Origin: Lutibacter profundi
Lineage (GTDB): Bacteria > Bacteroidota > Bacteroidia > Flavobacteriales > Flavobacteriaceae
Assembly (NCBI RefSeq): GCF_001543325.1
Contig: NZ_CP013355.1
Coordinates: 2,324,001 to 2,388,000 of the forward strand
Direction of reading: 5' to 3'
DNA: 64,000 nt
Shown here: piece after piece, positions 1-64,000 of the stretch
How the letters are laid out: the number at the start of each line of letters is the position of its first letter
Position numbering within the stretch: the stretch's first letter is position 1
Translations under genes and position numbers: made by a program
Notes under the pieces: generated by a model
Told to the model about the DNA's origin: nothing
The model's database searches: none
What the model saw: only the letters and a program-made list of their open reading frames with translations

Positions 1-1883
1 TCATTTTTTGGGTTAAACTGTAATCCCAAGCTTGCAGTTGTTAATTTGTATTCAGATAAATTTTTTGTAGCTGATATAAATTGATAATTAAATAGAGGTT
101 TATATTTGCCGGTGCTTAATTTTAATTTAGCTTCCAAATTAGGTTTTATATCATGTTTAAAATACGTATTAATTGTTTTATAGTTATAAAATTTACTGAC
201 ATTTAAATTTCGTGGATTTATAGGAGAAAACGATGTGTTTTCAGCTATAAAATCTAAAGATGCAGCTTCTTTTAAGTCATTTACATAACTTAATCCGAAC
301 CAAGAATTAGTATTTTTCTGAACCCTAAATGAGGCTCCTAAGCTATACTTAAAATCGGTGTCTTTTGTGCCATAAGCAGCATAGGATTCTATTTTAAATT
401 TAGAAGAAAAGTTAGTGTTAGTTTCACCTCCAAATCCAATTCGTAGCCCTTCATAATTATTTAAGTTAATAATTTTACCAAGATTTAAATTAATATATTT
501 TGTTGGGTAATACCCTTTTAAAATATTTCTGGCTAAATTTATTTTTTTTTCTACGCCTTCTTCTTCTGAAATGCTGTCAAGAAAAGTATATGTTCTTTTT
601 CCACGATTTGTAAGTGAGTCGGTTCTGTAAGTATTCCAAAAAACTGCTGTCTTTTTATTCGCATCGTCATTAAATTCTATAATTGTAGCAGTATTTTTTA
701 ATATTATAGGGGTATTTATTTCAATATTTGAATTAACAGATTTAGATATAAAATAAGTAACATCTTCAGGGTTGTTTTTATGGGTATTAGTTACAGAGTC
801 ATTTTTTTTACTCTCGCTAAATTTTACAGCACCTCCAAATAAAGAAATATTTTTATTATTATCACCCTTTTTTAATACAATATTCATGTTTTTAGGAAAC
901 CAAGTATTGTACTTTTTTATATATTTAAAATTTTGAATAGCCTTTACATTAACAATACTTTTTAACTCAACAATTGCTTTAGTTATAGCAAAATTTTGAG
1001 TATCTATATACAATACACCTTCTATTCCTAAAAATTCTTTCTTTTCTTTTGGTTTGAAGTAAATGAGAATTGAAGCTCTGTTTTGAGTTGTAACAGTATC
1101 TAATATTTTATAATTATACTGTTTTATGGCGTTATTAGCAATTGGATTTGTGTATTTTGTACCAGCAATTGTATAAAATTCATTGTAAAATGAAAAATCT
1201 TGAAAAGTAATTGCAAATAATTCATAGAGAGGTTGTTTTAACCCTGCCATTCTTGAAGCTAAAATAATTTCTTTTTTCTTTTTCCCTTTTTTAAATTTAA
1301 ATTCTGAAATTTTTTCTGAAATATAAATATGCTGCTTATTTATTTCTTTTTTAAATTTATAATTAGAAGAATCTAATTTTTTAAATGTTTTTTTCCCTTT
1401 TTTTAAAACAAATATAGAATCTATCTTGCCGTTAATTGAGTCAGGGTTTGCAGTAACTATTATTTTATTATAGGTAATAAACTTAAAAGAATTCAATGAT
1501 TTTTCAATATTATTTTTAGACTTATTTTTAATTGTATTTCTAATAATTTTTAAGGCCGGATTTTCTTTTGCTGTAATTAAAATTTCTTTTAAATTCTCAA
1601 CGGAAGGCTTTAATTTTATTTTTAAAAATTTATCATTAGTATTTATTGAAATAATTTTAGATTTATAACCAACATAGGAAATCCTAATTTGATTGAAATG
1701 TTTTTTTGTTTTTATATGAAATTTTCCATCAACATCAGTTAATGTTACATAATTTGTGTTTGTTGAAATTGAAGCAAAAGACAACGGTTGTTTTGTTCTG
1801 CTATCTACAACTAAACCCTGAATTTGATTTTGAGATATAGATAATAAAGGGACAAGTAGTAGTAAAAAGAATATTTTTCTCAT
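1..1883 (-). CDS. DUF5686 / carboxypeptidase-regulatory-like domain protein, partial (3' end outside window)
   Basis: The reading frame opens with ATG at 1883 (minus) and stays open to position 1, so about 627 codons are visible and the C-terminus is missing. The product begins MRKIFFLLLLVPLLSISQ, a signal peptide, followed by a CarboxypepD_reg-like beta domain at roughly residues 20-100 (QGLVVDSRTKQPLSFAS, then YVGYKSK). The remainder matches my recollection of the DUF5686 family: large outer-membrane-associated Bacteroidota proteins with a barrel-like C-terminus. Function is unknown. A -7 promoter element lies just upstream and the frr terminator lies immediately before it, so it is probably its own transcription unit. 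Confidence 0.8.
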   Translation of the reverse strand, partial: MRKIFFLLLLVPLLSISQNQIQGLVVDSRTKQPLSFASISTNTNYVTLTDVDGKFHIKTKKHFNQIRISYVGYKSKIISINTNDKFLKIKLKPSVENLKEILITAKENPALKIIRNTIKNKSKNNIEKSLNSFKFITYNKIIVTANPDSINGKIDSIFVLKKGKKTFKKLDSSNYKFKKEINKQHIYISEKISEFKFKKGKKKKEIILASRMAGLKQPLYELFAITFQDFSFYNEFYTIAGTKYTNPIANNAIKQYNYKILDTVTTQNRASILIYFKPKEKKEFLGIEGVLYIDTQNFAITKAIVELKSIVNVKAIQNFKYIKKYNTWFPKNMNIVLKKGDNNKNISLFGGAVKFSESKKNDSVTNTHKNNPEDVTYFISKSVNSNIEINTPIILKNTATIIEFNDDANKKTAVFWNTYRTDSLTNRGKRTYTFLDSISEEEGVEKKINLARNILKGYYPTKYINLNLGKIINLNNYEGLRIGFGGETNTNFSSKFKIESYAAYGTKDTDFKYSLGASFRVQKNTNSWFGLSYVNDLKEAASLDFIAENTSFSPINPRNLNVSKFYNYKTINTYFKHDIKPNLEAKLKLSTGKYKPLFNYQFISATKNLSEYKLTTASLGLQFNPKN

Positions 1884-1908
1884 TTAATTATTCTACGTTT
1901 AGCACAAA

Positions 1909-1916
1909 CAAATATA
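1909..1916 (-). promoter_or_regulatory. -7 promoter element for the DUF5686 gene
   Basis: On the minus strand the sequence reads TATATTTG, an exact match to the Bacteroidota TAnnTTTG box, about 25 nt upstream of the ATG at 1883. No good TTG is present at the usual -33 distance. Confidence 0.5.
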
Positions 1917-1923
1917 GGATATT

Positions 1924-1950
1924 AAAAAAGCACCTAGAGAAGTGCTTTTT
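1924..1950 (-). terminator. Rho-independent terminator of pyrH-frr
   Basis: A 9-bp stem, AAAAAGCAC (1942-1950 read on minus) with GTGCTTTTT (1925-1933), has an 8-nt loop and runs into a T tract on the minus strand directly downstream of frr. Confidence 0.85.
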
Positions 1951-1979
1951 ATTTTTTAGATAAGTTTAACTTTTAAAAC

Positions 1980-2534
1980 TTAAACTTTCATAATTTCTTG
2001 ATCCTTTATTTTATACAGTTCATCAACTTTAGCAATAAACATATCAGTTAATTTCTGAATATCAATTTCAGCATTTGCTTTCATATCTTCAGATGCATCA
2101 TCTTTCTTAATTTCGTGCATGGCATCTTTACGATCGTTTCTAATACTTACTTTTGCTATTTCAGCTTCTGCTTTAGCTTGTTTAGAAAGTTCTTTACGCC
2201 TTTCTTCAGTTAAAACAGGAACGTTAATGATAACTATTTCACCATTATTCATAGGGTTAAAACCTAAGTTTGCCACCATAATAGCTTTTTCAATTTCATG
2301 AAGCATCTGTTTTTCCCAAGGTTGTACAGTAATGGTATGTGCATCCATAGTACTAACATTGGCAACTTGTGTAAGAGGTGTTTGAGAGCCATAATAATCT
2401 ACTGTAACACTTCCAAGCATGGAAGGACTAGCTTTACCAGCTCTAATATTTCTAAATTCTTTTTCTAAGTGTGTGATAGCATTTTGCATTAATTCTTTAG
2501 TGCTATCAATAATAAATTTTAATTCTTCATTCAT
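1980..2534 (-). CDS. frr: Ribosome recycling factor
   Basis: The 184-residue protein has full family length. It splits post-termination ribosomes together with EF-G. The N-terminus carries the typical helix with FRNIRAGKASPSML (about residues 27-40). The C-terminal half has the conserved EERRKELSKQAK helix and the KKDDASED segment. It follows pyrH with a 24-bp gap and ends in a clear terminator, giving the conserved pyrH-frr operon. The cytoplasmic assignment is secure. Confidence 0.98.
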   Translation of the reverse strand: MNEELKFIIDSTKELMQNAITHLEKEFRNIRAGKASPSMLGSVTVDYYGSQTPLTQVANVSTMDAHTITVQPWEKQMLHEIEKAIMVANLGFNPMNNGEIVIINVPVLTEERRKELSKQAKAEAEIAKVSIRNDRKDAMHEIKKDDASEDMKANAEIDIQKLTDMFIAKVDELYKIKDQEIMKV

Positions 2535-2558
2535 AATAGAACAATTTAAATTATAGAG

Positions 2559-3266
2559 TTATTTATCAACTTTTGTTCCAATTTTTTCTCCTGAAACTAA
2601 TTTTTCTAAATTTCCTTTGGTATTCATATCAAAAACAACAATAGGTAAATCATTTTCCTGACTCAAAGTAAAAGCTGTCATATCCATTACTTTTAAGCCT
2701 TTACTCATTACATCTTTATAGGTAATAGATTCAAATTTAATGGCGTCTTTAAATTTTTCTGGATCTGAGGTGTAAATACCATCAACACGAGTCCCTTTTA
2801 AAATAGCATTTGCATTAATTTCAATAGCTCTTAAAACTGCGGCCGTATCAGTGGTGAAATATGGATTACCTGTACCTCCTCCAAAAATTACAACTCTCCC
2901 TTTTTCTAAGTGGCGAACAGCCCTTCTTTTAATAAAAGGTTCTGCAACTTGTTCCATTTTTATAGCAGTTAATAATCGAGTTTTAATTCCTGTATCCTCT
3001 AAAGCACTTTGTAGTGCCAAGCCATTTATAATTGTGGCAAGCATTCCCATGTAATCTGCTTGAACTCTATCAATACCATTGCTTGCACCTGCTACGCCTC
3101 TAAAAATATTTCCACCACCTATAACTATGGCAACTTCAACACCTTTATCAACAATTTTTTTTATTTCTTTAGCATATTCAGCTAATCTTGCAGGATCAAT
3201 ACCATACTGGCGATCTCCCATAAGAGCTTCACCACTTAATTTTAAAAGAATTCTTTTATAAGTCAT
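2559..3266 (-). CDS. pyrH: UMP kinase
   Basis: The 235-residue protein belongs to the amino-acid-kinase fold UMP kinases, which phosphorylate UMP to UDP in pyrimidine nucleotide synthesis. Visible signatures are the N-terminal [11 protein letters not shown] loop, IGGGNIFRG near residue 50, [14 protein letters not shown] near residues 130-143 and TSDPEKF near residue 167. Length and order match bacterial PyrH, which is hexameric and allosterically regulated by GTP/UTP. It is the first gene of the pyrH-frr pair. Confidence 0.98.
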
Positions 3267-3285
3267 AATATCTTTGAAAGTTATG

Positions 3286-3293
3286 CAAATATA
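3286..3293 (-). promoter_or_regulatory. -7 promoter element of pyrH-frr
   Basis: The minus strand reads TATATTTG, an exact TAnnTTTG match 20 nt before the pyrH ATG. No convincing -33 TTG is seen. Confidence 0.5.
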
Positions 3294-3345
3294 AGAAATT
3301 GTTTAGAAGTATAAATGGATTGTTTTTGTTGAATTTGTGGATTAA

Positions 3346-6300
3346 TTAATTCAATTTTAGAATTTGAAGTTTATTGTTCTTATTTAAAATAATAAGGTGT
3401 TGTTTGTGGTTAATTATAATTTTTTTAACAACTTTTGCTTCGTTATTGTTATAGAAACTTAAATTTTCACTAAAATTAAAATTTCCATTTTTATCCCCAA
3501 ATAGTAAATATCCTTTTGACGCATCATACCTAATAGTTTCAACTTCAGTATCATAAATATTTCCTAAGCCAAAAATATCTTCATAACCATCATTATTTAT
3601 ATCAAGTGTTTCAATACTTAATGTTGGACTAAATTGTGCTTGAATTGGTAATTCTTGAATTGTAAAATTTCCGTTTTTTGTATTTTTTAAAATGAATGAT
3701 TTTAAATTATTAACTTTAAAATGGAATGCTTTTTTTAAAGCATCTTCTCCATAAATACCAGGTAAAGTTAATGATGCAAATTCTTTAAAAGTGGTTATTT
3801 TTTTATTTAAAACAGGAACTTGTTGTGACGAACATTCTTTTCCTCTTACAGGCAATAATTTACCTGTTTTAGATACTTTACTTAAAACAACATCAAAAGT
3901 TGAATTTGCATCTAAATAATCGGCATATATATGTAGTGGTTTTTCAATAGTTGGATGAAACTTATTATTTGTTCCCCAATTTCCAATTATGTAATCTTTA
4001 AATCCGTCTTTATTTATATCTGTTTCAGCAATACTTTGATACCATCCATTTGAATTTTTAAGTATATCTAGTTTTTTTCTAATGAATTTTTTATTCACAT
4101 TTTCAAATAATACAATAGGCATCCATTCTCCAACAATAAACAAATCAGCATCTCCATCATTGTCAAAATCTGAAAAAATAGCATCGTTTACTAGCTGTAT
4201 GTCAGATAAGTTGGGGAGTTTTTCTAAAGAGATATTTTTAAAAATCCCATTTTTATTTTCAAGTAAATAGGGCTTATTGGCTAACGGATATTTTCCGTGA
4301 ATCGCTCCATTTCCTATAAACAAATCTAGATCACCATCTTTGTCATAATCTGCTACTGCAATAGCTTTTGTATTTGAAAGCATTTTTGGAAGGTTATTCA
4401 ATTTTTTAAAGCTGCCTTTCCCATTATTAATGTACAACCTATCTTGTAATAACGGGCTGTTTTCTTCAAGTTCGTAGCCTCCAGAAGCAACATATAAATC
4501 TAAGTCACCATCAGAATCTATATCTAAAAACGCGGCATTAGTATCTTCATAAACTTTGTCTTTTTCAAATAATTGTTCGTTCGAATTTAAAAATGTTCCA
4601 TTGCTATTTTGAATAAATAATGCAGCTTTTTCTCCCAAAGCATTTCCAACAAAAAAATCATCCAGTCCATCACCATTAACGTCAGCAATGGTTAACGGGG
4701 ATCCTTTTTCTGATTGTTTTTGAGGAAGTAATAATTGTAAGTCAAAATCATTAAAAATATTTTCTTTTTGTAGAAAATTAATACAAAGTTCTTCAGGATT
4801 AATGACTTCAAATAATGAAGTTTTTTTAGAAGAATTTTGTACTGTTTTTTTTGCCTCTTTATAGCTTAGAATATGAGTAATATTTATTTTACAATTGGTT
4901 ATTAGTTGATTAGACCCATCAGACCAAGTAATTTTAACACTATCAATTTTTGTGCAGTTTCCTAACCCGAAATGCAATTTATGGGTTACGGAAGATTGGT
5001 AACCTCTACTTACATAAAGTTCTTTACCTTGTTGTAAGCTATCTGTATACACATAAACGATACTTCCAATACCATTTTTATTTTTTTCTGAACCAATTAA
5101 AGAAAAAGAAACAAAATTATTAGTCGCATTATTTTTATAAATAGAAGCTTCATCGGCTTGATTATTTACAACAATATCTAAATCGCCATCATTATCTAAA
5201 TCAGCATAAATTGCACCGTTTGAATTTACTTTTACATCCAAACCCCATTTTTTAGTTGTGTTTGTAAAAGTTAAGTTTTTATTGTTTCTAAAAATATAGT
5301 TACTTAATTTATTGGAAGGCATCATATTTATAGCTTCCTCTAAAGAAACTTTTTTTCGGTTTTTAATATTCTTTCTCATTTGATTTCTAAAATCCTGATT
5401 GGAAAGATCATTTTTAATACCATTAGTTACAAATAAATCGTTAAATCCATCATTGTCAAAATCAGCAATTAATGGAGCCCAACTCCAATCGGTTTTAGCA
5501 ATTCCTGCTAATTGACCAATTTCACTAAAACTGCCATCGTTATTATTGAGTTGTAACATATTTGACATGTATTGATGGTGATAACCAGCATTTACTAATT
5601 GTTCAAAATTTTCAGTACTCATAGATGCCATATTTTCTTTCCCTCTAATATGGTCTTCAGCCATCATATCCAAAACCACTAAATCTGGTTTTAAATCGTT
5701 ATTTATATCAGCATAATCAGAGCCCATACTATTATAAGAAATATGTTTAAAACGAGTTAAAATTTCATCTTTAAATGTGCCATTTCCTTGATTTATATAT
5801 AAAAAATCAGGTTCTAAAAAATCATTTGCAACATAAATATCGGGTAAATTATCATTGTTGAAGTCACCTATAGATGCACTTAATCCCCAGGCTTTATTGG
5901 TTATACCGGCTTCAGTAGTAACATTTGTAAAATGCATGTTATCATTTCTAAATAACTGATCTGAATTATAAGGTTCTTTATTCTGTTGAATTATAGGATT
6001 AATAGTTGTGTTATTTTGAAAATCTTGACGATGATTTACTAAATACAAATCCAGATCATTGTCCTTATCAAAATCAAAGAAATAAGCCTGTGTAGAAAAT
6101 CCAAAATGATCAATACCATAGGAAGCAGCACTTTCTTTAAAGGTGTTGTTTTTTTGGTTGATAAATAATTTGTTTTTTCGTAATTCATGACTTTCTAAAG
6201 AACCTGATTTACAAACATAAATATCTAACCATCCATCATTATTTATGTCAATCATTGTTACGCCTGTAGACCAACCTTGTTTATCCACCACATTGGCTTT

Positions 6301-6636
6301 ATTTGTAATATCTTCAAATTTAAAATTTCCTTTGTTTAAGTATAATTTATTTGAACCTTGGTTTGCGGTAAAATATAAATCTGGCAATCCGTCATTATTT
6401 ATATCTCCAACAGCAACACCTGCACCATTATAGATATAGGAGTAATTTAAAAAATTAAAATGGAGACTTTCAGTTACTTTATTGGCAAATTGAATGTTCG
6501 TTTGGTTATTATCTAGTAAAGTAAAAAGTGAGGTTACTTCATCTCTATGAAGTTTTTTTTCATATTGAGTACATGCATTTAATAAACCAATTAATAAAAG
6601 TAAATTTAGAATGCTATTTTTTGAAAATATTTTCAT
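3346..6636 (-). CDS. CRTAC1-type FG-GAP/VCBS repeat lipoprotein with ASPIC/UnbV domain
   Basis: The 1096-residue product starts with a lipoprotein signal whose lipobox ends at Cys22 (GLLNAC). Two blocks of calcium-binding FG-GAP/VCBS repeats follow, with many D-x-(D/N)-x-D-G loops such as DINNDGLPDLYF and DFDNDGDADLFI. Between the blocks lies an ASPIC/UnbV-like region (GYQSSVTHKLHFGLG, then VKITWSDGS). Such proteins are usually surface-exposed beta-propellers, and in Bacteroidota they often sit beside SusCD loci. Here it is the last gene of the amino-sugar arm, 73 bp after the GH20 gene. A role in binding polymer or protein at the cell surface is inference; no catalytic motif is recognised. 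Confidence 0.85.
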   Translation of the reverse strand: MKIFSKNSILNLLLLIGLLNACTQYEKKLHRDEVTSLFTLLDNNQTNIQFANKVTESLHFNFLNYSYIYNGAGVAVGDINNDGLPDLYFTANQGSNKLYLNKGNFKFEDITNKANVVDKQGWSTGVTMIDINNDGWLDIYVCKSGSLESHELRKNKLFINQKNNTFKESAASYGIDHFGFSTQAYFFDFDKDNDLDLYLVNHRQDFQNNTTINPIIQQNKEPYNSDQLFRNDNMHFTNVTTEAGITNKAWGLSASIGDFNNDNLPDIYVANDFLEPDFLYINQGNGTFKDEILTRFKHISYNSMGSDYADINNDLKPDLVVLDMMAEDHIRGKENMASMSTENFEQLVNAGYHHQYMSNMLQLNNNDGSFSEIGQLAGIAKTDWSWAPLIADFDNDGFNDLFVTNGIKNDLSNQDFRNQMRKNIKNRKKVSLEEAINMMPSNKLSNYIFRNNKNLTFTNTTKKWGLDVKVNSNGAIYADLDNDGDLDIVVNNQADEASIYKNNATNNFVSFSLIGSEKNKNGIGSIVYVYTDSLQQGKELYVSRGYQSSVTHKLHFGLGNCTKIDSVKITWSDGSNQLITNCKINITHILSYKEAKKTVQNSSKKTSLFEVINPEELCINFLQKENIFNDFDLQLLLPQKQSEKGSPLTIADVNGDGLDDFFVGNALGEKAALFIQNSNGTFLNSNEQLFEKDKVYEDTNAAFLDIDSDGDLDLYVASGGYELEENSPLLQDRLYINNGKGSFKKLNNLPKMLSNTKAIAVADYDKDGDLDLFIGNGAIHGKYPLANKPYLLENKNGIFKNISLEKLPNLSDIQLVNDAIFSDFDNDGDADLFIVGEWMPIVLFENVNKKFIRKKLDILKNSNGWYQSIAETDINKDGFKDYIIGNWGTNNKFHPTIEKPLHIYADYLDANSTFDVVLSKVSKTGKLLPVRGKECSSQQVPVLNKKITTFKEFASLTLPGIYGEDALKKAFHFKVNNLKSFILKNTKNGNFTIQELPIQAQFSPTLSIETLDINNDGYEDIFGLGNIYDTEVETIRYDASKGYLLFGDKNGNFNFSENLSFYNNNEAKVVKKIIINHKQHLIILNKNNKLQILKLN

Positions 6637-6709
6637 AAATATATAAGGTATTATGCTTACTAGGTACGTGTTTTATTACTATAAAAGAAGCTTTCAGTAG
6701 TTTTTTTCA

Positions 6710-8764
6710 CTAATTTATATGGACTTTTTTGTTACTCCATAAATAAGAAAGTTTTTTTAAGGAGTTATAAATTACTAGTTCTACATCTGCAACGGGTTTT
6801 TTAATTTCTATAAGCAGTTTGGTGCAATTTTCAATATCTGATTTTTTTTTATTTTTTGATTCCAAAATTGAAATTAAACTTTTTGAAATAGCACTTAAAT
6901 TTTTTGATAAAGGCGCTATAGTTTTAAGAATTGGGCTACTTTTTTGGATTTGTAAAAATAACGTATAATTTGCAGCCCAATCTTTTAACATAATCAAAAT
7001 TTCTTTTTTAGATGCAGTTTTTTTTGTGGTAAGATATTCGTTTACTAGATTGTTAAAAACAATAGCATCAGAGGCATCAGCAGTACAAGCATCAGCAAAT
7101 AATGTAAATGGAGAATACGATTTATATTCAACGCCTCCTTTATTTCGGGTATATATTTTTAAAGGTTCATAAACTTTAGTTAGTTTTATTAAGGCTTCAA
7201 TGTTTTGATTATTGGTAATATTTCTTAAAATTACATCTCTATTTCTTATATGTGTAATACCTAACTCTTCTAATCTAAAACTTACATGCTCTAAGCGTTT
7301 GTACATGTTAGAAACGTCATTAATTTCTTCTGAAGACCAAAGACGTTCTGCAATAGCGGCTGTTCTTGGCCACAACCTTGAATCTATTGTTAATGGTGTA
7401 ACCAATTCACTCCACATGGTAGCTTCACCACCTAAAATACGTGCCTTTTCTATCTCAGTTAATGTATTGTTTTTTGGAAGCGGATTTACAACATAGTGTG
7501 CACTTGCTGGCTGTAATAAATCTATGTAATAACCATTTGAAAGTACTGTTTTATAACCTTTTTTAGCTGCGTTTATTAAGGATTGACCAGCAGGGACTCC
7601 TTCATTTACACCTTTCCAAGAATGAATTAATGCTGAGGTTGGTATTTTTTCGGTCATTATTTCTTCCCAACCCATAATGGACTTTCCAGATTTAGCCAAA
7701 ATTCTTTCTAATCTAATATTGAAATATGTTTGTAAGTCGTGATTAGTTTCTAAGTTATGACTTTTTTTAAATTTCTGAATGTTTTCATTTTCATTCCAAT
7801 GTTTACCTTCATTCTCATCACCACCAATATGAATGTATTTATCAGGGAACAAATTTGCTATCTCGCCAAATAAACCTCCTAATATTTCATACGTTTTTTC
7901 ATTTGTAGGGTCTAATGTTGGATGAAATATTCCTGAAAACCGTTCAATATTATAAATAGTATCTTTACTTCCAATTTCTGGATATGCTGTTAAAATAGCT
8001 GTTGCATGGCCAGGAACATCAACTTCTGGAACAATTCTTATTCCTCTGTTGGATGCATATTCTACAACTTCTTTAATTTGACTTTGGGTGTAATACAATC
8101 CATCTGAGCCTAATTCATGTAATTTGGGATAACTTTTTGATTCAATTCTAAACCCTTGATCATCTGTAAGGTGCCAGTGAAAAACATTTAGTTTAACAGC
8201 AGCCATTGCATCTAAGTTTCGTTTTAATACATCAACTGGTTGAAAATGGCGAGCAACATCAATCATAAGACCTCGCCAAGTAAATCTGGGCTTATCATTA
8301 ATAGTAACTTTAGGGAAATAGTAATTATCATGGGAAATCGTCATCAATTGTAAAAGGGTTTCCAAAGCATGGATAACTCCTAAATCTGTATTTGCATGGA
8401 TATAAATTTTAGTGTCTGAAACTTTTAATTCATAAGATTCATCCTCATAAATTTCTAATTTTCCAATTCTATTAAATGTAATAGCCAATGAAGGGTTTTT
8501 AATTTTTGAAGAATTAAAAGCAAAACCATTCTCCATAAAAATACCAGTTCTTCCACTTAATCTTTGTAAAAATTTAGTAGTTGCAACCTTAACTCTTTTA
8601 GAAGAAATCTCAGTAACTGAAATTGTGAAATTAGAATTAATAATGAAGTATCCATTTCTAATATTAACTTCTCTAGGCCAGGGTATTAAGTTTAAATCTT
8701 CAGTTTGACTTATGCAATAAATTGAATGTAAACTTATAAATAAAAAGAGAATATTTTTTATCAT
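6710..8764 (-). CDS. Beta-N-acetylhexosaminidase, GH20
   Basis: The 684-residue protein should release terminal GlcNAc (or GalNAc) from chitin oligomers or glycans by substrate-assisted catalysis. It has a signal peptide (about residues 1-20), a GH20b-like N-terminal domain (about 25-155) and the catalytic barrel from about 160. The barrel motifs are WRGLMIDVARHF (163-174), FHWHLTDDQGFR (195-206), PEVDVPGH (247-253) and HIGGDENEG with the catalytic Asp316-Glu317 pair. A C-terminal helical extension of about 170 residues follows. It starts 3 bp after the NagB-fusion gene, so the two are translated from one mRNA. A periplasmic or outer-membrane location is likely. Confidence 0.95.
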   Translation of the reverse strand: MIKNILFLFISLHSIYCISQTEDLNLIPWPREVNIRNGYFIINSNFTISVTEISSKRVKVATTKFLQRLSGRTGIFMENGFAFNSSKIKNPSLAITFNRIGKLEIYEDESYELKVSDTKIYIHANTDLGVIHALETLLQLMTISHDNYYFPKVTINDKPRFTWRGLMIDVARHFQPVDVLKRNLDAMAAVKLNVFHWHLTDDQGFRIESKSYPKLHELGSDGLYYTQSQIKEVVEYASNRGIRIVPEVDVPGHATAILTAYPEIGSKDTIYNIERFSGIFHPTLDPTNEKTYEILGGLFGEIANLFPDKYIHIGGDENEGKHWNENENIQKFKKSHNLETNHDLQTYFNIRLERILAKSGKSIMGWEEIMTEKIPTSALIHSWKGVNEGVPAGQSLINAAKKGYKTVLSNGYYIDLLQPASAHYVVNPLPKNNTLTEIEKARILGGEATMWSELVTPLTIDSRLWPRTAAIAERLWSSEEINDVSNMYKRLEHVSFRLEELGITHIRNRDVILRNITNNQNIEALIKLTKVYEPLKIYTRNKGGVEYKSYSPFTLFADACTADASDAIVFNNLVNEYLTTKKTASKKEILIMLKDWAANYTLFLQIQKSSPILKTIAPLSKNLSAISKSLISILESKNKKKSDIENCTKLLIEIKKPVADVELVIYNSLKKLSYLWSNKKVHIN

Positions 8765-8767
8765 TAT

Positions 8768-10684
8768 TTAATAATAATATCTTTTAAAAGCTTCTAAAGC
8801 AGCATAGTCTGCTAATCCTAATTTATGATATTTTTGAGCAGTTTCATTGTTTCTCTCTTCTGCTCTTACCCAAAACTCTCTAAGGTCATTCCCCTGAAAC
8901 ATCACTCCATCTTTTTGAGATTGATGGAAGAAAATTGCTTTTCTTTTTTTTAGGACTTGATCTGGGCTCATTGGGATTGACATATCAATTTGGTGAATAT
9001 CCCATTCGTGCCAAGCACCTCTGTATAACCAGATCCAACAATCCTTCATGAATTTTAGTGGTTTCAAGTGATTCAATGCCGAAAAAACAGCATCTAAACA
9101 AACTTTGTGAGTTCCATGAGGATCTGCTAAATCACCGGCAGCATAGATTTGATGAGGCTTTATTTTTGTAATTAGGTTCGCTACAATATCAACATCTATC
9201 TTTCCCATAGGGTGTTTTTTAATGGTTCCTGTTTCATAAAAAGGGAGATTTAAAAAATGAACATTTTTATCTGGTACACCGACAAAGCGTGTTGCGGCCA
9301 AGGATTCCCTTTTTCTTATTAAGCCTTTTAATATTCTAATATCCTTAATATCTTCAACATCTTCAGTTTTAGAATGTAATTTATTTATGATAGTATCAAT
9401 TTTACTACCCTTTGAATAATCCATATCTTTAATTACTTCTGCAAATTTTAAAGCTTCCTGATTTGAAACAGCAATATTGCCAGAAGTTTGATATGCTATA
9501 TGTACATCGTGTCCTTGCTCAACTAAACGGTCAAATGTCCCTCCCATAGAAATAACATCATCATCAGGATGCGGACTAAATATTATAACTCTTTTCTTGT
9601 GAGGTTTTGCTCTTTCTGGTCTTGATGAATCGTCTGCATTAGGTTTTCCGCCTGGCCATCCAGTAATAGTGTGTTGAAGTTTATTAAACATTTTAATGTT
9701 AATATCATACGATGAGCCACCTTGAATTAATAAGCTTGACATTCCATTATTATTATAATCTTCATCTGTTAATTTTAAGATAGATTTTTTAGTTAAATCA
9801 CATAACCAAATAATAGCTTTACTTGATAATTCTTCATCCCAAATGCACTGCCCAACAAGCCAAGGAGTATTCAAACGCGTTAGGTCTTGTGCGGCTTCTT
9901 CGTTAAGGATAAAAGTAGTATTACTATGTTTTTGTAAATAACTAGCAGGAACTTCTGAAGTAATTTCACCTTCTATAGTATCTTTAATAATTGAAGATTT
10001 ATTATGTCCCCAAGCTAAGAGAACAATTCTTTTTGCACTTTTAACGGTACCAATTCCCATGGTAATTGCTTTTTTAGGGACATTATTAATTCCTAAAAAT
10101 GAAGGTGCAGCATCAATTTTTGTTAAATGATCTAGGGTAATGCTTCTTGTTCCTGAGTTGTAGTGAGAGCCAGGTTCATTAAATCCAATATGACCGGTTC
10201 TTCCAATACCTAATAATTGAAAATCTAAACCGCCATATTCTTTAATTTTTAATTCATAGTCAATGCAGTATTGATGTAATTCTTTTTGAGAAACAGAACC
10301 ACTAGGGATATTAATATTGTTAGGGTTAATATTCACATGGTTAAATAGATGCTGATGCATAAAGTAAAAATAACTGTGAATGCTATTTTTATCCATAGGG
10401 TAGTATTCATCTAAATTAAAGGTAACAACATTTGAAAAACTTAAACCTTCTTCTATGTGCATTCTAACCAATTCTTCATAAACCCTTATAGGTGAGGAGC
10501 CTGTAGCAAGGCCTAATATACAAGGTTTGTTATTAGCCTGTTTCAGTTTAATTAATGTAGCAATTTCTTGTGCAACACAAATAGATGCCTCTACAGAATT
10601 TGAGAATACAACATTGTGTATTTTTTCAAACCGAGTGTCTTCAAATTGTCCAGCGGGTTTATAAGAGATATTAATAGCTTTCAT
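8768..10684 (-). CDS. nagB: Glucosamine-6-phosphate deaminase fused to a PIG-L/LmbE-type deacetylase domain
   Basis: The product has 638 residues, against about 240-270 for single-domain NagB. Residues 1 to about 290 are NagB: LGLATGSSP (57-65), FNLDEYYPM (89-97, Asp92) and GRTGHIGFNEPGS (161-173). Here Thr163 stands where E. coli NagB has catalytic Asp141. Some other NagB proteins also lack that Asp, so activity is not excluded. From about 364 a second domain carries the zinc-type signature PHPDDD (371-376) and a later DPHGTHKVCLDA, typical of PIG-L de-N-acetylases. The fusion is known in Bacteroidota NagB. Whether the second domain deacetylates GlcNAc-6-P is inference. It is probably cytoplasmic, as no signal peptide is present. 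Confidence 0.93.
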   Translation of the reverse strand: MKAINISYKPAGQFEDTRFEKIHNVVFSNSVEASICVAQEIATLIKLKQANNKPCILGLATGSSPIRVYEELVRMHIEEGLSFSNVVTFNLDEYYPMDKNSIHSYFYFMHQHLFNHVNINPNNINIPSGSVSQKELHQYCIDYELKIKEYGGLDFQLLGIGRTGHIGFNEPGSHYNSGTRSITLDHLTKIDAAPSFLGINNVPKKAITMGIGTVKSAKRIVLLAWGHNKSSIIKDTIEGEITSEVPASYLQKHSNTTFILNEEAAQDLTRLNTPWLVGQCIWDEELSSKAIIWLCDLTKKSILKLTDEDYNNNGMSSLLIQGGSSYDINIKMFNKLQHTITGWPGGKPNADDSSRPERAKPHKKRVIIFSPHPDDDVISMGGTFDRLVEQGHDVHIAYQTSGNIAVSNQEALKFAEVIKDMDYSKGSKIDTIINKLHSKTEDVEDIKDIRILKGLIRKRESLAATRFVGVPDKNVHFLNLPFYETGTIKKHPMGKIDVDIVANLITKIKPHQIYAAGDLADPHGTHKVCLDAVFSALNHLKPLKFMKDCWIWLYRGAWHEWDIHQIDMSIPMSPDQVLKKRKAIFFHQSQKDGVMFQGNDLREFWVRAEERNNETAQKYHKLGLADYAALEAFKRYYY

Positions 10685-10756
10685 AGTTAATTTTATGATT
10701 GTTATACTTTAAAAAATGAGAATGTTAAATAATATTGAAAAGAGATTATTATATTG

Positions 10757-10792
10757 TAAAAAGCAAACGGAAATAATTAATTTCCGTCTGCA
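10757..10792 (-). terminator. Rho-independent terminator after susC-susD
   Basis: Read on the minus strand, GCAGACGGAAAT and ATTTCCGTTTGC form a 12-bp stem with one G-T wobble and a 5-nt loop, followed by TTTTT. It lies between susD and the NagB fusion, so the hydrolase genes either have their own start or depend on readthrough. Confidence 0.75.
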
Positions 10793-10838
10793 AACAATTT
10801 ATTAATTAACTTAATTCAAAATTGTATAACAATTATGT

Positions 10839-12416
10839 TTAGAAATTACTACCTGGAATATCCCACCAAAGTCTAGTCCCTCCATTATCGGGGCCATTTA
10901 AATAACTAATAGCGGTATTAACATTTGTACTATTAGTGTTAATTTCGTTACTAACAAAATTAATTCTTCTAATTTGGATATTAGTATCTATTGTACCTCC
11001 ACTATTATTTATCATTACAGGGTAAATTCTTGGATATCCTGTTCTTCTAAATTCTGACCAAGCCTCTTGGCCATCAGGGAACATTGCAATCCATTTTTGG
11101 GTAATTATTTGTTCTAATTGTTCTTCGTTTGTACCAGTATTATTGTAGGCAATTTTTACATCGCTAGGGTAAGCAATATTATTTATTGGATTTATAGCAT
11201 CTACAAAATCTTTTGGAGTGCTTGTATTATCTAATAAATACGCATCAACTCCTGAAACACTATGTTGAGAAAATGAAGTTCTAATCCCTGCTTCGTAATG
11301 AGCTTTAACATTACCAGCTCCTGACCATCCGCGTAAGGCTGCCTCAGCCATAAGGAAATGTACTTCAGCAGCAGTCATCCATTGCATTGTTTCTCCATCA
11401 ATAACACTTCCAATTGATGAATGATTTCCATATTGTCCTTTGGCTTCTATTTCAATTCCCATTCTTATTCCTTTGAAAACACCATTTAAAGCAGGGTCAC
11501 TAGCAGGATTAAAGTATTTTTCTTCTCTACCATCACCAAAACCTTCTAATATAGATTCCATTTCAGCACCCATTCTAACATCACCCCAAGAACCGCTAAT
11601 AACTGTAATTGGATGCGCAAAACCAGTATTAATGTACATATCTTGTGTTTCTAACAAACCAGCATCACTTGATAATGATTTTTCACCTTGAGTTTTAGCT
11701 AAAGTTGGGTTAACATTTACTACACGCATAGCTAATCTTAGTCTTAATGAATTAGCATATTTTCTCCACATTGCGATATCCCCACCTAAAGATGACATAT
11801 CAAAAGGAACAAATTGAGAATCGCTTTCAAATGACTTTAAACCATCTATTGCAGCTCCTAAATCGTTAAAAAATGCGTTGTAAGCAGTTTCTTGTGAGTC
11901 GTATTCTCCAGTTGTAGTAAAATCATCAAATTTTGTATAACGAATAGGGCCGTATATGTCAGACACTCTATGCATAGCACTTACCTTAATAATATTTGCC
12001 AAGTAAACAAATTTATCTCCTGAAGGGTCATTGCCTAATTCTACAGCATTTTTTATATCTAAAACAAAAGGCATTACACTTCCGTATGCATCGGACCAAG
12101 GAAAACCATTCCATCCATCAACTAATGCATAAGTCATATTATTAACATTACCAGCGAATGGCGTTGGGGGAGTCATATAACCTGAGTAAACATCTCCTAA
12201 AAGCCCTTGTTGTAATTGATAATTCCAAGCAGGAGTTACGTTGAATACATTTAAAAACATTGGTGTAAATGAGCCTCCAATGTGATTGTTCATTTGTGTC
12301 AAACTTTGGTTTGAGATTCCATTTGGATCAGTATTGATATCTTCAAAGTTATCAGTACAGTTTATGAAACTAACAGCAAGTATTGTTGCTAGTAAATATT
12401 TTAATAATTTGTTCAT
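10839..12416 (-). CDS. SusD/RagB-family nutrient-binding lipoprotein (SusD-like_2 type)
   Basis: The 525-residue lipoprotein has its lipobox ending at Cys20 (SFINC), followed by the typical FEDINTDPNG start of the SusD-like_2 group. SusD proteins cap the SusC transporter at the outer membrane and bind glycan ligands. Family-like features are the helix-rich TPR core (MHRVSDIYGPIRYTKFDD and AMWRKYANSLRLRLAMRV) and the C-terminal segment TQKWIAMFPDGQEAWSEFRR. It lies 4 bp after susC, as is usual for the pair. Neighbouring GH20 and NagB suggest GlcNAc-containing oligosaccharides as ligand; this is inference. Confidence 0.95.
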   Translation of the reverse strand: MNKLLKYLLATILAVSFINCTDNFEDINTDPNGISNQSLTQMNNHIGGSFTPMFLNVFNVTPAWNYQLQQGLLGDVYSGYMTPPTPFAGNVNNMTYALVDGWNGFPWSDAYGSVMPFVLDIKNAVELGNDPSGDKFVYLANIIKVSAMHRVSDIYGPIRYTKFDDFTTTGEYDSQETAYNAFFNDLGAAIDGLKSFESDSQFVPFDMSSLGGDIAMWRKYANSLRLRLAMRVVNVNPTLAKTQGEKSLSSDAGLLETQDMYINTGFAHPITVISGSWGDVRMGAEMESILEGFGDGREEKYFNPASDPALNGVFKGIRMGIEIEAKGQYGNHSSIGSVIDGETMQWMTAAEVHFLMAEAALRGWSGAGNVKAHYEAGIRTSFSQHSVSGVDAYLLDNTSTPKDFVDAINPINNIAYPSDVKIAYNNTGTNEEQLEQIITQKWIAMFPDGQEAWSEFRRTGYPRIYPVMINNSGGTIDTNIQIRRINFVSNEINTNSTNVNTAISYLNGPDNGGTRLWWDIPGSNF

Positions 12417-12420
12417 GTTT

Positions 12421-15400
12421 TTAGAAATTTACATTAATATTTAAACCAATACTTCTAGTAGAAGGTTGACCAAAAATGTCAACTCCCTGTAAACCAATCC
12501 CTGTACTTGAAGCAATATTAGGGTCAAAAGGTGCATCTTTATAAAGAAAGAATAAATTGTTCGCTATTAGTGATAAGCGAAGGTTTTCAATAAATTTATT
12601 TTCAAATTTTAAATTGTAGCCAATAGCGACTTCTCTTAAATTAACATTTGTTGCATCATAGACATATTCACCTAATAAACCTGCTCTACCACCAGTTTTT
12701 AGGTAATAGTCTTGCGCTGTCATTTGTTTAGTTACACCATTATTATCAACTACATCAATCATTCCTCCATTAGTATTTCTAGCATTAGCTGTTGCTTGTG
12801 AAACACCATAAAAATCATTTACAGCTTCAGTAACACTAACTACATCTCCACCAATTTTTGCATCAATTAAAAAGTTAAATGTAAAATTTTTGTAATCTAT
12901 ACTGTTATTCCACCCTAAGGTAAAATCAGGTTGGGCATGTGCAATAGTTTCCCAATCAGTAGTTTCAAGTGTTAAGTTTCCGTTATCGTCAGTAACTATA
13001 GGTAATCCATTTTCATTTCTTATAATTGAACGTCCTCTAATACTACCAAAATCTTCTCCTTCGATTAATGAATAGCCATAGCCATTAACACCTGGAGATG
13101 TTAGGATTGCTTCTCCATTTTGTAGAGAAGGGTGTACTGAGATTACTTTATTTTTGTTAGTAGCAAAATTTATTGAAGTGTTCCATTTCAAGTCATCACT
13201 TACAATTGGTTTTGCATTTAAGACTAACTCTATTCCAGTATTAGAAATTTCACCTGCATTTACAATATTTTGTGTATAACCATTAACATTAGGTTCTGCA
13301 GCTATAAAGAAAATTTGATTAGTAGTTTTTGAGTTATAATAAGTTAAGTCTATACCTAACCTGTTATGTAAAAAACGCCATTCAGTTCCGATTTCAAATG
13401 ATTTTTGTTTTTCAGGTTGTAAAGTCTCACCTTCTTTAACACCAAAGGTTGGTTTTATAAAATTAGTTTGCCCTGTTGGAATTGAGTTTAAAGGAATTGT
13501 TGCATAACTAGGGATCTCTTTTCCAACTTCAGCATAAGAAACTCTTACTTTAGCAAAAGAAATACTTTTAGGTAGTTCAAACATGTCAGATAATACACCG
13601 GTTAAACCAAGTGATGGGTAAAAAAATGATTTGGTATTTGTGTTTACAAGTGTAGATGACCAGTCATTTCTACCAGTAATATCAACAAATAACATGTTTT
13701 TATAGCTAAAATTTGCAGATCCAAAAATAGATTGAACTTCTCTATTAGAAACACTCTGCGAAATGTTGTTAGTTTCAGCAAAATTGGCTATTGTAAATGC
13801 ATTAGGATAAGTTAGGCCTTTACCATTCCCAGAGTCAAGAGAAAGTTTATCTCCAATAGAATATTTGGTTAAACTAGTACCAAGCACTCCAGAAAAACTA
13901 TAATTCTCAGAAATATTTTTGTTGTAGGTTGCTATTAAATCAATATATTGCTGTGTGTTTTCAGTCTTTTCTAAAATATACCTACCTGTTGAAGGAACAA
14001 ATGTTAAATCGCTTCCAGCATACATTTTTTTATCAAATGTAAAAAAGGATTTGTCAAAACTTCCTCTAGATTGAAGAGATAAATCATCTGTAACTTGGTA
14101 TTTCACACTTACGCTTGCAAGTACCCTTTGTGCAATATCTTTACTTTGATTACGATTAATTAACCAATAAGGGTTTTGCTGAATATTTTCATCAAACGAT
14201 GTAGCATATTGATCCATCATATTTGTTGATGGATTAAAATACTCATATTTGTTTTTGTAAATATTTAAATCAATTCCTACAGGGTTTAAATATAAGCCTG
14301 TTAGAGGGTTTGAGTATAACCCATTTGTTGGCCTGTTCCATATTCTTTGGTCAGATAAATTAATATTTGCTGAGACTTGAATTTTTTCATTCAAAAAATT
14401 TGCTGTTTCACGTAGATTTAAATTATTTCTAACTAATTTATTGTTTGGTAGTACACCATTGGTTAAGGTATTTGCAAACGATAAATAAGTTTGGGCTTTT
14501 TGATTTCCAGCAGTTAAGGATAATGATTGGATTGATGTGCTTCCGGTTTTAAAAAAACTATCTAGATTGTTTGATAGTCCACTAGCTTTCACCCCCCAAG
14601 ATTTAGGATCTGTAACATTTCCATTTTCAGCAACAGGTTGTCCAACAGAGTTAGATTGATATTCTGTTTGTAGTTCAGGTAAAGAAATTACATTATCAAT
14701 AGTTAGGTTTGAATTAAAGTTGACGCTTAATTTTCCATCTTTACCCCTTTTTGTAGTAATTAAAATAACTCCATTTGCACCTTGGCTACCGTATAAAGCA
14801 GCAGCAGAAGCACCCTTTAAAATAGACATGCTTTCAATATCATCAGGGTTAATTAATGACATGGCGTCACCACCATCTCTATTCCCTATTTGACTACCAA
14901 AAATATTAGCACCTGGTGCTTCACCATTTTGTCCATTTCCATTATTTAGCATAGGAATCCCGTCAATTACATATAAAGGATCATTATTTGAAGTTGATGA
15001 ATTCCCTCTTAAAACCACTTTAGAGGCTCCGCCAGCACCAGAGGAACTCCTTGTGATAGTTATTCCCGCAGATTTACCAGATAAACTATTTATTGGGTTT
15101 GTTTGTTTAACTTTTGTTAAATCATCACCTTTAACTTCTTGAGCAGAGTATGTTAAAGCCTTTTTTTCTTTTTTCATTCCTAAGGCTGTAATAATTACCT
15201 CATCTAAACTTTGTGCATCATCAAACAATACAACGTTTAATGTATTTGAGTCAGTTACAGTTATAGACTTAGTTTTCATTCCTAAAAATGAAAATTCTAA
15301 CACATCGCCATTTGAAGCTTCAATGGTGTAGTTCCCGTCAAAGTCAGTTTGGGTTCCTTTTGTTGTTCCTTTAATAACAACATTTACTCCGGGTAATGGA

Positions 15401-15513
15401 GACTCATCTGATACAGACGTTACTGTACCAGAAACTGTTTTCGTCTGCGCTGCTACTTCTTGAGTAATAGCGAGTGAGAAAATCATAATTAATAATGGTA
15501 TTAATTTTTTCAT
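12421..15513 (-). CDS. SusC/RagA-family TonB-linked outer-membrane transporter
   Basis: The 1030-residue protein has a signal peptide ending near AAQ (about residue 23). A CarboxypepD_reg-like domain follows (about 27-110, VSGTVTSVSDESPLPGVNV). The SusC signature region ITALGMKKEKKALTYS and a TonB plug with YVIDGIPM and GANGVILITTKRG come next. The 22-strand barrel ends in a C-terminal Phe. It imports oligosaccharides across the outer membrane using TonB energy. It is the first gene of the minus arm, divergent from the kinase gene, with a 193-bp intergenic region for control of both arms. Substrate is inferred from the amino-sugar context only. Confidence 0.97.
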   Translation of the reverse strand: MKKLIPLLIMIFSLAITQEVAAQTKTVSGTVTSVSDESPLPGVNVVIKGTTKGTQTDFDGNYTIEASNGDVLEFSFLGMKTKSITVTDSNTLNVVLFDDAQSLDEVIITALGMKKEKKALTYSAQEVKGDDLTKVKQTNPINSLSGKSAGITITRSSSGAGGASKVVLRGNSSTSNNDPLYVIDGIPMLNNGNGQNGEAPGANIFGSQIGNRDGGDAMSLINPDDIESMSILKGASAAALYGSQGANGVILITTKRGKDGKLSVNFNSNLTIDNVISLPELQTEYQSNSVGQPVAENGNVTDPKSWGVKASGLSNNLDSFFKTGSTSIQSLSLTAGNQKAQTYLSFANTLTNGVLPNNKLVRNNLNLRETANFLNEKIQVSANINLSDQRIWNRPTNGLYSNPLTGLYLNPVGIDLNIYKNKYEYFNPSTNMMDQYATSFDENIQQNPYWLINRNQSKDIAQRVLASVSVKYQVTDDLSLQSRGSFDKSFFTFDKKMYAGSDLTFVPSTGRYILEKTENTQQYIDLIATYNKNISENYSFSGVLGTSLTKYSIGDKLSLDSGNGKGLTYPNAFTIANFAETNNISQSVSNREVQSIFGSANFSYKNMLFVDITGRNDWSSTLVNTNTKSFFYPSLGLTGVLSDMFELPKSISFAKVRVSYAEVGKEIPSYATIPLNSIPTGQTNFIKPTFGVKEGETLQPEKQKSFEIGTEWRFLHNRLGIDLTYYNSKTTNQIFFIAAEPNVNGYTQNIVNAGEISNTGIELVLNAKPIVSDDLKWNTSINFATNKNKVISVHPSLQNGEAILTSPGVNGYGYSLIEGEDFGSIRGRSIIRNENGLPIVTDDNGNLTLETTDWETIAHAQPDFTLGWNNSIDYKNFTFNFLIDAKIGGDVVSVTEAVNDFYGVSQATANARNTNGGMIDVVDNNGVTKQMTAQDYYLKTGGRAGLLGEYVYDATNVNLREVAIGYNLKFENKFIENLRLSLIANNLFFLYKDAPFDPNIASSTGIGLQGVDIFGQPSTRSIGLNINVNF

Positions 15514-15706
15514 AAATAATTAAATTAGTTAAATTTTGTAATTATAAACATATAATTAACATTAATTTATTCAAAAGTTAATCTACAAACAACCTAAAAA
15601 TAACAACGAAAAGCATTTTTTTAAATCAAATTACTAGCTCTAAATTTTGTTGTGATGAAAAAAACTGCTACTTTTTCCCAAAATTTAAAATTTAAAATTC
15701 TATTTT

Positions 15707-16762
15707 TTGACTGCAAAATTGTTTAAAAATACTAGTTATTCCATTCCAACAAAATACCATATTTGGTTTTGGGTGTCTTATTTCATTTTTGATATAATAC
15801 GCTGGGGAAGTTATTATGAAGATTATTGGTATTCTTTTAAATCAAATTTGGTTACATTTTCTTTAGGAATGCTTTTAGTTTATTTTAATATTTATTTTTT
15901 ATTTCCAAAATTTATTTTAAAGAAAAAATATAAAAAATATATTCTATTTTTTCTTTTAACACTTTGTGTATTTTATGTTGTTAGAACTGAACTTATCTAT
16001 TTATTAATTAATAAAAATGTTTGGCCTGAGTCAGATTCTCTTCAAAGTGCTTACTCCTTTAATCATATTGTAGTTGTTTTTTTGACTGGAATCTATGATG
16101 TTGCACTCGTAACTACTATTAAGTTAACTGCTGATTGGATTTATGAGCGTAAGCGAGTTGAAGATTTGCAAAAAGTACAACTAAGAACAGAATTGGACTT
16201 TTTAAAAGCTCAAATTCAGCCACATTTCTTTTTTAATACCTTAAATAACTTATATGCATTAACTTTAGAAAAATCTGAAGCTGCTCCAAGTGTGGTTTTA
16301 AAACTTTCAGACATCATGCAATATGTTTTATATGATGCAAAAGAGCCATTAATTAGTTTATTTAAAGAGATAAATTACATACAAAGCTATCTAGATTTAG
16401 AAAGATTGAGGTATGGAGATAATGTAATTTCAAGGACGGATGTTGTAGGTAATATAGAAGGCACTAAAGTACCTCCTTTAATTTTTTTACCGTTTGTAGA
16501 AAATTGTTTTAAACATGGTGCTAAAAATAATGACAATCTTGAAGTTAATATAAGTTTTGAAAATGTATTAGATAAATGGCTCATCTTTAAAGTTGAAAAC
16601 ACCTTCAATCAATTAAATGATTCTGATTTAAAACATGGAATTGGCAATCAGAATGTAAACAGACGATTAGAGTTGTTGTTTCCAAATAATTTTGATTTTA
16701 AAACAACTATTGAAGAAAATAACTATTGTATTCAGTTAAAAATTCCAATCTATGAAAATTAA
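15707..16762 (+). CDS. LytS/YehU-type sensor histidine kinase (His_kinase family)
   Basis: The 351-residue membrane kinase has four predicted transmembrane segments in residues 20-140. A cytoplasmic linker and the H-box KAQIQPHFFFNTLNNLYAL follow (phospho-acceptor His173), then the ATP-binding part with the N-box FVENCFKHGAKN. There is no extracellular sensor domain of note. TTG at 15707 is the only start that keeps the first membrane segment: an in-frame stop lies at 15686 and no upstream ATG exists. It overlaps the response-regulator gene by 11 bp. Placed between the SusCD arm and nagP, it probably controls this locus. Confidence 0.9.
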   Translation: MTAKLFKNTSYSIPTKYHIWFWVSYFIFDIIRWGSYYEDYWYSFKSNLVTFSLGMLLVYFNIYFLFPKFILKKKYKKYILFFLLTLCVFYVVRTELIYLLINKNVWPESDSLQSAYSFNHIVVVFLTGIYDVALVTTIKLTADWIYERKRVEDLQKVQLRTELDFLKAQIQPHFFFNTLNNLYALTLEKSEAAPSVVLKLSDIMQYVLYDAKEPLISLFKEINYIQSYLDLERLRYGDNVISRTDVVGNIEGTKVPPLIFLPFVENCFKHGAKNNDNLEVNISFENVLDKWLIFKVENTFNQLNDSDLKHGIGNQNVNRRLELLFPNNFDFKTTIEENNYCIQLKIPIYEN

Positions 16763-17474
16763 GTGTATTATTATTGATGATGAGCCTTTAGCAATTAAAG
16801 TTATACAAAATCATTTAAGTGATTTTCCAGATATAGAGTTGGTGGCTACATTTAACACGGCAATTGCGGCATTACCTACTATTGAAATTGATGAAATTGA
16901 TGTGATTTTTTTAGACATTAATATGCCTAAAATGAGTGGATTGGATTTTTTAAGGTCACTACCTAAAAAACCACACGTAGTAATAACAACTGCTTACAGG
17001 GAATATGCTATTGAAAGTTTTGATTTAGATGTGTTAGATTATTTGGTAAAACCAATTCCGTTTGGACGCTTTGTAAAAGCAATTGCAAAAATAAATAACA
17101 GAGTAGGTATTGGAAAAGATAAAAAAAATGAAGTTTCATTTAAAGAAGAGCCTTTTATTTTTTTGAAAGTTGATAAAAAATTGATGAAAATTAAACTTAA
17201 TGATATTTTATTTATTGAAAGCTTAAAAGATTATATAAAGGTATTTACAAAAGTTGGTGATTATTTGGTTCATAAATCTATGAATAGTATTTTAGAAGAA
17301 TTGCCAAGTGAAATTTTTTTAAGAATTCACCGTTCGTTTACAATAGCAATCAATAAAATAACTTCTGTTGAAGGAAATTCAGTTGAAATAGCAAATAGAA
17401 GAATTCCTATTGGTAGAAATTACCTTCAATTAGCAAAGCAAAAAATATTAAACACAAATAATTTGGTTGGTTAA
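16752..17474 (+). CDS. LytTR-family response regulator
   Basis: The 240-residue protein has a receiver domain (residues 1 to about 120) with acidic pocket Asp9/Asp10, phospho-acceptor Asp55 in VIFLDINMPKMSGLDFL, and the conserved Lys in DYLVKPIPF. A LytTR DNA-binding domain follows (about 140-240; ILFIESLKDYIKVFT, then FLRIHRSFTIAINKI). The gene overlaps the kinase gene, so the two form a cognate pair. LytTR regulators bind spaced direct repeats; I did not find an unambiguous pair upstream of susC or nagP. Target genes are inferred from location. Confidence 0.95.
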   Translation: MKIKCIIIDDEPLAIKVIQNHLSDFPDIELVATFNTAIAALPTIEIDEIDVIFLDINMPKMSGLDFLRSLPKKPHVVITTAYREYAIESFDLDVLDYLVKPIPFGRFVKAIAKINNRVGIGKDKKNEVSFKEEPFIFLKVDKKLMKIKLNDILFIESLKDYIKVFTKVGDYLVHKSMNSILEELPSEIFLRIHRSFTIAINKITSVEGNSVEIANRRIPIGRNYLQLAKQKILNTNNLVG

Positions 17475-17481
17475 CTTATGT

Positions 17482-17511
17482 TTGTACCTGTAATTCCTTC
17501 GTTTAACTTTA
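17482..17511 (+). promoter_or_regulatory. Possible promoter of nagP-nagX
   Basis: TTG (17482-17484), a 19-bp spacer and TAACTTTA (17504-17511, one mismatch to TAnnTTTG) give the right geometry. The predicted start leaves a leader of roughly 110 nt before the permease gene. The match is modest. Confidence 0.35.
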
Positions 17512-17626
17512 ATTGTATGTTGATTATAGAAAATAATTAGTAGATGTAAATTAATATGTTACTTTAGAAAACTGTCTTTTTAAAGAGCACAATAAGAATT
17601 AATTAATTTTATGTAAAACAATAAGT

Positions 17627-18958
17627 ATGTCTATAAAAGTAAACCAAATTTCAAACAAGAAAACCAACACATTAGTACCAATTATAATTATTGCAGGATT
17701 ATTTTTTATTTTCGGATTTGTAACTTGGATTAATGGCGCTTTAATTCCATTTATGAAAACCATAAACGAATTAACATCAGCTCAATCATTTTTAGTAGCA
17801 TCAGCATCTTATATTTCTTTTGTGGTAATGGCTTTACCAGCTTCAGCAATTATTAATAAAATTGGATATAGAAAAGGGATGTCTTTAGGGTTAATTGTGA
17901 TGGCAATAGGAGCATTGGTTTTCATTCCGGCCGCAGAAGCTAGAACTTATTGGGTGTTTTTATCAGGAATTTTTATTCAGGGTATGGGAATGACCTTATT
18001 GCAAACAGCTTCTAATCCATATATTACCATTTTAGGACCCATAGATAGTGCAGCGAAACGTATTGCTATAATGGGAATTGCAAACAAAATAGCAGGGGCA
18101 TTAGGCTCTCTTATTTTTGGCGCACTGTTGTTATCAGGGATTGATGAAATTAAAGATAAATTAAGTACCGTAAGTGTTACAGAAAAAGCACAATTATTAG
18201 ATACCATGGCAGATAGTGTTGTAACTCCGTATATTGTTATGGCTGCAGTTTTATTTGTTTTAGGTGTTTTAATTAGAAAAGCTCCGCTTCCACATGTGGA
18301 GGCAGAACCAATTGAGGAAGCGAAAGACGGTGAAACTACCAAAACCAGTATTTTTCAATTTCCACACTTATGGTTGGGTGTTTTAACATTATTTGTTTAT
18401 GTTGGAGCTGAAGTTGTTGCTGGGGACACTATAATTGCTTATGGAATTTCATTAGGGTTTACAGCAACTAAGGCTAAATTTTTTACAACATTTACGTTAA
18501 TGGCAATGGTTGCAACCTATGGTTTAGGCGTGTTTTTAATTCCGAAATATATAAGTCAGACTTTTGCTTTAAAAGTAAGTGCAATTTTAGGTATAGTATT
18601 TACTTTCTGTATTGTGTTTACTTCAGGGTTTACATCTGTTCTTTTTGTTGCAGCATTAGGAATTGCAAATGCATTGGTATGGCCTGCAGTTTGGCCATTA
18701 ACATTAAAAGGATTGGGAAAATTTACAAAAACCGCATCAGCATTATTAATTATGGCAATCTCTGGAGGGGCAATTATTCCTCCGTTATATGGCTGGTTTG
18801 TTGATGAAAATAAAGTTAAATTAATTGCACAGGGTATAAGTGAAGCTACGGCCTCAGCAGAAGCCTCAACAGCTGGTTACTGGATTTTATTACCGTGTTA
18901 CCTTATTATTTTATATTATGCAGTTGCAGGGCATAAATTAGGATTGAAAAAAGATTAA
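17627..18958 (+). CDS. nagP: Sugar MFS transporter, FucP/NagP type
   Basis: The 443-residue inner-membrane permease has about 12 transmembrane helices. It opens with the characteristic IIAGLFFIFGFVTWINGALI segment and has the ASASYISFVVMALPAS and GMGMTLLQTASNPYITILG motifs of the FucP (fucose/glucose/galactose:H+ symporter) subfamily. In many Bacteroidota and gammaproteobacteria the paralogue beside nagB/nagX is the N-acetylglucosamine permease NagP. The gene symbol rests on this context: GH20, the NagB fusion and NagX are all within 16 kb. It lies 10 bp upstream of the NagX-like gene, so the two are cotranscribed. Confidence 0.88.
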   Translation: MSIKVNQISNKKTNTLVPIIIIAGLFFIFGFVTWINGALIPFMKTINELTSAQSFLVASASYISFVVMALPASAIINKIGYRKGMSLGLIVMAIGALVFIPAAEARTYWVFLSGIFIQGMGMTLLQTASNPYITILGPIDSAAKRIAIMGIANKIAGALGSLIFGALLLSGIDEIKDKLSTVSVTEKAQLLDTMADSVVTPYIVMAAVLFVLGVLIRKAPLPHVEAEPIEEAKDGETTKTSIFQFPHLWLGVLTLFVYVGAEVVAGDTIIAYGISLGFTATKAKFFTTFTLMAMVATYGLGVFLIPKYISQTFALKVSAILGIVFTFCIVFTSGFTSVLFVAALGIANALVWPAVWPLTLKGLGKFTKTASALLIMAISGGAIIPPLYGWFVDENKVKLIAQGISEATASAEASTAGYWILLPCYLIILYYAVAGHKLGLKKD

Positions 18959-18968
18959 TTTTTAGAAT

Positions 18969-20072
18969 ATGGTAGCTAAAAGATTAATAGCATTAGATGT
19001 TTTAAGAGGTTTAACCATTGCTCTTATGATTATGGTAAACAACCCAGGAAGTTGGAGTTATGTATACCCGCCTTTACTTCATTCAAAATGGCATGGTTGT
19101 ACTCCAACCGATTTGGTTTTCCCTTTTTTCTTGTTTATTGTGGGAGTATCTATGTGGTATTCTTTTAAGAAATATGGAAATGGACTTACTAAAAAAGGAC
19201 TTTTAAAAGTTTTAAAAAGGTTTTCAATAATTTTTTTATTAGGACTTTTTTTAAATGCTTATCCAAAATTTAATTTTGAACATATCCGTGTTTTTGGAGT
19301 ATTGCAACGCATTGCTATTGCTTATGGAATTGCAGCAATTTTTTGTATGCAATTTAGTGTTAGGTATTTATTAGTTATTTGTGGTTTAATTTTAGGAGGT
19401 TATTGGGCTCTCTTATATTTTGGAGGTACTGGAGATGTATATTCTTTAGGGGCAAATATTGCACGAAAAGTTGACTTGTTTATTTTAGGTGAAAATCATA
19501 TTTATAAAGGTTTTGGCATTCCTTTTGACCCAGAAGGATTGGTTTCTTCAATTCCATCAATAGCTACAGTAATATTAGGCTATTTAACAGGAAGGTTAAT
19601 TGAGCGATCAAACAATGTTTTAAAAGCAATTAAAAAATTAATAATATTTGGCTTGGCTAGTGGTGTTTTAGGGTGGTTTTGGGGATATTTATTGCCAATT
19701 AATAAGCCTTTATGGACAAGCTCGTATGTGTTGTATACAGCCGGTTGGGCAATGCTAATTTTGGCTTTACTATTATGGATTATTGATGTTAAAGGTTTAA
19801 AAAAATGGGCGAATCCATTCATTCATTTTGGAACAAACCCACTGTTTATTTTTATCTTTTCAGGAATTTACGCTAAAACAATAATTTATTTAGTAAAATT
19901 CACAAACTCAGATGGTGAAATATTAACAGGTTATAGTTACCTATATAAAAATATTTTTGTTCCAATTGCAGGTAATATGAACGGCTCATTGTTATTTGCA
20001 GTTACGCATATTATTTTCTTTTGGTGGTTAACGTATATTTTATACAGGAAAAAGATATTTATCAAAATATAA
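18969..20072 (+). CDS. nagX: NagX-like membrane acyltransferase (DUF5009/HGSNAT family)
   Basis: The 367-residue membrane protein has about 10 helices. It begins with the family signature RLIALDVLRGLTIALMIMVN and continues with PTDLVFPFFLFIVGVSMW. It is homologous to human heparan-alpha-glucosaminide N-acetyltransferase and to bacterial NagX, which accompanies GlcNAc/chitin catabolic genes. Its exact reaction in bacteria is unsettled; transfer of an acetyl group to glucosamine-type sugars is the usual proposal. It is the second gene of the nagP-nagX unit and ends at a bidirectional terminator. Confidence 0.9.
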   Translation: MVAKRLIALDVLRGLTIALMIMVNNPGSWSYVYPPLLHSKWHGCTPTDLVFPFFLFIVGVSMWYSFKKYGNGLTKKGLLKVLKRFSIIFLLGLFLNAYPKFNFEHIRVFGVLQRIAIAYGIAAIFCMQFSVRYLLVICGLILGGYWALLYFGGTGDVYSLGANIARKVDLFILGENHIYKGFGIPFDPEGLVSSIPSIATVILGYLTGRLIERSNNVLKAIKKLIIFGLASGVLGWFWGYLLPINKPLWTSSYVLYTAGWAMLILALLLWIIDVKGLKKWANPFIHFGTNPLFIFIFSGIYAKTIIYLVKFTNSDGEILTGYSYLYKNIFVPIAGNMNGSLLFAVTHIIFFWWLTYILYRKKIFIKI

Positions 20073-20079
20073 ATCAAAA

Positions 20080-20105
20080 AAAAACTCACCAATTGGTGAG
20101 TTTTT
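20080..20105. terminator. Bidirectional terminator between nagX and tsf
   Basis: A perfect 11-bp stem (AAAAACTCACC with GGTGAGTTTTT) has a 4-nt AATT loop and A/T tracts on both flanks. It serves both convergent units. Confidence 0.9.
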
Positions 20106-20125
20106 AATATCATTTTAATGTGTGC

Positions 20126-21091
20126 TTAAACTAAAGAAACACGTTTAAAATCAGTAATATCAACGCCTTTAGATTTAACATAATCTGCAACAGTCTGTTT
20201 TTCGTCTTTTATAAAGTTTTGGTCTAAAAGACATAACTCTTGATCTAAAGTTGTATTGTCAGAAATAAAACGTTCTAATTTACCAGGAACAATTCTATCC
20301 CAAATTTGTTCAGGTTTACCTTCGGCTTTAAGTTCAGCTTTTATATCTTCTTCAGCTTTCGCAATAATTTCATCAGTTAATTGTAATCTTGAAATATAGG
20401 TAGGTACATGTTTCAATGTTTTACCTAATCTCTCTAATTCAATATTTTCTTTTTCAATTACTGCAATGCGTGCTTCAGTTTCTGAAGCTACAAAAGCAGG
20501 ATCTAAATCTTTATAAGATAATGTGGTTGCTCCCATTGCTGCAACTTGCATAGAAATATCTTTTGTAACGGTTTCAGCATCATCAATCTTACTAGATAAC
20601 GCAGTTAAAGCGGCTATTTTGTTTCCTGCGTGGATGTAGAAACCTACATATTCACCAGTAACTTTTTCAAAACCTCCAATTTCTAATTTTTCACCAATAA
20701 CGCCTGTTTGCTCAATCAATTTTTCAGCAACAGTCATGCCTCCAAAATCAGCGTTTAAAAATTCTTCTTTTGAATTAGTGTTTAGTGCAATTGCTGCAAA
20801 TTCCTTAGCTAAATTTACAAAATCATCATTTTTAGCTACAAAATCAGTCTCACAGTTTAATGAAACAATTACACCTTGCGTATTGGCATCATTAACTTTT
20901 GCAATAACAGCACCTTCAGAAGTTTCTCTGTCGGCTCTTTTATCAGCTACTTTTTGTCCTTTTTTTCTTAAAATACTTACTGCTTTGTCAAAATCTCCTT
21001 CTGCTTCAACAAGTGCATTTTTACAGTCCATCATACCAGCTCCGGTAGATTTTCTTAATTTACTTACTTCTGCGGCTGTAATTTTTGCCAT
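20126..21091 (-). CDS. tsf: Elongation factor Ts
   Basis: The 321-residue protein is the nucleotide-exchange factor for EF-Tu. The N-terminal UBA-like domain (AAEVSKLRKSTGAGMMDCKN, residues 4-23) and the first dimerisation core with VSLNCETDFVAKNDDF (about 76-91) are unmistakable. The second core domain repeats the fold. It is somewhat longer than the 283-residue E. coli protein, as is normal in Bacteroidota. It lies 52 bp after rpsB in the conserved rpsB-tsf order and ends at the bidirectional terminator. Confidence 0.98.
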   Translation of the reverse strand: MAKITAAEVSKLRKSTGAGMMDCKNALVEAEGDFDKAVSILRKKGQKVADKRADRETSEGAVIAKVNDANTQGVIVSLNCETDFVAKNDDFVNLAKEFAAIALNTNSKEEFLNADFGGMTVAEKLIEQTGVIGEKLEIGGFEKVTGEYVGFYIHAGNKIAALTALSSKIDDAETVTKDISMQVAAMGATTLSYKDLDPAFVASETEARIAVIEKENIELERLGKTLKHVPTYISRLQLTDEIIAKAEEDIKAELKAEGKPEQIWDRIVPGKLERFISDNTTLDQELCLLDQNFIKDEKQTVADYVKSKGVDITDFKRVSLV

Positions 21092-21143
21092 TTTATTTTA
21101 TAATTTTTTGTTGAATAATGAGTATTCAACTATTGAACATTTA

Positions 21144-21887
21144 TTATTTTTTCACTACAGTTTTTTCAACTTTCGCTTCAACTGCTTTTTCTTTATTTGC
21201 TTTTCTTTCAGCTAAACCTTCAGCAATTTCTTCGATAAGAAAACCTAATACTTTATCAATAGATTTTGAAGCGTCATCATTTGAAGGAATTACATAATCA
21301 ATACCTCTTGGGTCAGAGTTTGTATCAATCATTGCAAAAATTGGAATATTTAATTTTTTAGCTTCAGCAACAGCAATATGTTCTTTTTTTACATCAACTA
21401 CAAAAATAGCACCAGGTAAACGAGTCATATCAGTAATTGAACCTAAGTTTTTTTCTAATTTTTCTCTTTGACGGTTTATTTGTAATTTTTCTCTTTTAGA
21501 AAGAGCATCAAATGATCCATCTTGCTTCATTCTGTCAATTATAGCCATTTTCTTAACAGCTTTTCTAATAGTAATAAAGTTAGTTAACATTCCCCCAGGC
21601 CATCTTTCAGTAATGTAAGGCATGTTTACACTCTTAGATTTGTTGGATATAATTTCTTTAGCTTGTTTTTTTGTAGCTACAAAAAGTATTTTTCTGCCAG
21701 AAGTTGCAATTTTTTTTAGAGCTTCAGCAGCTTCTACAATTTTTGCAGCAGTTTTGTAAAGGTCAATAATGTGAACTCCGTTTCGTTCTCCATAAATGTA
21801 CGGAGCCATGTTTGGATCCCATTTTCGTGTAAGGTGTCCAAAGTGTACACCTGCATCTAATAATTCTTGAATTTCAATTTTTGTCAT
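21144..21887 (-). CDS. rpsB: 30S ribosomal protein S2
   Basis: The 247-residue protein shows all uS2 landmarks: LLDAGVHFGHLTRKWDPNM (residues 9-27), VATKKQAKEII, RWPGGMLTNFITIRK and RLPGAIFVVDVKKE with IDTNSDPRGIDYVIPSNDDA. The C-terminal tail is Lys/Glu/Val-rich and lineage-specific. It is preceded by a 171-nt spacer that folds into two hairpins, a likely autoregulatory leader. It is followed by tsf. Confidence 0.98.
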   Translation of the reverse strand: MTKIEIQELLDAGVHFGHLTRKWDPNMAPYIYGERNGVHIIDLYKTAAKIVEAAEALKKIATSGRKILFVATKKQAKEIISNKSKSVNMPYITERWPGGMLTNFITIRKAVKKMAIIDRMKQDGSFDALSKREKLQINRQREKLEKNLGSITDMTRLPGAIFVVDVKKEHIAVAEAKKLNIPIFAMIDTNSDPRGIDYVIPSNDDASKSIDKVLGFLIEEIAEGLAERKANKEKAVEAKVEKTVVKK

Positions 21888-21912
21888 CTGTATTTAGTTT
21901 ACGTTCCGTTGA

Positions 21913-21985
21913 GTTAGCAATAGGGAAGTAGCGAAAATCGATCTTCCCTATTTGGATGCTAAACTTTTTTCAGTCATTGACTGAT
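21913..21985 (-). promoter_or_regulatory. Structured 5' leader of rpsB (candidate S2-responsive element)
   Basis: On the minus strand the leader first forms a short hairpin (TCAGT/ACTGA, 21970-21984). A larger stem follows: 5 bp TTAGC/GCTAA (21958-21962 with 21914-21918), a 5-nt one-sided bulge, then a perfect 10-bp stem AATAGGGAAG/CTTCCCTATT (21943-21952 with 21919-21928) capped by a 14-nt loop. It ends about 25 nt before the rpsB start. No T tract follows, so it is not a terminator. Ribosomal-protein autoregulation is inference. Confidence 0.5.
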
Positions 21986-22058
21986 CAACGACAACTTTGT
22001 TTTAATTTTAATTTCAATGAACCACCAAATAAATTGGTGAAACAATTCACAAGTACGA

Positions 22059-22445
22059 TTAACGTTTTGAGAATTGGAATTTTTTTCTTGCTTTCTTTTG
22101 ACCGAATTTTTTACGTTCAACCATTCTAGGATCTCTGGTAAGTAAGCCTTCAGGTTTTAGAATTGCTCTATTTTCAGGGTTTATTTCAATTAAAACTCTT
22201 GAAATAGCTAAACGAATAGCTTCTGCTTGTCCTGTTACTCCTCCTCCAAAAACATTTACTTTAATATCAAATGCTTCAGCATTATCAGTTAAATTTAATG
22301 CTTGCATCACTTTGTATTGTAAGTGAGGTGTTGTAAAGTAGTTTTTAAAATCTTTTTTGTTAACGGTAATATTCCCTTTTCCTTCAGAAACATAAATACG
22401 AGCAACTGCCGTTTTTCTTCTACCTATTTTGTGTATTGTATCCAT
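22059..22445 (-). CDS. rpsI: 30S ribosomal protein S9
   Basis: The 128-residue uS9 starts MDTIHKIGRRKTAVARIYV and ends with the conserved basic tail KKARKKFQFSKR, which reaches the P-site tRNA. The central GGGVTGQAEAIRLAISRVL motif is present. Its start codon overlaps the rplM stop by one base, so the two are translationally coupled in the standard rplM-rpsI operon. Confidence 0.98.
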   Translation of the reverse strand: MDTIHKIGRRKTAVARIYVSEGKGNITVNKKDFKNYFTTPHLQYKVMQALNLTDNAEAFDIKVNVFGGGVTGQAEAIRLAISRVLIEINPENRAILKPEGLLTRDPRMVERKKFGQKKARKKFQFSKR

Positions 22446-22900
22446 TATCTAAGATCGTTAAGGTTAATAGCTTTTGGTGTTTGAGCAGTTTGGTTATGTT
22501 CAGCACCAGCATAAACATATAAGTTTCTGTACAAAGCACTTCCTAATTTAGTTTTAGGTAACATCCCTTTTACTGCTTTTTCAACAAGACGTGTTGGGTC
22601 TTTTTCAAACATTTCTGTTGCAGTTAATGATCTTTGTCCTCCTGGATAACCTGTGTGACGAATGTAAGATTTGTCACTCCATTTTTTCCCACTTAATTTG
22701 ATTTTTTCTGCGTTGATAACCACTACATTGTCTCCGCAATCTACGTGAGGAGTGTAATTTGGTTTGTATTTACCTCTAATTAGCATCGCTATTTTAGAAG
22801 CTAGACGACCCAACGTTTGGCCGTCTGCATCAACTAATACCCACTCTTTAGTAACGGTATTTTTGTTAGCTGACACTGTTTTGTAACTTAATGTATTCAC
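22445..22900 (-). CDS. rplM: 50S ribosomal protein L13
   Basis: The 151-residue uL13 carries WVLVDADGQTLGRLASKIA (residues 20-38), GDNVVVINAEKIKLSGKKW and YIRHTGYPGGQ, followed by KGMLPKTKLG. All are family hallmarks. It is first gene of rplM-rpsI and is preceded by a near-consensus promoter with a leader of about 50 nt. Confidence 0.98.
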   Translation of the reverse strand: MNTLSYKTVSANKNTVTKEWVLVDADGQTLGRLASKIAMLIRGKYKPNYTPHVDCGDNVVVINAEKIKLSGKKWSDKSYIRHTGYPGGQRSLTATEMFEKDPTRLVEKAVKGMLPKTKLGSALYRNLYVYAGAEHNQTAQTPKAINLNDLR

Positions 22901-22955
22901 AATTAAATTCTTTGTTATAGTTAAACATTCTTTTTTTGCCCCTAAAAAGGGAGTG

Positions 22956-22985
22956 CAAATGTAAAGAATATTATTTATATAACAA
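22956..22985 (-). promoter_or_regulatory. Promoter of rplM-rpsI
   Basis: Read on minus: TTG (22983-22985), a 19-bp spacer, then TACATTTG (22956-22963). Both elements match the Bacteroidota vegetative consensus. Transcription should start near 22949. Confidence 0.8.
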
Positions 22986-23007
22986 ACAGTAAGTTAGGTA
23001 TATTTTA

Positions 23008-23046
23008 AAGGGTTTAAATTTATAGTTTTTATAAATCTAAACCCTT
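23008..23046 (-). terminator. Hairpin terminator after the 23067-23777 gene
   Basis: Inverted repeat with 17-bp arms (23008-23024 and 23030-23046), one mismatch and a 5-nt loop. The downstream T run on the minus strand is short (TTT), so efficiency is uncertain. Confidence 0.6.
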
Positions 23047-23066
23047 AATATTTTAGATAAGTATTT

Positions 23067-23777
23067 TTATTTTATTCTAGCTTGAAGCTCAGGTATTACA
23101 TTTGAGTAGCTTCGTAAAACCCTATCCCATTCCTTGTAGAATTCGTCACTTTTAACACTTGTCATCGGTAATCCAGATTCTTCACTAACCAATTTAACTT
23201 TAAAAGTTAGAGGTGCGTCAGATGTTTGTTTAATAATGATACGTGTTCTAATTGTATTTTGCTTAAATATTTTAAGAGACCAAGCAGTTCTTAAATAACC
23301 AGTTTCTTTGTCTGTCATTTCAATAACATCAATATTTGAAAGAATTATTTGGTTTATTAATTTCCAAGCTTTGTTTTTGCTAATTGTACATTTTAACTCA
23401 ATATCAACATTTGCAATATCAGTTTGTATTGAAGCATCAAAAGCGTCATCTCTTACCAACTGCATATAATAAGATTTAGGTGGTTTTGCCATCCCTTTTC
23501 TATTGCAGAACTCTATTTTTTCTATTAGAAATCCAATTTTTTTCACAATAACAGTTGTACAGCTGTTTGAAGATACAACAACTACTAGATTACCTTTACC
23601 TAGTAATCTTCCGTTAATCCATATTTCAGCATCGGATTCTGAAACTCCAAACTCTATTTTTCTTTTACCTATTAGATTTTCTAAATTGACATCATCGGTA
23701 TTAATATTAAGTGTATTTGCTTGAAAGTCGTTAAAAACGAAAAGGAAAAGTAGGATTAAGGATATTTTTTTTAACAT
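23067..23777 (-). CDS. Secreted protein of unknown function, PEGA-like N-terminal segment
   Basis: The 236-residue product has a clear signal peptide (MLKKISLILLFLFVFNDFQA). Residues about 40-80 (SESDAEIWINGRLLGKGNLVV) resemble the beta-sandwich PEGA surface domain. The C-terminal half alternates beta-strands with one helix (KAWKLINQIILSN). I recognise no family with certainty. It is followed by a hairpin terminator. The small lipoprotein gene lies 53 bp upstream in the same direction, so the two may form a unit. A periplasmic or outer-membrane location is expected. Confidence 0.65.
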   Translation of the reverse strand: MLKKISLILLFLFVFNDFQANTLNINTDDVNLENLIGKRKIEFGVSESDAEIWINGRLLGKGNLVVVVSSNSCTTVIVKKIGFLIEKIEFCNRKGMAKPPKSYYMQLVRDDAFDASIQTDIANVDIELKCTISKNKAWKLINQIILSNIDVIEMTDKETGYLRTAWSLKIFKQNTIRTRIIIKQTSDAPLTFKVKLVSEESGLPMTSVKSDEFYKEWDRVLRSYSNVIPELQARIK

Positions 23778-23830
23778 TTTTTATTTTTTAAGTTATTATT
23801 AAAGTAATTATTTTTTTTGAAGTAAAGGTA

Positions 23831-24229
23831 CTATTCTAAATTTAAAGATAATTCCCCAACTTTAATTGTCTCAAGATTAATTATTTTTTTAATTCTATCA
23901 TCAATTAAGTTTTCATTTTTACAATCTTTACATATTATTGTAAGCGTTATAGTTCCTCTTGTAAGAGCAGTATTAGCGGATATACTTACTCTATCTCCCT
24001 TTGAAAAACTACCACCCCCTTGAGACCAAAGAGAAAATGCAGATTGAAGTTCATCAGACTTGCTAAATCCATCTTCACCAGTATAGATTATTGTAGTTGA
24101 GTAATCAAAATTTTGAGGAGTATCTTTAAATTCGACATTGTAAGAGACGTTTCTTTCATCATCATTAGATACATTGCAACTATTAAATATTAGTAATAAA
24201 ATCCCTAGTATAAATATAATTTTTTTCAT
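23831..24229 (-). CDS. Small lipoprotein of unknown function
   Basis: The 132-residue product has a lipoprotein signal with lipobox Cys18 (IFNSC). The mature part is a single predicted beta-sandwich with SYNVEFKDTPQNFDYSTTI, then GTITLTIICKDCKNEN, where a CxxC pair (KDCKNEN preceded by IIC) lies near residues 100-103. No family is recognised. It lies upstream of the PEGA-like protein gene and downstream of the LtaS-like gene, in the same direction. Confidence 0.65.
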   Translation of the reverse strand: MKKIIFILGILLLIFNSCNVSNDDERNVSYNVEFKDTPQNFDYSTTIIYTGEDGFSKSDELQSAFSLWSQGGGSFSKGDRVSISANTALTRGTITLTIICKDCKNENLIDDRIKKIINLETIKVGELSLNLE

Positions 24230-24311
24230 GCTTTTCTAAAGTTTTTTAGGTTGATTTTTTGCTAAAGTAATAAAATTCAAGGTTATTTAGTTTTAAAGAA
24301 AAAAATAAAAC

Positions 24312-26276
24312 TTAATAACCAAGTTTTAATCCCTCATTTTTAAATAAATCAAAAGCAGTTTGATAGTGAAAAATAGTTTCTTTAAGAAATAACGTATCTG
24401 TTTTTTGAAGTGTTAGCTCATTGGTTTGTTTTTCCCATCTATAAAAATTTTGATTTTTATGGTTGTTTAAAATTAGAAGTTTATCACCTTTTAGTAGTCC
24501 TAATTTTCGGTGATTTGCAATTAAAGCTCTTTCATCTTTTGGTTTCATCGTATTAATATCTTTACCAAAAAAATTAGATTTATATGTCCAATTTAAATAT
24601 CCAAATAGTGTAGGAAATATATCAATTTGAGAACTTAATTTGTTTATTTCTTTAGGGGTTTCGTTTTGTAGATTGTAAATAAATGCTGGAACATGATAAC
24701 TTTCTACGTTAATTTCTGATCTACCAGCACTATAAGCACAGTGGTCTGATACAATTACAAATACAGTATTTTTAAACCAAGGTTTGTTTTTTGCTTCTTT
24801 AAAAAATTTATCAAAAGCCCAATTGGTATATTTTAAGGCGCCTTCTCTATTTGTTCCTGAGGGAATATCTATCATACCATTTGGATAAGTAAAAGGTCTG
24901 TGGTTAGTGCTGGTCATTATAAAATTAAAAAAAGGTTTCTGAAGTTTATGCTGTTTGTCAGCTTCTTTTAAAACTTTATCATACAAGTCGCCATCACAAA
25001 CACCCCAAGCATTTTCAAAAGTAACTTCATCGTCAGTAATTTGAATTCTTTCAGTAAGGAGTTTTTTATTTAAACGATGTTTCTTTTTTCTATCTATAAT
25101 ATCAAAACCATTGCTTGAAAAGAAATTATTCATATTATCAAAATGACCATCACCTCCATAAAAAAAGGTTCGAGTGTATCCTTTTTGTTTAAAAACTTCT
25201 CCAATTGTGAATAAATTATTGTTATTTTCTCGCTTAACAATACTTCTGCTTGGAGTTGGAGGAATGCAAAGTGTAATAGCTTCCATTCCTCTAATAGTTC
25301 TTGTGCCAGTTGCCTGTAAATTGGTGAAGAAAATGGATTTTTTTGCAAGTGAATCTATAGTTGGAATTATGTTCTTCTCATTTCCAAACCGTTGCATAAA
25401 TTTAGCGCTAACACTTTCTAAACCTATAAAAATAACATTTGGTTTTTGTTCTTCTCCTTCATTAAAAATATATCTTTTGATGCTCTTTTTTGTATCAATT
25501 AAACTATCGTTTTTTGCAGTAACCAAATTTTTAATATTTTTATAAGTTGTGTTAGATGGTATGGTTTTGTAAAAATCATAATAATTTAATTCGTTACTGT
25601 TATATGCTGCAAAAAAAGAATAAATACCAGATTTTGTTATTTCGTTTTCATATTGATTTAAAAATTTCTCAGCTTGACTATTTTTAACGTTTAAATGAAA
25701 ACCACCTAGAATTAACATCCAAAATAGCGTTGGAATTATTTTTATTGAAAATGTGTCTGAGTTATTAAAGGTATCGTAAAGTGCATTTTTTTTCTTGGCT
25801 ATTTTAATGGATAAAAAAGTAGCAATAATTAGAATTCCAATAATAAATGGTAACGGATACGATTGATTAATGTTTTGGACAACTTCATAGGTATATAATA
25901 AATAATCTACAGCTATAAAATTAAATCGTTTTTGATATTCTCCCCAAAAAGTGAGTTCTGCTAAAAATGAAAATATCATAAAAAATAGCACTAAAGCATA
26001 CGAGGTATTTGTAAGAATTTTATCTAGCTTACTTCCGTAAAATTTAGTTGGAAGTATAAGTAAATAGATGGAGTAGAATGTTAAAATATATGAAAGACAT
26101 CCTAGGTCAAATAAAAAACCTATTCCAAAAATTTTGATAAAATTTAAGAAAGAGAAATCAATTTCTCTAAAAGACCAAAAATAAAGAGTAAGTCTAATAA
26201 TAAATGCAAACATCAAAAATGTTGCAGTGAAAGCTTTTACTAAAGAAAATCGTTTGGGAAATAATATTTTTAACAT
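24312..26276 (-). CDS. LTA synthase family (sulfatase-fold) membrane phosphotransferase
   Basis: The 654-residue protein has five N-terminal membrane helices (about residues 15-200) and a periplasmic alkaline-phosphatase/sulfatase-fold domain from about 278. Visible are VIFIGLESVSAKFM (metal ligand Glu287), the nucleophile region ATGTRTIRGMEA (322-333) and VIVSDHCAYSAGR with the metal-binding Asp-His. The fold is that of LtaS, which polymerises glycerol phosphate in Firmicutes. Gram-negative relatives transfer phosphoglycerol or phosphoethanolamine to glycans or lipids. The substrate here is unknown. It starts 9 bp after polA, probably by readthrough from it. Confidence 0.85.
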   Translation of the reverse strand: MLKILFPKRFSLVKAFTATFLMFAFIIRLTLYFWSFREIDFSFLNFIKIFGIGFLFDLGCLSYILTFYSIYLLILPTKFYGSKLDKILTNTSYALVLFFMIFSFLAELTFWGEYQKRFNFIAVDYLLYTYEVVQNINQSYPLPFIIGILIIATFLSIKIAKKKNALYDTFNNSDTFSIKIIPTLFWMLILGGFHLNVKNSQAEKFLNQYENEITKSGIYSFFAAYNSNELNYYDFYKTIPSNTTYKNIKNLVTAKNDSLIDTKKSIKRYIFNEGEEQKPNVIFIGLESVSAKFMQRFGNEKNIIPTIDSLAKKSIFFTNLQATGTRTIRGMEAITLCIPPTPSRSIVKRENNNNLFTIGEVFKQKGYTRTFFYGGDGHFDNMNNFFSSNGFDIIDRKKKHRLNKKLLTERIQITDDEVTFENAWGVCDGDLYDKVLKEADKQHKLQKPFFNFIMTSTNHRPFTYPNGMIDIPSGTNREGALKYTNWAFDKFFKEAKNKPWFKNTVFVIVSDHCAYSAGRSEINVESYHVPAFIYNLQNETPKEINKLSSQIDIFPTLFGYLNWTYKSNFFGKDINTMKPKDERALIANHRKLGLLKGDKLLILNNHKNQNFYRWEKQTNELTLQKTDTLFLKETIFHYQTAFDLFKNEGLKLGY

Positions 26277-26285
26277 GATCTCTTG

Positions 26286-29123
26286 TTAATGTGCTTCTAA
26301 CCAGTTTTGTCCTTCGCCTAAATCAACTGTTAAAGGAACAGAAAATTCAAAAGCATGTTCCATTTCTTTAATAATGAGTGGTTTTAGAGTTGCTATTTCA
26401 TCATTGTGCATATCAAAAACCAATTCATCATGAACTTGTAATAACATTTTAGATTTGTAATTTCCTTCTTTTAATAATGTATCAATTTTAATCATTGCAA
26501 TTTTAATAATATCAGCGGCACTTCCTTGTATTGGTGCGTTTACGGCATTCCGTTCGTCACCCGAACGAACAATGGCATTTTGAGAATTGATATTTTTTAA
26601 ATATCTGCGACGGCCTGAAATTGTTTCAACATACTCATTTTCACGAGCAAAGTCTATCTGATTTGCAATATATTGCTTTAAAGTTGGAAATGTTTTGTAA
26701 TAACTATCTATTAATTCTTTAGCTTCAGCTCTAGATTTGTTTAATTGTTGTGCTAAAGTAAAAGCTCCTTGCCCATAAATTATACCAAAATTAACAGCTT
26801 TTGCATCGCTACGTTGTTCTCGGGTAACTTCGTTTAATGGTATTCCGTAAATTTTAGCGGCTGTAGAAGCATGAATATCTTCACCTCTATTGAAAGATTC
26901 TATCATACTTTTATCATTACTTAAAGAGGCTATAATTCGTAATTCAATTTGAGAGTAATCAGCTGAAACAAGGGTGTAGTTTTCGTTTCTTGGAACAAAA
27001 GCTTTTCTAACTTGTCGCCCTCGTTCTGTCCGAATAGGAATGTTTTGAAGGTTTGGATTATTAGAACTTAACCGTCCTGTTGATGCTACTGCCTGACTAA
27101 AAGTTGTGTGAATTCGTCCTGTTTTTTTATTTACGTCATTTGGTAAAGCATCAACATAGGTGTTTTTTAGTTTTACTAATCCGCGCCATTCCAATATTTC
27201 TTTTACTATTTTATGTTTCGGAGCTAATTTTGATAAAATTTCTTCGCCGGTTGCATATTGGCCTGTTTTTGTTTTTTTTGGCTTTTCAACTAATTTCAAG
27301 TGCTCAAATAAAACATCACCTAGTTGTTTTGGAGAAGCTAAGTTAAATTCAATATTGGCTTCTTTGTAAATAGTGTTTTCTAAGTTTTGTATATCTTCTA
27401 TTAATTTTTCAGATAATGAATTTAAAAAATCAGCGTCAAGCCTAATTCCTTCTAATTCCATAGAAGCTAATACACGTAGCAATGGAATTTCAATATTAAC
27501 ATATAGTTTTTTAAGATTTAATTTGGCTATATCTTTTTCAAAAAATTGTTTTAATTGAAATGTTAAATCCGCTTTTTCAACAGTAAAATTTGCTTGTTTT
27601 TTTAACTCAATTTTGCGAATAGATAGTTGGTTTTTACCTTTTTTACCAATTAAGGACTCTAAACTGGTAGGTTTGTAATTTAAATAAGTTTCAGAAAGAA
27701 CATCAAGGTTATGGCGCATATCTGGGTTTAATAAATAGTGTGCTAACATTGTGTCAAATAAATTTCCTTTTAATTTAATAGCGTAATTGTAGAGAACTTT
27801 AATACTATACTTGATGTTATGCCCTATCTTTTCAATAGTTTTATTTTCAAAGAAAGGCCTAAATTCTTCTAAAATTTCTTTTGTATTTTCTTTATCTCCT
27901 GAAAGATTAACAAAGTAACCTTTTCCTTTTTCATAAGAGAATGAAACACCTATAATATCAGCTTCAAAAGAGTTTGCTCCAATGGTTTCTATATGAAAAC
28001 TTACAGATTTTTGAGTTATTAGTTTTTTAAGTAGTAGTTTTCTTGAAAATGGAGTATCAACAAATTGATAAAAATGATTAGAGTTTTCAGTGGTTTTGTA
28101 GTTTAAATTATTTTCTGAACTGTCTTCAATGTCAATAGTAGAAAATAAATCAAATTGGTGTGATGTTGCTGAGGTTTGTGATTTTTCAGTAGAAGAAGAC
28201 TCTTTTTGTTGTTGAGTTTGATTTTTATGAGAAGGAAAAGACTCAAATATTTTTGGAAGGCTTTCAGCAATACGTCTAAATTCTAATTCTTTAAAAATCT
28301 CAGCTGTTTTATTAAAATCGGGATGATTTAATTCAAAATCTTTTTCGTGAAATTGAACAGGGCAGTCTAATAAAATAGTTGCCAATTGTTTAGAGAGTAA
28401 TCCAAGCTCTTTGTTTGCCTCTACTTTTTCTCTCATTTTTCCTTTTAGCTCGTGTGTGTTTGCTAATAAATTCTCCATACTTCCGTATGTTTTTAAGAAT
28501 TTTTTAGCAGTTTTGTCTCCAACTCCGGGTAACCCAGGAATATTATCAACAGCATCTCCCATCATTCCTAAATAATCTATTACTTGTTCGGGTCTTTCAA
28601 CTTCAAATTTTTTCTGAACTTCAGGAATTCCCCAAATTTCAATACCATTTCCCATTCGTGAAGGTTTGTACATAAATATGTTTTCTGAAACTAGCTGTGC
28701 AAAATCTTTATCAGGAGTTACCATAAAAGTTTGAAAGCCTTCTTTTTCGGCTTGTTTAGAGAGGGTTCCAATTAAATCATCAGCCTCAAAGCCTTCTTTT
28801 TCAATAATTGGAATATGCATTGCCTCCAAAATTTTATGAATGTAAGGAACAGCAATTTTAATAGCTTCAGGAGTTTCTTGTCGGTTAGATTTATATTCAG
28901 GAAAGGCTTCAGAACGTATATGTGAACCTCCTTTATCAAAAGCAACGGCTAAATGATTTGGTTTTTCACGCTTAATTACATCGAGAAGTGAATTGGTAAA
29001 CCCCAAAATAGCTGAAGTATCCATTCCTTTAGAGTTAATTCTAGGGTTTTTAATAAGTGCATAATAACCACGAAAGATTAGTGCATAAGCATCTAAAAGG
29101 AAAAGGCGTTTTTGAGTAGACAT
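26286..29123 (-). CDS. polA: DNA polymerase I with degenerate 3'-5' exonuclease domain
   Basis: The 945-residue protein has all three PolA regions. The 5' nuclease (1 to about 290) shows FLLDAYALIFRGYYAL, VTPDKDFAQLV and LPGVGDKTAKKFL. The exonuclease-fold domain spans about 350-530. The polymerase (about 560-945) has ASTGRLSSNNPNLQNIPIR, ADYSQIELRIIASLS and LQVHDELVFDM. Aligning by eye with E. coli, exonuclease ligands Asp355, Asp424 and Asp501 correspond to His377, Ser440 and Lys517, with only the Glu (Glu379) kept. Proofreading is therefore probably absent, while 5' nuclease and polymerase look intact. It is a replication and repair enzyme of the cytoplasm. Confidence 0.95.
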   Translation of the reverse strand: MSTQKRLFLLDAYALIFRGYYALIKNPRINSKGMDTSAILGFTNSLLDVIKREKPNHLAVAFDKGGSHIRSEAFPEYKSNRQETPEAIKIAVPYIHKILEAMHIPIIEKEGFEADDLIGTLSKQAEKEGFQTFMVTPDKDFAQLVSENIFMYKPSRMGNGIEIWGIPEVQKKFEVERPEQVIDYLGMMGDAVDNIPGLPGVGDKTAKKFLKTYGSMENLLANTHELKGKMREKVEANKELGLLSKQLATILLDCPVQFHEKDFELNHPDFNKTAEIFKELEFRRIAESLPKIFESFPSHKNQTQQQKESSSTEKSQTSATSHQFDLFSTIDIEDSSENNLNYKTTENSNHFYQFVDTPFSRKLLLKKLITQKSVSFHIETIGANSFEADIIGVSFSYEKGKGYFVNLSGDKENTKEILEEFRPFFENKTIEKIGHNIKYSIKVLYNYAIKLKGNLFDTMLAHYLLNPDMRHNLDVLSETYLNYKPTSLESLIGKKGKNQLSIRKIELKKQANFTVEKADLTFQLKQFFEKDIAKLNLKKLYVNIEIPLLRVLASMELEGIRLDADFLNSLSEKLIEDIQNLENTIYKEANIEFNLASPKQLGDVLFEHLKLVEKPKKTKTGQYATGEEILSKLAPKHKIVKEILEWRGLVKLKNTYVDALPNDVNKKTGRIHTTFSQAVASTGRLSSNNPNLQNIPIRTERGRQVRKAFVPRNENYTLVSADYSQIELRIIASLSNDKSMIESFNRGEDIHASTAAKIYGIPLNEVTREQRSDAKAVNFGIIYGQGAFTLAQQLNKSRAEAKELIDSYYKTFPTLKQYIANQIDFARENEYVETISGRRRYLKNINSQNAIVRSGDERNAVNAPIQGSAADIIKIAMIKIDTLLKEGNYKSKMLLQVHDELVFDMHNDEIATLKPLIIKEMEHAFEFSVPLTVDLGEGQNWLEAH

Positions 29124-29201
29124 TAATTTTTAATATTGAAATTTAAATGAGAGTAAAAGTACTAAAATCAATTTTAACAATTGATTAATTAATTTCATTA
29201 A

Positions 29202-29229
29202 TTGGTTTGAGACGTAAAATGTATATTTA
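29202..29229 (+). promoter_or_regulatory. Possible promoter of the metallophosphoesterase gene
   Basis: TTG (29202-29204), a 17-bp spacer and TATATTTA (29222-29229, last base off consensus), ending 17 nt before the ATG. Confidence 0.4.
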
Positions 29230-29246
29230 CTCAAATTAAAATTTAA

Positions 29247-30455
29247 ATGATTCGTTGGGTACTATTTGTTGTTCTTATTTTATTTATTGATTTTTATGCT
29301 TTTCAAAGTGTAAAAATAGTTACTAAAAATAAAATTTGGCTAGTGTGCTATTGGTTAATTTCGTTAGCTGTTTTGGTTAATTTTATTATAAAATTCACAA
29401 CTTTTAATAGTTCACATGGTTTTACACAATCAATAATGTTAGCATTCGGATTGTTAATTTTAATTTTGATACCAAAAATTATTGCTATTTCAGTGTTGTT
29501 TTTAGAAGATATTTTTAGAGTTTTTAAAACGATATCTTTATTTTTTACATCTAAATATCCAACTCATTTCCCTGAACGTAGAGAAGCAGTTTCTAAAATT
29601 GCTTTGGGTTTAGCAGCAATTCCTTTTGCATCTATAATTTATGGAATGACAAAAGGGAAATACAATTATCAAGTATTAAAACATACCTTATTTTTTGAAG
29701 ATTTACCTGAAGCATTTGATGGCTTTAAATTAACGCATATTTCTGATATTCACAGCGGAAGTTTTGATGATGAATTAAAAATTAAATACGGAATAGATTT
29801 AATAAATAAACAAGAATCGGATGTTATTTTATTTACAGGAGACATTGTGAATAATAAAGCAGAAGAAATGGATAGTTGGATAGAAGATTTTAAAAAACTT
29901 AAAGCAAACTATGGAAAATATGCTGTGTTGGGAAATCATGATTATGGAGAGTATGTGAAATGGAAAAGTAAAAAGGAAAAAGAGCAAAATTTTCAAGCAA
30001 TTAAAAATATTCACTCTAAAATTGGATTTAATTTGCTGTTAAATCACAGTGTTTATTTGGAAAAAGAAGATGCTAAAATAGCATTGATTGGAGTTGAAAA
30101 TTGGGGAACGCGTTTTAAAAAAGCTGGAGATTTAGCTTTGGCATCATCAAAAATTAACAAAGAGGATTTTAAAATACTATTAAGCCATGACCCTTCACAT
30201 TGGAATGCTGAGGTTAAAAACCATAAAAATAATTACCAGTTAACTTTAAGTGGTCATACTCATGGAATGCAATTTGGTATTGAAATTCCGGGATTTAAAT
30301 GGAGCCCTATACAATATGTATACAAACAGTGGGCAGGTGTATATAAAGAGTTTAATAGCTATATTAATGTAAATCGTGGTTTTGGATTTTTAGCATTCCC
30401 AGGACGAGTTGGTATTTGGCCTGAAATAACCGTAATTACATTGAAAAAGAAGTAA
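29247..30455 (+). CDS. Membrane-anchored metallophosphoesterase, YkuE/YaeI type
   Basis: The 402-residue protein has about three N-terminal membrane helices (residues 1-100) and a calcineurin-like phosphoesterase domain from about 150. Its metal-binding blocks are in order: LTHISDIHSG, LFTGDIVNN, AVLGNHDYG, ILLSHDPSHW and LSGHTHGMQ. Relatives act on UDP-sugar or lipid-linked phosphates at the membrane; the substrate here cannot be told. It is divergent from polA with a 123-bp intergenic region. The following thioredoxin-like gene has its own promoter element. Confidence 0.93.
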   Translation: MIRWVLFVVLILFIDFYAFQSVKIVTKNKIWLVCYWLISLAVLVNFIIKFTTFNSSHGFTQSIMLAFGLLILILIPKIIAISVLFLEDIFRVFKTISLFFTSKYPTHFPERREAVSKIALGLAAIPFASIIYGMTKGKYNYQVLKHTLFFEDLPEAFDGFKLTHISDIHSGSFDDELKIKYGIDLINKQESDVILFTGDIVNNKAEEMDSWIEDFKKLKANYGKYAVLGNHDYGEYVKWKSKKEKEQNFQAIKNIHSKIGFNLLLNHSVYLEKEDAKIALIGVENWGTRFKKAGDLALASSKINKEDFKILLSHDPSHWNAEVKNHKNNYQLTLSGHTHGMQFGIEIPGFKWSPIQYVYKQWAGVYKEFNSYINVNRGFGFLAFPGRVGIWPEITVITLKKK

Positions 30456-30480
30456 ATACTCCTTTTTTAAATTAAAATGC

Positions 30481-30488
30481 TACATTTG
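30481..30488 (+). promoter_or_regulatory. -7 promoter element of the thioredoxin-like gene
   Basis: TACATTTG matches TAnnTTTG exactly and lies 53 nt before the ATG at 30542. No clear -33 TTG is present. Confidence 0.45.
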
Positions 30489-30541
30489 TATATAGAAATT
30501 ATTGTTTTTTGAGTTTTTTATTCAAAAAAATATAAAAGATT

Positions 30542-30841
30542 ATGACAAAGTTTGGAGAATTAATAGGTTCAAATATCCCTGTTTTAATAGATTTTTATGC
30601 AGAGTGGGAAGAAGAAGATTCTAATAATACGCATGGGTTTTTACGTGATGTTGCGGCAGCGTTAGGAGATAAAGCTAAAGTAATAAAAATTGATATTGAA
30701 AAAAACGAAATACTTGCAAATACACTTAGAATAAAAGGAAATCCTACGTTTATTATTTATAAAGATGGAGAAATGAAATGGCGTCAATCGGGTGAGCAAG
30801 ATGCGAATACATTGATAAGTTTAGTTCAACAATATGTTTAA
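30542..30841 (+). CDS. Thioredoxin-fold protein lacking the CxxC active site
   Basis: The 99-residue cytoplasmic protein aligns along its whole length with thioredoxin: VLIDFYAEW (residues 14-22), VIKIDIEKN, then LRIKGNPTFIIYKDGE with the cis-Pro loop kept. The redox motif WCGPC is replaced by W-E-E-E-D (residues 22-26), and no cysteine is present anywhere. It cannot act as a dithiol reductase. A binding or chaperone role is inference. The gene is convergent with the deacetylase gene, with only 3 bp between the stops. Confidence 0.88.
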   Translation: MTKFGELIGSNIPVLIDFYAEWEEEDSNNTHGFLRDVAAALGDKAKVIKIDIEKNEILANTLRIKGNPTFIIYKDGEMKWRQSGEQDANTLISLVQQYV

Positions 30842-30844
30842 CGG

Positions 30845-31483
30845 TTAGCTAATATTTTTAAATTCAAAGCCTTTTTGAGAGTAATATTCTAGTATTTTAG
30901 GGAGTACAAATTGCAATTTACCAGACGCTTTATTGCTGTCATGAAAAAGAATAATACTTCCATTTTCAGTATTTCTAATTACATTTTCTAAGCATTTTTC
31001 TTTTGAAACTGAGGTGTCAAAATCAGCACTTAAAACATCCCACATAATTATTCTATAACCCTGCTTTCTAATTTTTTTTGATTGTGAATACTTAAGCCTT
31101 CCGTAAGGAGGTCTAAATAGTTTTAAAAATTGTTGTTTATTTTTATGAATAGTTATTTCAGCTTTTTCAATATTATCAATATAAACCTGTGCTTCTGTTT
31201 TTGAATCGTTTAAATGGCTATAAGTGTGGTTACCAATTGAATGGTTATTTTTAATTATTTTATTGTAAACTTCATGATGTTCATCAATATTTTTTCCAAC
31301 ACAAAAAAAAGTGGCTTTAGCACTGTATTTTTGTAGTTGATTTAAAATCCATTCTGTAATTTCAGGTGTTGGCCCATCATCAAAAGTTAAATAAAGAGTT
31401 TTTTCTTTTTTAGAAAAACTCCAAACTCTATTTTTGAATAAAAATTTAAGTAGCTTAGGAGTTTTAACTAAATATGGTTTCAT
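30845..31483 (-). CDS. Polysaccharide deacetylase (NodB homology domain)
   Basis: The 212-residue CE4-type enzyme has all five motifs: TFDDGP (33-38), HTYSH (86-90), RPPYG (124-128), MWDVLSADFD (147-156) and ILFHDS (178-183). These give the metal triad Asp-His-His and the catalytic base and acid. It would remove N-acetyl groups from a GlcNAc-containing polymer, peptidoglycan or exopolysaccharide. No signal peptide is evident, though the basic-hydrophobic N-terminus might associate with the membrane. It lies 20 bp after the DUF2723 gene and is probably cotranscribed with it. Confidence 0.93.
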   Translation of the reverse strand: MKPYLVKTPKLLKFLFKNRVWSFSKKEKTLYLTFDDGPTPEITEWILNQLQKYSAKATFFCVGKNIDEHHEVYNKIIKNNHSIGNHTYSHLNDSKTEAQVYIDNIEKAEITIHKNKQQFLKLFRPPYGRLKYSQSKKIRKQGYRIIMWDVLSADFDTSVSKEKCLENVIRNTENGSIILFHDSNKASGKLQFVLPKILEYYSQKGFEFKNIS

Positions 31484-31503
31484 GTATTTAAATTTAATTG
31501 GTT

Positions 31504-34500
31504 TTATTCTTCACTTATTAAAAAATCAAATAATTTCAAGTATTCAACATATTCATCTTTAATTGAAATTGCATATTTCTCGTCATCAAACCTAATAGTA
31601 GTTTTAACAAGTTGGTCATACATTAAAAGGTTTTGTTTAATTTCATTAAAGATATTTTCAATTTCAGCTTCATCAAATTGACTGTAATATACTAAGTTTT
31701 CTTGCAATACCTTTTTTAATTCAGATATTAATTTTCGGGCTTTCTCTTTCTCATTCAATTGGTAATATAAATCTACATAAGAAATTAGCATGCTATAATG
31801 TCCAAATTTTTGAACAGGCATTTTTTCTAAGGATATATCAAGAATTTCTGTGGCTTTATCTAATTTGTTTTCTTCAAGCAGTTTTCTAGCTAAACGTTCC
31901 ATGTTATTTCTATAAGAAACGGCATTTTTTCTCGTTTCAGGATCTAAATAAATAGCATCATCGGTAATGTTTCTCCAGTCCCAATTTTTCACATTTTTAT
32001 ACATAATAGCTGTATTTATTCTGCCCATTTCAAAGAAATTACCTTCATTAGGTGTTTTAATAGGTACTAATCTATATGCTAAACCATCTAGTTGTAAATA
32101 GTCTTTCAGCCAAATATATTCTTCATTAGCTTGTGCACCTCCAGTAAAATATATAGGTTTTTCCCAATTGTTATTTGCTAATATATCTAACATTAAAATT
32201 CGGTTCTTAGATAGTGTACTTGAAATTTCAACATCTATATACGGTACAATTAAATCGGCATCTTTTGGTGCTACAACACCATATTTTAAAACAGCTTCTT
32301 TATCTACGGGTATTCTAATTTTATTTGTTGGTAATACCTTTTCAGGTATGCCATCATCGTCTAAGTCATAATATGTAATATCTTTATTACTTTGAATCCA
32401 TTTCATAAAATAACTAATGTCAACTACAGAGTCTTTCAATTGAGGGAAAATTTCTTCGAAGTAATAAGCAACATCTAAGGTTCCTAATTTGTATTGGTCA
32501 TGTGTTAATTGTGAAGGAATAGGATCAGCTTTATATGTTTTTCGTTTCATTTGATCTATATACCAATCGGTTTGAAAAAGACTGGTGTTAATCAATTTCA
32601 TATCGGTTCTGTAATTTTCAACTTCTTGCATATACCACAGTGGAAAAGTATCATTATCTCCAATTGTAAAGAGTATAGCATTTTCAGCACAAGAGTCTAA
32701 ATATGCTTTTGCATTTAAGTGTGATGTATATCGGTTTGATCTATCGTGGTCATTCCAATTTTCAGAAGCCATTAGTACGGGTACTGCTATTAATGAAATT
32801 AAAGTAACAGATATTGCTACTATGTTTGGTTTTGCATATTTTTTTAACTTTTCAAACAAAGCCAATACACCAAAACCAACCCAAATAGCAAAAATGTAGA
32901 ACGAACCTACAACGGCATAGTCTCTTTCTCTTGGTTCGAAGGGTTTTGGATTTGTGTAAAATATAATGGCTAAACCTGTGAAAGCAAAGAAAAGGAATAG
33001 TGTGTAAAAATCATTTTTATTTTTTTTAAATTGAAAAACTAGACCTATTATCCCTAAAATAAAAGGGAGAAAATAATAGGTGTTTCTACCTTTGTTATTT
33101 TTTACATCAGAAGGTAAATTAGATTGTGGTCCTAAGTGTAATTCATCAATAAATTGAATACCGCTTAACCAATTCCCATTTTGTATATCTAACTGACCCT
33201 GTTCGTCATTTTGTCTTCCAACAAAGTTCCACATAAAATAACGGGCGTACATATAACCAAATTGAAAATCAACCATAAATTTAATATTTTCAAGAAAAGT
33301 TGGTCTTCGTTTACTGTTTTGTGGTATTCCTGCTATTGCTTTGTAGTTTTTAATTACGTTGGCATCGGTACTTACCATTCTAGGAATAAAACCTTTGTGT
33401 TTACTACTCCAATTAGGTAAAGCATCTTTGTATTTATTTACAATAATATATTTACCTATTTTTTCATCTTTTTCATACTTTGGTTTATCATCTCTAGTAG
33501 GTTTGTCAGCATCAACATCTCTATTGTAAATAAGAGAATAATAAGTATCGTAAAATACATTTGCATCACCATACTGTTCACGATCGTAATATGCTAATAA
33601 TTCACGTGCACTAGAAGGGTTATTTTCATTAATGGTTGTATTTGCATTGGCTCTTATAGGAAGCATTAGCCAAGAAGAAAAACCAATCATTATAAAAAGT
33701 ACAGACAGTATAATTGTATTTGCACCAACCAATTGTTTTTTATGGGTGTAATTTATTCCGAAGTAAAACAAAATAATTAGTAATATACCTGCAATTATAC
33801 TCCCTGAATTAAAAGGTAGTCCAATAGAATTCACAAAAAATAATTCTAAGGCACTAAAATATTTTAAAGTGAAAGGAAACAACATTTTAAACACAAACAT
33901 TAAAACAAATACAGAAATTATATTTGCAATAATAAATTGCTGAACAGTTAAATTTTTATATTTTTTGTAAATGTATAAGAAAACAATTGAGGGGATTACT
34001 AATAGCGATAAGATATGAACCCCAAAAGATAATCCAACAACAAAACTAATCAGTAGTAACCATTTATTGCCTTGTGGTTTATTCATTTCAGTTTCCCAGT
34101 GTAAGCCTAGCCAAAATAATAATGCCATTAAAAAAGAAGACATTGCATATACTTCAGCTTCAACGGCGCTAAACCAAAAACTATCAGAAAAAGTGTAGGT
34201 TAAACTTCCTACAAGTCCACTCCCTAAAATGGCAATAGAGGCACTTTTAGTTAATTCAGATTTGTTTTTAAGTAATCTTTTTGCAAGAGTTGTTATGGTC
34301 CAAAACATAAATAAAATAGTAAATGCACTTGCTAAAGCTGACATAAAGTTTACCATTTTAGCAATTTCTGTCACATCAGATGTAAACATTGCAAAAAACG
34401 CACCTAACATTTGAAATAAAGGAGCTCCAGGAGGATGTCCAACCTCAAGTTTTATAGCGGTAGAAATATACTCTCCACAATCCCAGTAGCTAACAGTAGG

Positions 34501-34590
34501 CTCTAGTGTTAGTGAGTATGTTATTAAAGCTACAGTAAAAGCAACCCAGCCAAGAATGGCGTTCCATTTAGAAAAATTGAATGAATTCAT
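31504..34590 (-). CDS. DUF2723 (TMEM260-like) membrane protein, probable glycosyltransferase
   Basis: The 1028-residue protein starts with multiple membrane helices carrying the family hallmark TLEPTVSYWDCGEYISTAIKLEVGHPPGAP in the first loop (residues about 27-57). At least 12 helices extend to about residue 610. A large soluble part follows (SENWNDHDRSNRYTSHLNA, then FTIGDNDTFPLWYMQE), and the C-terminus has TPR-like helices. The family resembles protein O-mannosyltransferases; its human relative TMEM260 is a protein O-mannosyltransferase. Protein O-glycosylation in the periplasm is a reasonable inference for Bacteroidota. Confidence 0.88.
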   Translation of the reverse strand: MNSFNFSKWNAILGWVAFTVALITYSLTLEPTVSYWDCGEYISTAIKLEVGHPPGAPLFQMLGAFFAMFTSDVTEIAKMVNFMSALASAFTILFMFWTITTLAKRLLKNKSELTKSASIAILGSGLVGSLTYTFSDSFWFSAVEAEVYAMSSFLMALLFWLGLHWETEMNKPQGNKWLLLISFVVGLSFGVHILSLLVIPSIVFLYIYKKYKNLTVQQFIIANIISVFVLMFVFKMLFPFTLKYFSALELFFVNSIGLPFNSGSIIAGILLIILFYFGINYTHKKQLVGANTIILSVLFIMIGFSSWLMLPIRANANTTINENNPSSARELLAYYDREQYGDANVFYDTYYSLIYNRDVDADKPTRDDKPKYEKDEKIGKYIIVNKYKDALPNWSSKHKGFIPRMVSTDANVIKNYKAIAGIPQNSKRRPTFLENIKFMVDFQFGYMYARYFMWNFVGRQNDEQGQLDIQNGNWLSGIQFIDELHLGPQSNLPSDVKNNKGRNTYYFLPFILGIIGLVFQFKKNKNDFYTLFLFFAFTGLAIIFYTNPKPFEPRERDYAVVGSFYIFAIWVGFGVLALFEKLKKYAKPNIVAISVTLISLIAVPVLMASENWNDHDRSNRYTSHLNAKAYLDSCAENAILFTIGDNDTFPLWYMQEVENYRTDMKLINTSLFQTDWYIDQMKRKTYKADPIPSQLTHDQYKLGTLDVAYYFEEIFPQLKDSVVDISYFMKWIQSNKDITYYDLDDDGIPEKVLPTNKIRIPVDKEAVLKYGVVAPKDADLIVPYIDVEISSTLSKNRILMLDILANNNWEKPIYFTGGAQANEEYIWLKDYLQLDGLAYRLVPIKTPNEGNFFEMGRINTAIMYKNVKNWDWRNITDDAIYLDPETRKNAVSYRNNMERLARKLLEENKLDKATEILDISLEKMPVQKFGHYSMLISYVDLYYQLNEKEKARKLISELKKVLQENLVYYSQFDEAEIENIFNEIKQNLLMYDQLVKTTIRFDDEKYAISIKDEYVEYLKLFDFLISEE

Positions 34591-34717
34591 AAAAAAAAAT
34601 TATCGAAGCGAATTTAGTAAAATAAACTTTAATATTGGAAGTAAGAACGTTCTATGGGGTTAAGAAAGTATTAAAGTGTTGTTAAAAGTGATTTTTCTAA
34701 AAAAAATTAGAAATTAT

Positions 34718-34747
34718 TTGTCAAATTAAAACTTTGGCTTAAATTTG
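34718..34747 (+). promoter_or_regulatory. Promoter of tRNA-Gln
   Basis: TTG (34718-34720), a 19-bp spacer and TAAATTTG (34740-34747) match consensus exactly. The predicted start is about 5 nt before the tRNA. Confidence 0.8.
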
Positions 34748-34758
34748 CACCCTCAAAA

Positions 34759-34829
34759 TGACCCATGGTGTAATGGTAGCACTCCGGTTTTTGGTATCGT
34801 CAGTCAAGGTTCGAATCCTTGTGGGTCAA
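34759..34829 (+). tRNA. tRNA-Gln (anticodon TTG)
   Basis: The cloverleaf folds by eye. Acceptor TGACCCA/TGGGTCA pairs 34759-34765 with 34822-34828. The D arm is GTGT/GCAC, and the anticodon loop TTTTGGT carries TTG at 34791-34793. The T arm is CAAGG-TTCGAAT-CCTTG. The anticodon stem has one C-T mismatch at its base and one G-T pair. CCA is not encoded. Confidence 0.95.
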
Positions 34830-34830
34830 C

Positions 34831-34865
34831 AAAAAAGCTTTAACGTAATAGTTGAAGCTTTTTTT
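34831..34865. terminator. Terminator between tRNA-Gln and the universal stress protein gene
   Basis: AAAAAAGCTT (34831-34840) pairs with AAGCTTTTTT (34855-34864), and AAC/GTT extends the stem across one mismatch. It has A and T tracts on both sides and serves both convergent genes. Confidence 0.85.
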
Positions 34866-34884
34866 ATTTTATTCTATAGGTTTT

Positions 34885-35715
34885 TTATACTTTAAAAGTA
34901 ACTACAGGTAATTTAGCATGGTTTGCTAAATCTTCTCCAATACTTCCTGTAAATAAATGAGCCAATCCACGTCTTCCACTAGTGTTTAACAAAATTACAT
35001 CAGCATCAATAACTGTGGCAAAGTTGAGAATACCTGCTTCAATAGAAACATCATTATAAATGTTTAAAGTATACTCGCCTAAATCATACCCATTGATATA
35101 ATTTCTAATAGCATCACTAGATTCTTTTGTGGTTTCAAAATTGTGAATAGTATTAATTTTAAGCAAATGCAATCGTGCATTAAAAAGAGAGGAAAAATCT
35201 AATATTTTTTGGAATGTTGTTTTACTTTTTTGATGAAAATTAGAGGCGAAAACAATATTTTCAATTTTAAAATTATCAACTTCTTGTTTAATAACAAGTA
35301 CGGGTACATCAGAGTTTCTTACAACTTTTTCAGTATTTGAACCAACTAACATTTCTTCAAGCCCTGAAGTTCCTTTTGAACCCATTACTATTAAATCTAT
35401 ATTTTGTTTTTTACTTTCGTCAATTATACCATCATAAGCTTTGTGAAACTGCACAGAATCTTCAACTTCAATTCCTTCAAAAAAAGGCAATTTTTTAAAA
35501 TCTTCAAACTTTTCATGAGCCCTTTTTAAAAATAGTAGAGTAGTAGGTGTATTGCTTGAATTTCCAAAGTTAGAAGGGTCTACAACCCCAGTTGGTAATT
35601 CTAACATGTGTAATAAAAATATTTTTGAATTTGTTAATTTAGCAATGTCTGAAGCAACTTTTGCTGCGTATTTTGCTTGATTTGAGAAATCTACAGGGAC
35701 TAAGATATTTTTCAT
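34885..35715 (-). CDS. Tandem universal stress protein (UspA family)
   Basis: The 276-residue cytoplasmic protein has two Usp domains. The first (about 1-145) has ILVPVDFSNQAKYAAKVA and the nucleotide-loop motif VMGSKGTSGLEEMLVGSNTEKV. The second (about 150-276) has IVFASNFHQKSK and LNTSGRRGLAHLFTGSIGEDLAN. The G-x2-G-x9-G-(S/T) signature suggests ATP binding in the first domain. It stands alone between a terminator and the rimP promoter region. It probably acts in stress survival; no specific partner is visible. Confidence 0.93.
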   Translation of the reverse strand: MKNILVPVDFSNQAKYAAKVASDIAKLTNSKIFLLHMLELPTGVVDPSNFGNSSNTPTTLLFLKRAHEKFEDFKKLPFFEGIEVEDSVQFHKAYDGIIDESKKQNIDLIVMGSKGTSGLEEMLVGSNTEKVVRNSDVPVLVIKQEVDNFKIENIVFASNFHQKSKTTFQKILDFSSLFNARLHLLKINTIHNFETTKESSDAIRNYINGYDLGEYTLNIYNDVSIEAGILNFATVIDADVILLNTSGRRGLAHLFTGSIGEDLANHAKLPVVTFKV

Positions 35716-35809
35716 AAAAATTCGTGGTAAAGATTAATATGCCGAATGTAAAGTTAATAATTTTAAATTAAAAAGAAGAATGATTTTTTATCAATTAAAA
35801 AATTGTTAC

Positions 35810-35817
35810 TATATTTG
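35810..35817 (+). promoter_or_regulatory. -7 promoter element of rimP-nusA-infB
   Basis: TATATTTG matches TAnnTTTG exactly. Transcription from here (near 35821) would include the leader hairpin at 35847-35867. Confidence 0.6.
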
Positions 35818-35846
35818 CACAGAATTTGAATAAAATAGAAGGATAG

Positions 35847-35872
35847 GAGGGGACGGTAAGTCCCCTCTTTTT
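35847..35872 (+). promoter_or_regulatory. Leader hairpin with T tract before rimP (attenuator candidate)
   Basis: A perfect 8-bp GC-rich stem (GAGGGGAC at 35847-35854, GTCCCCTC at 35860-35867) has a 5-nt loop and is followed by five T's. It lies between the promoter element and the rimP ATG at 35882. It has the form of an intrinsic terminator inside a 5' leader. Autoregulation by NusA is inference. Confidence 0.6.
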
Positions 35873-35881
35873 ATACTGATT

Positions 35882-36346
35882 ATGGATACAAAAAAAGTTA
35901 AAAATTTATTAAAGAATGCTCTAGAACAAAATACTGACCTTTTTTTAATAGAATTAAAATTTTTAGCCGATAATAAGATTTATGTTGAGGTTGATGGAGA
36001 TAAAGGCGTATCATTGAAAGAATGTATTAGAATTAGTAGAGAAATTGAACATAATTTAGATAGAGAAGAGGAAGATTTCTCATTAGAAGTTACCTCTCCA
36101 GATGTAGCTAACCCTCTAAGAGTTAAGAGGCAGTATGTGAAAAACATTAACCGTACGCTAGATGTAAAATTACAAGATAATACTACGGTTCAAGGCGTAC
36201 TTAAAAATGTAACAGAAAATGAAATTGAATTAGAATGGAAGGCAAGAGAACCAAAACCAATAGGAAAAGGAAAAATAACTGTAGTTAAAAATGCGATTAT
36301 ACAGTTTGAAGATATTTTAGAAGCAAAAGTGAAAATAATATTTTAA
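35882..36346 (+). CDS. rimP: Ribosome maturation factor RimP
   Basis: The 154-residue protein is a 30S maturation factor. Recognisable features are KIYVEVDGDKGVSLKECIRISREIE (about residues 36-60), SLEVTSPDVANPLRVKRQY (about 74-93) and the C-terminal Sm-like barrel with VKNAIIQFEDI. It is first in the conserved rimP-nusA-infB operon, 12 bp before nusA, behind a hairpin leader. Confidence 0.97.
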   Translation: MDTKKVKNLLKNALEQNTDLFLIELKFLADNKIYVEVDGDKGVSLKECIRISREIEHNLDREEEDFSLEVTSPDVANPLRVKRQYVKNINRTLDVKLQDNTTVQGVLKNVTENEIELEWKAREPKPIGKGKITVVKNAIIQFEDILEAKVKIIF

Positions 36347-36358
36347 TTTAGAGAATGC

Positions 36359-37618
36359 ATGGAAAATTTAGCATTAATAGAATCATTTTCAGAGTTTAAA
36401 GGAGATAAAAATATAGATAGAGTAACGCTAATGGCAATACTTGAAGAAGTATTTAGAGCTGCTTTAAAGAGAAAATTTGGATCTGATGATAACTTTGATA
36501 TAATTATAAACCCAGATAAAGGAGATTTAGAAATTTGGAGAAATAGAGTTGTGGTAGCCGATGGAGAAGTTGAAGACCCTAATGAAGAAATTGAACTTTC
36601 AGAAGCGCAAAAAATAGAACCAGATTTTGAAATAGGAGAAGATGTATCAGAAGAAGTAAAGTTGGTTGACCTTGGAAGAAGGGCTATTTTAGCTTTGCGC
36701 CAAAACCTTATTTCAAAAATTTATGAGCATGATAGCACAAACACCTTCAAACACTTTAAAGAATTAGAAGGAGATATTTATAGTGCAGAGGTTCACCATA
36801 TTCGTCATAATGCTATTATTCTATTGGATGATGATGGGAATGAGATTGTATTGCCTAAAAGTGAGCAAATACGTTCAGATTACTTTAGAAAAGGAGAATC
36901 AGTAAGAGGTATTATTAAAACGGTAGAACTACGTGGTAACAAACCTGTAATAATTTTATCGAGAACAGCTCCTGAATTTTTAGTCAAATTATTTGAACAA
37001 GAAATTCCAGAGGTTTTTGATGGTTTGATTACTATTGAAGGTGTTGCAAGAATACCTGGAGAAAAAGCAAAGGTGGCTGTAGATTCATATGATGATAGAA
37101 TAGATCCTGTTGGAGCTTGTGTTGGAATGAAAGGGTCTCGTATCCATGGGATTGTTAGAGAATTAGGAAATGAAAATATTGACGTACTTAACTACACAAA
37201 AAACACACAGTTGTATATTGCAAGAGCTTTAAGCCCTGCAAAAGTAGTTTCTATGAAAATTCATGAAGAAGAAGGAAGAGCTGATGGTAAAAAAGGACGA
37301 GTTGATGTATTTTTATTGCCAGAAGAAGTTTCTAAAGCAATTGGTAAAAACGGTGTTAATATTCGTTTAGCATCACAATTAACAGGGTATGATTTAGATG
37401 TTCAAAGAGAAGGCGTTGAGGCCGAAGATGATGTTGAATTAACAGAATTCTCTGATGAAATAGAAGCTTGGGTAATTAAAGAGTTTAATAAAATTGGATT
37501 AGATACCGCTCGAAGTGTATTAGAAAAAGATGTAAAGGAACTGTTAAAAAGAACTGATTTAGAAGAGGAAACTATTCTAGAAGTTCAAAAAATATTAAGA
37601 GAAGAATTTGAAGATTAA
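36359..37618 (+). CDS. nusA: Transcription termination/antitermination factor NusA
   Basis: The 419-residue protein has the RNA-polymerase-binding N-terminal domain (1 to about 130), an S1 domain (about 135-205; GDIYSAEVHHIRHNAIILL) and two KH domains (about 235-365; GACVGMKGSRIHGIVRELGNE, then KAIGKNGVNIRLASQLTG). The C-terminal acidic repeats of E. coli NusA are missing, as in most Bacteroidota. It modulates pausing and termination, and could act on the leader hairpin of its own operon. Confidence 0.98.
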   Translation: MENLALIESFSEFKGDKNIDRVTLMAILEEVFRAALKRKFGSDDNFDIIINPDKGDLEIWRNRVVVADGEVEDPNEEIELSEAQKIEPDFEIGEDVSEEVKLVDLGRRAILALRQNLISKIYEHDSTNTFKHFKELEGDIYSAEVHHIRHNAIILLDDDGNEIVLPKSEQIRSDYFRKGESVRGIIKTVELRGNKPVIILSRTAPEFLVKLFEQEIPEVFDGLITIEGVARIPGEKAKVAVDSYDDRIDPVGACVGMKGSRIHGIVRELGNENIDVLNYTKNTQLYIARALSPAKVVSMKIHEEEGRADGKKGRVDVFLLPEEVSKAIGKNGVNIRLASQLTGYDLDVQREGVEAEDDVELTEFSDEIEAWVIKEFNKIGLDTARSVLEKDVKELLKRTDLEEETILEVQKILREEFED

Positions 37619-37658
37619 TTTCAGATAATTCAAGAATAATTGGCTAAAAAATAACCAT

Positions 37659-40535
37659 ATGGCTGACAACAAAAAATTGAGACTAAATAAAGTATTACGA
37701 GAATTGAATATTTCGTTAGATAGAGCTGTTGAGCACTTAGCTAGCAAAGGCTTTGAAATTGAAGCAAGACCTACAACAAAAATATCTAATGAAGAGTACG
37801 AAATACTATTAGATGGTTTTCAAACTGATAGAAGTAAAAAAGTAGCTTCAAAAGAAGTTAGTGAAGAAAAAAGAAAAGAGAAAGAGGCTCTTAGGATAGC
37901 TGCTGAAGAAAAAATGGAAAGACAGCGCCTTGAAGAAGAAGCTAAAAAAGTTGTTGTTAAAGCCAAAGCTGAAAAACTTGAAGTTAAAACTATTGGTAAA
38001 ATTAATATTGAACCAAAAGAGGAACCCAAAAAAGAAGAAACAAAGAAAGAACAAGAAATAGAAAATAAGCCTAAAGTTGGGTCGAAACCTAAAGTTGAGC
38101 CAAAAGAAGAGTTAAAGCCAAAAAACAAGTTAGTAGAAAAAGAGCCAATTAAAGAAGTTAAAAAAGAAAAAGAAGAAATAAAGGTAGAAATACAAAAAAA
38201 AGAAGTTGAAAAAGTTGAACCAAAAATTACTGCCGAAAAAGTAGTAGGTAAGGTAGATGAACAAAAAAAGTCACTTAAAACAAGTAGTAAAGAAACTAAA
38301 ATTGAAGAGACTAAGAAAGGCGATAATACTGAAACCATGTCATCTCAAAAAATTACAACGAACTATAAGAAGTTACATGGGCCAAAAATCACAGGTAAAA
38401 CAATTGATTTAAAGCAGTTTGAAAAACCTAAAAAGAAAAAAACTGAACCTGTAGTAAAAAAAGGAACAACTGACACTAATAAAAAGAAAAGAAGACGTAT
38501 AGTTAAAAAAGCACCCGCATACAATGGTAAAAAACCAGGTTCACCTGGACAAAATAGACCAGGGGCTAGAGGAGCTCAACGCCGTCCTGTAGGAGCTAGA
38601 AAACAAATAATAAAAGAAGAACCTTCAGAAGCGGACGTTCAAAAACAAGTTAGAGAAACTTTAGAAAAACTACAAGGTAAATCTAAAAAAGGAAAAGGAG
38701 CAAAATATAGGAGAGATAAAAGAGAGCAACACCGTCAACAATCTGATATAGACCAAGAATTGCAAGCAATTGAAAGTAAAGTGCTAAAAGTAACCGAGTT
38801 TGTTACAGTTAGTGAAATTGCAACCATGATGAATATTCCTGTTACTGATATTATTTCCGCTTGTATGTCTCTAGGTATGATGGTAACAATGAACCAACGT
38901 TTAGATGCTGAAACGTTAACTATTGTAGCTGAAGAATTTGATTATACGTTAGATTTTGTAGGTGCAGAAGTTGAAGAAGCTATTGAAGAACACAAAGATA
39001 CTGAAGAAGAATTAGAGCAAAGAGCACCAGTTATTACAATAATGGGGCATGTTGACCATGGAAAAACGTCATTACTAGATTTTATACGTGAAGAAAATGT
39101 AATAGCAGGAGAATCAGGAGGTATAACCCAACATATTGGAGCCTACGGTGTTGAATTAAAAAATGGACAAAAAATAGCTTTTTTAGATACGCCAGGTCAC
39201 GAAGCTTTTACGGCAATGCGTGCTCGTGGAGGACAAGTTGCTGATATAGTTGTTATTGTAATTGCAGCTGACGATGATGTGATGCCACAAACAAAGGAGG
39301 CAATAAGTCATGCACAGGCAGCAGGTGTACCAATTGTATTTGCAATAAATAAAATTGACAAACCAAGTGCCAATCCCGATAAAGTTAAAGAACAGCTTTC
39401 AGCCATGAATTTGTTAGTTGAAGATTGGGGAGGAAAAATTCAATCACATAATATTTCAGCAAAAACCGGCGAAGGTATAGACGAATTACTTGAAAAAGTA
39501 CTTTTAGAAGCAGAAATGTTAGATTTAAAAGCGAACCCAAATAAACATGCAGTTGGTACTGTTGTTGAAGCTTTGTTAGATAAAGGGCGTGGATATGTAT
39601 CAACAATCTTAGTACAAGAAGGAACTTTAAAAATAGGTGATTTTATGCTTGCAGGTAAACATAGTGGAAAAATTAAAGCTATGTTTGATGAAAGGGGTAA
39701 TAGTATGAAGGAAGCAGGTCCCTCAACACCAGTTTCAATTCTAGGTTTAGATGGAGCACCACAAGCAGGAGATAAGTTTCATATTTTTGAAGATGAAAAA
39801 GAAGCTAAGCAAATAGCTTCTAAACGTTCGCAATTACAACGAGAACAATCGGTTAGAACACAACGTCACATCACTTTAGATGAAATAGGACGTAGAATAG
39901 CGTTAGGAGAATTTAAAGAGTTAAATATTATTTTAAAAGGAGATGTTGATGGTTCTGTTGAGGCTTTAACAGATTCTTTCCAAAAACTTTCAACTGATGA
40001 AATCCAAGTAAATATTATTCATAAAGGTGTTGGAGCTATTACAGAATCAGACGTGTTATTAGCTTCCGCTTCAGAAGCAATTATTGTTGGATTTAATGTG
40101 AGACCTTCTGGTAATGCACGTACTTTAGCTGACAATGAAGAAATTGATATTAGAACGTATTCGATTATTTATGATGCCATTAACGATTTGAGGGATGCAA
40201 TGGAAGGAATGTTATCTGCTGAAATTAAAGAGGAAGTAACAGGGAATGTTGAAATAAGAGAAGTGTATAAAATTTCAAAAGTTGGTAATATTGCCGGTTG
40301 TATGGTGATAAGTGGTAAAATATTTAGAAACTCTAAAATTAGAATTTTAAGAGATAATGTTGTTATACACTCAGGAGAATTATCATCATTAAAACGTTTT
40401 AAAGATGATGTTAAAGAAGTAGCTAAAGGATATGACTGTGGTTTGCAAATTAAAAACTATAATAATATTGAGGTGGGAGATGTTATTGAAGCTTACCAAG
40501 AAATTGAAGTTAAGAAAAAACTAAAAAGAAACTAG
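37659..40535 (+). CDS. infB: Translation initiation factor IF-2
   Basis: The 958-residue protein has an N-terminal IF2_N motif ([20 protein letters not shown]). A long Lys/Glu-rich low-complexity linker follows (about 65-240), then a basic segment and a second IF2_N. The GTPase domain has P-loop GHVDHGKTS (464-472), [15 protein letters not shown] and NKIDKPSAN. Domains II-IV end in a region rich in conserved glycine, with [19 protein letters not shown]. It delivers initiator tRNA to the 30S subunit. It is last gene of the operon and is followed by a long inverted-repeat element. Confidence 0.98.
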
Positions 40536-40546
40536 TTTATATAAAT

Positions 40547-40684
40547 AAAGAGGCTGTCTGAAAGGCAATTATACTTGTCATTTTGAACAAAGTGAAAAAT
40601 CTCAACATCTTGATATATAAGTATTTAATTTCAAGGAGATTCTTCATTTACATTCAGAATGACACTTTTTAGACAGCCTCTTTT
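40547..40684 (+). repeat. Long inverted-repeat element after infB (also a probable terminator)
   Basis: The outer arms AAAGAGGCTGTCT (40547-40559) and AGACAGCCTCTTT (from 40671) pair perfectly. Inner arms 40576-40603 and 40636-40664 pair imperfectly over about 28 bp. The inner arm, beginning TGTCATTTTGAAC, belongs to a type of intergenic repeat I associate with Bacteroidota genomes. A T run follows the right arm, so the element can also terminate infB transcription. Confidence 0.75.
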
Positions 40685-40689
40685 TTATA

Positions 40690-41061
40690 TTAAATTTTAT
40701 CTTCCAAAACAATTGCTCCAGAATAGTTTTCTTTAATAACAAGTAAAACTCTATCAGCTTCTAAACGTGTAGTAAAATTACCAACTTGCGTTTTCCATTC
40801 AGGAGACTTATAAATAATTTTCACCTTATATTCAGGAAACGAATTACTAAAATTACGTTTTATTTTATAAGCTTGAGTCTCATTACCATTGTAAAGTTGT
40901 ATTTTATATACTATTGAATTTTTATTCTTTTTATTAAATTCCTTTTTTTGCTTTATTAAATTATTAATATTCTGACTTTCGCCTTGCGCGTAAGAATTAG
41001 TTATGTTTAAAAAAAAGGTCATAAAACCTAAAAGCATCAATTTTTTAATGAAATCATTCAT
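40690..41061 (-). CDS. Secreted SPOR-domain protein
   Basis: The 123-residue product has a signal peptide ending near SYAQ (about residue 26). Residues about 50-121 form one SPOR repeat (YKIQLYNGNETQAYKIKRNF, then KTQVGNFTTRLEADRVLLVI). SPOR domains bind glycan strands of peptidoglycan stripped of stem peptides, so a periplasmic location is expected. It stands alone and is convergent with infB across the inverted-repeat element. Confidence 0.88.
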   Translation of the reverse strand: MNDFIKKLMLLGFMTFFLNITNSYAQGESQNINNLIKQKKEFNKKNKNSIVYKIQLYNGNETQAYKIKRNFSNSFPEYKVKIIYKSPEWKTQVGNFTTRLEADRVLLVIKENYSGAIVLEDKI

Positions 41062-41163
41062 AATTATTTTATTTTTTTCAAATTTATTGTTTTTCTTTTA
41101 ATGGAGGAATTAGTATTGTTATTTAGAACGAATATAAATTACTGTTAACACAATTATAACATT

Positions 41164-41192
41164 TTGATGTTTATATATAAATGTTACTTTTG
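41164..41192 (+). promoter_or_regulatory. Promoter of the act operon
   Basis: TTG (41164-41166), an 18-bp spacer and TACTTTTG (41185-41192) match consensus. The predicted leader to actA is about 77 nt. Confidence 0.7.
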
Positions 41193-41275
41193 TCAAATCC
41201 TTTAAAAATGATTTAAGTCATCAGTTTTTAAATGAAAATATTGTACCAAACAAGAGAAAAATATTTTTTTTAAGT

Positions 41276-42850
41276 ATGAAAAGTGTTAAATTACACAGAC
41301 AATTATCAAGATTAGTAATCAATAGTCTTGTTTTCCTTTTATTATTTTCACTTAATTTATCGGCTCAAGAAGGCGATGTAGCAAATGGGGAAAAACTCTT
41401 CAAGTCTACATGTGCAGCTTGCCATAGGTTAGATAAAAAATTAGTTGGCCCTGCTTTAAAGGGAATTACTGATAAAAGAGAGCAAGATTGGTTAATTTCT
41501 TGGATTAAAGATAGTCCAGGAATGATTAAATCAGGAGATAAATTAGCAATTCAGGTTTTTGAAGAAAACAATAAATTGCCAATGACGCCAAACCCTCAAT
41601 TATCTGACCAAGATATTATTGATATTTTAGCGTATACAAAAGGTGAGCCTGCAGCTCCTAAAGCGGAATTAGTATCTCAAGAAATTGATCCTGCTGTTGA
41701 AAGAGGGAAAAAAGTTTTTAAAACCAACTGTGTAGCATGCCATAAGTTAGATAAAAAACTAATTGGTCCAGCTCTTTTCAAAATTGGAGAAAAGCGTGAG
41801 GCAGAATGGTTAAAGTTGTGGATTAAAGATAACGCAGCTCTAGTTGCATCTGGAGATAAGCTAGCAAAAGAAGTAGCTAACAGTACCCCAATTGCAATGA
41901 CTGCTTTTCCTCAGTTATCTGATCAAGACATTGAAGATTTATTAAAATACTTTGAAGTTGGTGATGTTAAAAAAGTAACAGCTAATGCTACTTCAACTTC
42001 AGTAGATAATCAAGAAATATTTAACAATCCAAGAACAGGCGTTTGGACCTCATTAGGTTTAACAATTTTAGCGTTTATATTGCTTTCATTAATTGTAGCT
42101 GCTACAACAAATAAAAAGGTTATAGAAGGTGAAGAGAAGGAAGATAGTATGCTAAAAAGCATGTTTTTGAGTCCTTTCTTACGTTTTCTAGCATTGGTAT
42201 TCTTTTTATTAGGTGGGGCATACTTAACTTTTGGTTATTTTATGCAGGTAGGTGTAGATACGGGTTATCAGCCAATTCAACCTATAGCATTTTCACATGC
42301 TGTACACGCTGGAGATAATAAAATAGATTGTCAATATTGTCACTCTTCAGCAAAAAACAGTAAAACTTCAGGTATTCCATCTGTAAATGTGTGTATGAAT
42401 TGTCATAAATCTATATCAGAATATAATGGTGAATTATTTGGAGAATATTCCAAAGCAGATTTGGATGGTGAAATTCAAAAAATATATGATGCAGTTGGTT
42501 GGGATAAAGAAAACCTCCAATACATTGAAGATTATGAACAAAAACCTATTGAATGGGTTCGTATTCATAATTTAGCAGATTTCGCATATTATAACCATTC
42601 TCAGCATGTAAATGTAGCAGGACTTAAGTGCCAAAAATGTCATGGGCCTGTGGAAGAAATGCACGAGGTAAAACAATTCTCAAAATTAACAATGGGATGG
42701 TGTATTAATTGTCACAAAACAACTGAAGTTGATATGAAGAATAATGATTATTATAAAAATATTCATGAACAATTATCAAAAAAATACGGTATAGAAAAAG
42801 TGACAGTAGCTCAAATGGGTGGACAAGAATGTGGAAAATGTCACTATTAA
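41276..42850 (+). CDS. actA: Alternative complex III subunit A with two extra N-terminal cytochrome c domains
   Basis: The 524-residue membrane-bound multihaem cytochrome has a signal sequence (to about residue 30). Two tandem class-I-like cytochrome c domains follow with CAACH (46-50) and CVACH (152-156), then membrane helices at about 258-276 and 303-322. The ActA pentahaem part has CQYCH (352), CMNCH (373), CQKCH (452), CINCH (476) and CGKCH (519). Seven CxxCH motifs in all would take part in quinol-to-cytochrome c electron flow. The two N-terminal domains are clearly duplicated: both carry CH(R/K)LDKKL(V/I)GPAL and PQLSDQDI. It is first gene of the act operon. Confidence 0.95.
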   Translation: MKSVKLHRQLSRLVINSLVFLLLFSLNLSAQEGDVANGEKLFKSTCAACHRLDKKLVGPALKGITDKREQDWLISWIKDSPGMIKSGDKLAIQVFEENNKLPMTPNPQLSDQDIIDILAYTKGEPAAPKAELVSQEIDPAVERGKKVFKTNCVACHKLDKKLIGPALFKIGEKREAEWLKLWIKDNAALVASGDKLAKEVANSTPIAMTAFPQLSDQDIEDLLKYFEVGDVKKVTANATSTSVDNQEIFNNPRTGVWTSLGLTILAFILLSLIVAATTNKKVIEGEEKEDSMLKSMFLSPFLRFLALVFFLLGGAYLTFGYFMQVGVDTGYQPIQPIAFSHAVHAGDNKIDCQYCHSSAKNSKTSGIPSVNVCMNCHKSISEYNGELFGEYSKADLDGEIQKIYDAVGWDKENLQYIEDYEQKPIEWVRIHNLADFAYYNHSQHVNVAGLKCQKCHGPVEEMHEVKQFSKLTMGWCINCHKTTEVDMKNNDYYKNIHEQLSKKYGIEKVTVAQMGGQECGKCHY

Positions 42851-42881
42851 TAAAAAAATATAGAAAATAAGTATATAAACA

Positions 42882-45800
42882 ATGGCATCAAATAAGAAAT
42901 ATTGGAGAAGCGTTGAAGAACTTAAATCAGATAGACCTATTGTTGAAAGTTTAATGCAAAAAGAATTTGTGGAAGAATTACCTACAGATGCATTTTTGGG
43001 TGATAAAGAAAATTTATCTCAATCTTCAACAACTCGACGCGATTTTCTAAAATATGTTGGTTTCTCAACTGCAGCTGTTTCACTAGCAGCCTGTGAAGGG
43101 CCAGTAATAAAATCGATTCCTTATATTGTTAAACCAGATAATATAGTTCCTGGAGTAGCTAATTATTATGCTTCAACAATGGCTGAAGGAGGAGATTTTG
43201 CGAATATTTTAGTAAAAGTTAGAGAAGGAAGGCCAATTAAAATAGAGCCAAATAAAATGGCTGGAAACTGGGGGGTAACTTCAGCAAGAGTTCAGGCATC
43301 AGTTTTATCTTTATATGATAATAATAGATTAAGAGGTCCTTTAGATAAAGGAGAACCAACAAATTGGGATTCTCTAGATAAAAAAGTTATTGAAACTTTA
43401 AACACGCTGAAAAGTAACAATGAAAAAATTGTTATTTTAACAGGAACTACAGCAAGCCCTTCATCAAATAAAGTAATTGAAGATTTTACAAAATTTTATA
43501 GTAATGTTTCACATGTTGTATATGACGCATTATCTGAAAGTGCAGCATTAGACGCCTTTGAAAGTATGTACGGTGTTAGAGCTTTGCCAAATTATAAATT
43601 TGAAAAGGCTGATGTAATTGTTTCTGTTGGAGCTGATTTCTTAGGAGATTGGCAGGGAGGCCAATATAGTGCCGCATATGCTAAGGGTAGAGTTCCTTCA
43701 AAAGGAAAAATGTCAAAGCTTATACAGTTTGAATCTAATTTATCACTTACAGGAGCAAATGCAGATGTTCGTGTACCGGTAAAACCTTCAGAACAAGTTT
43801 ACGCATTAGTTAATTTGTACAATTATGTAACAGGAAATAATTTTTATTCAAAAGAAACTCCTGTAGATGAAGCTATAAAAAAAGCGGCAGACCAACTTAA
43901 AAAATCTGGAAATAAAGCTGTTGTAGTTACAGGAATTCAAGATAAAAATGCACAGCTAATCGTAAATGCATTGAATGAGTATTTACAATCTGAAGCATTT
44001 GATATTACTACTCCTCGTTATGTAAAAGGAGGAAACGATGCAGATGTTAATAACTTGATTTCTGAAATGCAAGCTGGAAAAGTAGGAGCTTTGTTGGTTT
44101 ATAACACAAACCCTTCTTATTCTCTGCCAAATGCAACAAAATTTAACGAAGCATTAAAAAAAGTTAAACTATCAGTTAGCTTTGGTATGTCAGCTGATGA
44201 AACAGCTAATAAAACTCAGTTTGTTGCTACAACACCACATTATTTAGAATCTTGGGGCGATGCGCATTTTCAAGTAGGAAACTACAGTTTAATGCAACCA
44301 ACAATACAGCATTTGTTTGATACGCGTCAGTTTGAAGATAGTCTATTAACTTGGATGCAAGAAAATAAAAACTACTATCAATTCATAAAAGAAAATTGGG
44401 CCGCAACTATTTTAGATGGCGAATCGTGGAATAAAGTATTGCATGATGGTATTTATTCAAAAGAAGAAGAAATTTCGGTTGCTAAAAGTGAGGTAGATAT
44501 GGCAAGTTCAGTAGCTACTTTACTAAGTAATACGAAACCTGCTGATTTTGAATTAAATTTATATGCTAAAATTGGTTTAGGAGATGGAAAACAAGCTAAT
44601 AACCCTTGGTTACAAGAATTACCAGACCCAATAACAAGAACAAGTTGGGATAATTATATGACGATTTCTGCTGCTGATGCTGAAAAATTAGAGTTAGAAA
44701 ATTGGACGGTTAGCGATGGAGCATTAAACGGAAGTTTGGTAAACCTTAAAGTTGGTGATTCAACCATACAAAATGTACCGGTATTAATTCAACCAGGACA
44801 AGCAAAAGGAAGTATAGGCTTGGCAGTTGGTTATGGTAGAGAAGCAGGAATGCAACTAGAAATGATGACTGGTGTAAATGCATATTCATTGATGCAAGGT
44901 TTCAATACATTCCAACCAGTTACAATTGAAAAAGTTGATGGTGAACATGAATTTGCCTGTGTGCAATTGCAACACACCATTATGGGGCGTGATGAAATTA
45001 TTAGAGAAACAACTTTAGAGGATTATATTAATAAACCAAAAGATGATTGGAATAAAACACCTGAATTTTCATTAAACCATGTAGAGGTACCAGCTGAACG
45101 TGTAGATTTATGGGAAAAATTTGATGATACAATTGGTCATCACTTTAATTTATCCATAGATTTAGCCACTTGTACTGGTTGTGCAGCTTGTATAGTTGCT
45201 TGTCATGCAGAAAATAATGTGCCAGTTGTTGGGAAACACGAAATAAGAGTAAGTAGAGACATGCATTGGTTACGTATTGACAGGTATTACACCTCAGATA
45301 TGACTAATGAAAAAGCAAAAGAAGAAGGAATTTTTGGTACAGGAAAAATGTTTAATACAATGACAATTCCTCAAGAAAATCCTCAAGTAGCTTTTCAGCC
45401 TGTGATGTGTCAACATTGTAATCATGCACCTTGTGAAACTGTTTGCCCTGTGGCAGCAACTTCACATGGCCGACAAGGTCAAAATCACATGGCATATAAC
45501 CGTTGTATAGGTACCAGATATTGTGCAAATAACTGCCCTTACAAAGTTAGACGCTTTAACTGGTTTAAGTACCCAGACAATAATGAGTTTGATTTCAACA
45601 TGAACAACGATTTAGGAAAAATGGTATTAAACCCAGATGTTGTAGTACGTTCAAGAGGAGTAATGGAAAAATGTTCAATGTGTTTACAAAAAACACAATT
45701 AACTATTTTGAATGCAAAGAAAGAAGGGCGTCCTATTGTTGATGGTGAATTCCAAACTGCTTGTTCAAGTTCTTGTCCAACAGGCTCCATGGTTTTTGGA

Positions 45801-45932
45801 GATGTTAATGATAAGGAAAGTGAAGTTGCTCAATTAGCAAAAGATGATAGAACTTTCCATTTACTTGGAGAAATAGGTACAAAACCAAATGTTATGTACC
45901 ATTTAAAAGTTAGAAATATAGAAGAATCATAA
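42882..45932 (+). CDS. actB: Alternative complex III subunit B (molybdopterin-like fold plus Fe-S domain)
   Basis: The 1016-residue subunit has a late twin-arginine signal, TTRRDFLKYVGF (Arg52-Arg53), merging into a lipobox with Cys71 (SLAAC). A central region has the fold of molybdopterin oxidoreductases; in characterised ACIII it holds no cofactor. The C-terminal ferredoxin-like domain has cysteine clusters CTGCAACIVAC (764-774), CQHCNHAPCETVC (843-855), CIGTRYCANNC and CSMC with ACSSSCPTG. These fit three 4Fe-4S centres and one 3Fe-4S centre. It relays electrons from quinol to the c haems. It lies 31 bp after actA. Confidence 0.97.
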   Translation: MASNKKYWRSVEELKSDRPIVESLMQKEFVEELPTDAFLGDKENLSQSSTTRRDFLKYVGFSTAAVSLAACEGPVIKSIPYIVKPDNIVPGVANYYASTMAEGGDFANILVKVREGRPIKIEPNKMAGNWGVTSARVQASVLSLYDNNRLRGPLDKGEPTNWDSLDKKVIETLNTLKSNNEKIVILTGTTASPSSNKVIEDFTKFYSNVSHVVYDALSESAALDAFESMYGVRALPNYKFEKADVIVSVGADFLGDWQGGQYSAAYAKGRVPSKGKMSKLIQFESNLSLTGANADVRVPVKPSEQVYALVNLYNYVTGNNFYSKETPVDEAIKKAADQLKKSGNKAVVVTGIQDKNAQLIVNALNEYLQSEAFDITTPRYVKGGNDADVNNLISEMQAGKVGALLVYNTNPSYSLPNATKFNEALKKVKLSVSFGMSADETANKTQFVATTPHYLESWGDAHFQVGNYSLMQPTIQHLFDTRQFEDSLLTWMQENKNYYQFIKENWAATILDGESWNKVLHDGIYSKEEEISVAKSEVDMASSVATLLSNTKPADFELNLYAKIGLGDGKQANNPWLQELPDPITRTSWDNYMTISAADAEKLELENWTVSDGALNGSLVNLKVGDSTIQNVPVLIQPGQAKGSIGLAVGYGREAGMQLEMMTGVNAYSLMQGFNTFQPVTIEKVDGEHEFACVQLQHTIMGRDEIIRETTLEDYINKPKDDWNKTPEFSLNHVEVPAERVDLWEKFDDTIGHHFNLSIDLATCTGCAACIVACHAENNVPVVGKHEIRVSRDMHWLRIDRYYTSDMTNEKAKEEGIFGTGKMFNTMTIPQENPQVAFQPVMCQHCNHAPCETVCPVAATSHGRQGQNHMAYNRCIGTRYCANNCPYKVRRFNWFKYPDNNEFDFNMNNDLGKMVLNPDVVVRSRGVMEKCSMCLQKTQLTILNAKKEGRPIVDGEFQTACSSSCPTGSMVFGDVNDKESEVAQLAKDDRTFHLLGEIGTKPNVMYHLKVRNIEES

Positions 45933-45953
45933 ATCAAAGATAGATATTAAATT

Positions 45954-47348
45954 ATGTCTCATTACGAAGCACCTATAAGAGAACCATTAATAATTGGTAA
46001 TAAAAGTTACCACGACATTACCGTTGATGTTGCAGCGCCAGTTGAAGGTAAAGCCAATAAAAAATGGTGGATTGCATTTACAATAGCATTAGTTGCATTT
46101 TTATATGGAATTGGAGCAATTCTTTACACTATTGGAACAGGAATTGGAGTTTGGGGATTAAATAATAGAATTAACTGGGCTTGGGATATTACCAATTTTG
46201 TTTGGTGGGTAGGTATCGGTCATGCCGGAACACTAATCTCTGCAGTATTGTTGTTATTTCGTCAAAAATGGAGAATGGGTATTAACCGTTCTGCTGAAGC
46301 TATGACAATTTTTGCTGTTTTTCAAGCAGGTTTATTTCCAATAATTCATATGGGTAGAGTATGGAATGCATTTTATGTATTACCAATACCAAATGCACTT
46401 GGCTCACTATGGGTTAACTTTAACTCGCCTTTATTGTGGGATGTTTTTGCAATTTCAACATATTTATCTGTATCACTAGTATTTTGGTATACAGGACTGT
46501 TACCAGATTTTGCAATGTTAAGAGATAGAGCTGTTAGACCTTTTCAAAAGAAAATTTACAGTTTGTTAAGTTTTGGATGGTCAGGAAGATTAAAAGATTG
46601 GCAACGTTTTGAAGAAGTGTCATTGGTTTTGGCAGGTTTAGCAACGCCATTAGTACTATCTGTGCATACAATTGTATCTATGGATTTTGCAACTTCAGTA
46701 ATACCAGGATGGCATAGTACAATTTTTCCACCTTATTTTGTAGCTGGAGCAATTTTTTCAGGATTTGCAATGGTGCAAACACTTCTGTTAATTATGCGTA
46801 AGGTTTCAAATTTAGAAGCTTATATTACAAAAGTTCATATCGAAAATATGAATAAGGTAATTTTGCTAACAGGTGGTATTGTATCTGTAGCTTATATCAC
46901 AGAGTTTTTTATTGGGTGGTACTCAGGAAGTAGTTATGAAGATTATACATATTTATCAGTTGGTGCTGCTACAGGACCTTATTGGTGGGCTTTTTGGGCA
47001 TTAATTACTTGTAACTTTATATTTCCACAAACATTGTGGTTTAAAAAGTTAAGAACAAATTTTGTTTGGTCATTCTTTATTTCAATTGTTATTAATATTG
47101 GTATGTGGTTTGAGCGTTTTGATATTATTGTAATTGATTTAAGTAGAGGACATTTACCATCATCTTGGACAATGTTTTCACCAACGTTTGTTGATGTAGC
47201 TATTTTTATAGGAACCATAGGCTTTTTCTTTGTATTGTTTTTACTATATGCTAGAACTTTTCCAGTAATAGCACAAGCAGAGTTAAAGAGTATTTTAAAA
47301 TCATCAGGAGAAAATTATAAAAAATTAAGAGGAGATAATCATGAGTAG
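45954..47348 (+). CDS. actC: Alternative complex III subunit C (NrfD-like quinol-binding)
   Basis: The 464-residue integral membrane protein has about 10 helices and belongs to the NrfD/PsrC family. It starts with the ActC motif YEAPIREPLIIGNKSYHDIT. Later segments are IGHAGTLISAVLLLFRQKWR, IIHMGRVWNAFYVLPIPN and GWHSTIFPPYFVAGAIFSGFAM. It supplies a menaquinol oxidation site in the complex. Its end overlaps actD by 8 bp, so the two are translationally coupled. Confidence 0.97.
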   Translation: MSHYEAPIREPLIIGNKSYHDITVDVAAPVEGKANKKWWIAFTIALVAFLYGIGAILYTIGTGIGVWGLNNRINWAWDITNFVWWVGIGHAGTLISAVLLLFRQKWRMGINRSAEAMTIFAVFQAGLFPIIHMGRVWNAFYVLPIPNALGSLWVNFNSPLLWDVFAISTYLSVSLVFWYTGLLPDFAMLRDRAVRPFQKKIYSLLSFGWSGRLKDWQRFEEVSLVLAGLATPLVLSVHTIVSMDFATSVIPGWHSTIFPPYFVAGAIFSGFAMVQTLLLIMRKVSNLEAYITKVHIENMNKVILLTGGIVSVAYITEFFIGWYSGSSYEDYTYLSVGAATGPYWWAFWALITCNFIFPQTLWFKKLRTNFVWSFFISIVINIGMWFERFDIIVIDLSRGHLPSSWTMFSPTFVDVAIFIGTIGFFFVLFLLYARTFPVIAQAELKSILKSSGENYKKLRGDNHE

Positions 47349-47859
47349 TACAACTATACAAGCTATTTTCGACGATGATGATGTACTTTTAAGTGCTGTT
47401 AAAGACTTAAAAGCTGCAGACTATCATATTGAAGAAATATTTACGCCTTTTCCAGTTCATGGATTGGACAAAGCAGCAGGGCTTAAAAATACAAGAATTG
47501 CAATAACATCATTTATTTATGGATTAATAGGGTTGGCATTTGCAACTTGGATGATGAACTTTATGATGGTTGCTGATTGGCCTCAAAACATAGGAGGTAA
47601 ACCAAGCTTCAGTTTTGCTGAAAACATGCCAGCTTTTGTGCCAATTATGTTTGAATTAACGGTATTTTTTGCTGCACATTTAATGGTAATTACTTTTTAT
47701 ATGCGTAGTAAATTATGGCCTTTTAAAAAAGCTGAAAATCCTGATGTTAGAACAACAGATGATCACTTTTTATTAGAAGTATCAACAATAAATGATGTAA
47801 AAACATTGGAAAATTTATTGAAAGATATGGGAGCTAAGGAAATTAAAACAAAAGCATAA
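47341..47859 (+). CDS. actD: Alternative complex III subunit D (DUF3341)
   Basis: The 172-residue protein has two membrane helices (about residues 55-80 and 95-118). The N-terminal half carries AIFDDDDVLLSAVKDLKAADYHIEEIFTPFPVHGLD, of which the FTPFPVHG core is diagnostic of ActD/DUF3341. It is a structural subunit at the membrane face of ACIII. It overlaps actC and is followed by actE after 5 bp. Confidence 0.96.
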   Translation: MSSTTIQAIFDDDDVLLSAVKDLKAADYHIEEIFTPFPVHGLDKAAGLKNTRIAITSFIYGLIGLAFATWMMNFMMVADWPQNIGGKPSFSFAENMPAFVPIMFELTVFFAAHLMVITFYMRSKLWPFKKAENPDVRTTDDHFLLEVSTINDVKTLENLLKDMGAKEIKTKA

Positions 47860-47864
47860 GAATA

Positions 47865-48425
47865 ATGAAACAAACACTTAACATAATAACAATAGTTGTA
47901 TTGGTGATAAGTTTGAGTTCTTGTTATGGAGACAAGAGAAAGCCAAATGCACGTTATATGGCTAGTACAGACATGTATGCACCAGTTGGTTACGAAACCT
48001 ATGCTAAAAATCCAAATTTTAAGAATGGATTAGAAGCTCAAGCTCCTGTAGAAGGCACAATTTTTAGAGGAGAAGTACCTTATGAAATTCCAAATACTGA
48101 AGATGGTTATGTTTTAGCAAAAGAAACATTAAAATCTCCTTTAGAAATTAACGAAAAAAACTTGTCAAAAGGGAAAGAATTGTACACAATTTATTGTGCT
48201 GTTTGCCATGGAAATAAAGGTGATGGACAAGGAATTCTTGTTAAACGTGAGAAGTTTTTAGGAATTCCTAATTATAAAGATAGAGAGATTACAGAAGGTA
48301 GTATTTACCACGTTATTATGTATGGAAGAAATATGATGGGATCACATGCATCACAATTAAAAAACAATGAACGTTGGCAAATTGTTCAATATGTTGAAGA
48401 ATTAAGAGCCAATTTGTTACAGTAA
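47865..48425 (+). CDS. actE: Alternative complex III subunit E (monohaem cytochrome c lipoprotein)
   Basis: The 186-residue lipoprotein (lipobox SLSSC, Cys20) carries a single class-I cytochrome c domain. The haem motif is CAVCH (111-115) in YCAVCHGNKGDGQG, and the likely axial Met lies in YGRNMMGSHASQL. It is expected to hand electrons from ActA to the terminal oxidase or a soluble carrier. It sits between actD (5 bp) and actF (33 bp). Confidence 0.96.
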   Translation: MKQTLNIITIVVLVISLSSCYGDKRKPNARYMASTDMYAPVGYETYAKNPNFKNGLEAQAPVEGTIFRGEVPYEIPNTEDGYVLAKETLKSPLEINEKNLSKGKELYTIYCAVCHGNKGDGQGILVKREKFLGIPNYKDREITEGSIYHVIMYGRNMMGSHASQLKNNERWQIVQYVEELRANLLQ

Positions 48426-48458
48426 AATACATCAAAAAATAAGATAGATATTAAGGAT

Positions 48459-49802
48459 ATGTATAGTTTTTCAAAAAAATTAAAATTAAGTGCAATCATT
48501 TTTATGATTACAGGAGTGTTAGGTATTGCTTATGGTTTTTATTCGGCTCCAAGTACTATTGCTGATGTTCAGGAGATAATGATGCATCAAGAAAATGGGC
48601 ATAGTGAAGCACAAGTTTCAAACACAAATGAGCATATTGAAAAAGGAGAAGAGGCTAATAATGAGCATAATAATGAGAATGAACACCTAACTCATGCGCT
48701 TCATGCTTTACAAAACAGGCCATATTCTGCTGTGTTTATTGCTATGTTTTTCTTTTTTATGATAGCACTTGGAACACTTGTTTTTTATGCTATTCAATAT
48801 GCCTCTCAAGCAGGATGGTCCATAGTATTGTTTCGAGTAATGGAAGGAATTACAGCATATTTATTACCGGGTTCATTATTTATTCTTGCTTTTTTAATTA
48901 TCTCAGCTGCAAATGGTCACCATTATTATGTATGGATGACTCCAGATTTTTACAATCCACAAAGTGAACACTATGATGAAATTTTAGTTGGTAAAAGTTG
49001 GTGGTTAAACACTCCATTTTGGATGATTAGATCATTTATATATTTGTTAGGATGGAATTTTTACCGCTATTATGCTGTGAAAAAATCGTTAGCACAAGAT
49101 GCATCAAAAGACTTAACATATTATAAAAAGAGTATGAAAGCATCTATATATTTTCTAATCTTCTTTTTTGTTACAGAATCTATGATGTCTTGGGATTGGA
49201 TTATGTCTCTAACTCCACACTGGCAAAGTACTTTGTTTGGTTGGTATGTGTTTTCTTCAATGTTTGTATCTGCAATTACAGTAATTGCAATGGTTACAAT
49301 TTACTTGAGATCTAGAGGTTTTTTGCCAAAAGTTAATGATAGCCATTTGCATGATTTAGCAAAATTTATGTTTGGTTTTAGTATTTTTTGGACTTACTTA
49401 TGGTTTTCTCAATTTATGTTAATTTGGTACGCAAATATGCCTGAAGAAACGGCTTATTTTATACCTAGATTATTAGGTAATTATCAACTGTTATTTATTG
49501 GAATGCTATTGCCTAATTTTGTTTTCCCAATTTTAGTATTAATGAATAGTGATTACAAAAGAATTCCTTGGTTTATTATATCAACGGGTATCATAATATT
49601 AATTGGTCATTATGTAGATATTTTTGTGATGATTACTCCGGCAACCGTTGGAGATCATTGGAATATTGGAATACCAGAAATTGGTTCAATTTTATTCTTT
49701 TTAGGATTGTTTATTTATGTTGTATTTACAGCATTAACAAAATCGCCTTTATTGGTAAAAGGGAATCCATTTTTAAAAGAAAGTGAACATTTTCACTATT
49801 AA
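48459..49802 (+). CDS. actF: Alternative complex III subunit F (NrfD-like)
   Basis: The 447-residue membrane protein has about 10 helices and is paralogous in fold to ActC. The segment between helices 1 and 2 (about residues 42-80) is rich in His, Glu and Asn. Conserved blocks include YVWMTPDFYNPQSEHYDE, FFVTESMMSWDWIMSLTPHW and LWFSQFMLIWYANMPEETAYF. In ACIII this subunit lines a possible proton route. It is the last gene before a terminator, so coxBA is a separate unit. Confidence 0.95.
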   Translation: MYSFSKKLKLSAIIFMITGVLGIAYGFYSAPSTIADVQEIMMHQENGHSEAQVSNTNEHIEKGEEANNEHNNENEHLTHALHALQNRPYSAVFIAMFFFFMIALGTLVFYAIQYASQAGWSIVLFRVMEGITAYLLPGSLFILAFLIISAANGHHYYVWMTPDFYNPQSEHYDEILVGKSWWLNTPFWMIRSFIYLLGWNFYRYYAVKKSLAQDASKDLTYYKKSMKASIYFLIFFFVTESMMSWDWIMSLTPHWQSTLFGWYVFSSMFVSAITVIAMVTIYLRSRGFLPKVNDSHLHDLAKFMFGFSIFWTYLWFSQFMLIWYANMPEETAYFIPRLLGNYQLLFIGMLLPNFVFPILVLMNSDYKRIPWFIISTGIIILIGHYVDIFVMITPATVGDHWNIGIPEIGSILFFLGLFIYVVFTALTKSPLLVKGNPFLKESEHFHY

Positions 49803-49826
49803 ATAGAAAAAAACATTACAGAAAAG

Positions 49827-49860
49827 AATCCTGAACTCATTTTATTCGGGATTTTTTTTA
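49827..49860 (+). terminator. Terminator of the act operon
   Basis: AATCCTGAA (49827-49835) pairs with TTCGGGATT (49845-49853) with one T-G wobble, followed by a run of T's. Confidence 0.85.
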
Positions 49861-49866
49861 TATTTG
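49859..49866 (+). promoter_or_regulatory. -7 promoter element of coxB-coxA
   Basis: TATATTTG matches TAnnTTTG exactly and directly abuts the act terminator tail, 30 nt before the coxB ATG. The -33 region is unclear. Confidence 0.5.
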
Positions 49867-49895
49867 ACACTACTATAAAATAACTAACTAAAAAA

Positions 49896-50903
49896 ATGAC
49901 AGCATTACTTTATATTTTACTGGCAATTGTTATTGCAGTTGCCCTATGGCAGATAACAAGTATTTTCAATTTAAAGAGTACAATAGCTACTGAAAAAGAT
50001 AATAATATTCAAGGAATTCTATTTGTACTCTTTGGGGTTTTCTTTTATGGATTAATGATATTTTCTTTTTGGAAATATACAGTGGTTTTATTACCTGAAG
50101 CTGCATCTATTGAGGGAGAAAGAATAGAAAACTTATATATTGTTACAATGTTGCTTATACTTTTTGTGCAAGCAATAACACAATTCATATTATTCTTTTT
50201 CGCTTTTAAGTATAGAGGTATTAAAGGTAGAAAGGCTCTATTTTATGCTGATAGTTCTAAGCTTGAAGCAATTTGGACTATTGTTCCAGCAATCACTTTA
50301 TCAGGTCTAGTTTTATACGGACTTTTTGTTTGGACTGATGTAATGGATGCATCAAATGCTGAAGATCCTTTGATTGTTGAAATATATGCAAAACAATTTC
50401 AATGGGAAGCTCGTTATGCAGGTGAAGATAATGAACTTGGTAGAGCAAATGTAAGAAACATAAAAGGGATAAATACAATGGGTGTTGATATGACCGACAG
50501 AAATGCTAATGATGATATTCCTGTAAGAGAATTACACTTGCCAAAAGGACGTAAAGTAATATTTAAATTTCGTTCACAAGATGTGTTACATTCAGCGTAT
50601 ATGCCACATTTTAGAGCACAAATGAACTGTGTACCTGGAATGGTAACGCAATTTGCATTTACTCCAAGTTTAACAACTGAAGAAATGAGAGAGAATAAAA
50701 AAACAGTAGCTAAAGTTGCAGGCATAAATAAAATTAGAGCAGCAAAAGGAGAAGATCCTTATGAATTTGATTATTTATTATTATGTAATAAAATTTGTGG
50801 AGCTTCACATTATAATATGCAAATGAAAATTGTTGTTGAAGAAGAAGGAGCATTTAATTCTTGGTTAAAAAATCAAAAAACATTAGCTGAAATCATAAAA
50901 TAA
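49896..50903 (+). CDS. coxB: Cytochrome c oxidase subunit II
   Basis: The 335-residue protein has three hydrophobic segments at its N-terminus; the last two (about residues 40-60 and 85-110) bracket the usual subunit II hairpin. The cupredoxin domain has the CuA ligands His232 (in DVLHSAYMPHF), Cys297, Cys301, His305 and Met308 (in CNKICGASHYNM). There is no fused cytochrome c domain, so an external c haem (ActA, ActE or a soluble cytochrome) must be the donor. It lies 37 bp upstream of coxA. Confidence 0.97.
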   Translation: MTALLYILLAIVIAVALWQITSIFNLKSTIATEKDNNIQGILFVLFGVFFYGLMIFSFWKYTVVLLPEAASIEGERIENLYIVTMLLILFVQAITQFILFFFAFKYRGIKGRKALFYADSSKLEAIWTIVPAITLSGLVLYGLFVWTDVMDASNAEDPLIVEIYAKQFQWEARYAGEDNELGRANVRNIKGINTMGVDMTDRNANDDIPVRELHLPKGRKVIFKFRSQDVLHSAYMPHFRAQMNCVPGMVTQFAFTPSLTTEEMRENKKTVAKVAGINKIRAAKGEDPYEFDYLLLCNKICGASHYNMQMKIVVEEEGAFNSWLKNQKTLAEIIK

Positions 50904-50940
50904 TAAACTAACTACTACACTTCTAACTAAAAAATTTAAT

Positions 50941-52692
50941 ATGTCAGATCATCATCATAAAGAAACATTTATTACGAAATACGTTTTTAATACTGACCAT
51001 AAAATGATTTCTAAACAGTACCTAATTACAGGTATATTCATGGGAATTATAGGAGTCTTTATGTCTATGTTGTTTCGTTTGCAAATTGCTTGGCCAGATC
51101 ATTCTTTTGGAATAATTGAAGCTTTTTTAGGAAAACATCAAGACGGAGGTGTTATGACCCCAGATTTCTATTTAGCATTGGTTACCATCCATGGTACAAT
51201 TATGGTGTTTTTTGTTTTAACAGCTGGTTTAAGTGGTACTTTTAGTAACTTATTAATTCCATTACAAATAGGAGCTCGTGATATGGCATCAGGTTTTTTA
51301 AATATGGTATCATATTGGTTATTCTTTCTGTCTAGCGTTATAATGGTTTGCTCTTTGTTTATTGAAGCAGGCCCAGCATCTGCAGGTTGGACAATTTATC
51401 CACCTCTAAGTGCATTGCCTCAAGCTATCCCAGGTTCAGGATTGGGAATGACTCTTTGGTTAATCTCTATGGCTATTTTTATAGCTTCATCTTTATTAGG
51501 AGCTTTAAATTATATTGTAACAGTTCTTAATTTGAGAACAGTTGGAATGAAAATGGTTAGATTACCTTTAACTATTTGGGCATTTTTTGTAACAGCTATT
51601 ATTGGTGTTGTTTCGTTTCCGGTATTACTGTCAGCTGCTTTGTTATTAATTTTTGATAGAAGTTTTGGAACTTCATTTTACTTATCAGATATATTTATTC
51701 AGGGTGAAGTTTTACATTATCAAGGGGGGTCACCTGTATTATTTGAACATTTATTTTGGTTTTTAGGACACCCTGAGGTATATATTGTAATACTACCTGC
51801 AATGGGTATTGTTTCCGAAATTATAGCGTGTAATTCTCGAAAACCAATTTTTGGTTATAGAGCAATGATTGGTTCAATCATTGCAATTGCATTTTTATCT
51901 ACAATTGTTTGGGGACATCATATGTTTGTGTCTGGGATGAATCCGTTTTTAGGATCCGTATTTACTTTTACAACTTTATTAATTGCTATACCATCAGCAG
52001 TTAAGTCATTTAACTGGATTACCACTTTATGGAAAGGAAATTTACAAATGAATCCAGCAATGTTATTTTCAATAGGATTTGTTTCTACATTTATAACTGG
52101 AGGATTAACAGGGATAGTTCTTGGAGATAGTGCTTTAGATATCAATGTTCATGATACCTACTTTGTTGTGGCTCACTTTCATTTAGTTATGGGTGTTTCA
52201 GCCATATATGGAATGTTTGCTGGTGTATATCATTGGTTTCCAAAAATGTATGGAAGAATGATGAATAAAACATTAGGATATTGGCATTTTTGGATTACAG
52301 CAGTAGCAGCTTATGGCGTTTTCTTCCCAATGCATTTTGTTGGCTTAGCTGGTTTGCCACGTAGATATTATTCAAATACAGCATTTCCTTTATTTGATGA
52401 TTTAGCCGATATTAATGTTGTAATTACATTATTTGCTATTTTAGGAGGTTTAGCTCAAATTATTTTCTTAGCAAATTTCTTTATTAGTATTTACAAAGGG
52501 AAAAAAGCAACTCAAAACCCTTGGAAATCTAACACATTGGAATGGACGACTCCTGTTGAACATATCCATGGAAATTGGCCAGGAGAATTACCAGTTGTTC
52601 ATCGTTGGCCTTATGATTATAGTAAACCAGGACTTCCTGAAGATTTTGTTTTACAAACTACGCCTTTATATGAAGGTGAAGAAGAATCTTAA
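50941..52692 (+). CDS. coxA: Cytochrome c oxidase subunit I (haem-copper, A-family)
   Basis: The 583-residue protein has about 12 helices and all metal ligands. TIHGTIMVFFVLTAG holds a haem a ligand. GHPEVYIVILP has CuB ligand His277, the proton-gate Glu279 and the cross-linked Tyr281. HHMF gives the CuB His pair, and VAHFHLVMG the haem His residues. The Glu in HPEVY places it with A1-type proton-pumping oxidases. Subunit III and assembly genes are not in this window. It is followed by a terminator. Confidence 0.98.
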   Translation: MSDHHHKETFITKYVFNTDHKMISKQYLITGIFMGIIGVFMSMLFRLQIAWPDHSFGIIEAFLGKHQDGGVMTPDFYLALVTIHGTIMVFFVLTAGLSGTFSNLLIPLQIGARDMASGFLNMVSYWLFFLSSVIMVCSLFIEAGPASAGWTIYPPLSALPQAIPGSGLGMTLWLISMAIFIASSLLGALNYIVTVLNLRTVGMKMVRLPLTIWAFFVTAIIGVVSFPVLLSAALLLIFDRSFGTSFYLSDIFIQGEVLHYQGGSPVLFEHLFWFLGHPEVYIVILPAMGIVSEIIACNSRKPIFGYRAMIGSIIAIAFLSTIVWGHHMFVSGMNPFLGSVFTFTTLLIAIPSAVKSFNWITTLWKGNLQMNPAMLFSIGFVSTFITGGLTGIVLGDSALDINVHDTYFVVAHFHLVMGVSAIYGMFAGVYHWFPKMYGRMMNKTLGYWHFWITAVAAYGVFFPMHFVGLAGLPRRYYSNTAFPLFDDLADINVVITLFAILGGLAQIIFLANFFISIYKGKKATQNPWKSNTLEWTTPVEHIHGNWPGELPVVHRWPYDYSKPGLPEDFVLQTTPLYEGEEES

Positions 52693-52712
52693 ATTTAAAA
52701 TATTTTGTTTTG

Positions 52713-52745
52713 AAAACCTTTCTAATTTTTAGAAAGGTTTTTTTA
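52713..52745 (+). terminator. Terminator of coxBA
   Basis: Perfect 12-bp stem AAAACCTTTCTA (52713-52724) and TAGAAAGGTTTT (52730-52741), a 5-nt loop and a T run. Confidence 0.9.
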
Positions 52746-52752
52746 TTTCTAC

Positions 52753-52760
52753 TATCTTTG
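52753..52760 (+). promoter_or_regulatory. -7 promoter element of ruvB
   Basis: TATCTTTG matches TAnnTTTG and ends only 5 nt before the ruvB ATG at 52766, so the transcript would be almost leaderless. No -33 TTG is obvious. Confidence 0.45.
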
Positions 52761-52765
52761 TTTCT

Positions 52766-53788
52766 ATGAATGAAAACTTGAATCCTGAAAAAAATGATTT
52801 TAACTCTGAAGAATTAGAAGTTGAAAAAAAATTACGCCCATTAACTTTTGATGATTTTACAGGTCAAGAACAAGTTTTAGAAAACTTAAAAATATTTGTT
52901 GAAGCTGCCAATTTAAGAGGTGAAGCTTTAGATCATACATTATTTCATGGCCCTCCAGGATTGGGAAAAACAACATTAGCTCATATTCTTGCTAATGAAT
53001 TAAATGTTGGATTAAAAATTACTTCGGGGCCTGTTCTAGATAAACCAGGAGATTTAGCCGGTTTATTAACAAATTTAACAGAACGTGATGTATTATTTAT
53101 AGATGAAATACATAGGTTAAGTCCAATTGTTGAAGAATATTTATATTCTGCAATGGAAGATTACCGTATTGATATTATGATTGAAACGGGTCCCAATGCA
53201 CGTACAGTTCAAATAGATTTGGAACCATTTACCTTAATAGGAGCTACCACACGTTCAGGGTTATTAACAGCTCCAATGAGAGCACGTTTTGGTATTAGTA
53301 GTAGATTACAATATTATAACACAGAATTATTGACTACAATTGTACAGCGCAGTGCAACCATTTTAAAAGTACCAGTTTCAATGGAATCAGCCATTGAAAT
53401 TGCTGGTAGAAGCAGAGGCACACCACGGATAGCCAATGCATTGTTGAGAAGAGTTCGTGATTTTGCTCAAATAAAAGGAGACGGGAATATAAATATAGAG
53501 ATTGCAAAATACGCCTTAAATGCCTTAAATGTTGATGCCCATGGATTGGATGAAATGGACAATAAAATTTTAACAACTATTATTGATAAATTTAAAGGTG
53601 GTCCAGTTGGTATTACAACCATTGCAACTGCTGTAGGTGAAAATACTGAAACAATAGAAGAAGTGTATGAGCCATTTTTAATTCAAGAAGGTTTTATAAT
53701 GAGAACACCTCGAGGAAGAGAGGTAACAGAGCTTGCGTATAAACACTTGGGTAAAATTAAAGGAAAAAATCAAAGAGAATTATTTTAA
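52766..53788 (+). CDS. ruvB: Holliday junction branch migration helicase RuvB
   Basis: The 340-residue AAA+ ATPase drives branch migration with RuvA. It has [20 protein letters not shown] (about residues 22-41), Walker [10 protein letters not shown], Walker [10 protein letters not shown], the sensor block [18 protein letters not shown] and the C-terminal winged helix ([15 protein letters not shown], then [13 protein letters not shown]). The start is the first ATG; the N-terminal leader [12 protein letters not shown] resembles other flavobacterial RuvB proteins. No ruvA or ruvC lies nearby. Confidence 0.98.
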
Positions 53789-53797
53789 TCAGATAAA

Positions 53798-53811
53798 GTG
53801 ATGTTTATCAC
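53798..53811 (+). promoter_or_regulatory. Crp/Fnr-type palindrome A, upstream of the first SulP gene
   Basis: GTGAT-gttt-ATCAC is a perfect 5-bp half-site palindrome. Its centre (53804.5) is 32 bp upstream of the centre of the -7 box TATTTTTG at 53833-53840. Confidence 0.65.
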
Positions 53812-53832
53812 AATACTAAAAATAGTTCGCTG

Positions 53833-53840
53833 TATTTTTG
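53833..53840 (+). promoter_or_regulatory. -7 promoter element of the first SulP gene
   Basis: TATTTTTG matches TAnnTTTG exactly, 28 nt before the ATG. Palindrome A takes the place where a -33 element would lie, as for an activator-dependent promoter. Confidence 0.6.
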
Positions 53841-53868
53841 TTTTAAAATAAGATTACAAACTTACAAA

Positions 53869-55602
53869 ATGAGTTTAAAACAAGTATTCCCTTTTTTGAA
53901 TTGGCTTCCTTTAGTTAAAAAAACTTGGAAGGATGATTTAATTGCTGGTTTAACAGGAACTATTATTGTAATACCACAAGCTGTAGCATTTGCTTTAATT
54001 GCCGGTATGCCACCAGTTTATGGATTTTACATTGCCATGGTAGCTCCAATTATTGCTGCATTATGGGGCTCCTCTTACCATTTAATTTCAGGGCCAACTA
54101 CCACTAGTTCAATAGTGGTTTTTGCAATTATCACAAAATTTTACCATCCTGAGAATGAAATTGACATGTACATATCTATGACAATTGTTTTGTCTTTTAT
54201 GGCAGGCGTTATAAAGCTGCTAATGGGGCTTTTTAAAATGGGGAAATTAGTAGATTTTGTTTCTAATTCTGTAGTAATTGGATTTACTGCAGGAGCTGGA
54301 ATTTTAATTGCATTTAAACAATTAAAACATGTTTTTGGTATAAAAGTACCACAGGAATCAAAAATATATGAAGTTGTAAACTATATTATTCTACATATTA
54401 AGGAAACAAATACATATACTTTGCTAGTTGCTTTTGCTACACTTTTAATTGCGGTTTTAATAAAAAAATATTTAAAAAAAATAGGACGATTTAATTTGTT
54501 AATAGCGATGGTTTTAGGAACGTTGCTTGCAATTTATTTAGGAGGGGAACAAGCTGGAATTCAAACTGTTGGACACATACCAAACCATTTGCCACCTTTT
54601 AAAGTGCCTAATTTTAGTTTAGACTGGCTTCAGAAATTATTTCCAGGAGCTATTGTTTTAGCTTTATTGGGGTTAGTAGAAGCGGTATCAATTTCAAGAG
54701 CTGTAGCGTTACATTCACATCAAAAGTTAAACAATAATCAAGAGTTTATAGGTCAAGGACTATCAAATATTATTCCCAGCTTTTTTTCTTGCTACGCTAG
54801 TTCAGGCTCTTTTACACGGTCTGGAGTTAATTATCAGGCAGGTGCAAAAACACCACTTTCAGCAATAATAGCAGGAATTGGGTTAATTTTTGTTTTGCTA
54901 TTTGGAGCTAAATATGCATCATACCTACCAAAACCTGCAATGGGAGGAATAATTTTATTGGTAGGCTATAACTTAATTGATTTTAAACATGTAAAATTAA
55001 TTTATAAAAGCAGTAGAAGAGAACTGTTGGTGTTTTTATTAACTTTATTAGGAACATTATTTTTACATCTAGAACAAGCTGTAATTTTAGGTATTGCAGT
55101 TTCATTGGTGTTTTATCTAGAGAGAACATCTAAACCAAACATTGCAGAACTAGGTTTAAATAAGACTAAAAAATTTATAAACATTATAAGAGATTCTTCA
55201 GTACTTGAATGTCCACAATTAAAAATTATACGTATTGATGGTTCTCTTTATTTTGGAGCAGTAGAAGAAGTATCAAATTTTTTCACTGACCTTTATGAAA
55301 AAAATGATAGCAAGCATATATTAGTTCTTTCTAATGGAATTAATTTTATTGATTTAGCAGGAGCCGAATGGTTAACACATGAAGTTCAGAAATGGAGAGA
55401 AAAAGGAGGTCAAATTTATTTTTCAGGAATGAAATTAGTAAGTCAAGATATTCTTATTAAAGGAGGTTTCTTTGAAAAAATAGGAGCCCAATACTTTTTT
55501 AAAAATAAAAATATTGCAATAGCATCTATTTTTAAAGATTTAGATAAAAATATTTGCAAAGGCTGTGAGCTTAAAATATTTAATGAATGTAAAAATACGT
55601 AA
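53869..55602 (+). CDS. SulP-family anion transporter with STAS domain and Cys-rich tail
   Basis: The 577-residue protein begins FPFLNWLPLVKKTWKDDLIAG, the SulP start. It has about 12-14 helices with GTIIVIPQAVAFALIAGMPP and the ASSGSFTRSGVNYQAGAKTP signature. A cytoplasmic STAS domain follows (about 440-560; LKIIRIDGSLYFGAVEEV). It ends in a short tail CKGCELKIFNEC with three Cys, not usual for SulP. SulP proteins carry sulfate, bicarbonate or other anions. Next to sulfide-oxidation genes, export of sulfate or sulfite, or bicarbonate uptake, is inference. A Crp/Fnr-like site precedes it. Confidence 0.92.
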   Translation: MSLKQVFPFLNWLPLVKKTWKDDLIAGLTGTIIVIPQAVAFALIAGMPPVYGFYIAMVAPIIAALWGSSYHLISGPTTTSSIVVFAIITKFYHPENEIDMYISMTIVLSFMAGVIKLLMGLFKMGKLVDFVSNSVVIGFTAGAGILIAFKQLKHVFGIKVPQESKIYEVVNYIILHIKETNTYTLLVAFATLLIAVLIKKYLKKIGRFNLLIAMVLGTLLAIYLGGEQAGIQTVGHIPNHLPPFKVPNFSLDWLQKLFPGAIVLALLGLVEAVSISRAVALHSHQKLNNNQEFIGQGLSNIIPSFFSCYASSGSFTRSGVNYQAGAKTPLSAIIAGIGLIFVLLFGAKYASYLPKPAMGGIILLVGYNLIDFKHVKLIYKSSRRELLVFLLTLLGTLFLHLEQAVILGIAVSLVFYLERTSKPNIAELGLNKTKKFINIIRDSSVLECPQLKIIRIDGSLYFGAVEEVSNFFTDLYEKNDSKHILVLSNGINFIDLAGAEWLTHEVQKWREKGGQIYFSGMKLVSQDILIKGGFFEKIGAQYFFKNKNIAIASIFKDLDKNICKGCELKIFNECKNT

Positions 55603-55675
55603 GGTATTTTAGAAACATTAAACGCCATAAATAATTGTTTTAAAAGTATAAATAGACTTTTTAAAGTTAGAAACT

Positions 55676-57397
55676 ATGAAATATGCTAATTTTTTACCGT
55701 TTTTAAACTGGCTTCCTGATTATAAAAAATCTTGGTTAAAAGGAGACTTTTCAGCTGGGTTAACTGTTGGTATTATGCTAATACCTCAAGGAATTGCCTA
55801 CGCTATGATTGCGGGTTTACCACCAATATATGGTCTTTATACAGCAATGATACCTCAATTTATTTACGCCTTCTTTGGAACTTCACGACAATTAGCAGTT
55901 GGGCCTGTTGCTATGGACTCGTTAATAGTAGCTTCAGGGGTTGGTGCAATTGCAGTTGTAGGTTCAGAACATTTTATTTCTCTTGCAATATTATTGGCAT
56001 TATTAATGGGGATAATGCAATTAGCCTTCGGGATATTTAGATTAGGATTTTTAGTTAATTTTTTATCAAAACCAGTTATAAGTGGATTTACTTCCGCAGC
56101 AGCGTTAATTATTGGTTTAAATCAGCTCAAACACATATTTGGTGTAAATATGCAACGAAATAATCAATTGCAATACATAATTTTAGATGCTTTTAACCAA
56201 ATAAAATTTATTAATTGGCGAACATTTATTATTGGATTAATCTCAATATTATTATTGGTGTTTATAAATAAGTATTTTAAAAAATTACCAGGAGCTTTAA
56301 TAGTTGTTGTTTTCGGAATATTGGTTGTTAAATTTTTTAATTTAAATGATTATGGAGTTAAAATAGTTGGTGATATTCCCAAAGGTCTTCCTGATTTTAA
56401 AATTCAATTCATGGATGTTGAAACAATTAAAGAATTAGCTCCAATAGCTTTAACATTAGCATTAATTGCCTTTATGGAAGCAATTTCAGTTGCTAAAGCA
56501 ATAGAATCAAAACATAATAACTATAAAGTTAATGCCAATAAGGAATTAATAGCATTAGGGTTAGGGAACATTGTAGGTTCCTTTTTCCAAAGTTATCCGT
56601 CTACTGGAGGGTTTTCACGTACAGCTATTAACAATCAGGCTGGCGCCAACACACCTCTAGCTGCTATTTTTTCTGCATTAATAGTGGCACTAACATTGCT
56701 TTTTTTAACACCATTATTTTATTATTTACCAAAAGCAGTTTTAGGAGCTATTATAATGGTAGCAGTTTTTGGTTTGTTAGATTTTAGCGTACCTAAACAG
56801 TTGTGGAAATACACAAAACGAGATTTACTTATTTTAAATATTACATTAATAGTTACGGTTACTATTGGTATTAAAGAAGGAATAATTACAGGTGTAATTT
56901 TATCGTTAGTTATGTTAATTTATAAATCAACAAAACCGCATGTAGCAATTTTAGGAAATGTACCCAATACCTATTTATACAGAAATATTAAAAGATTTAA
57001 TGATTTAATTGATTTGAAAGATGTATTAATTATAAGGTTTGATGCGCAACTACACTTTGCAAATACCACGTATTTTAAAGATACTATTTATAATGAAGCT
57101 GAAAAAAAAGGAAGTGATTTAAAAGTTATTGTTATTGATGGAGAAAGTTTAAATAGCTTAGATAGCAGCGGTGTTTATGCCTTAAAAGAAATTTTAACAT
57201 ATTTTAAAGAAAAAAATATAGATCTCTATTTTACAGGATTAAAGGGACCCGTTAGAGATACAATTTATAAGTCTAATATCATTGAAGATATAGGTCAAGA
57301 GCATTGTTTTATGAGTATACAAGAAGCTATAGATCATTACCAAAATAAAGGAGTTAATGTAAATAAAAAAAGGTATTCCAGCCAAAGAAACCTTTAG
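55676..57397 (+). CDS. SulP-family anion transporter with STAS domain (second paralogue)
   Basis: The 573-residue SulP protein has FLPFLNWLPDYKKSWLKGDF at the start, then VGIMLIPQGIAYAMIAGLPP and SYPSTGGFSRTAINNQAGANTP. A C-terminal STAS domain follows (about 440-555; VLIIRFDAQLHFANTTYF, then SLDSSGVYALKEIL). It resembles the preceding gene throughout but is well diverged, and it lacks the Cys-rich tail. It lies 73 bp after the first SulP gene with no terminator between, so cotranscription is likely. Its substrate is not deducible. Confidence 0.92.
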   Translation: MKYANFLPFLNWLPDYKKSWLKGDFSAGLTVGIMLIPQGIAYAMIAGLPPIYGLYTAMIPQFIYAFFGTSRQLAVGPVAMDSLIVASGVGAIAVVGSEHFISLAILLALLMGIMQLAFGIFRLGFLVNFLSKPVISGFTSAAALIIGLNQLKHIFGVNMQRNNQLQYIILDAFNQIKFINWRTFIIGLISILLLVFINKYFKKLPGALIVVVFGILVVKFFNLNDYGVKIVGDIPKGLPDFKIQFMDVETIKELAPIALTLALIAFMEAISVAKAIESKHNNYKVNANKELIALGLGNIVGSFFQSYPSTGGFSRTAINNQAGANTPLAAIFSALIVALTLLFLTPLFYYLPKAVLGAIIMVAVFGLLDFSVPKQLWKYTKRDLLILNITLIVTVTIGIKEGIITGVILSLVMLIYKSTKPHVAILGNVPNTYLYRNIKRFNDLIDLKDVLIIRFDAQLHFANTTYFKDTIYNEAEKKGSDLKVIVIDGESLNSLDSSGVYALKEILTYFKEKNIDLYFTGLKGPVRDTIYKSNIIEDIGQEHCFMSIQEAIDHYQNKGVNVNKKRYSSQRNL

Positions 57398-57400
57398 CAA

Positions 57401-57416
57401 TGTGATGTTAATCACA
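57401..57416 (+). promoter_or_regulatory. Crp/Fnr-type palindrome B, upstream of the MBL-rhodanese gene
   Basis: TGTGAT-gtta-ATCACA is a perfect 6-bp half-site palindrome starting 3 nt after the second SulP stop. Its centre is 32 bp before the centre of the box at 57437-57444. Confidence 0.75.
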
Positions 57417-57436
57417 CAAAGAAGAAAACTAATTCA

Positions 57437-57444
57437 TTAATTTG
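57437..57444 (+). promoter_or_regulatory. -7 promoter element of the MBL-rhodanese gene
   Basis: TTAATTTG has one mismatch to TAnnTTTG, and lies 32 nt before the ATG. The weak box fits a promoter that needs an activator at palindrome B. Confidence 0.45.
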
Positions 57445-57476
57445 GAGCACTTTAATATTTATTTAAAATTAGAATC

Positions 57477-58892
57477 ATGAAAGTAGAACAATTATTTACT
57501 GGCTGTTTAGCAGAAATGGCTTACTATATTCACTCGAATGGAGAAGCCGCAATTATTGACCCACTAAGAGAAACCGAACCCTATATAGAAATGGCAAAAG
57601 CTGATGGTGCAAAAATAAAATATGTTTTTTTAACACATTTTCATGCTGATTTTGTTTCAGGTCAAGTTGATTTAGCAAAAAAAACAGGAGCAACTATAGT
57701 TTTTGGTCCAAATGCTGAAGCTGAATACGATTTACATGTAGGAAAAGATGGAGAAGAGTTTAAAATTGGAGACTTAACATTACAATTATTACATACACCT
57801 GGTCATACAATGGAATCTTCTTCTTATTTGTTAATTGATAAAGATGGAAATACACCCTACGTATTTACAGGAGACTGTTTATTTATTGGTGATGTAGGAA
57901 GACCAGATTTAGCGGTAAAATCTGATTTAACACAGGCAGACTTAGCAGGTCATTTGTTTGATTCTCTACGGAATAAAATTATGACTTTACCAGATGACAT
58001 TATTGTTTATCCTAATCATGGTGCTGGTTCAGCCTGTGGGAAAAATATGAGTTCAGAGACATTTGATACTTTAGGTAATCAAAAGAAAACAAATTATGCT
58101 TTAAGGGCTGATATGACAAAAGAAGAATTTATTAAAGAAGTAACTACAGGTTTAAAACCACCACCACAATATTTTGGGAATAATGTTAGAATGAATAAAG
58201 GCATAAATACAAATATTGATGAGGTACTGCACAGAGGAACAACACCAATTGATGCTGATACTTTTAAAGAAATGAGCGAGCAAAAAGATATTTTAGTTAT
58301 TGATACAAGATCTAAAGAAATTTATGCTGAAGAAGGAACAGTTCCTGGAGCTTGGTATATTGGAGTAGATGGAAGTTTTGCCCCTTGGGTAGGTGCTTTA
58401 GTTAAAGATATTAATCAAAAAATAATTTTTATCGCAGAAGGAGGTAGGGAGCATGAAGTTGTTACGCGTTTTTCACGCGTGGGGTATGATAATACGCTTG
58501 GATATTTAAGAGGCGGAATGCATGCTTGGAAGGCTGCAGGTCATGAAATTGATAAAATTGGTTCTATCTCAGCAATTCAATTTGCAAATAAATTAAAAGA
58601 AGGCTCTATGGAAGCACCTTTAGATGTTAGGAAAGAATCAGAATACTTATCTGAACACGTTGTAGGGGTGAAAAATTTTCCATTAGATACAATTCATCAA
58701 AATTTTGCTGAAATTAACCCAAATAAAGAATATTTTTTACATTGTGCTAGTGGATATCGTTCCTTAATTGCAGCTTCTATTTTTCAAGCAAATGGAGTTA
58801 AAAATGTAACAGATGTTAGAGGTGGGTTTAATGATATTAAAGATAGTGGAGCTGAACTTACAGAGTATGTTTGTCCAACAACATTATTATAA
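57477..58892 (+). CDS. Persulfide dioxygenase-like MBL-fold protein with two rhodanese domains
   Basis: The 471-residue cytoplasmic protein has a metallo-beta-lactamase domain (about 1-245): FLTHFHADFVSG (His54, His56, Asp58; Phe59 where HxHxDH enzymes have His), LHTPGHTMES (His110), FTGDCLF (Asp133) and PNHGAGSACG (His181). The pattern fits mononuclear-iron persulfide dioxygenases of ETHE1 type. Two rhodanese domains follow. The first (about 255-358) has Glu321 at the catalytic position (FIAEGGREHE). The second (about 362-465) has the active Cys423 (HCASGYRS). The expected role is oxidation of glutathione- or thiol-persulfide made by SQR to sulfite or thiosulfate. Confidence 0.9.
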   Translation: MKVEQLFTGCLAEMAYYIHSNGEAAIIDPLRETEPYIEMAKADGAKIKYVFLTHFHADFVSGQVDLAKKTGATIVFGPNAEAEYDLHVGKDGEEFKIGDLTLQLLHTPGHTMESSSYLLIDKDGNTPYVFTGDCLFIGDVGRPDLAVKSDLTQADLAGHLFDSLRNKIMTLPDDIIVYPNHGAGSACGKNMSSETFDTLGNQKKTNYALRADMTKEEFIKEVTTGLKPPPQYFGNNVRMNKGINTNIDEVLHRGTTPIDADTFKEMSEQKDILVIDTRSKEIYAEEGTVPGAWYIGVDGSFAPWVGALVKDINQKIIFIAEGGREHEVVTRFSRVGYDNTLGYLRGGMHAWKAAGHEIDKIGSISAIQFANKLKEGSMEAPLDVRKESEYLSEHVVGVKNFPLDTIHQNFAEINPNKEYFLHCASGYRSLIAASIFQANGVKNVTDVRGGFNDIKDSGAELTEYVCPTTLL

Positions 58893-58916
58893 TTATTTTA
58901 TTTTAAATAAAGTTTA

Positions 58917-58944
58917 AGAGAGAGTTTGTAACTCTCTCTCTTTG
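58917..58944 (+). terminator. Terminator of the MBL-rhodanese gene
   Basis: A 10-bp stem (58917-58926 with 58930-58939) made of AGAGAGAGTT/AACTCTCTCT has a 3-nt loop and is followed by a T-rich tail. Confidence 0.75.
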
Positions 58945-58953
58945 TTTAAAAAT

Positions 58954-58967
58954 GTAACATGGGTTAC
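58954..58967 (+). promoter_or_regulatory. Crp/Fnr-like palindrome C, upstream of the rhodanese lipoprotein gene
   Basis: GTAAC-atgg-GTTAC is a perfect palindrome. It is related to the GTGAT-N4-ATCAC sites but differs at two positions per half. Its centre is 33 bp before the centre of the box at 58990-58997. Confidence 0.5.
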
Positions 58968-58989
58968 TATCAAAACTTATAAGTAAATT

Positions 58990-58997
58990 TACATTTG
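58990..58997 (+). promoter_or_regulatory. -7 promoter element of the rhodanese-DUF3365-SQR unit
   Basis: TACATTTG matches TAnnTTTG exactly, with no TTG at -33. It overlaps the TTG codon that would otherwise be an upstream start, so translation must begin at 59022. Confidence 0.65.
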
Positions 58998-59021
58998 CCA
59001 AAAAATCAAAAACAATTAAAA

Positions 59022-59471
59022 ATGAAAACATCTATTAAATTATTAGGATTACTCAGTTTGAGTATTATTTTTATTAGTCTAAGTTGCAAAAACAATCAAG
59101 ATAAAAATAAGAGTTCAACAAATAATATTATTGTTAATACCAATCAAGAAACCAAAGGTAAAATTACCCTTCTTTCACCATCAGAATTCAAAGAAAAATC
59201 AAAAGACCATCAAATAATTGATGTAAGAACACCTATGGAATTTAAAGAAGGTTATATTGAGGGAGCTAAAAATATGAATCTTAAAGGTGATGATTTTACA
59301 AAAGAAATATCTTCTTTAGATAAAGATAAACCTGTTTATATTTATTGTAAATCAGGACATAGATCGGGAATTGCTGCTAAAAAAATGATAGAACTTGGAT
59401 TCAAAGAAGTTTATGATTTGCAAGGGGGTATTTTAAACTGGAAACAGAATAATAATAAAGTAAAAAATTAA
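59022..59471 (+). CDS. Rhodanese-domain lipoprotein
   Basis: The ATG at 59022 gives a 149-residue product with a lipoprotein signal (MKTSIKLLGLLSLSIIFISL, lipobox Cys22). A longer frame from TTG at 58995 is rejected because that codon lies inside the -7 promoter box. One rhodanese domain spans about residues 50-145 with IIDVRTPMEFKEGYIEGA and the active loop CKSGHRSG (Cys109). It would carry sulfane sulfur in the periplasm. It lies 9 bp upstream of the DUF3365 gene and probably heads a unit running through the first SQR. Confidence 0.9.
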   Translation: MKTSIKLLGLLSLSIIFISLSCKNNQDKNKSSTNNIIVNTNQETKGKITLLSPSEFKEKSKDHQIIDVRTPMEFKEGYIEGAKNMNLKGDDFTKEISSLDKDKPVYIYCKSGHRSGIAAKKMIELGFKEVYDLQGGILNWKQNNNKVKN

Positions 59472-59480
59472 GTAACTAAA

Positions 59481-60047
59481 ATGTTAAAATATTTTTTAAT
59501 TTTAGGTTTGCTATTAAGTATTATGGCTTGTAATACTTCAATATCTCTGAAAGAAAAGCAAGAATACTTAAAAAAAGGAAAGCAAATAACACAAGCCACC
59601 TTTAAAGAATTAAGTGGTAATTTAATGCAACAAATGAAATTAGGAGGCCCATCACAAGCAGTGCCTTTTTGTAACTTGCAGGCATTACCAATTGCCAATC
59701 AAATTTCTAAAAAGTTTGATGTGACTATTAAAAGAACTTCTAATAAATTGCGAAACCCAAAAAATAGCCCAAATAAACGAGAAGCAGAAATTATAAAACA
59801 ATATCAAATTTTATTAGAAAAGGATAAAGAATTATTACCAATAGTTGAGGTAGGTTCTGATAATATGAAGCATTATTATGCTCCTATTAAATTAAACACA
59901 AAGTGTTTAGCTTGTCATGGAGAGTTAAGAAAAAAATTAAGTGTAAAAACAGACTCGTTAATTAAGTCTTTGTATCCAAACGATATGGCAATTAATTATA
60001 AAAAAGGTGATTTTAGAGGGATTTGGAGTATTGAATTTAAAAACTAA
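59481..60047 (+). CDS. DUF3365 haem-binding lipoprotein
   Basis: The 188-residue product has lipobox Cys17 (LSIMAC). The body matches DUF3365 (Tll0287-like): GGPSQAVPFCNLQALPIANQ (about 56-75), RTSNKLRNPKNSPNKRE and a single haem c motif CLACHG (142-147). In related proteins the haem sits in a PAS-like fold and may sense redox state or carry electrons. It is placed between a rhodanese lipoprotein and an SQR (5 bp gap), which suggests a periplasmic redox role in sulfur oxidation. The precise role is unknown. Confidence 0.85.
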   Translation: MLKYFLILGLLLSIMACNTSISLKEKQEYLKKGKQITQATFKELSGNLMQQMKLGGPSQAVPFCNLQALPIANQISKKFDVTIKRTSNKLRNPKNSPNKREAEIIKQYQILLEKDKELLPIVEVGSDNMKHYYAPIKLNTKCLACHGELRKKLSVKTDSLIKSLYPNDMAINYKKGDFRGIWSIEFKN

Positions 60048-60052
60048 TTGAA

Positions 60053-61510
60053 ATGTCAAAAATAGTAGTATTAGGAGCTGGAATTTCGGGTCACACAGCA
60101 GTTTCATACTTAAGTAAAGCACTTAAGAAGAATCATGAAGTGATAATGATTTCCCCAAATAGCAATTTTCAATGGTTACCATCTAATATATGGGTAGGTG
60201 TTGGTTTAATGACTCCAGAACAAGTAAAATTTGCGTTATCTCCAGTTTACAAAAAATTAGGAGTCAATTATAAACAAGCAATGGCAGTTTCTATTTATCC
60301 AGAAGGAGATGATAAAAGTGCGAAAGGATTTGTTAAAATTAAATACGTTTCCGAAAAAGAAAACGGTAAAGAAGAAATTGTAGATTATGATTATTTAATT
60401 AATGCTACGGGTCCAAAATTAGATTTTGAAGCAACAGAAGGCTTAGGACCTCATAAATTTACGCAATCAGTTTGTACTTATGACCACGCAGCACATGCTT
60501 GGGATAAGTTTCAAGAAGCTCTTGCTAAGATGGAAAAAGGAGAACGTCAAACTTTTGTGGTTGGCACAGGCCATGCTTTGGCTACTTGCCAAGGAGCTGC
60601 ATTTGAGTATATTTTAAATATAGCTTTTGAAATTAAAAAGAGAAAATTAATGCATTTAGCCGATTTATGGTGGCTGAGCAATGAATATGAGTTAGGTGAT
60701 TTTGGTATGGGAGGTGCATATATAAAAAGAAATGGGTATGTTACACCAACCAAAATATTTACAGAATCTATTTTAAAAGAATATGGTATTAGATGGATAA
60801 AAAGAGCAGGTGTTCAAAAAGTAGAAGAAGGGAAAATCCATTATGAAAATTTAAGAGGAGAATATCATACAAAACAATTTGATTTTGCTATGTTAATTCC
60901 TGGTTTTTCAGGTGCAGGAATGAAAGCTTATAACAAGCAAAATAAGGATATTACTTCTGAAGTTTTTGTAGCTAACGGAATGATGAAAGTTGATGCTGAT
61001 TACACTCCTAAACCTTTTGAAGAATGGCGAGCAAAAGATTGGCCATCAACATATCAAAGTGTAAAATATGATAATGTGTACGCAGCAGGTATTGCATTTG
61101 CTCCACCTCACGGAATGTCTAAACCAATGCAAAGTCCAAACGGAACAAAAATATTTCCAACTCCACCTAGAACAGGAATGCCATCAGGCGTAATAGGTAA
61201 AATTGTTGCGCAAAATATTATTCATGCAGTTAAAACAGGTAAAATGATTCATAAGCATAAGGCTTCTATGGCACATATGGGAGCAGCATGTATTGTATCT
61301 GCAGGATATGGATTATTTAAAGGTCAAGCTGCTGTTATGACTGTAAATCCTATTGTGCCAGATTGGGAAAAATACCCTAAATGGGGAAGAAACATAAAAG
61401 ATACAGTTGGGGTTGTAGGTACAGCAGGTCATTGGATGAAATTGTTTATGCATTATATGTTTTTATATAAAGCGAAAGCAAAACCTTTTTGGTGGTTAAT
61501 ACCAGAATAA
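60053..61510 (+). CDS. sqr: Sulfide:quinone oxidoreductase-family flavoprotein (first)
   Basis: The 485-residue flavoprotein has the FAD-binding N-terminus IVVLGAGISGHTAVSYLSKA, NFQWLPSNIWVGVG and the second dinucleotide-fold motif INATGPKLDFEATEGLG. Candidate redox cysteines are Cys141, Cys179 (GTGHALATCQGAAFEY) and Cys413. The C-terminus (about 445-485) is aromatic and amphipathic (GHWMKLFMHYMFLYKAKAKP), as in membrane-associated SQRs. It would oxidise sulfide and reduce menaquinone at the inner membrane. A flavocytochrome-c-like role is an alternative. It lies 5 bp after the DUF3365 gene. Confidence 0.85.
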   Translation: MSKIVVLGAGISGHTAVSYLSKALKKNHEVIMISPNSNFQWLPSNIWVGVGLMTPEQVKFALSPVYKKLGVNYKQAMAVSIYPEGDDKSAKGFVKIKYVSEKENGKEEIVDYDYLINATGPKLDFEATEGLGPHKFTQSVCTYDHAAHAWDKFQEALAKMEKGERQTFVVGTGHALATCQGAAFEYILNIAFEIKKRKLMHLADLWWLSNEYELGDFGMGGAYIKRNGYVTPTKIFTESILKEYGIRWIKRAGVQKVEEGKIHYENLRGEYHTKQFDFAMLIPGFSGAGMKAYNKQNKDITSEVFVANGMMKVDADYTPKPFEEWRAKDWPSTYQSVKYDNVYAAGIAFAPPHGMSKPMQSPNGTKIFPTPPRTGMPSGVIGKIVAQNIIHAVKTGKMIHKHKASMAHMGAACIVSAGYGLFKGQAAVMTVNPIVPDWEKYPKWGRNIKDTVGVVGTAGHWMKLFMHYMFLYKAKAKPFWWLIPE

Positions 61511-61536
61511 AATACGAATAGTTAAAAAAAAATAAT

Positions 61537-61701
61537 ATGACTAAAATAACAGAGAAAACAGTTCCTTATAGTAATATTTCATATGGAACAGAACCAACAA
61601 AAATGGTGAGATTTATGAGAAGGTTTTTTATTTTTCAAGTTTATAACTTTTTTAGATTAAATTTAAAAGTAATGAAAATTGTTGTTGGAGGACATTCATA
61701 A
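61537..61701 (+). CDS. Small ORF, 54 residues, downstream of the first SQR
   Basis: ATG at 61537 to TAA at 61701 encodes a basic 54-residue product. It begins MTKITEKTVPYSNISYG and has an aromatic, amphipathic stretch MRRFFIFQVYNFFRLNLKVM (about 27-46) resembling a membrane-associated helix. It starts 26 bp after the SQR stop in the same direction. Codon use is like its neighbours (AAA, TTT and TTA dominate). I recognise no family. It may be a small partner of the SQR. The promoter of the next gene overlaps its 3' end. Confidence 0.6.
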   Translation: MTKITEKTVPYSNISYGTEPTKMVRFMRRFFIFQVYNFFRLNLKVMKIVVGGHS

Positions 61702-61714
61702 AGTATTAAATTTG
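61685..61714 (+). promoter_or_regulatory. Promoter of the HMA-domain gene
   Basis: TTG (61685-61687), a 19-bp spacer and TAAATTTG (61707-61714) match consensus exactly. This places the start near 61720 and supports the ATG at 61739 over any earlier start. Confidence 0.75.
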
Positions 61715-61738
61715 CCCTTAATAAATAAAAATAAGTTG

Positions 61739-62011
61739 ATGACAACAATTGAAGTATTAAATTTAAAATGTAATGGTTGCGCAAACACTATTACAAAAGG
61801 ATTACTTTCATTAGAAGAAATAAAAGATGTGTCTATTGATGTAGCAACGTCTAGTGTTTCTTTTGATTCAAATAATGAAGAAAATTTAAAATTAGTAAAA
61901 GAGAAATTAGTTGCAATGGGATATCCTGAAGTTGGTGATACTAATACTATTGTTCATAAAGCAAAATCTTTTATTAGTTGTGCTACAGGAAGAATAACTT
62001 TGGAGGAATAG
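61739..62011 (+). CDS. Heavy-metal-associated (HMA) domain protein
   Basis: The 90-residue protein is started at the ATG at 61739, since an earlier frame beginning at 61679 lies upstream of the transcription start. It has a single HMA fold: TIEVLNLKCNGCANTITKGL with the metal-binding CxxC (CNGC, Cys11 and Cys14), then the typical ITKGLLSLEEIKDVSID and a C-terminal extension with one more Cys (SFISCATGR). It probably binds copper or another soft metal, or carries sulfane sulfur on the cysteines; the latter is speculation from context. Confidence 0.88.
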   Translation: MTTIEVLNLKCNGCANTITKGLLSLEEIKDVSIDVATSSVSFDSNNEENLKLVKEKLVAMGYPEVGDTNTIVHKAKSFISCATGRITLEE

Positions 62012-62028
62012 CTAATTTTATTAAAAAT

Positions 62029-62074
62029 AAAACCCTTATTAATGTGATTAAAATCACATTAATAAGGGTTTTTT
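62029..62074 (+). terminator. Terminator hairpin containing Crp/Fnr-type palindrome D
   Basis: The arms are a perfect 21-bp inverted repeat (62029-62049 and 62052-62072) with a 2-nt centre and T's at the end. The inner 16 bases (62043-62058) read TGTGAT-taaa-ATCACA, the same as palindrome B apart from the centre. It can terminate the HMA gene as RNA and act as an operator for the next gene as DNA. Confidence 0.75.
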
Positions 62075-62078
62075 ATTG

Positions 62079-62086
62079 TAATTTTT
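62079..62086 (+). promoter_or_regulatory. -7 promoter element of the second SQR gene
   Basis: TAATTTTT has one mismatch to TAnnTTTG. Its centre is 32 bp after the centre of palindrome D, the same spacing as at the other sites. Confidence 0.45.
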
Positions 62087-62122
62087 TCCCATCAAAATTT
62101 ACGAACTAAAAAATATAAAATA

Positions 62123-63436
62123 ATGTCAAAACATTTTCAGGTTTTAGTCATTGGAGGAGGTACGGCCGGAATAATGGTTGCATCCATGTTAAAACGAAAA
62201 AACACTTCGCTTAAAATAGGGTTATTAGATCCTGCAAAAAAACACTATTATCAACCAGCATGGACTTTAGTTGGAGCAAATACGTATGATTTTGAAAAAA
62301 CAGCAAAATTTATGGATTCGTTAATTCCAAAAGGAGTTGAACATATTAAAGAATTTGCCGATAAATTTGATCCAGAAAATAATAAAATTATTTCTAAAGA
62401 AGGGAATGAATTTACGTACGATTATTTAGTGGTTGCTCCAGGGTTAAAAATTGCTCCAGATTTAGTAGAAGGTTTATCAGAAGCTATGGATAAAGGTGTT
62501 GTTTGTAGTAATTATACAAACCCAAACCATACTTGGGAGGTTCTTAAAAACTTTAAAGGAGGTACCGCTTTATTTACACAACCCTCAACTCCAATAAAGT
62601 GTGGGGGAGCTCCTCAAAAAATAATGTATTTAGCCGATGAGCATTTTACTAAAATAGGTGTTAGAGATAAAACAAATATTGTTTTTGCAATGCCGGGTAA
62701 TGTTATTTTTGCAGTAAAAAAAGTAGCCAAAACATTAATGGAAGTTATAGATAAAAAGGATATTAATGTTCGGTTTTATCATAAATTAGTTAAAGTTGAT
62801 GCAAAAGAACAAATTGCTTGGTATGAAATTTTAAAAGAATCGGATGATGGTAATGATTGTGTGGTAATTAAAGCTAAAGAAGGTGATGTTGTTGATAAAG
62901 AAATTCAGCATAATTATAAAGATATAAAAGCCATTGAAAAAGATGGTTTAATAGGCATTCATTTTGATATGATGCATTTGGCACCACCACAACAAGCACC
63001 AGATTTTATTAGAAACTCTCCTTTAGCCACTGAATCTGGCTGGTTATCTGTTAATTCTTCAACAATGCAACATAAAAAATACAGAAATATATTTGGAGTT
63101 GGGGACGTTTGTGAGTTGCCAACGGCCAAAACAGGAGCAGCGATAAGAAAACAGGTGCCTGTAGTTGTTGAAAATATTTTAAATTTATTAAGTACAAGTA
63201 AGTTGGCTGATAAAAAGTACGATGGTTATTCTTCTTGTCCTTTGGTTACAGGTTATGGGAAAATGGTATTAGCAGAATTTGATTATTCGAAAGAGTTTAA
63301 GCCAGACCCCAAATTAAAAGAGTTTCCGTTAATGATTAGTGATTCTTCAAAAGAACATTGGCGTTTATGGATTCTAAAAAAATATTTATTACCGTATTTA
63401 TATTGGAATAAAATGATGAAAGGTATTGAAGTATAA
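62123..63436 (+). CDS. sqr: Sulfide:quinone oxidoreductase, eukaryote-like type II
   Basis: The 437-residue flavoprotein has the FAD motif VLVIGGGTAGIMVASMLKRK, HYYQPAWTLVGA, YDYLVVAPGLKI and the second-cysteine region TPIKCGGAPQKIMYLAD (Cys160). Downstream are SNYTNP (after Cys128), GVGDVCELPTAKTGAAIRKQ and YSSCPLVTGYGKMVLAEFDY (Cys372). Cys160 and Cys372 are the likely catalytic pair, as in mitochondrial SQOR. It passes electrons from sulfide to quinone and sulfur to a thiol acceptor. It has its own promoter region with palindrome D and differs strongly from the first SQR. Confidence 0.92.
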   Translation: MSKHFQVLVIGGGTAGIMVASMLKRKNTSLKIGLLDPAKKHYYQPAWTLVGANTYDFEKTAKFMDSLIPKGVEHIKEFADKFDPENNKIISKEGNEFTYDYLVVAPGLKIAPDLVEGLSEAMDKGVVCSNYTNPNHTWEVLKNFKGGTALFTQPSTPIKCGGAPQKIMYLADEHFTKIGVRDKTNIVFAMPGNVIFAVKKVAKTLMEVIDKKDINVRFYHKLVKVDAKEQIAWYEILKESDDGNDCVVIKAKEGDVVDKEIQHNYKDIKAIEKDGLIGIHFDMMHLAPPQQAPDFIRNSPLATESGWLSVNSSTMQHKKYRNIFGVGDVCELPTAKTGAAIRKQVPVVVENILNLLSTSKLADKKYDGYSSCPLVTGYGKMVLAEFDYSKEFKPDPKLKEFPLMISDSSKEHWRLWILKKYLLPYLYWNKMMKGIEV

Positions 63437-63446
63437 AACAAAAATA

Positions 63447-63511
63447 CCATATAGAGCGCACTCGAAATATAGTTTAACACAATTTCTATTTTTCGACTGC
63501 GCTCGAAATGG
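63447..63511. repeat. Imperfect inverted repeat, related to the element after infB
   Basis: The left arm 63447-63469 and right arm 63489-63511 pair imperfectly. The right arm read on minus (CCATTTCGAGCGCAGTCGAA, then AAAT) aligns with the infB-side repeat core, sharing CATTT-n-GA-n-C and AGT with AAAAAT. It lies between the convergent second SQR and TonB-receptor genes. Confidence 0.6.
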
Positions 63512-63579
63512 CTTCCTAGCTGTTATGCTTAATTTGTTTTAGCACCTTATTACATAAATTCTTTTTTTTATCGTTCTTC

Positions 63580-64000
63580 TTAAAATTTTAGAGTAGCTCC
63601 AACCAAAAAATTTCTAGTGGCTTGAGGATAATACCCTGCTCCATCTAAAGTAGTGGTTTCTCCCGGAACAGACCAAGTATCATCATAGGTATAATAATAT
63701 CCGTTTGAAATATATTCAACATTAAAAATATTATTTAACAATGCTGTAAACACAATAGATTTAATTATTTTTTTAGGTTTAATTTCATAGGAAAAATTTA
63801 AATCATTTACAAAATAGCTCTCCAATTTTGAATTTTTGTTATCAATATTTCCCATATACTGTTCTCCTACATATTTTGAAAGTAGAGAAATATACATTTT
63901 TGTATTTGGTGCATAAGTAAATGAATTCCCTGCAACTATTTTTGGAGAAAATGAAAGATTGGTTTTTCCTAAACTCACTAATTCTCCATTCCATGAAGTT
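63580..64000 (-). CDS. TonB-dependent receptor, C-terminal fragment (5' part outside window)
   Basis: About 140 C-terminal residues are visible; the frame is open through position 64000. The sequence shows beta-barrel strands: SFSPKIVAGNSFTYAPNTKM, then LESYFVNDLNFSYEI and ALLNNIFNVEYISNGY, with a C-terminal Phe (GATLKF). These are typical of the final strands of a TonB-dependent outer-membrane receptor. The ligand cannot be told from this part. A Met near 63978 is an internal codon, not a start, because the barrel context continues upstream. Confidence 0.88.
   Translation of the reverse strand, partial: TSWNGELVSLGKTNLSFSPKIVAGNSFTYAPNTKMYISLLSKYVGEQYMGNIDNKNSKLESYFVNDLNFSYEIKPKKIIKSIVFTALLNNIFNVEYISNGYYYTYDDTWSVPGETTTLDGAGYYPQATRNFLVGATLKF

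Follow-up and report, generated by a model that had tools for sequence, protein, structure and literature searches.

The window analysed here is a stretch of 64,000 nucleotides from the genome of Lutibacter profundi. It contains a sulfide region with the following features, all encoded on the plus strand:

53797–53812, plus strand: putative GTGAY-type operator of SulP1, AGTGATGTTTATCACA
53833–53840, plus strand: predicted -7 box of SulP1, TATTTTTG, 20 nt past the operator
53869–55602, plus strand: SulP1, a SulP-family anion transporter with a STAS domain
55676–57397, plus strand: SulP2, a second SulP-family transporter
57401–57416, plus strand: putative operator of PDO, TGTGATGTTAATCACA, an exact consensus match conserved in relatives
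57437–57445, plus strand: predicted -7 box of PDO, either TTAATTTG (57437–57444) or TAATTTGG (57438–57445)
57477–58892, plus strand: PDO, persulfide dioxygenase-like as judged from its domains (a metallo-beta-lactamase fold and two rhodanese stretches)
58917–58939, plus strand: ordinary terminator-like hairpin 3' of PDO, distinct from the next operator
58953–58968, plus strand: putative GTAAC-type operator of the rhodanese gene, TGTAACATGGGTTACT
58990–58997, plus strand: predicted -7 box of the rhodanese gene, TACATTTG, 21 nt past the operator
59022–59471, plus strand: rhodanese-domain protein
59481–60047, plus strand: Tll0287-like gene, after the rhodanese gene
60053–61510, plus strand: Pyr_redox_2 protein, after the Tll0287-like gene
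61739–62011, plus strand: small HMA (metal-binding) protein, start assumed, the gene preceding the SQR terminator
62029–62074, plus strand: predicted intrinsic terminator before SQR, with a 20-bp perfect stem, a 4-nt loop and a T tract at 62069–62074; its tip is the operator
62043–62058, plus strand: putative GTGAY-type operator of SQR, TGTGATTAAAATCACA, which makes up the terminator's apical stem and loop
62079–62086, plus strand: predicted -7 box of SQR, TAATTTTT, 20 nt past the operator, with the T tract inside the spacer
62123–63436, plus strand: SQR, a sulfide:quinone reductase-like flavoprotein

The NCBIfam model nearest to SQR is that of type III SQR, which it matches with 245 bits against a cut-off of 525, and no Rfam family matches positions 53500–64000 at gathering scores. 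SulP2 has no operator of its own in the window within 3 mismatches of TGTGAT-N4-ATCACA or 1 mismatch of the degenerate consensus given below.

An earlier note on this DNA had described four Crp/Fnr-type palindromes, and they are indeed present at 53797, 57401, 58953 and 62043, the 58953 site differing from the others in its half-site type (GTAAC). The centre-to-centre distances to the -7 boxes that it had given (32, 32, 33 and 32 bp) were also recovered, the PDO value becoming 33 if the box is read as TAATTTGG instead of TTAATTTG, and by eye all four of these promoters lack a -33 TTG as it had said. Its statement that comparable sites are missing elsewhere in the window holds at 0–1 mismatch, where only 53797, 57401 and 62043 are found, but not at up to 3 mismatches, where there are 38 matches; such loose matches are best regarded as noise, since shuffled sequences give 40. 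The genome-wide scan that the note had proposed finds exact TGTGAT-N4-ATCACA twice in the 2.97-Mb genome, both times at sites of this region, and with up to 1 mismatch there are 7 matches against 10 for the backward pattern, 3 of the 7 lying inside 4.3 kb of this region.

Comparison with relatives shows that the sites and their box spacing are kept across genera, while the central N4 is variable. For each gene we took the best match to TGTRAY-N4-RTYACA, a consensus widened after the PDO sites had been inspected, within 200 bp upstream and with at most 1 mismatch, and used the same strings reversed as a control. An operator was found before PDO in 69 of 78 relatives (reversed control 2), before SQR in 21 of 22 (0), before SulP1 in 23 of 51 (0) and before SulP2 in 23 of 54 (0), in counts where the same organism may carry two names (e.g., L016 and the window; L145 and L054). 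The control genes gave 0/13 (COX1), 0/27 (HMA), 1/34 (Tll) and 2/16 (ruvB) at the same stringency. The rhodanese sites reach the threshold only at two mismatches (22/26), where the reversed control already gives 8/26. Lutibacter-type SulP1 sites lie 71–77 bp upstream of the start codon in all 17 distinct sites (at most 1 mismatch).

The distance between operator and box is equally constant. When distinct site sequences are counted for each promoter, 163 of the 185 site rows from five promoters have a TAnnTT box 20 or 21 nt from the site, with about 7 expected; the tally becomes 158/178 once the seven loci that sit in both SulP sets are counted singly, and it includes L144 with a wrong second site. 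Individual promoters show 21/23 sites for SulP1 (0.8 expected from shuffles), 60/68 for PDO (2.6 expected), 44/49 rows for SQR (2.2 expected) and 17/22 rows for the rhodanese gene, whose five box-less rows (L066, L073, L078, L079, and L103) have their matches about 160–180 bp away, in or near the preceding gene. A fifth member, an Fer4-NrfD/molybdoenzyme operon 0.74 Mb away, behaves as predicted, with a site at -68 to -72 in 30/30 genus orthologs at up to 2 mismatches and in 27 of them at up to 1, against 3/30 and 0 in the reversed control. In these promoters the palindrome, near the predicted position -41.5, would replace the -35/-33 element, the start itself being a prediction. The sites, the spacing and the fifth member together support the proposal of the earlier note that a Crp/Fnr-type class II regulon covers these sulfur genes, with activation and transcript starts as its predicted part.

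By their half-sites the operators are of two types, GTGAY at SQR, SulP1 and the distant molybdoenzyme operon and GTAAC at the rhodanese gene, while PDO is mixed. Both halves read GTGA in 17/17 distinct Lutibacter-type SulP1 sites (at most 1 mismatch) and in 15/15 Lutibacter SQR sites, a count from which L144 is omitted, and both read GTAA in 15/15 Lutibacter-type rhodanese sites (at most 2 mismatches). In other genera, 29 of 33 SQR sites have GTAA as both halves; the sole GTGA/GTGA cases there, L078 and L084, have a regulator gene with the helix REVISR directly before SQR. Among 18 Lutibacter PDO sites, 8 are GTAA/GTAA, 8 are hybrid and 2 are GTGA/GTGA. GTAAC-type sites also occur near nap- and nos-like genes of the same genome, the genes being named by eye.

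The gene of the regulator lies outside the window, as the earlier note had said, and a Crp/Fnr-family candidate was located 0.73 Mb from the window sites (G000:C1:1648029-1648685, minus strand). This gene, here called CrpX, adjoins YeeE/YedE-type sulfur transporters, and a paralog, CrpE, is adjacent in the same cluster. The C-terminal part of CrpX has a Crp-type helix-turn-helix (HTH_Crp_2 39.1 bits, cut-off 27; Crp 30.8 bits, cut-off 21). Residues 47–215 align to the Crp/Fnr protein 3dv8, the best solved structure, with an E value of 8e-8, and the CRP chain 4bh9 is matched with 0.0018. PF00027, the cNMP-binding-type domain, has no match in CrpX, and the curated model of cAMP-activated CRP is not passed (29 bits, cut-off 266). 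A search for a sulfur-sensing residue marked no conserved Cys among 29 aligned CrpX rows, and none of 30 crpX loci has an operator directly before the gene (best 2 mismatches). The recognition helix of CrpX reads RETVSR. In E. coli CRP, Arg185 and Glu181 of R180ETVGR185 read G4:C4 of TGTGA according to an excerpt of PMC11253593.

The distribution of CrpX follows that of the GTGA sites. It is found at full length and at least 59% identity in 31 of 38 genus genomes, with end-of-contig fragments in 2 more, and in 16/16 SQR-bearing genomes of Lutibacter; none of 29 SQR-bearing genomes of other genera has it, their best matches being just 31–38% identical. The helix is RE..SR in 30/30 CrpX loci and RVV.SR in 30/30 loci of other genera, a comparison of the best CrpX match per genome in genera where further Crp/Fnr paralogs occur. 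In a tree of 62 rows, with CrpX thinned from 29 to 9, the 38 Val rows all fall to the same side of one branch (89/81), and the 20 rows with Glu form at least two groups; because of its long branches the tree is weak and therefore carries no weight in our argument. Genomes that lack CrpX may serve as a natural knock-out, a reading to which few genomes contribute. SulP1 sites are GTGA/GTGA in 7/7 CrpX-bearing and 2/2 CrpX-fragment genomes taken, and no GTGA half is present at the SulP1 site of CrpX-less G223 and G224, similar genomes that probably represent one event, since the sequence after the site is nearly the same. Of the further CrpX-less genomes, G222 is without a SulP1 site, and G213 carries no more than a SulP2-like gene, whose site is hybrid.

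Assigning one regulator to each half-site type is too simple, because Lutibacter PDO sites are mixed and because a hybrid site with a single GTGA half precedes PDO in G213, which lacks CrpX. Several other loci count against such a model: in L113 the locus includes a REVISR regulator, yet the PDO site is GTAAC; L069, L081, L087, L094, and L104 have REVISR genes without GTGA/GTGA at PDO (in L094 a GTGA/GTGA site stands elsewhere in the locus); and L121 combines an RVVVSR gene with a single match of the GTGA/GTGA type upstream of a SulP gene. The Crp/Fnr-type sulfur regulon of the earlier note stands, with the correction that the four sites probably do not share a single regulator, as GTAAC fits RVVxSR paralogs, GTGAY fits CrpX and PDO is mixed.

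The SQR operator appears to form the tip of a predicted intrinsic terminator that belongs to the gene before it, and this double use appears to be preserved in related species. A stable stem-loop is followed by a T tract (z -6.96; 0 of 200 shuffles as stable). Across 16 aligned sequences, selected for carrying the site, 97.2% of the lower-stem cells are paired (0/500 shuffles as high) and 9 of 11 lower pairs change on both sides, while GTGA and TCAC of the tip are identical in 16/16. The one left out of the 17 distinct Lutibacter sequences is L150 (G217), which keeps hairpin and T tract, has a decayed operator by eye and shows no site with up to 2 mismatches in 150 bp. L144 is the sole Lutibacter SQR row below 7/8 outer pairs, a level also reached by L076 and L083 from other genera.

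We consider it probable that these genes form a small sulfide-oxidation regulon under Crp/Fnr class II activators. The activators would occupy the class II position, in which the operator is centred about 32 bp upstream of the middle of the Bacteroidota -7 box and consequently near -40 from the start. CrpX would most likely read the GTGAY operators of SulP1, SQR, the molybdoenzyme operon and in part PDO, and its neighbour CrpE or another RVVxSR paralog the GTAAC operators, as at the rhodanese gene. The inducer may be a reduced sulfur species, and the pathway may lead from sulfide through persulfide and sulfite to sulfate. At SQR, operator and terminator would be merged: as DNA the palindrome would bind the activator, and as RNA it would supply the terminator's upper stem and tetraloop, with the T tract placed in the spacer ahead of the -7 box.

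Other explanations differ widely in their plausibility. That the palindromes arose by chance in an AT-rich genome agrees with the scans above, in which neither the window count at up to 3 mismatches nor the genome count at up to 1 exceeds its control, and is nevertheless scarcely credible given that many genera keep them in one place ahead of the same genes, and given the reversed controls near zero and the box spacing. Repression instead of activation would have parallels in other phyla, whose sulfur regulators are often repressors in the excerpts of PMC10451225 and PMC12423496; we hold it to be improbable, since the fixed 20/21-nt box distance and the missing -33 TTG of the four window promoters are what class II activation needs, and a repressor would presumably tolerate other positions. 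Still more improbable is that the 62043 palindrome serves termination only and resembles an operator by accident. It does stand at the tip of a strong hairpin, 20 bp long and followed by a T tract, and L150 retains hairpin and tract with a decayed operator, but a terminator needs no fixed sequence, and here the tip stays constant while the lower pairs change, the box stays 19–20 nt away, and most other genera have the operator at the SQR promoter without the outer stem.

A larger, though still minor, share of belief goes to a single regulator other than CrpX (CrpE, CrpF, or L014) that reads all GTRAY sites and tolerates G or A alike. The mixture of both half types at PDO promoters within one genus would be explained by it, CrpE neighbours CrpX in the same gene cluster, and L014 also has the helix REVISR. 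Against it, the Lutibacter sites counted are sorted by gene, with GTGA at SQR and SulP1 and GTAA at the rhodanese gene, the switch between GTGA and GTAA tracks CrpX, and the low-identity class of L014 (24–32%, grouped by identity in the CrpX search) occurs in only 4 of 16 SQR-bearing genomes.

The regulon with CrpX as a candidate activator resembles E. coli CRP class II promoters in the half-site TGTGA with six bases between five-base halves, in the helix R-E-T-V-[G/S]-R and in an operator centre predicted about 40 bp before the start. It differs in that CrpX is a distant relative without a PF00027 match, and also in its Bacteroidota-type core promoter and its sulfur-gene targets. With the Bacteroidota Crp/Fnr regulators that carry RVVxSR, CrpX shares the fold family, CrpE being the adjacent paralog; unlike for those, the fourth half-site position is G in the GTGAY sites, and the corresponding residue of CrpX is Glu in place of Val. 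Known sulfide or sulfane-sulfur regulators, among them ArsR-type proteins, BigR/SqrR, CstR, and FisR, govern SQR, PDO or related genes, as CrpX would; they belong to other families and act as repressors or sigma-54 activators, not as Crp/Fnr class II activators. Titles and abstract openings revealed no report of SQR or PDO being controlled by a Crp/Fnr protein in Bacteroidota, nor of a conserved terminator-operator hybrid. For sulfide oxidation in Bacteroidota the analysis provides a regulon that can be tested, with its operators given exactly and a candidate named for its regulator, and a natural case in which regulator and sites differ together at one known contact.

Stem, tetraloop, T tract and a location past the stop codon of a gene read in the same direction are shared by the SQR hairpin and intrinsic (Rho-independent) terminators; unlike in the usual ones, the upper stem would double as operator and the T tract falls within the promoter that follows. 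The same letters would signal a stop at the RNA level and work as a switch at the DNA level. It is conceivable, though we doubt it, that the palindrome is selected as CrpX operator and RNA terminator with both uses coupled, in a lineage whose regulator and operators depart from those of other genera at one matching contact (G in place of A at half-site position 4, Glu in place of Val in the recognition helix); bound CrpX might shift whether transcripts of the preceding gene terminate or read through, or transcription arriving from that gene might clear CrpX. A scan of loci 46–131, loci from 203 on and the window found the same terminator-operator arrangement, here built on a GTAAC operator, ahead of a flavoprotein gene in both L077 and L078, and L037 has it before SQR, with a 6-pair stem and a GTAAC operator.

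Re-reading the window confirmed the four palindromes at 53797 (SulP-family anion transporter gene SulP1), 57401 (persulfide dioxygenase-like gene, PDO), 58953 (rhodanese gene) and 62043 (sulfide:quinone reductase-like gene, SQR), together with their predicted −7 boxes and spacing, as described in the earlier note. Over the 2.97-Mb genome, exact TGTGAT-N4-ATCACA occurs twice, both times in the window, but at up to one mismatch there is no genome-wide excess, because 7 matches stand against 10 for the backward pattern. Three of the 7 fall inside one 4.3-kb stretch of the window. With up to three mismatches the window itself is at chance level (38 observed, 40 expected). The degenerate pattern TGTRAY-N4-RTYACA, to which the consensus was widened only after the PDO sites had been inspected, has 17 exact matches genome-wide vs. 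7 backward.

Relatives were gathered with the PDO protein as query, yielding at least 80 loci, of which the closest listed are Lutibacter, next other Flavobacteriaceae and then further Bacteroidota. The closest loci share the gene order COX1, ruvB, SulP1, SulP2 (a second SulP gene), PDO, and differ in the completeness of the downstream rhodanese, Tll0287-like, flavoprotein, HMA (metal-binding small protein) and SQR genes. We took the best match to the degenerate pattern in the 200 bp ahead of each start codon.

Sites with at most one mismatch (reversed strings in brackets); TAnnTT boxes beginning 20 or 21 nt past the 16-base site (shuffles in brackets)
PDO: sites 69/78 (2); boxes 60/68 (2.6)
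SQR: sites 21/22 (0); boxes 44/49 (2.2)
SulP1: sites 23/51 (0); boxes 21/23 (0.8)
SulP2: sites 23/54 (0); boxes 21/23 (0.9)
Rhodanese: sites 2/26 (5/26), at most two mismatches 22/26 (8/26); boxes 17/22 (0.3)
Flavoprotein gene: sites 2/14 (L077 and L078)
Control genes: COX1 0/13, HMA 0/27, Tll 1/34, ruvB 2/16

The rhodanese sites retain GTAAC-N4-GTTAC and have lost the outer T and A. With each of the seven loci common to both SulP sets counted once, the box is present in 158 of 178 cases; a Crp/Fnr protein bound at this distance from the box would be predicted to activate transcription.

The half-sites are of two types. In Lutibacter, GTGA/GTGA is found at all SQR (15/15) and SulP1 (17/17) sites, and the PDO sites are mixed (8 GTAA/GTAA, 8 hybrid, 2 GTGA/GTGA); rhodanese sites are GTAA/GTAA in 15/15. 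Outside Lutibacter, 29 of 33 SQR sites are GTAA/GTAA, the rest being two GTGA/GTGA and two odd. In the window's own genome TGTAACATTTGTTACA lies at a NapA/NapD-like pair (L138, G000:C1:969052) and TGTAACTATTATCACA ahead of a NosZ-like gene set (L143, G000:C1:2273871), the genes being named by eye, which suggests that GTAAC-type sites are also used for nitrogen-oxide respiration.

At 62029-62074 a perfect 20-bp hairpin (z −6.96) with its T tract makes up a putative terminator, and the SQR operator is the tip of this hairpin. Among 16 Lutibacter sequences, selected for site presence (a seventeenth, L150, was left out), 97.2% of lower-stem cells are paired and both sides have changed in 9 of 11 pairs, a value reached in 0 of 500 shuffles, while the GTGA/TCAC tip is invariant. 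The preceding gene varies (HMA, a small membrane protein or Tll0287-like) and is co-directional, ending 108-135 bp ahead of SQR in the ten loci listed. It is a possibility that the DNA-operator and RNA-terminator uses are coupled. About 60 bp ahead of SQR in L150 (G217), by eye, the hairpin and T tract are retained and the operator has decayed to TGTGAA-N4-TTCATA, so judging from this sequence the two uses can be separated. The outer stem averages 7.7 of 8 pairs in the 16 Lutibacter rows vs. 3.6 in 33 elsewhere, and L060 and L064 carry, by eye, a distinct hairpin with T's immediately ahead of the SQR operator; because other genera mostly lack the outer stem and this hairpin is separate from the operator, the fusion is probably secondary. 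A scan of loci totalling 1.53 Mb gave 533 distinct core palindromes, and 12 of them combine outer stem, T tract and box. SQR accounts for ten; the other two, with a GTAAC operator, stand ahead of the flavoprotein gene of another lineage (L077:6225-6240 and L078:7052-7067). A shorter terminator-operator lies at SQR in L037, of another genus.

The candidate regulator, CrpX (recognition helix RETVSR), is additional to the eight proteins of this genome above the cut-off of the cNMP-binding model, which missed it. It and its paralog CrpE (RVVISR) flank two sulfur-transport-family genes, 7 kb from a molybdoenzyme operon. CrpX is full length in 31 and a fragment in 2 of 38 genus genomes, and is found in all 16 that hold SQR; for the 29 genomes from other genera that carry SQR, the best match, the only one considered, is 31-38% identical and of RVVxSR type. 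In E. coli CRP, according to PMC11253593 and PMC12531629, Arg185 and Glu181 contact G4:C4 of TGTGA. By analogy CrpX would bind GTGA halves, presumably in response to a signal. Among the five CrpX-less genomes (G213, G222, G223, G224, G232), G223 and G224 have the SulP1 site in the same position without any GTGA half, no SulP1 site was found in G222, and in G213 the only SulP gene is SulP2-like; the site of this gene is hybrid, as is the PDO site of that genome.

One of the 17 exact matches to the degenerate pattern, at 1641349, marks a proposed fifth member of the regulon: 55 bp away is a 4Fe-4S plus NrfD type gene, followed by a molybdopterin oxidoreductase, perhaps a SoeABC-like sulfite dehydrogenase. 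Of the 38 genus genomes, 30 hold an ortholog of this operon gene at 84% or more. In each of these 30 loci the site falls between −68 and −72 with at most two mismatches (27 with at most one; reversed control 3 and 0) and has at least one GTGA half. The gene is missing from all five CrpX-less genomes and from CrpX-bearing G207, G225 and G228. Among the 28 genus genomes holding it and full-length CrpX, matches to the two share a contig, less than 20 kb apart, in 20 and fall on different contigs in 8. SQR, PDO, SulP and this enzyme together would convert sulfide to exported sulfate.

Where a regulator gene lies nearby, its helix type matches the half-site type in part. RVVxSR genes accompany GTAAC at PDO in L109, L111, L115, L119 and L121 (in L114 no PDO site was found), and RE..SR genes accompany GTGA/GTGA at SQR of L078 and L084, at PDO of L122 and in L107; counter-examples are L113, L069, L081, L087, L094, L104 and the SulP match in L121. 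In L078 (9480-10112) and L084 (11162-11794) a REVISR Crp/Fnr gene stands immediately ahead of SQR with a GTGAC-type operator in between. The window's genome has a second sulfur cluster (L130, G000:C1:8000-22000; 2111-7807 and 12591-13731) with a type III SQR above the NCBIfam cut-off, DsrE-like and DsrC-like genes, a Crp/Fnr regulator with an RVVVSR helix and, by eye, YeeE/YedE transporter-like sequences. In G200, a genome of the window's genus, contigs C17 and C19 carry SQR-like gene fragments, some with stop codons, and this gene has apparently decayed.
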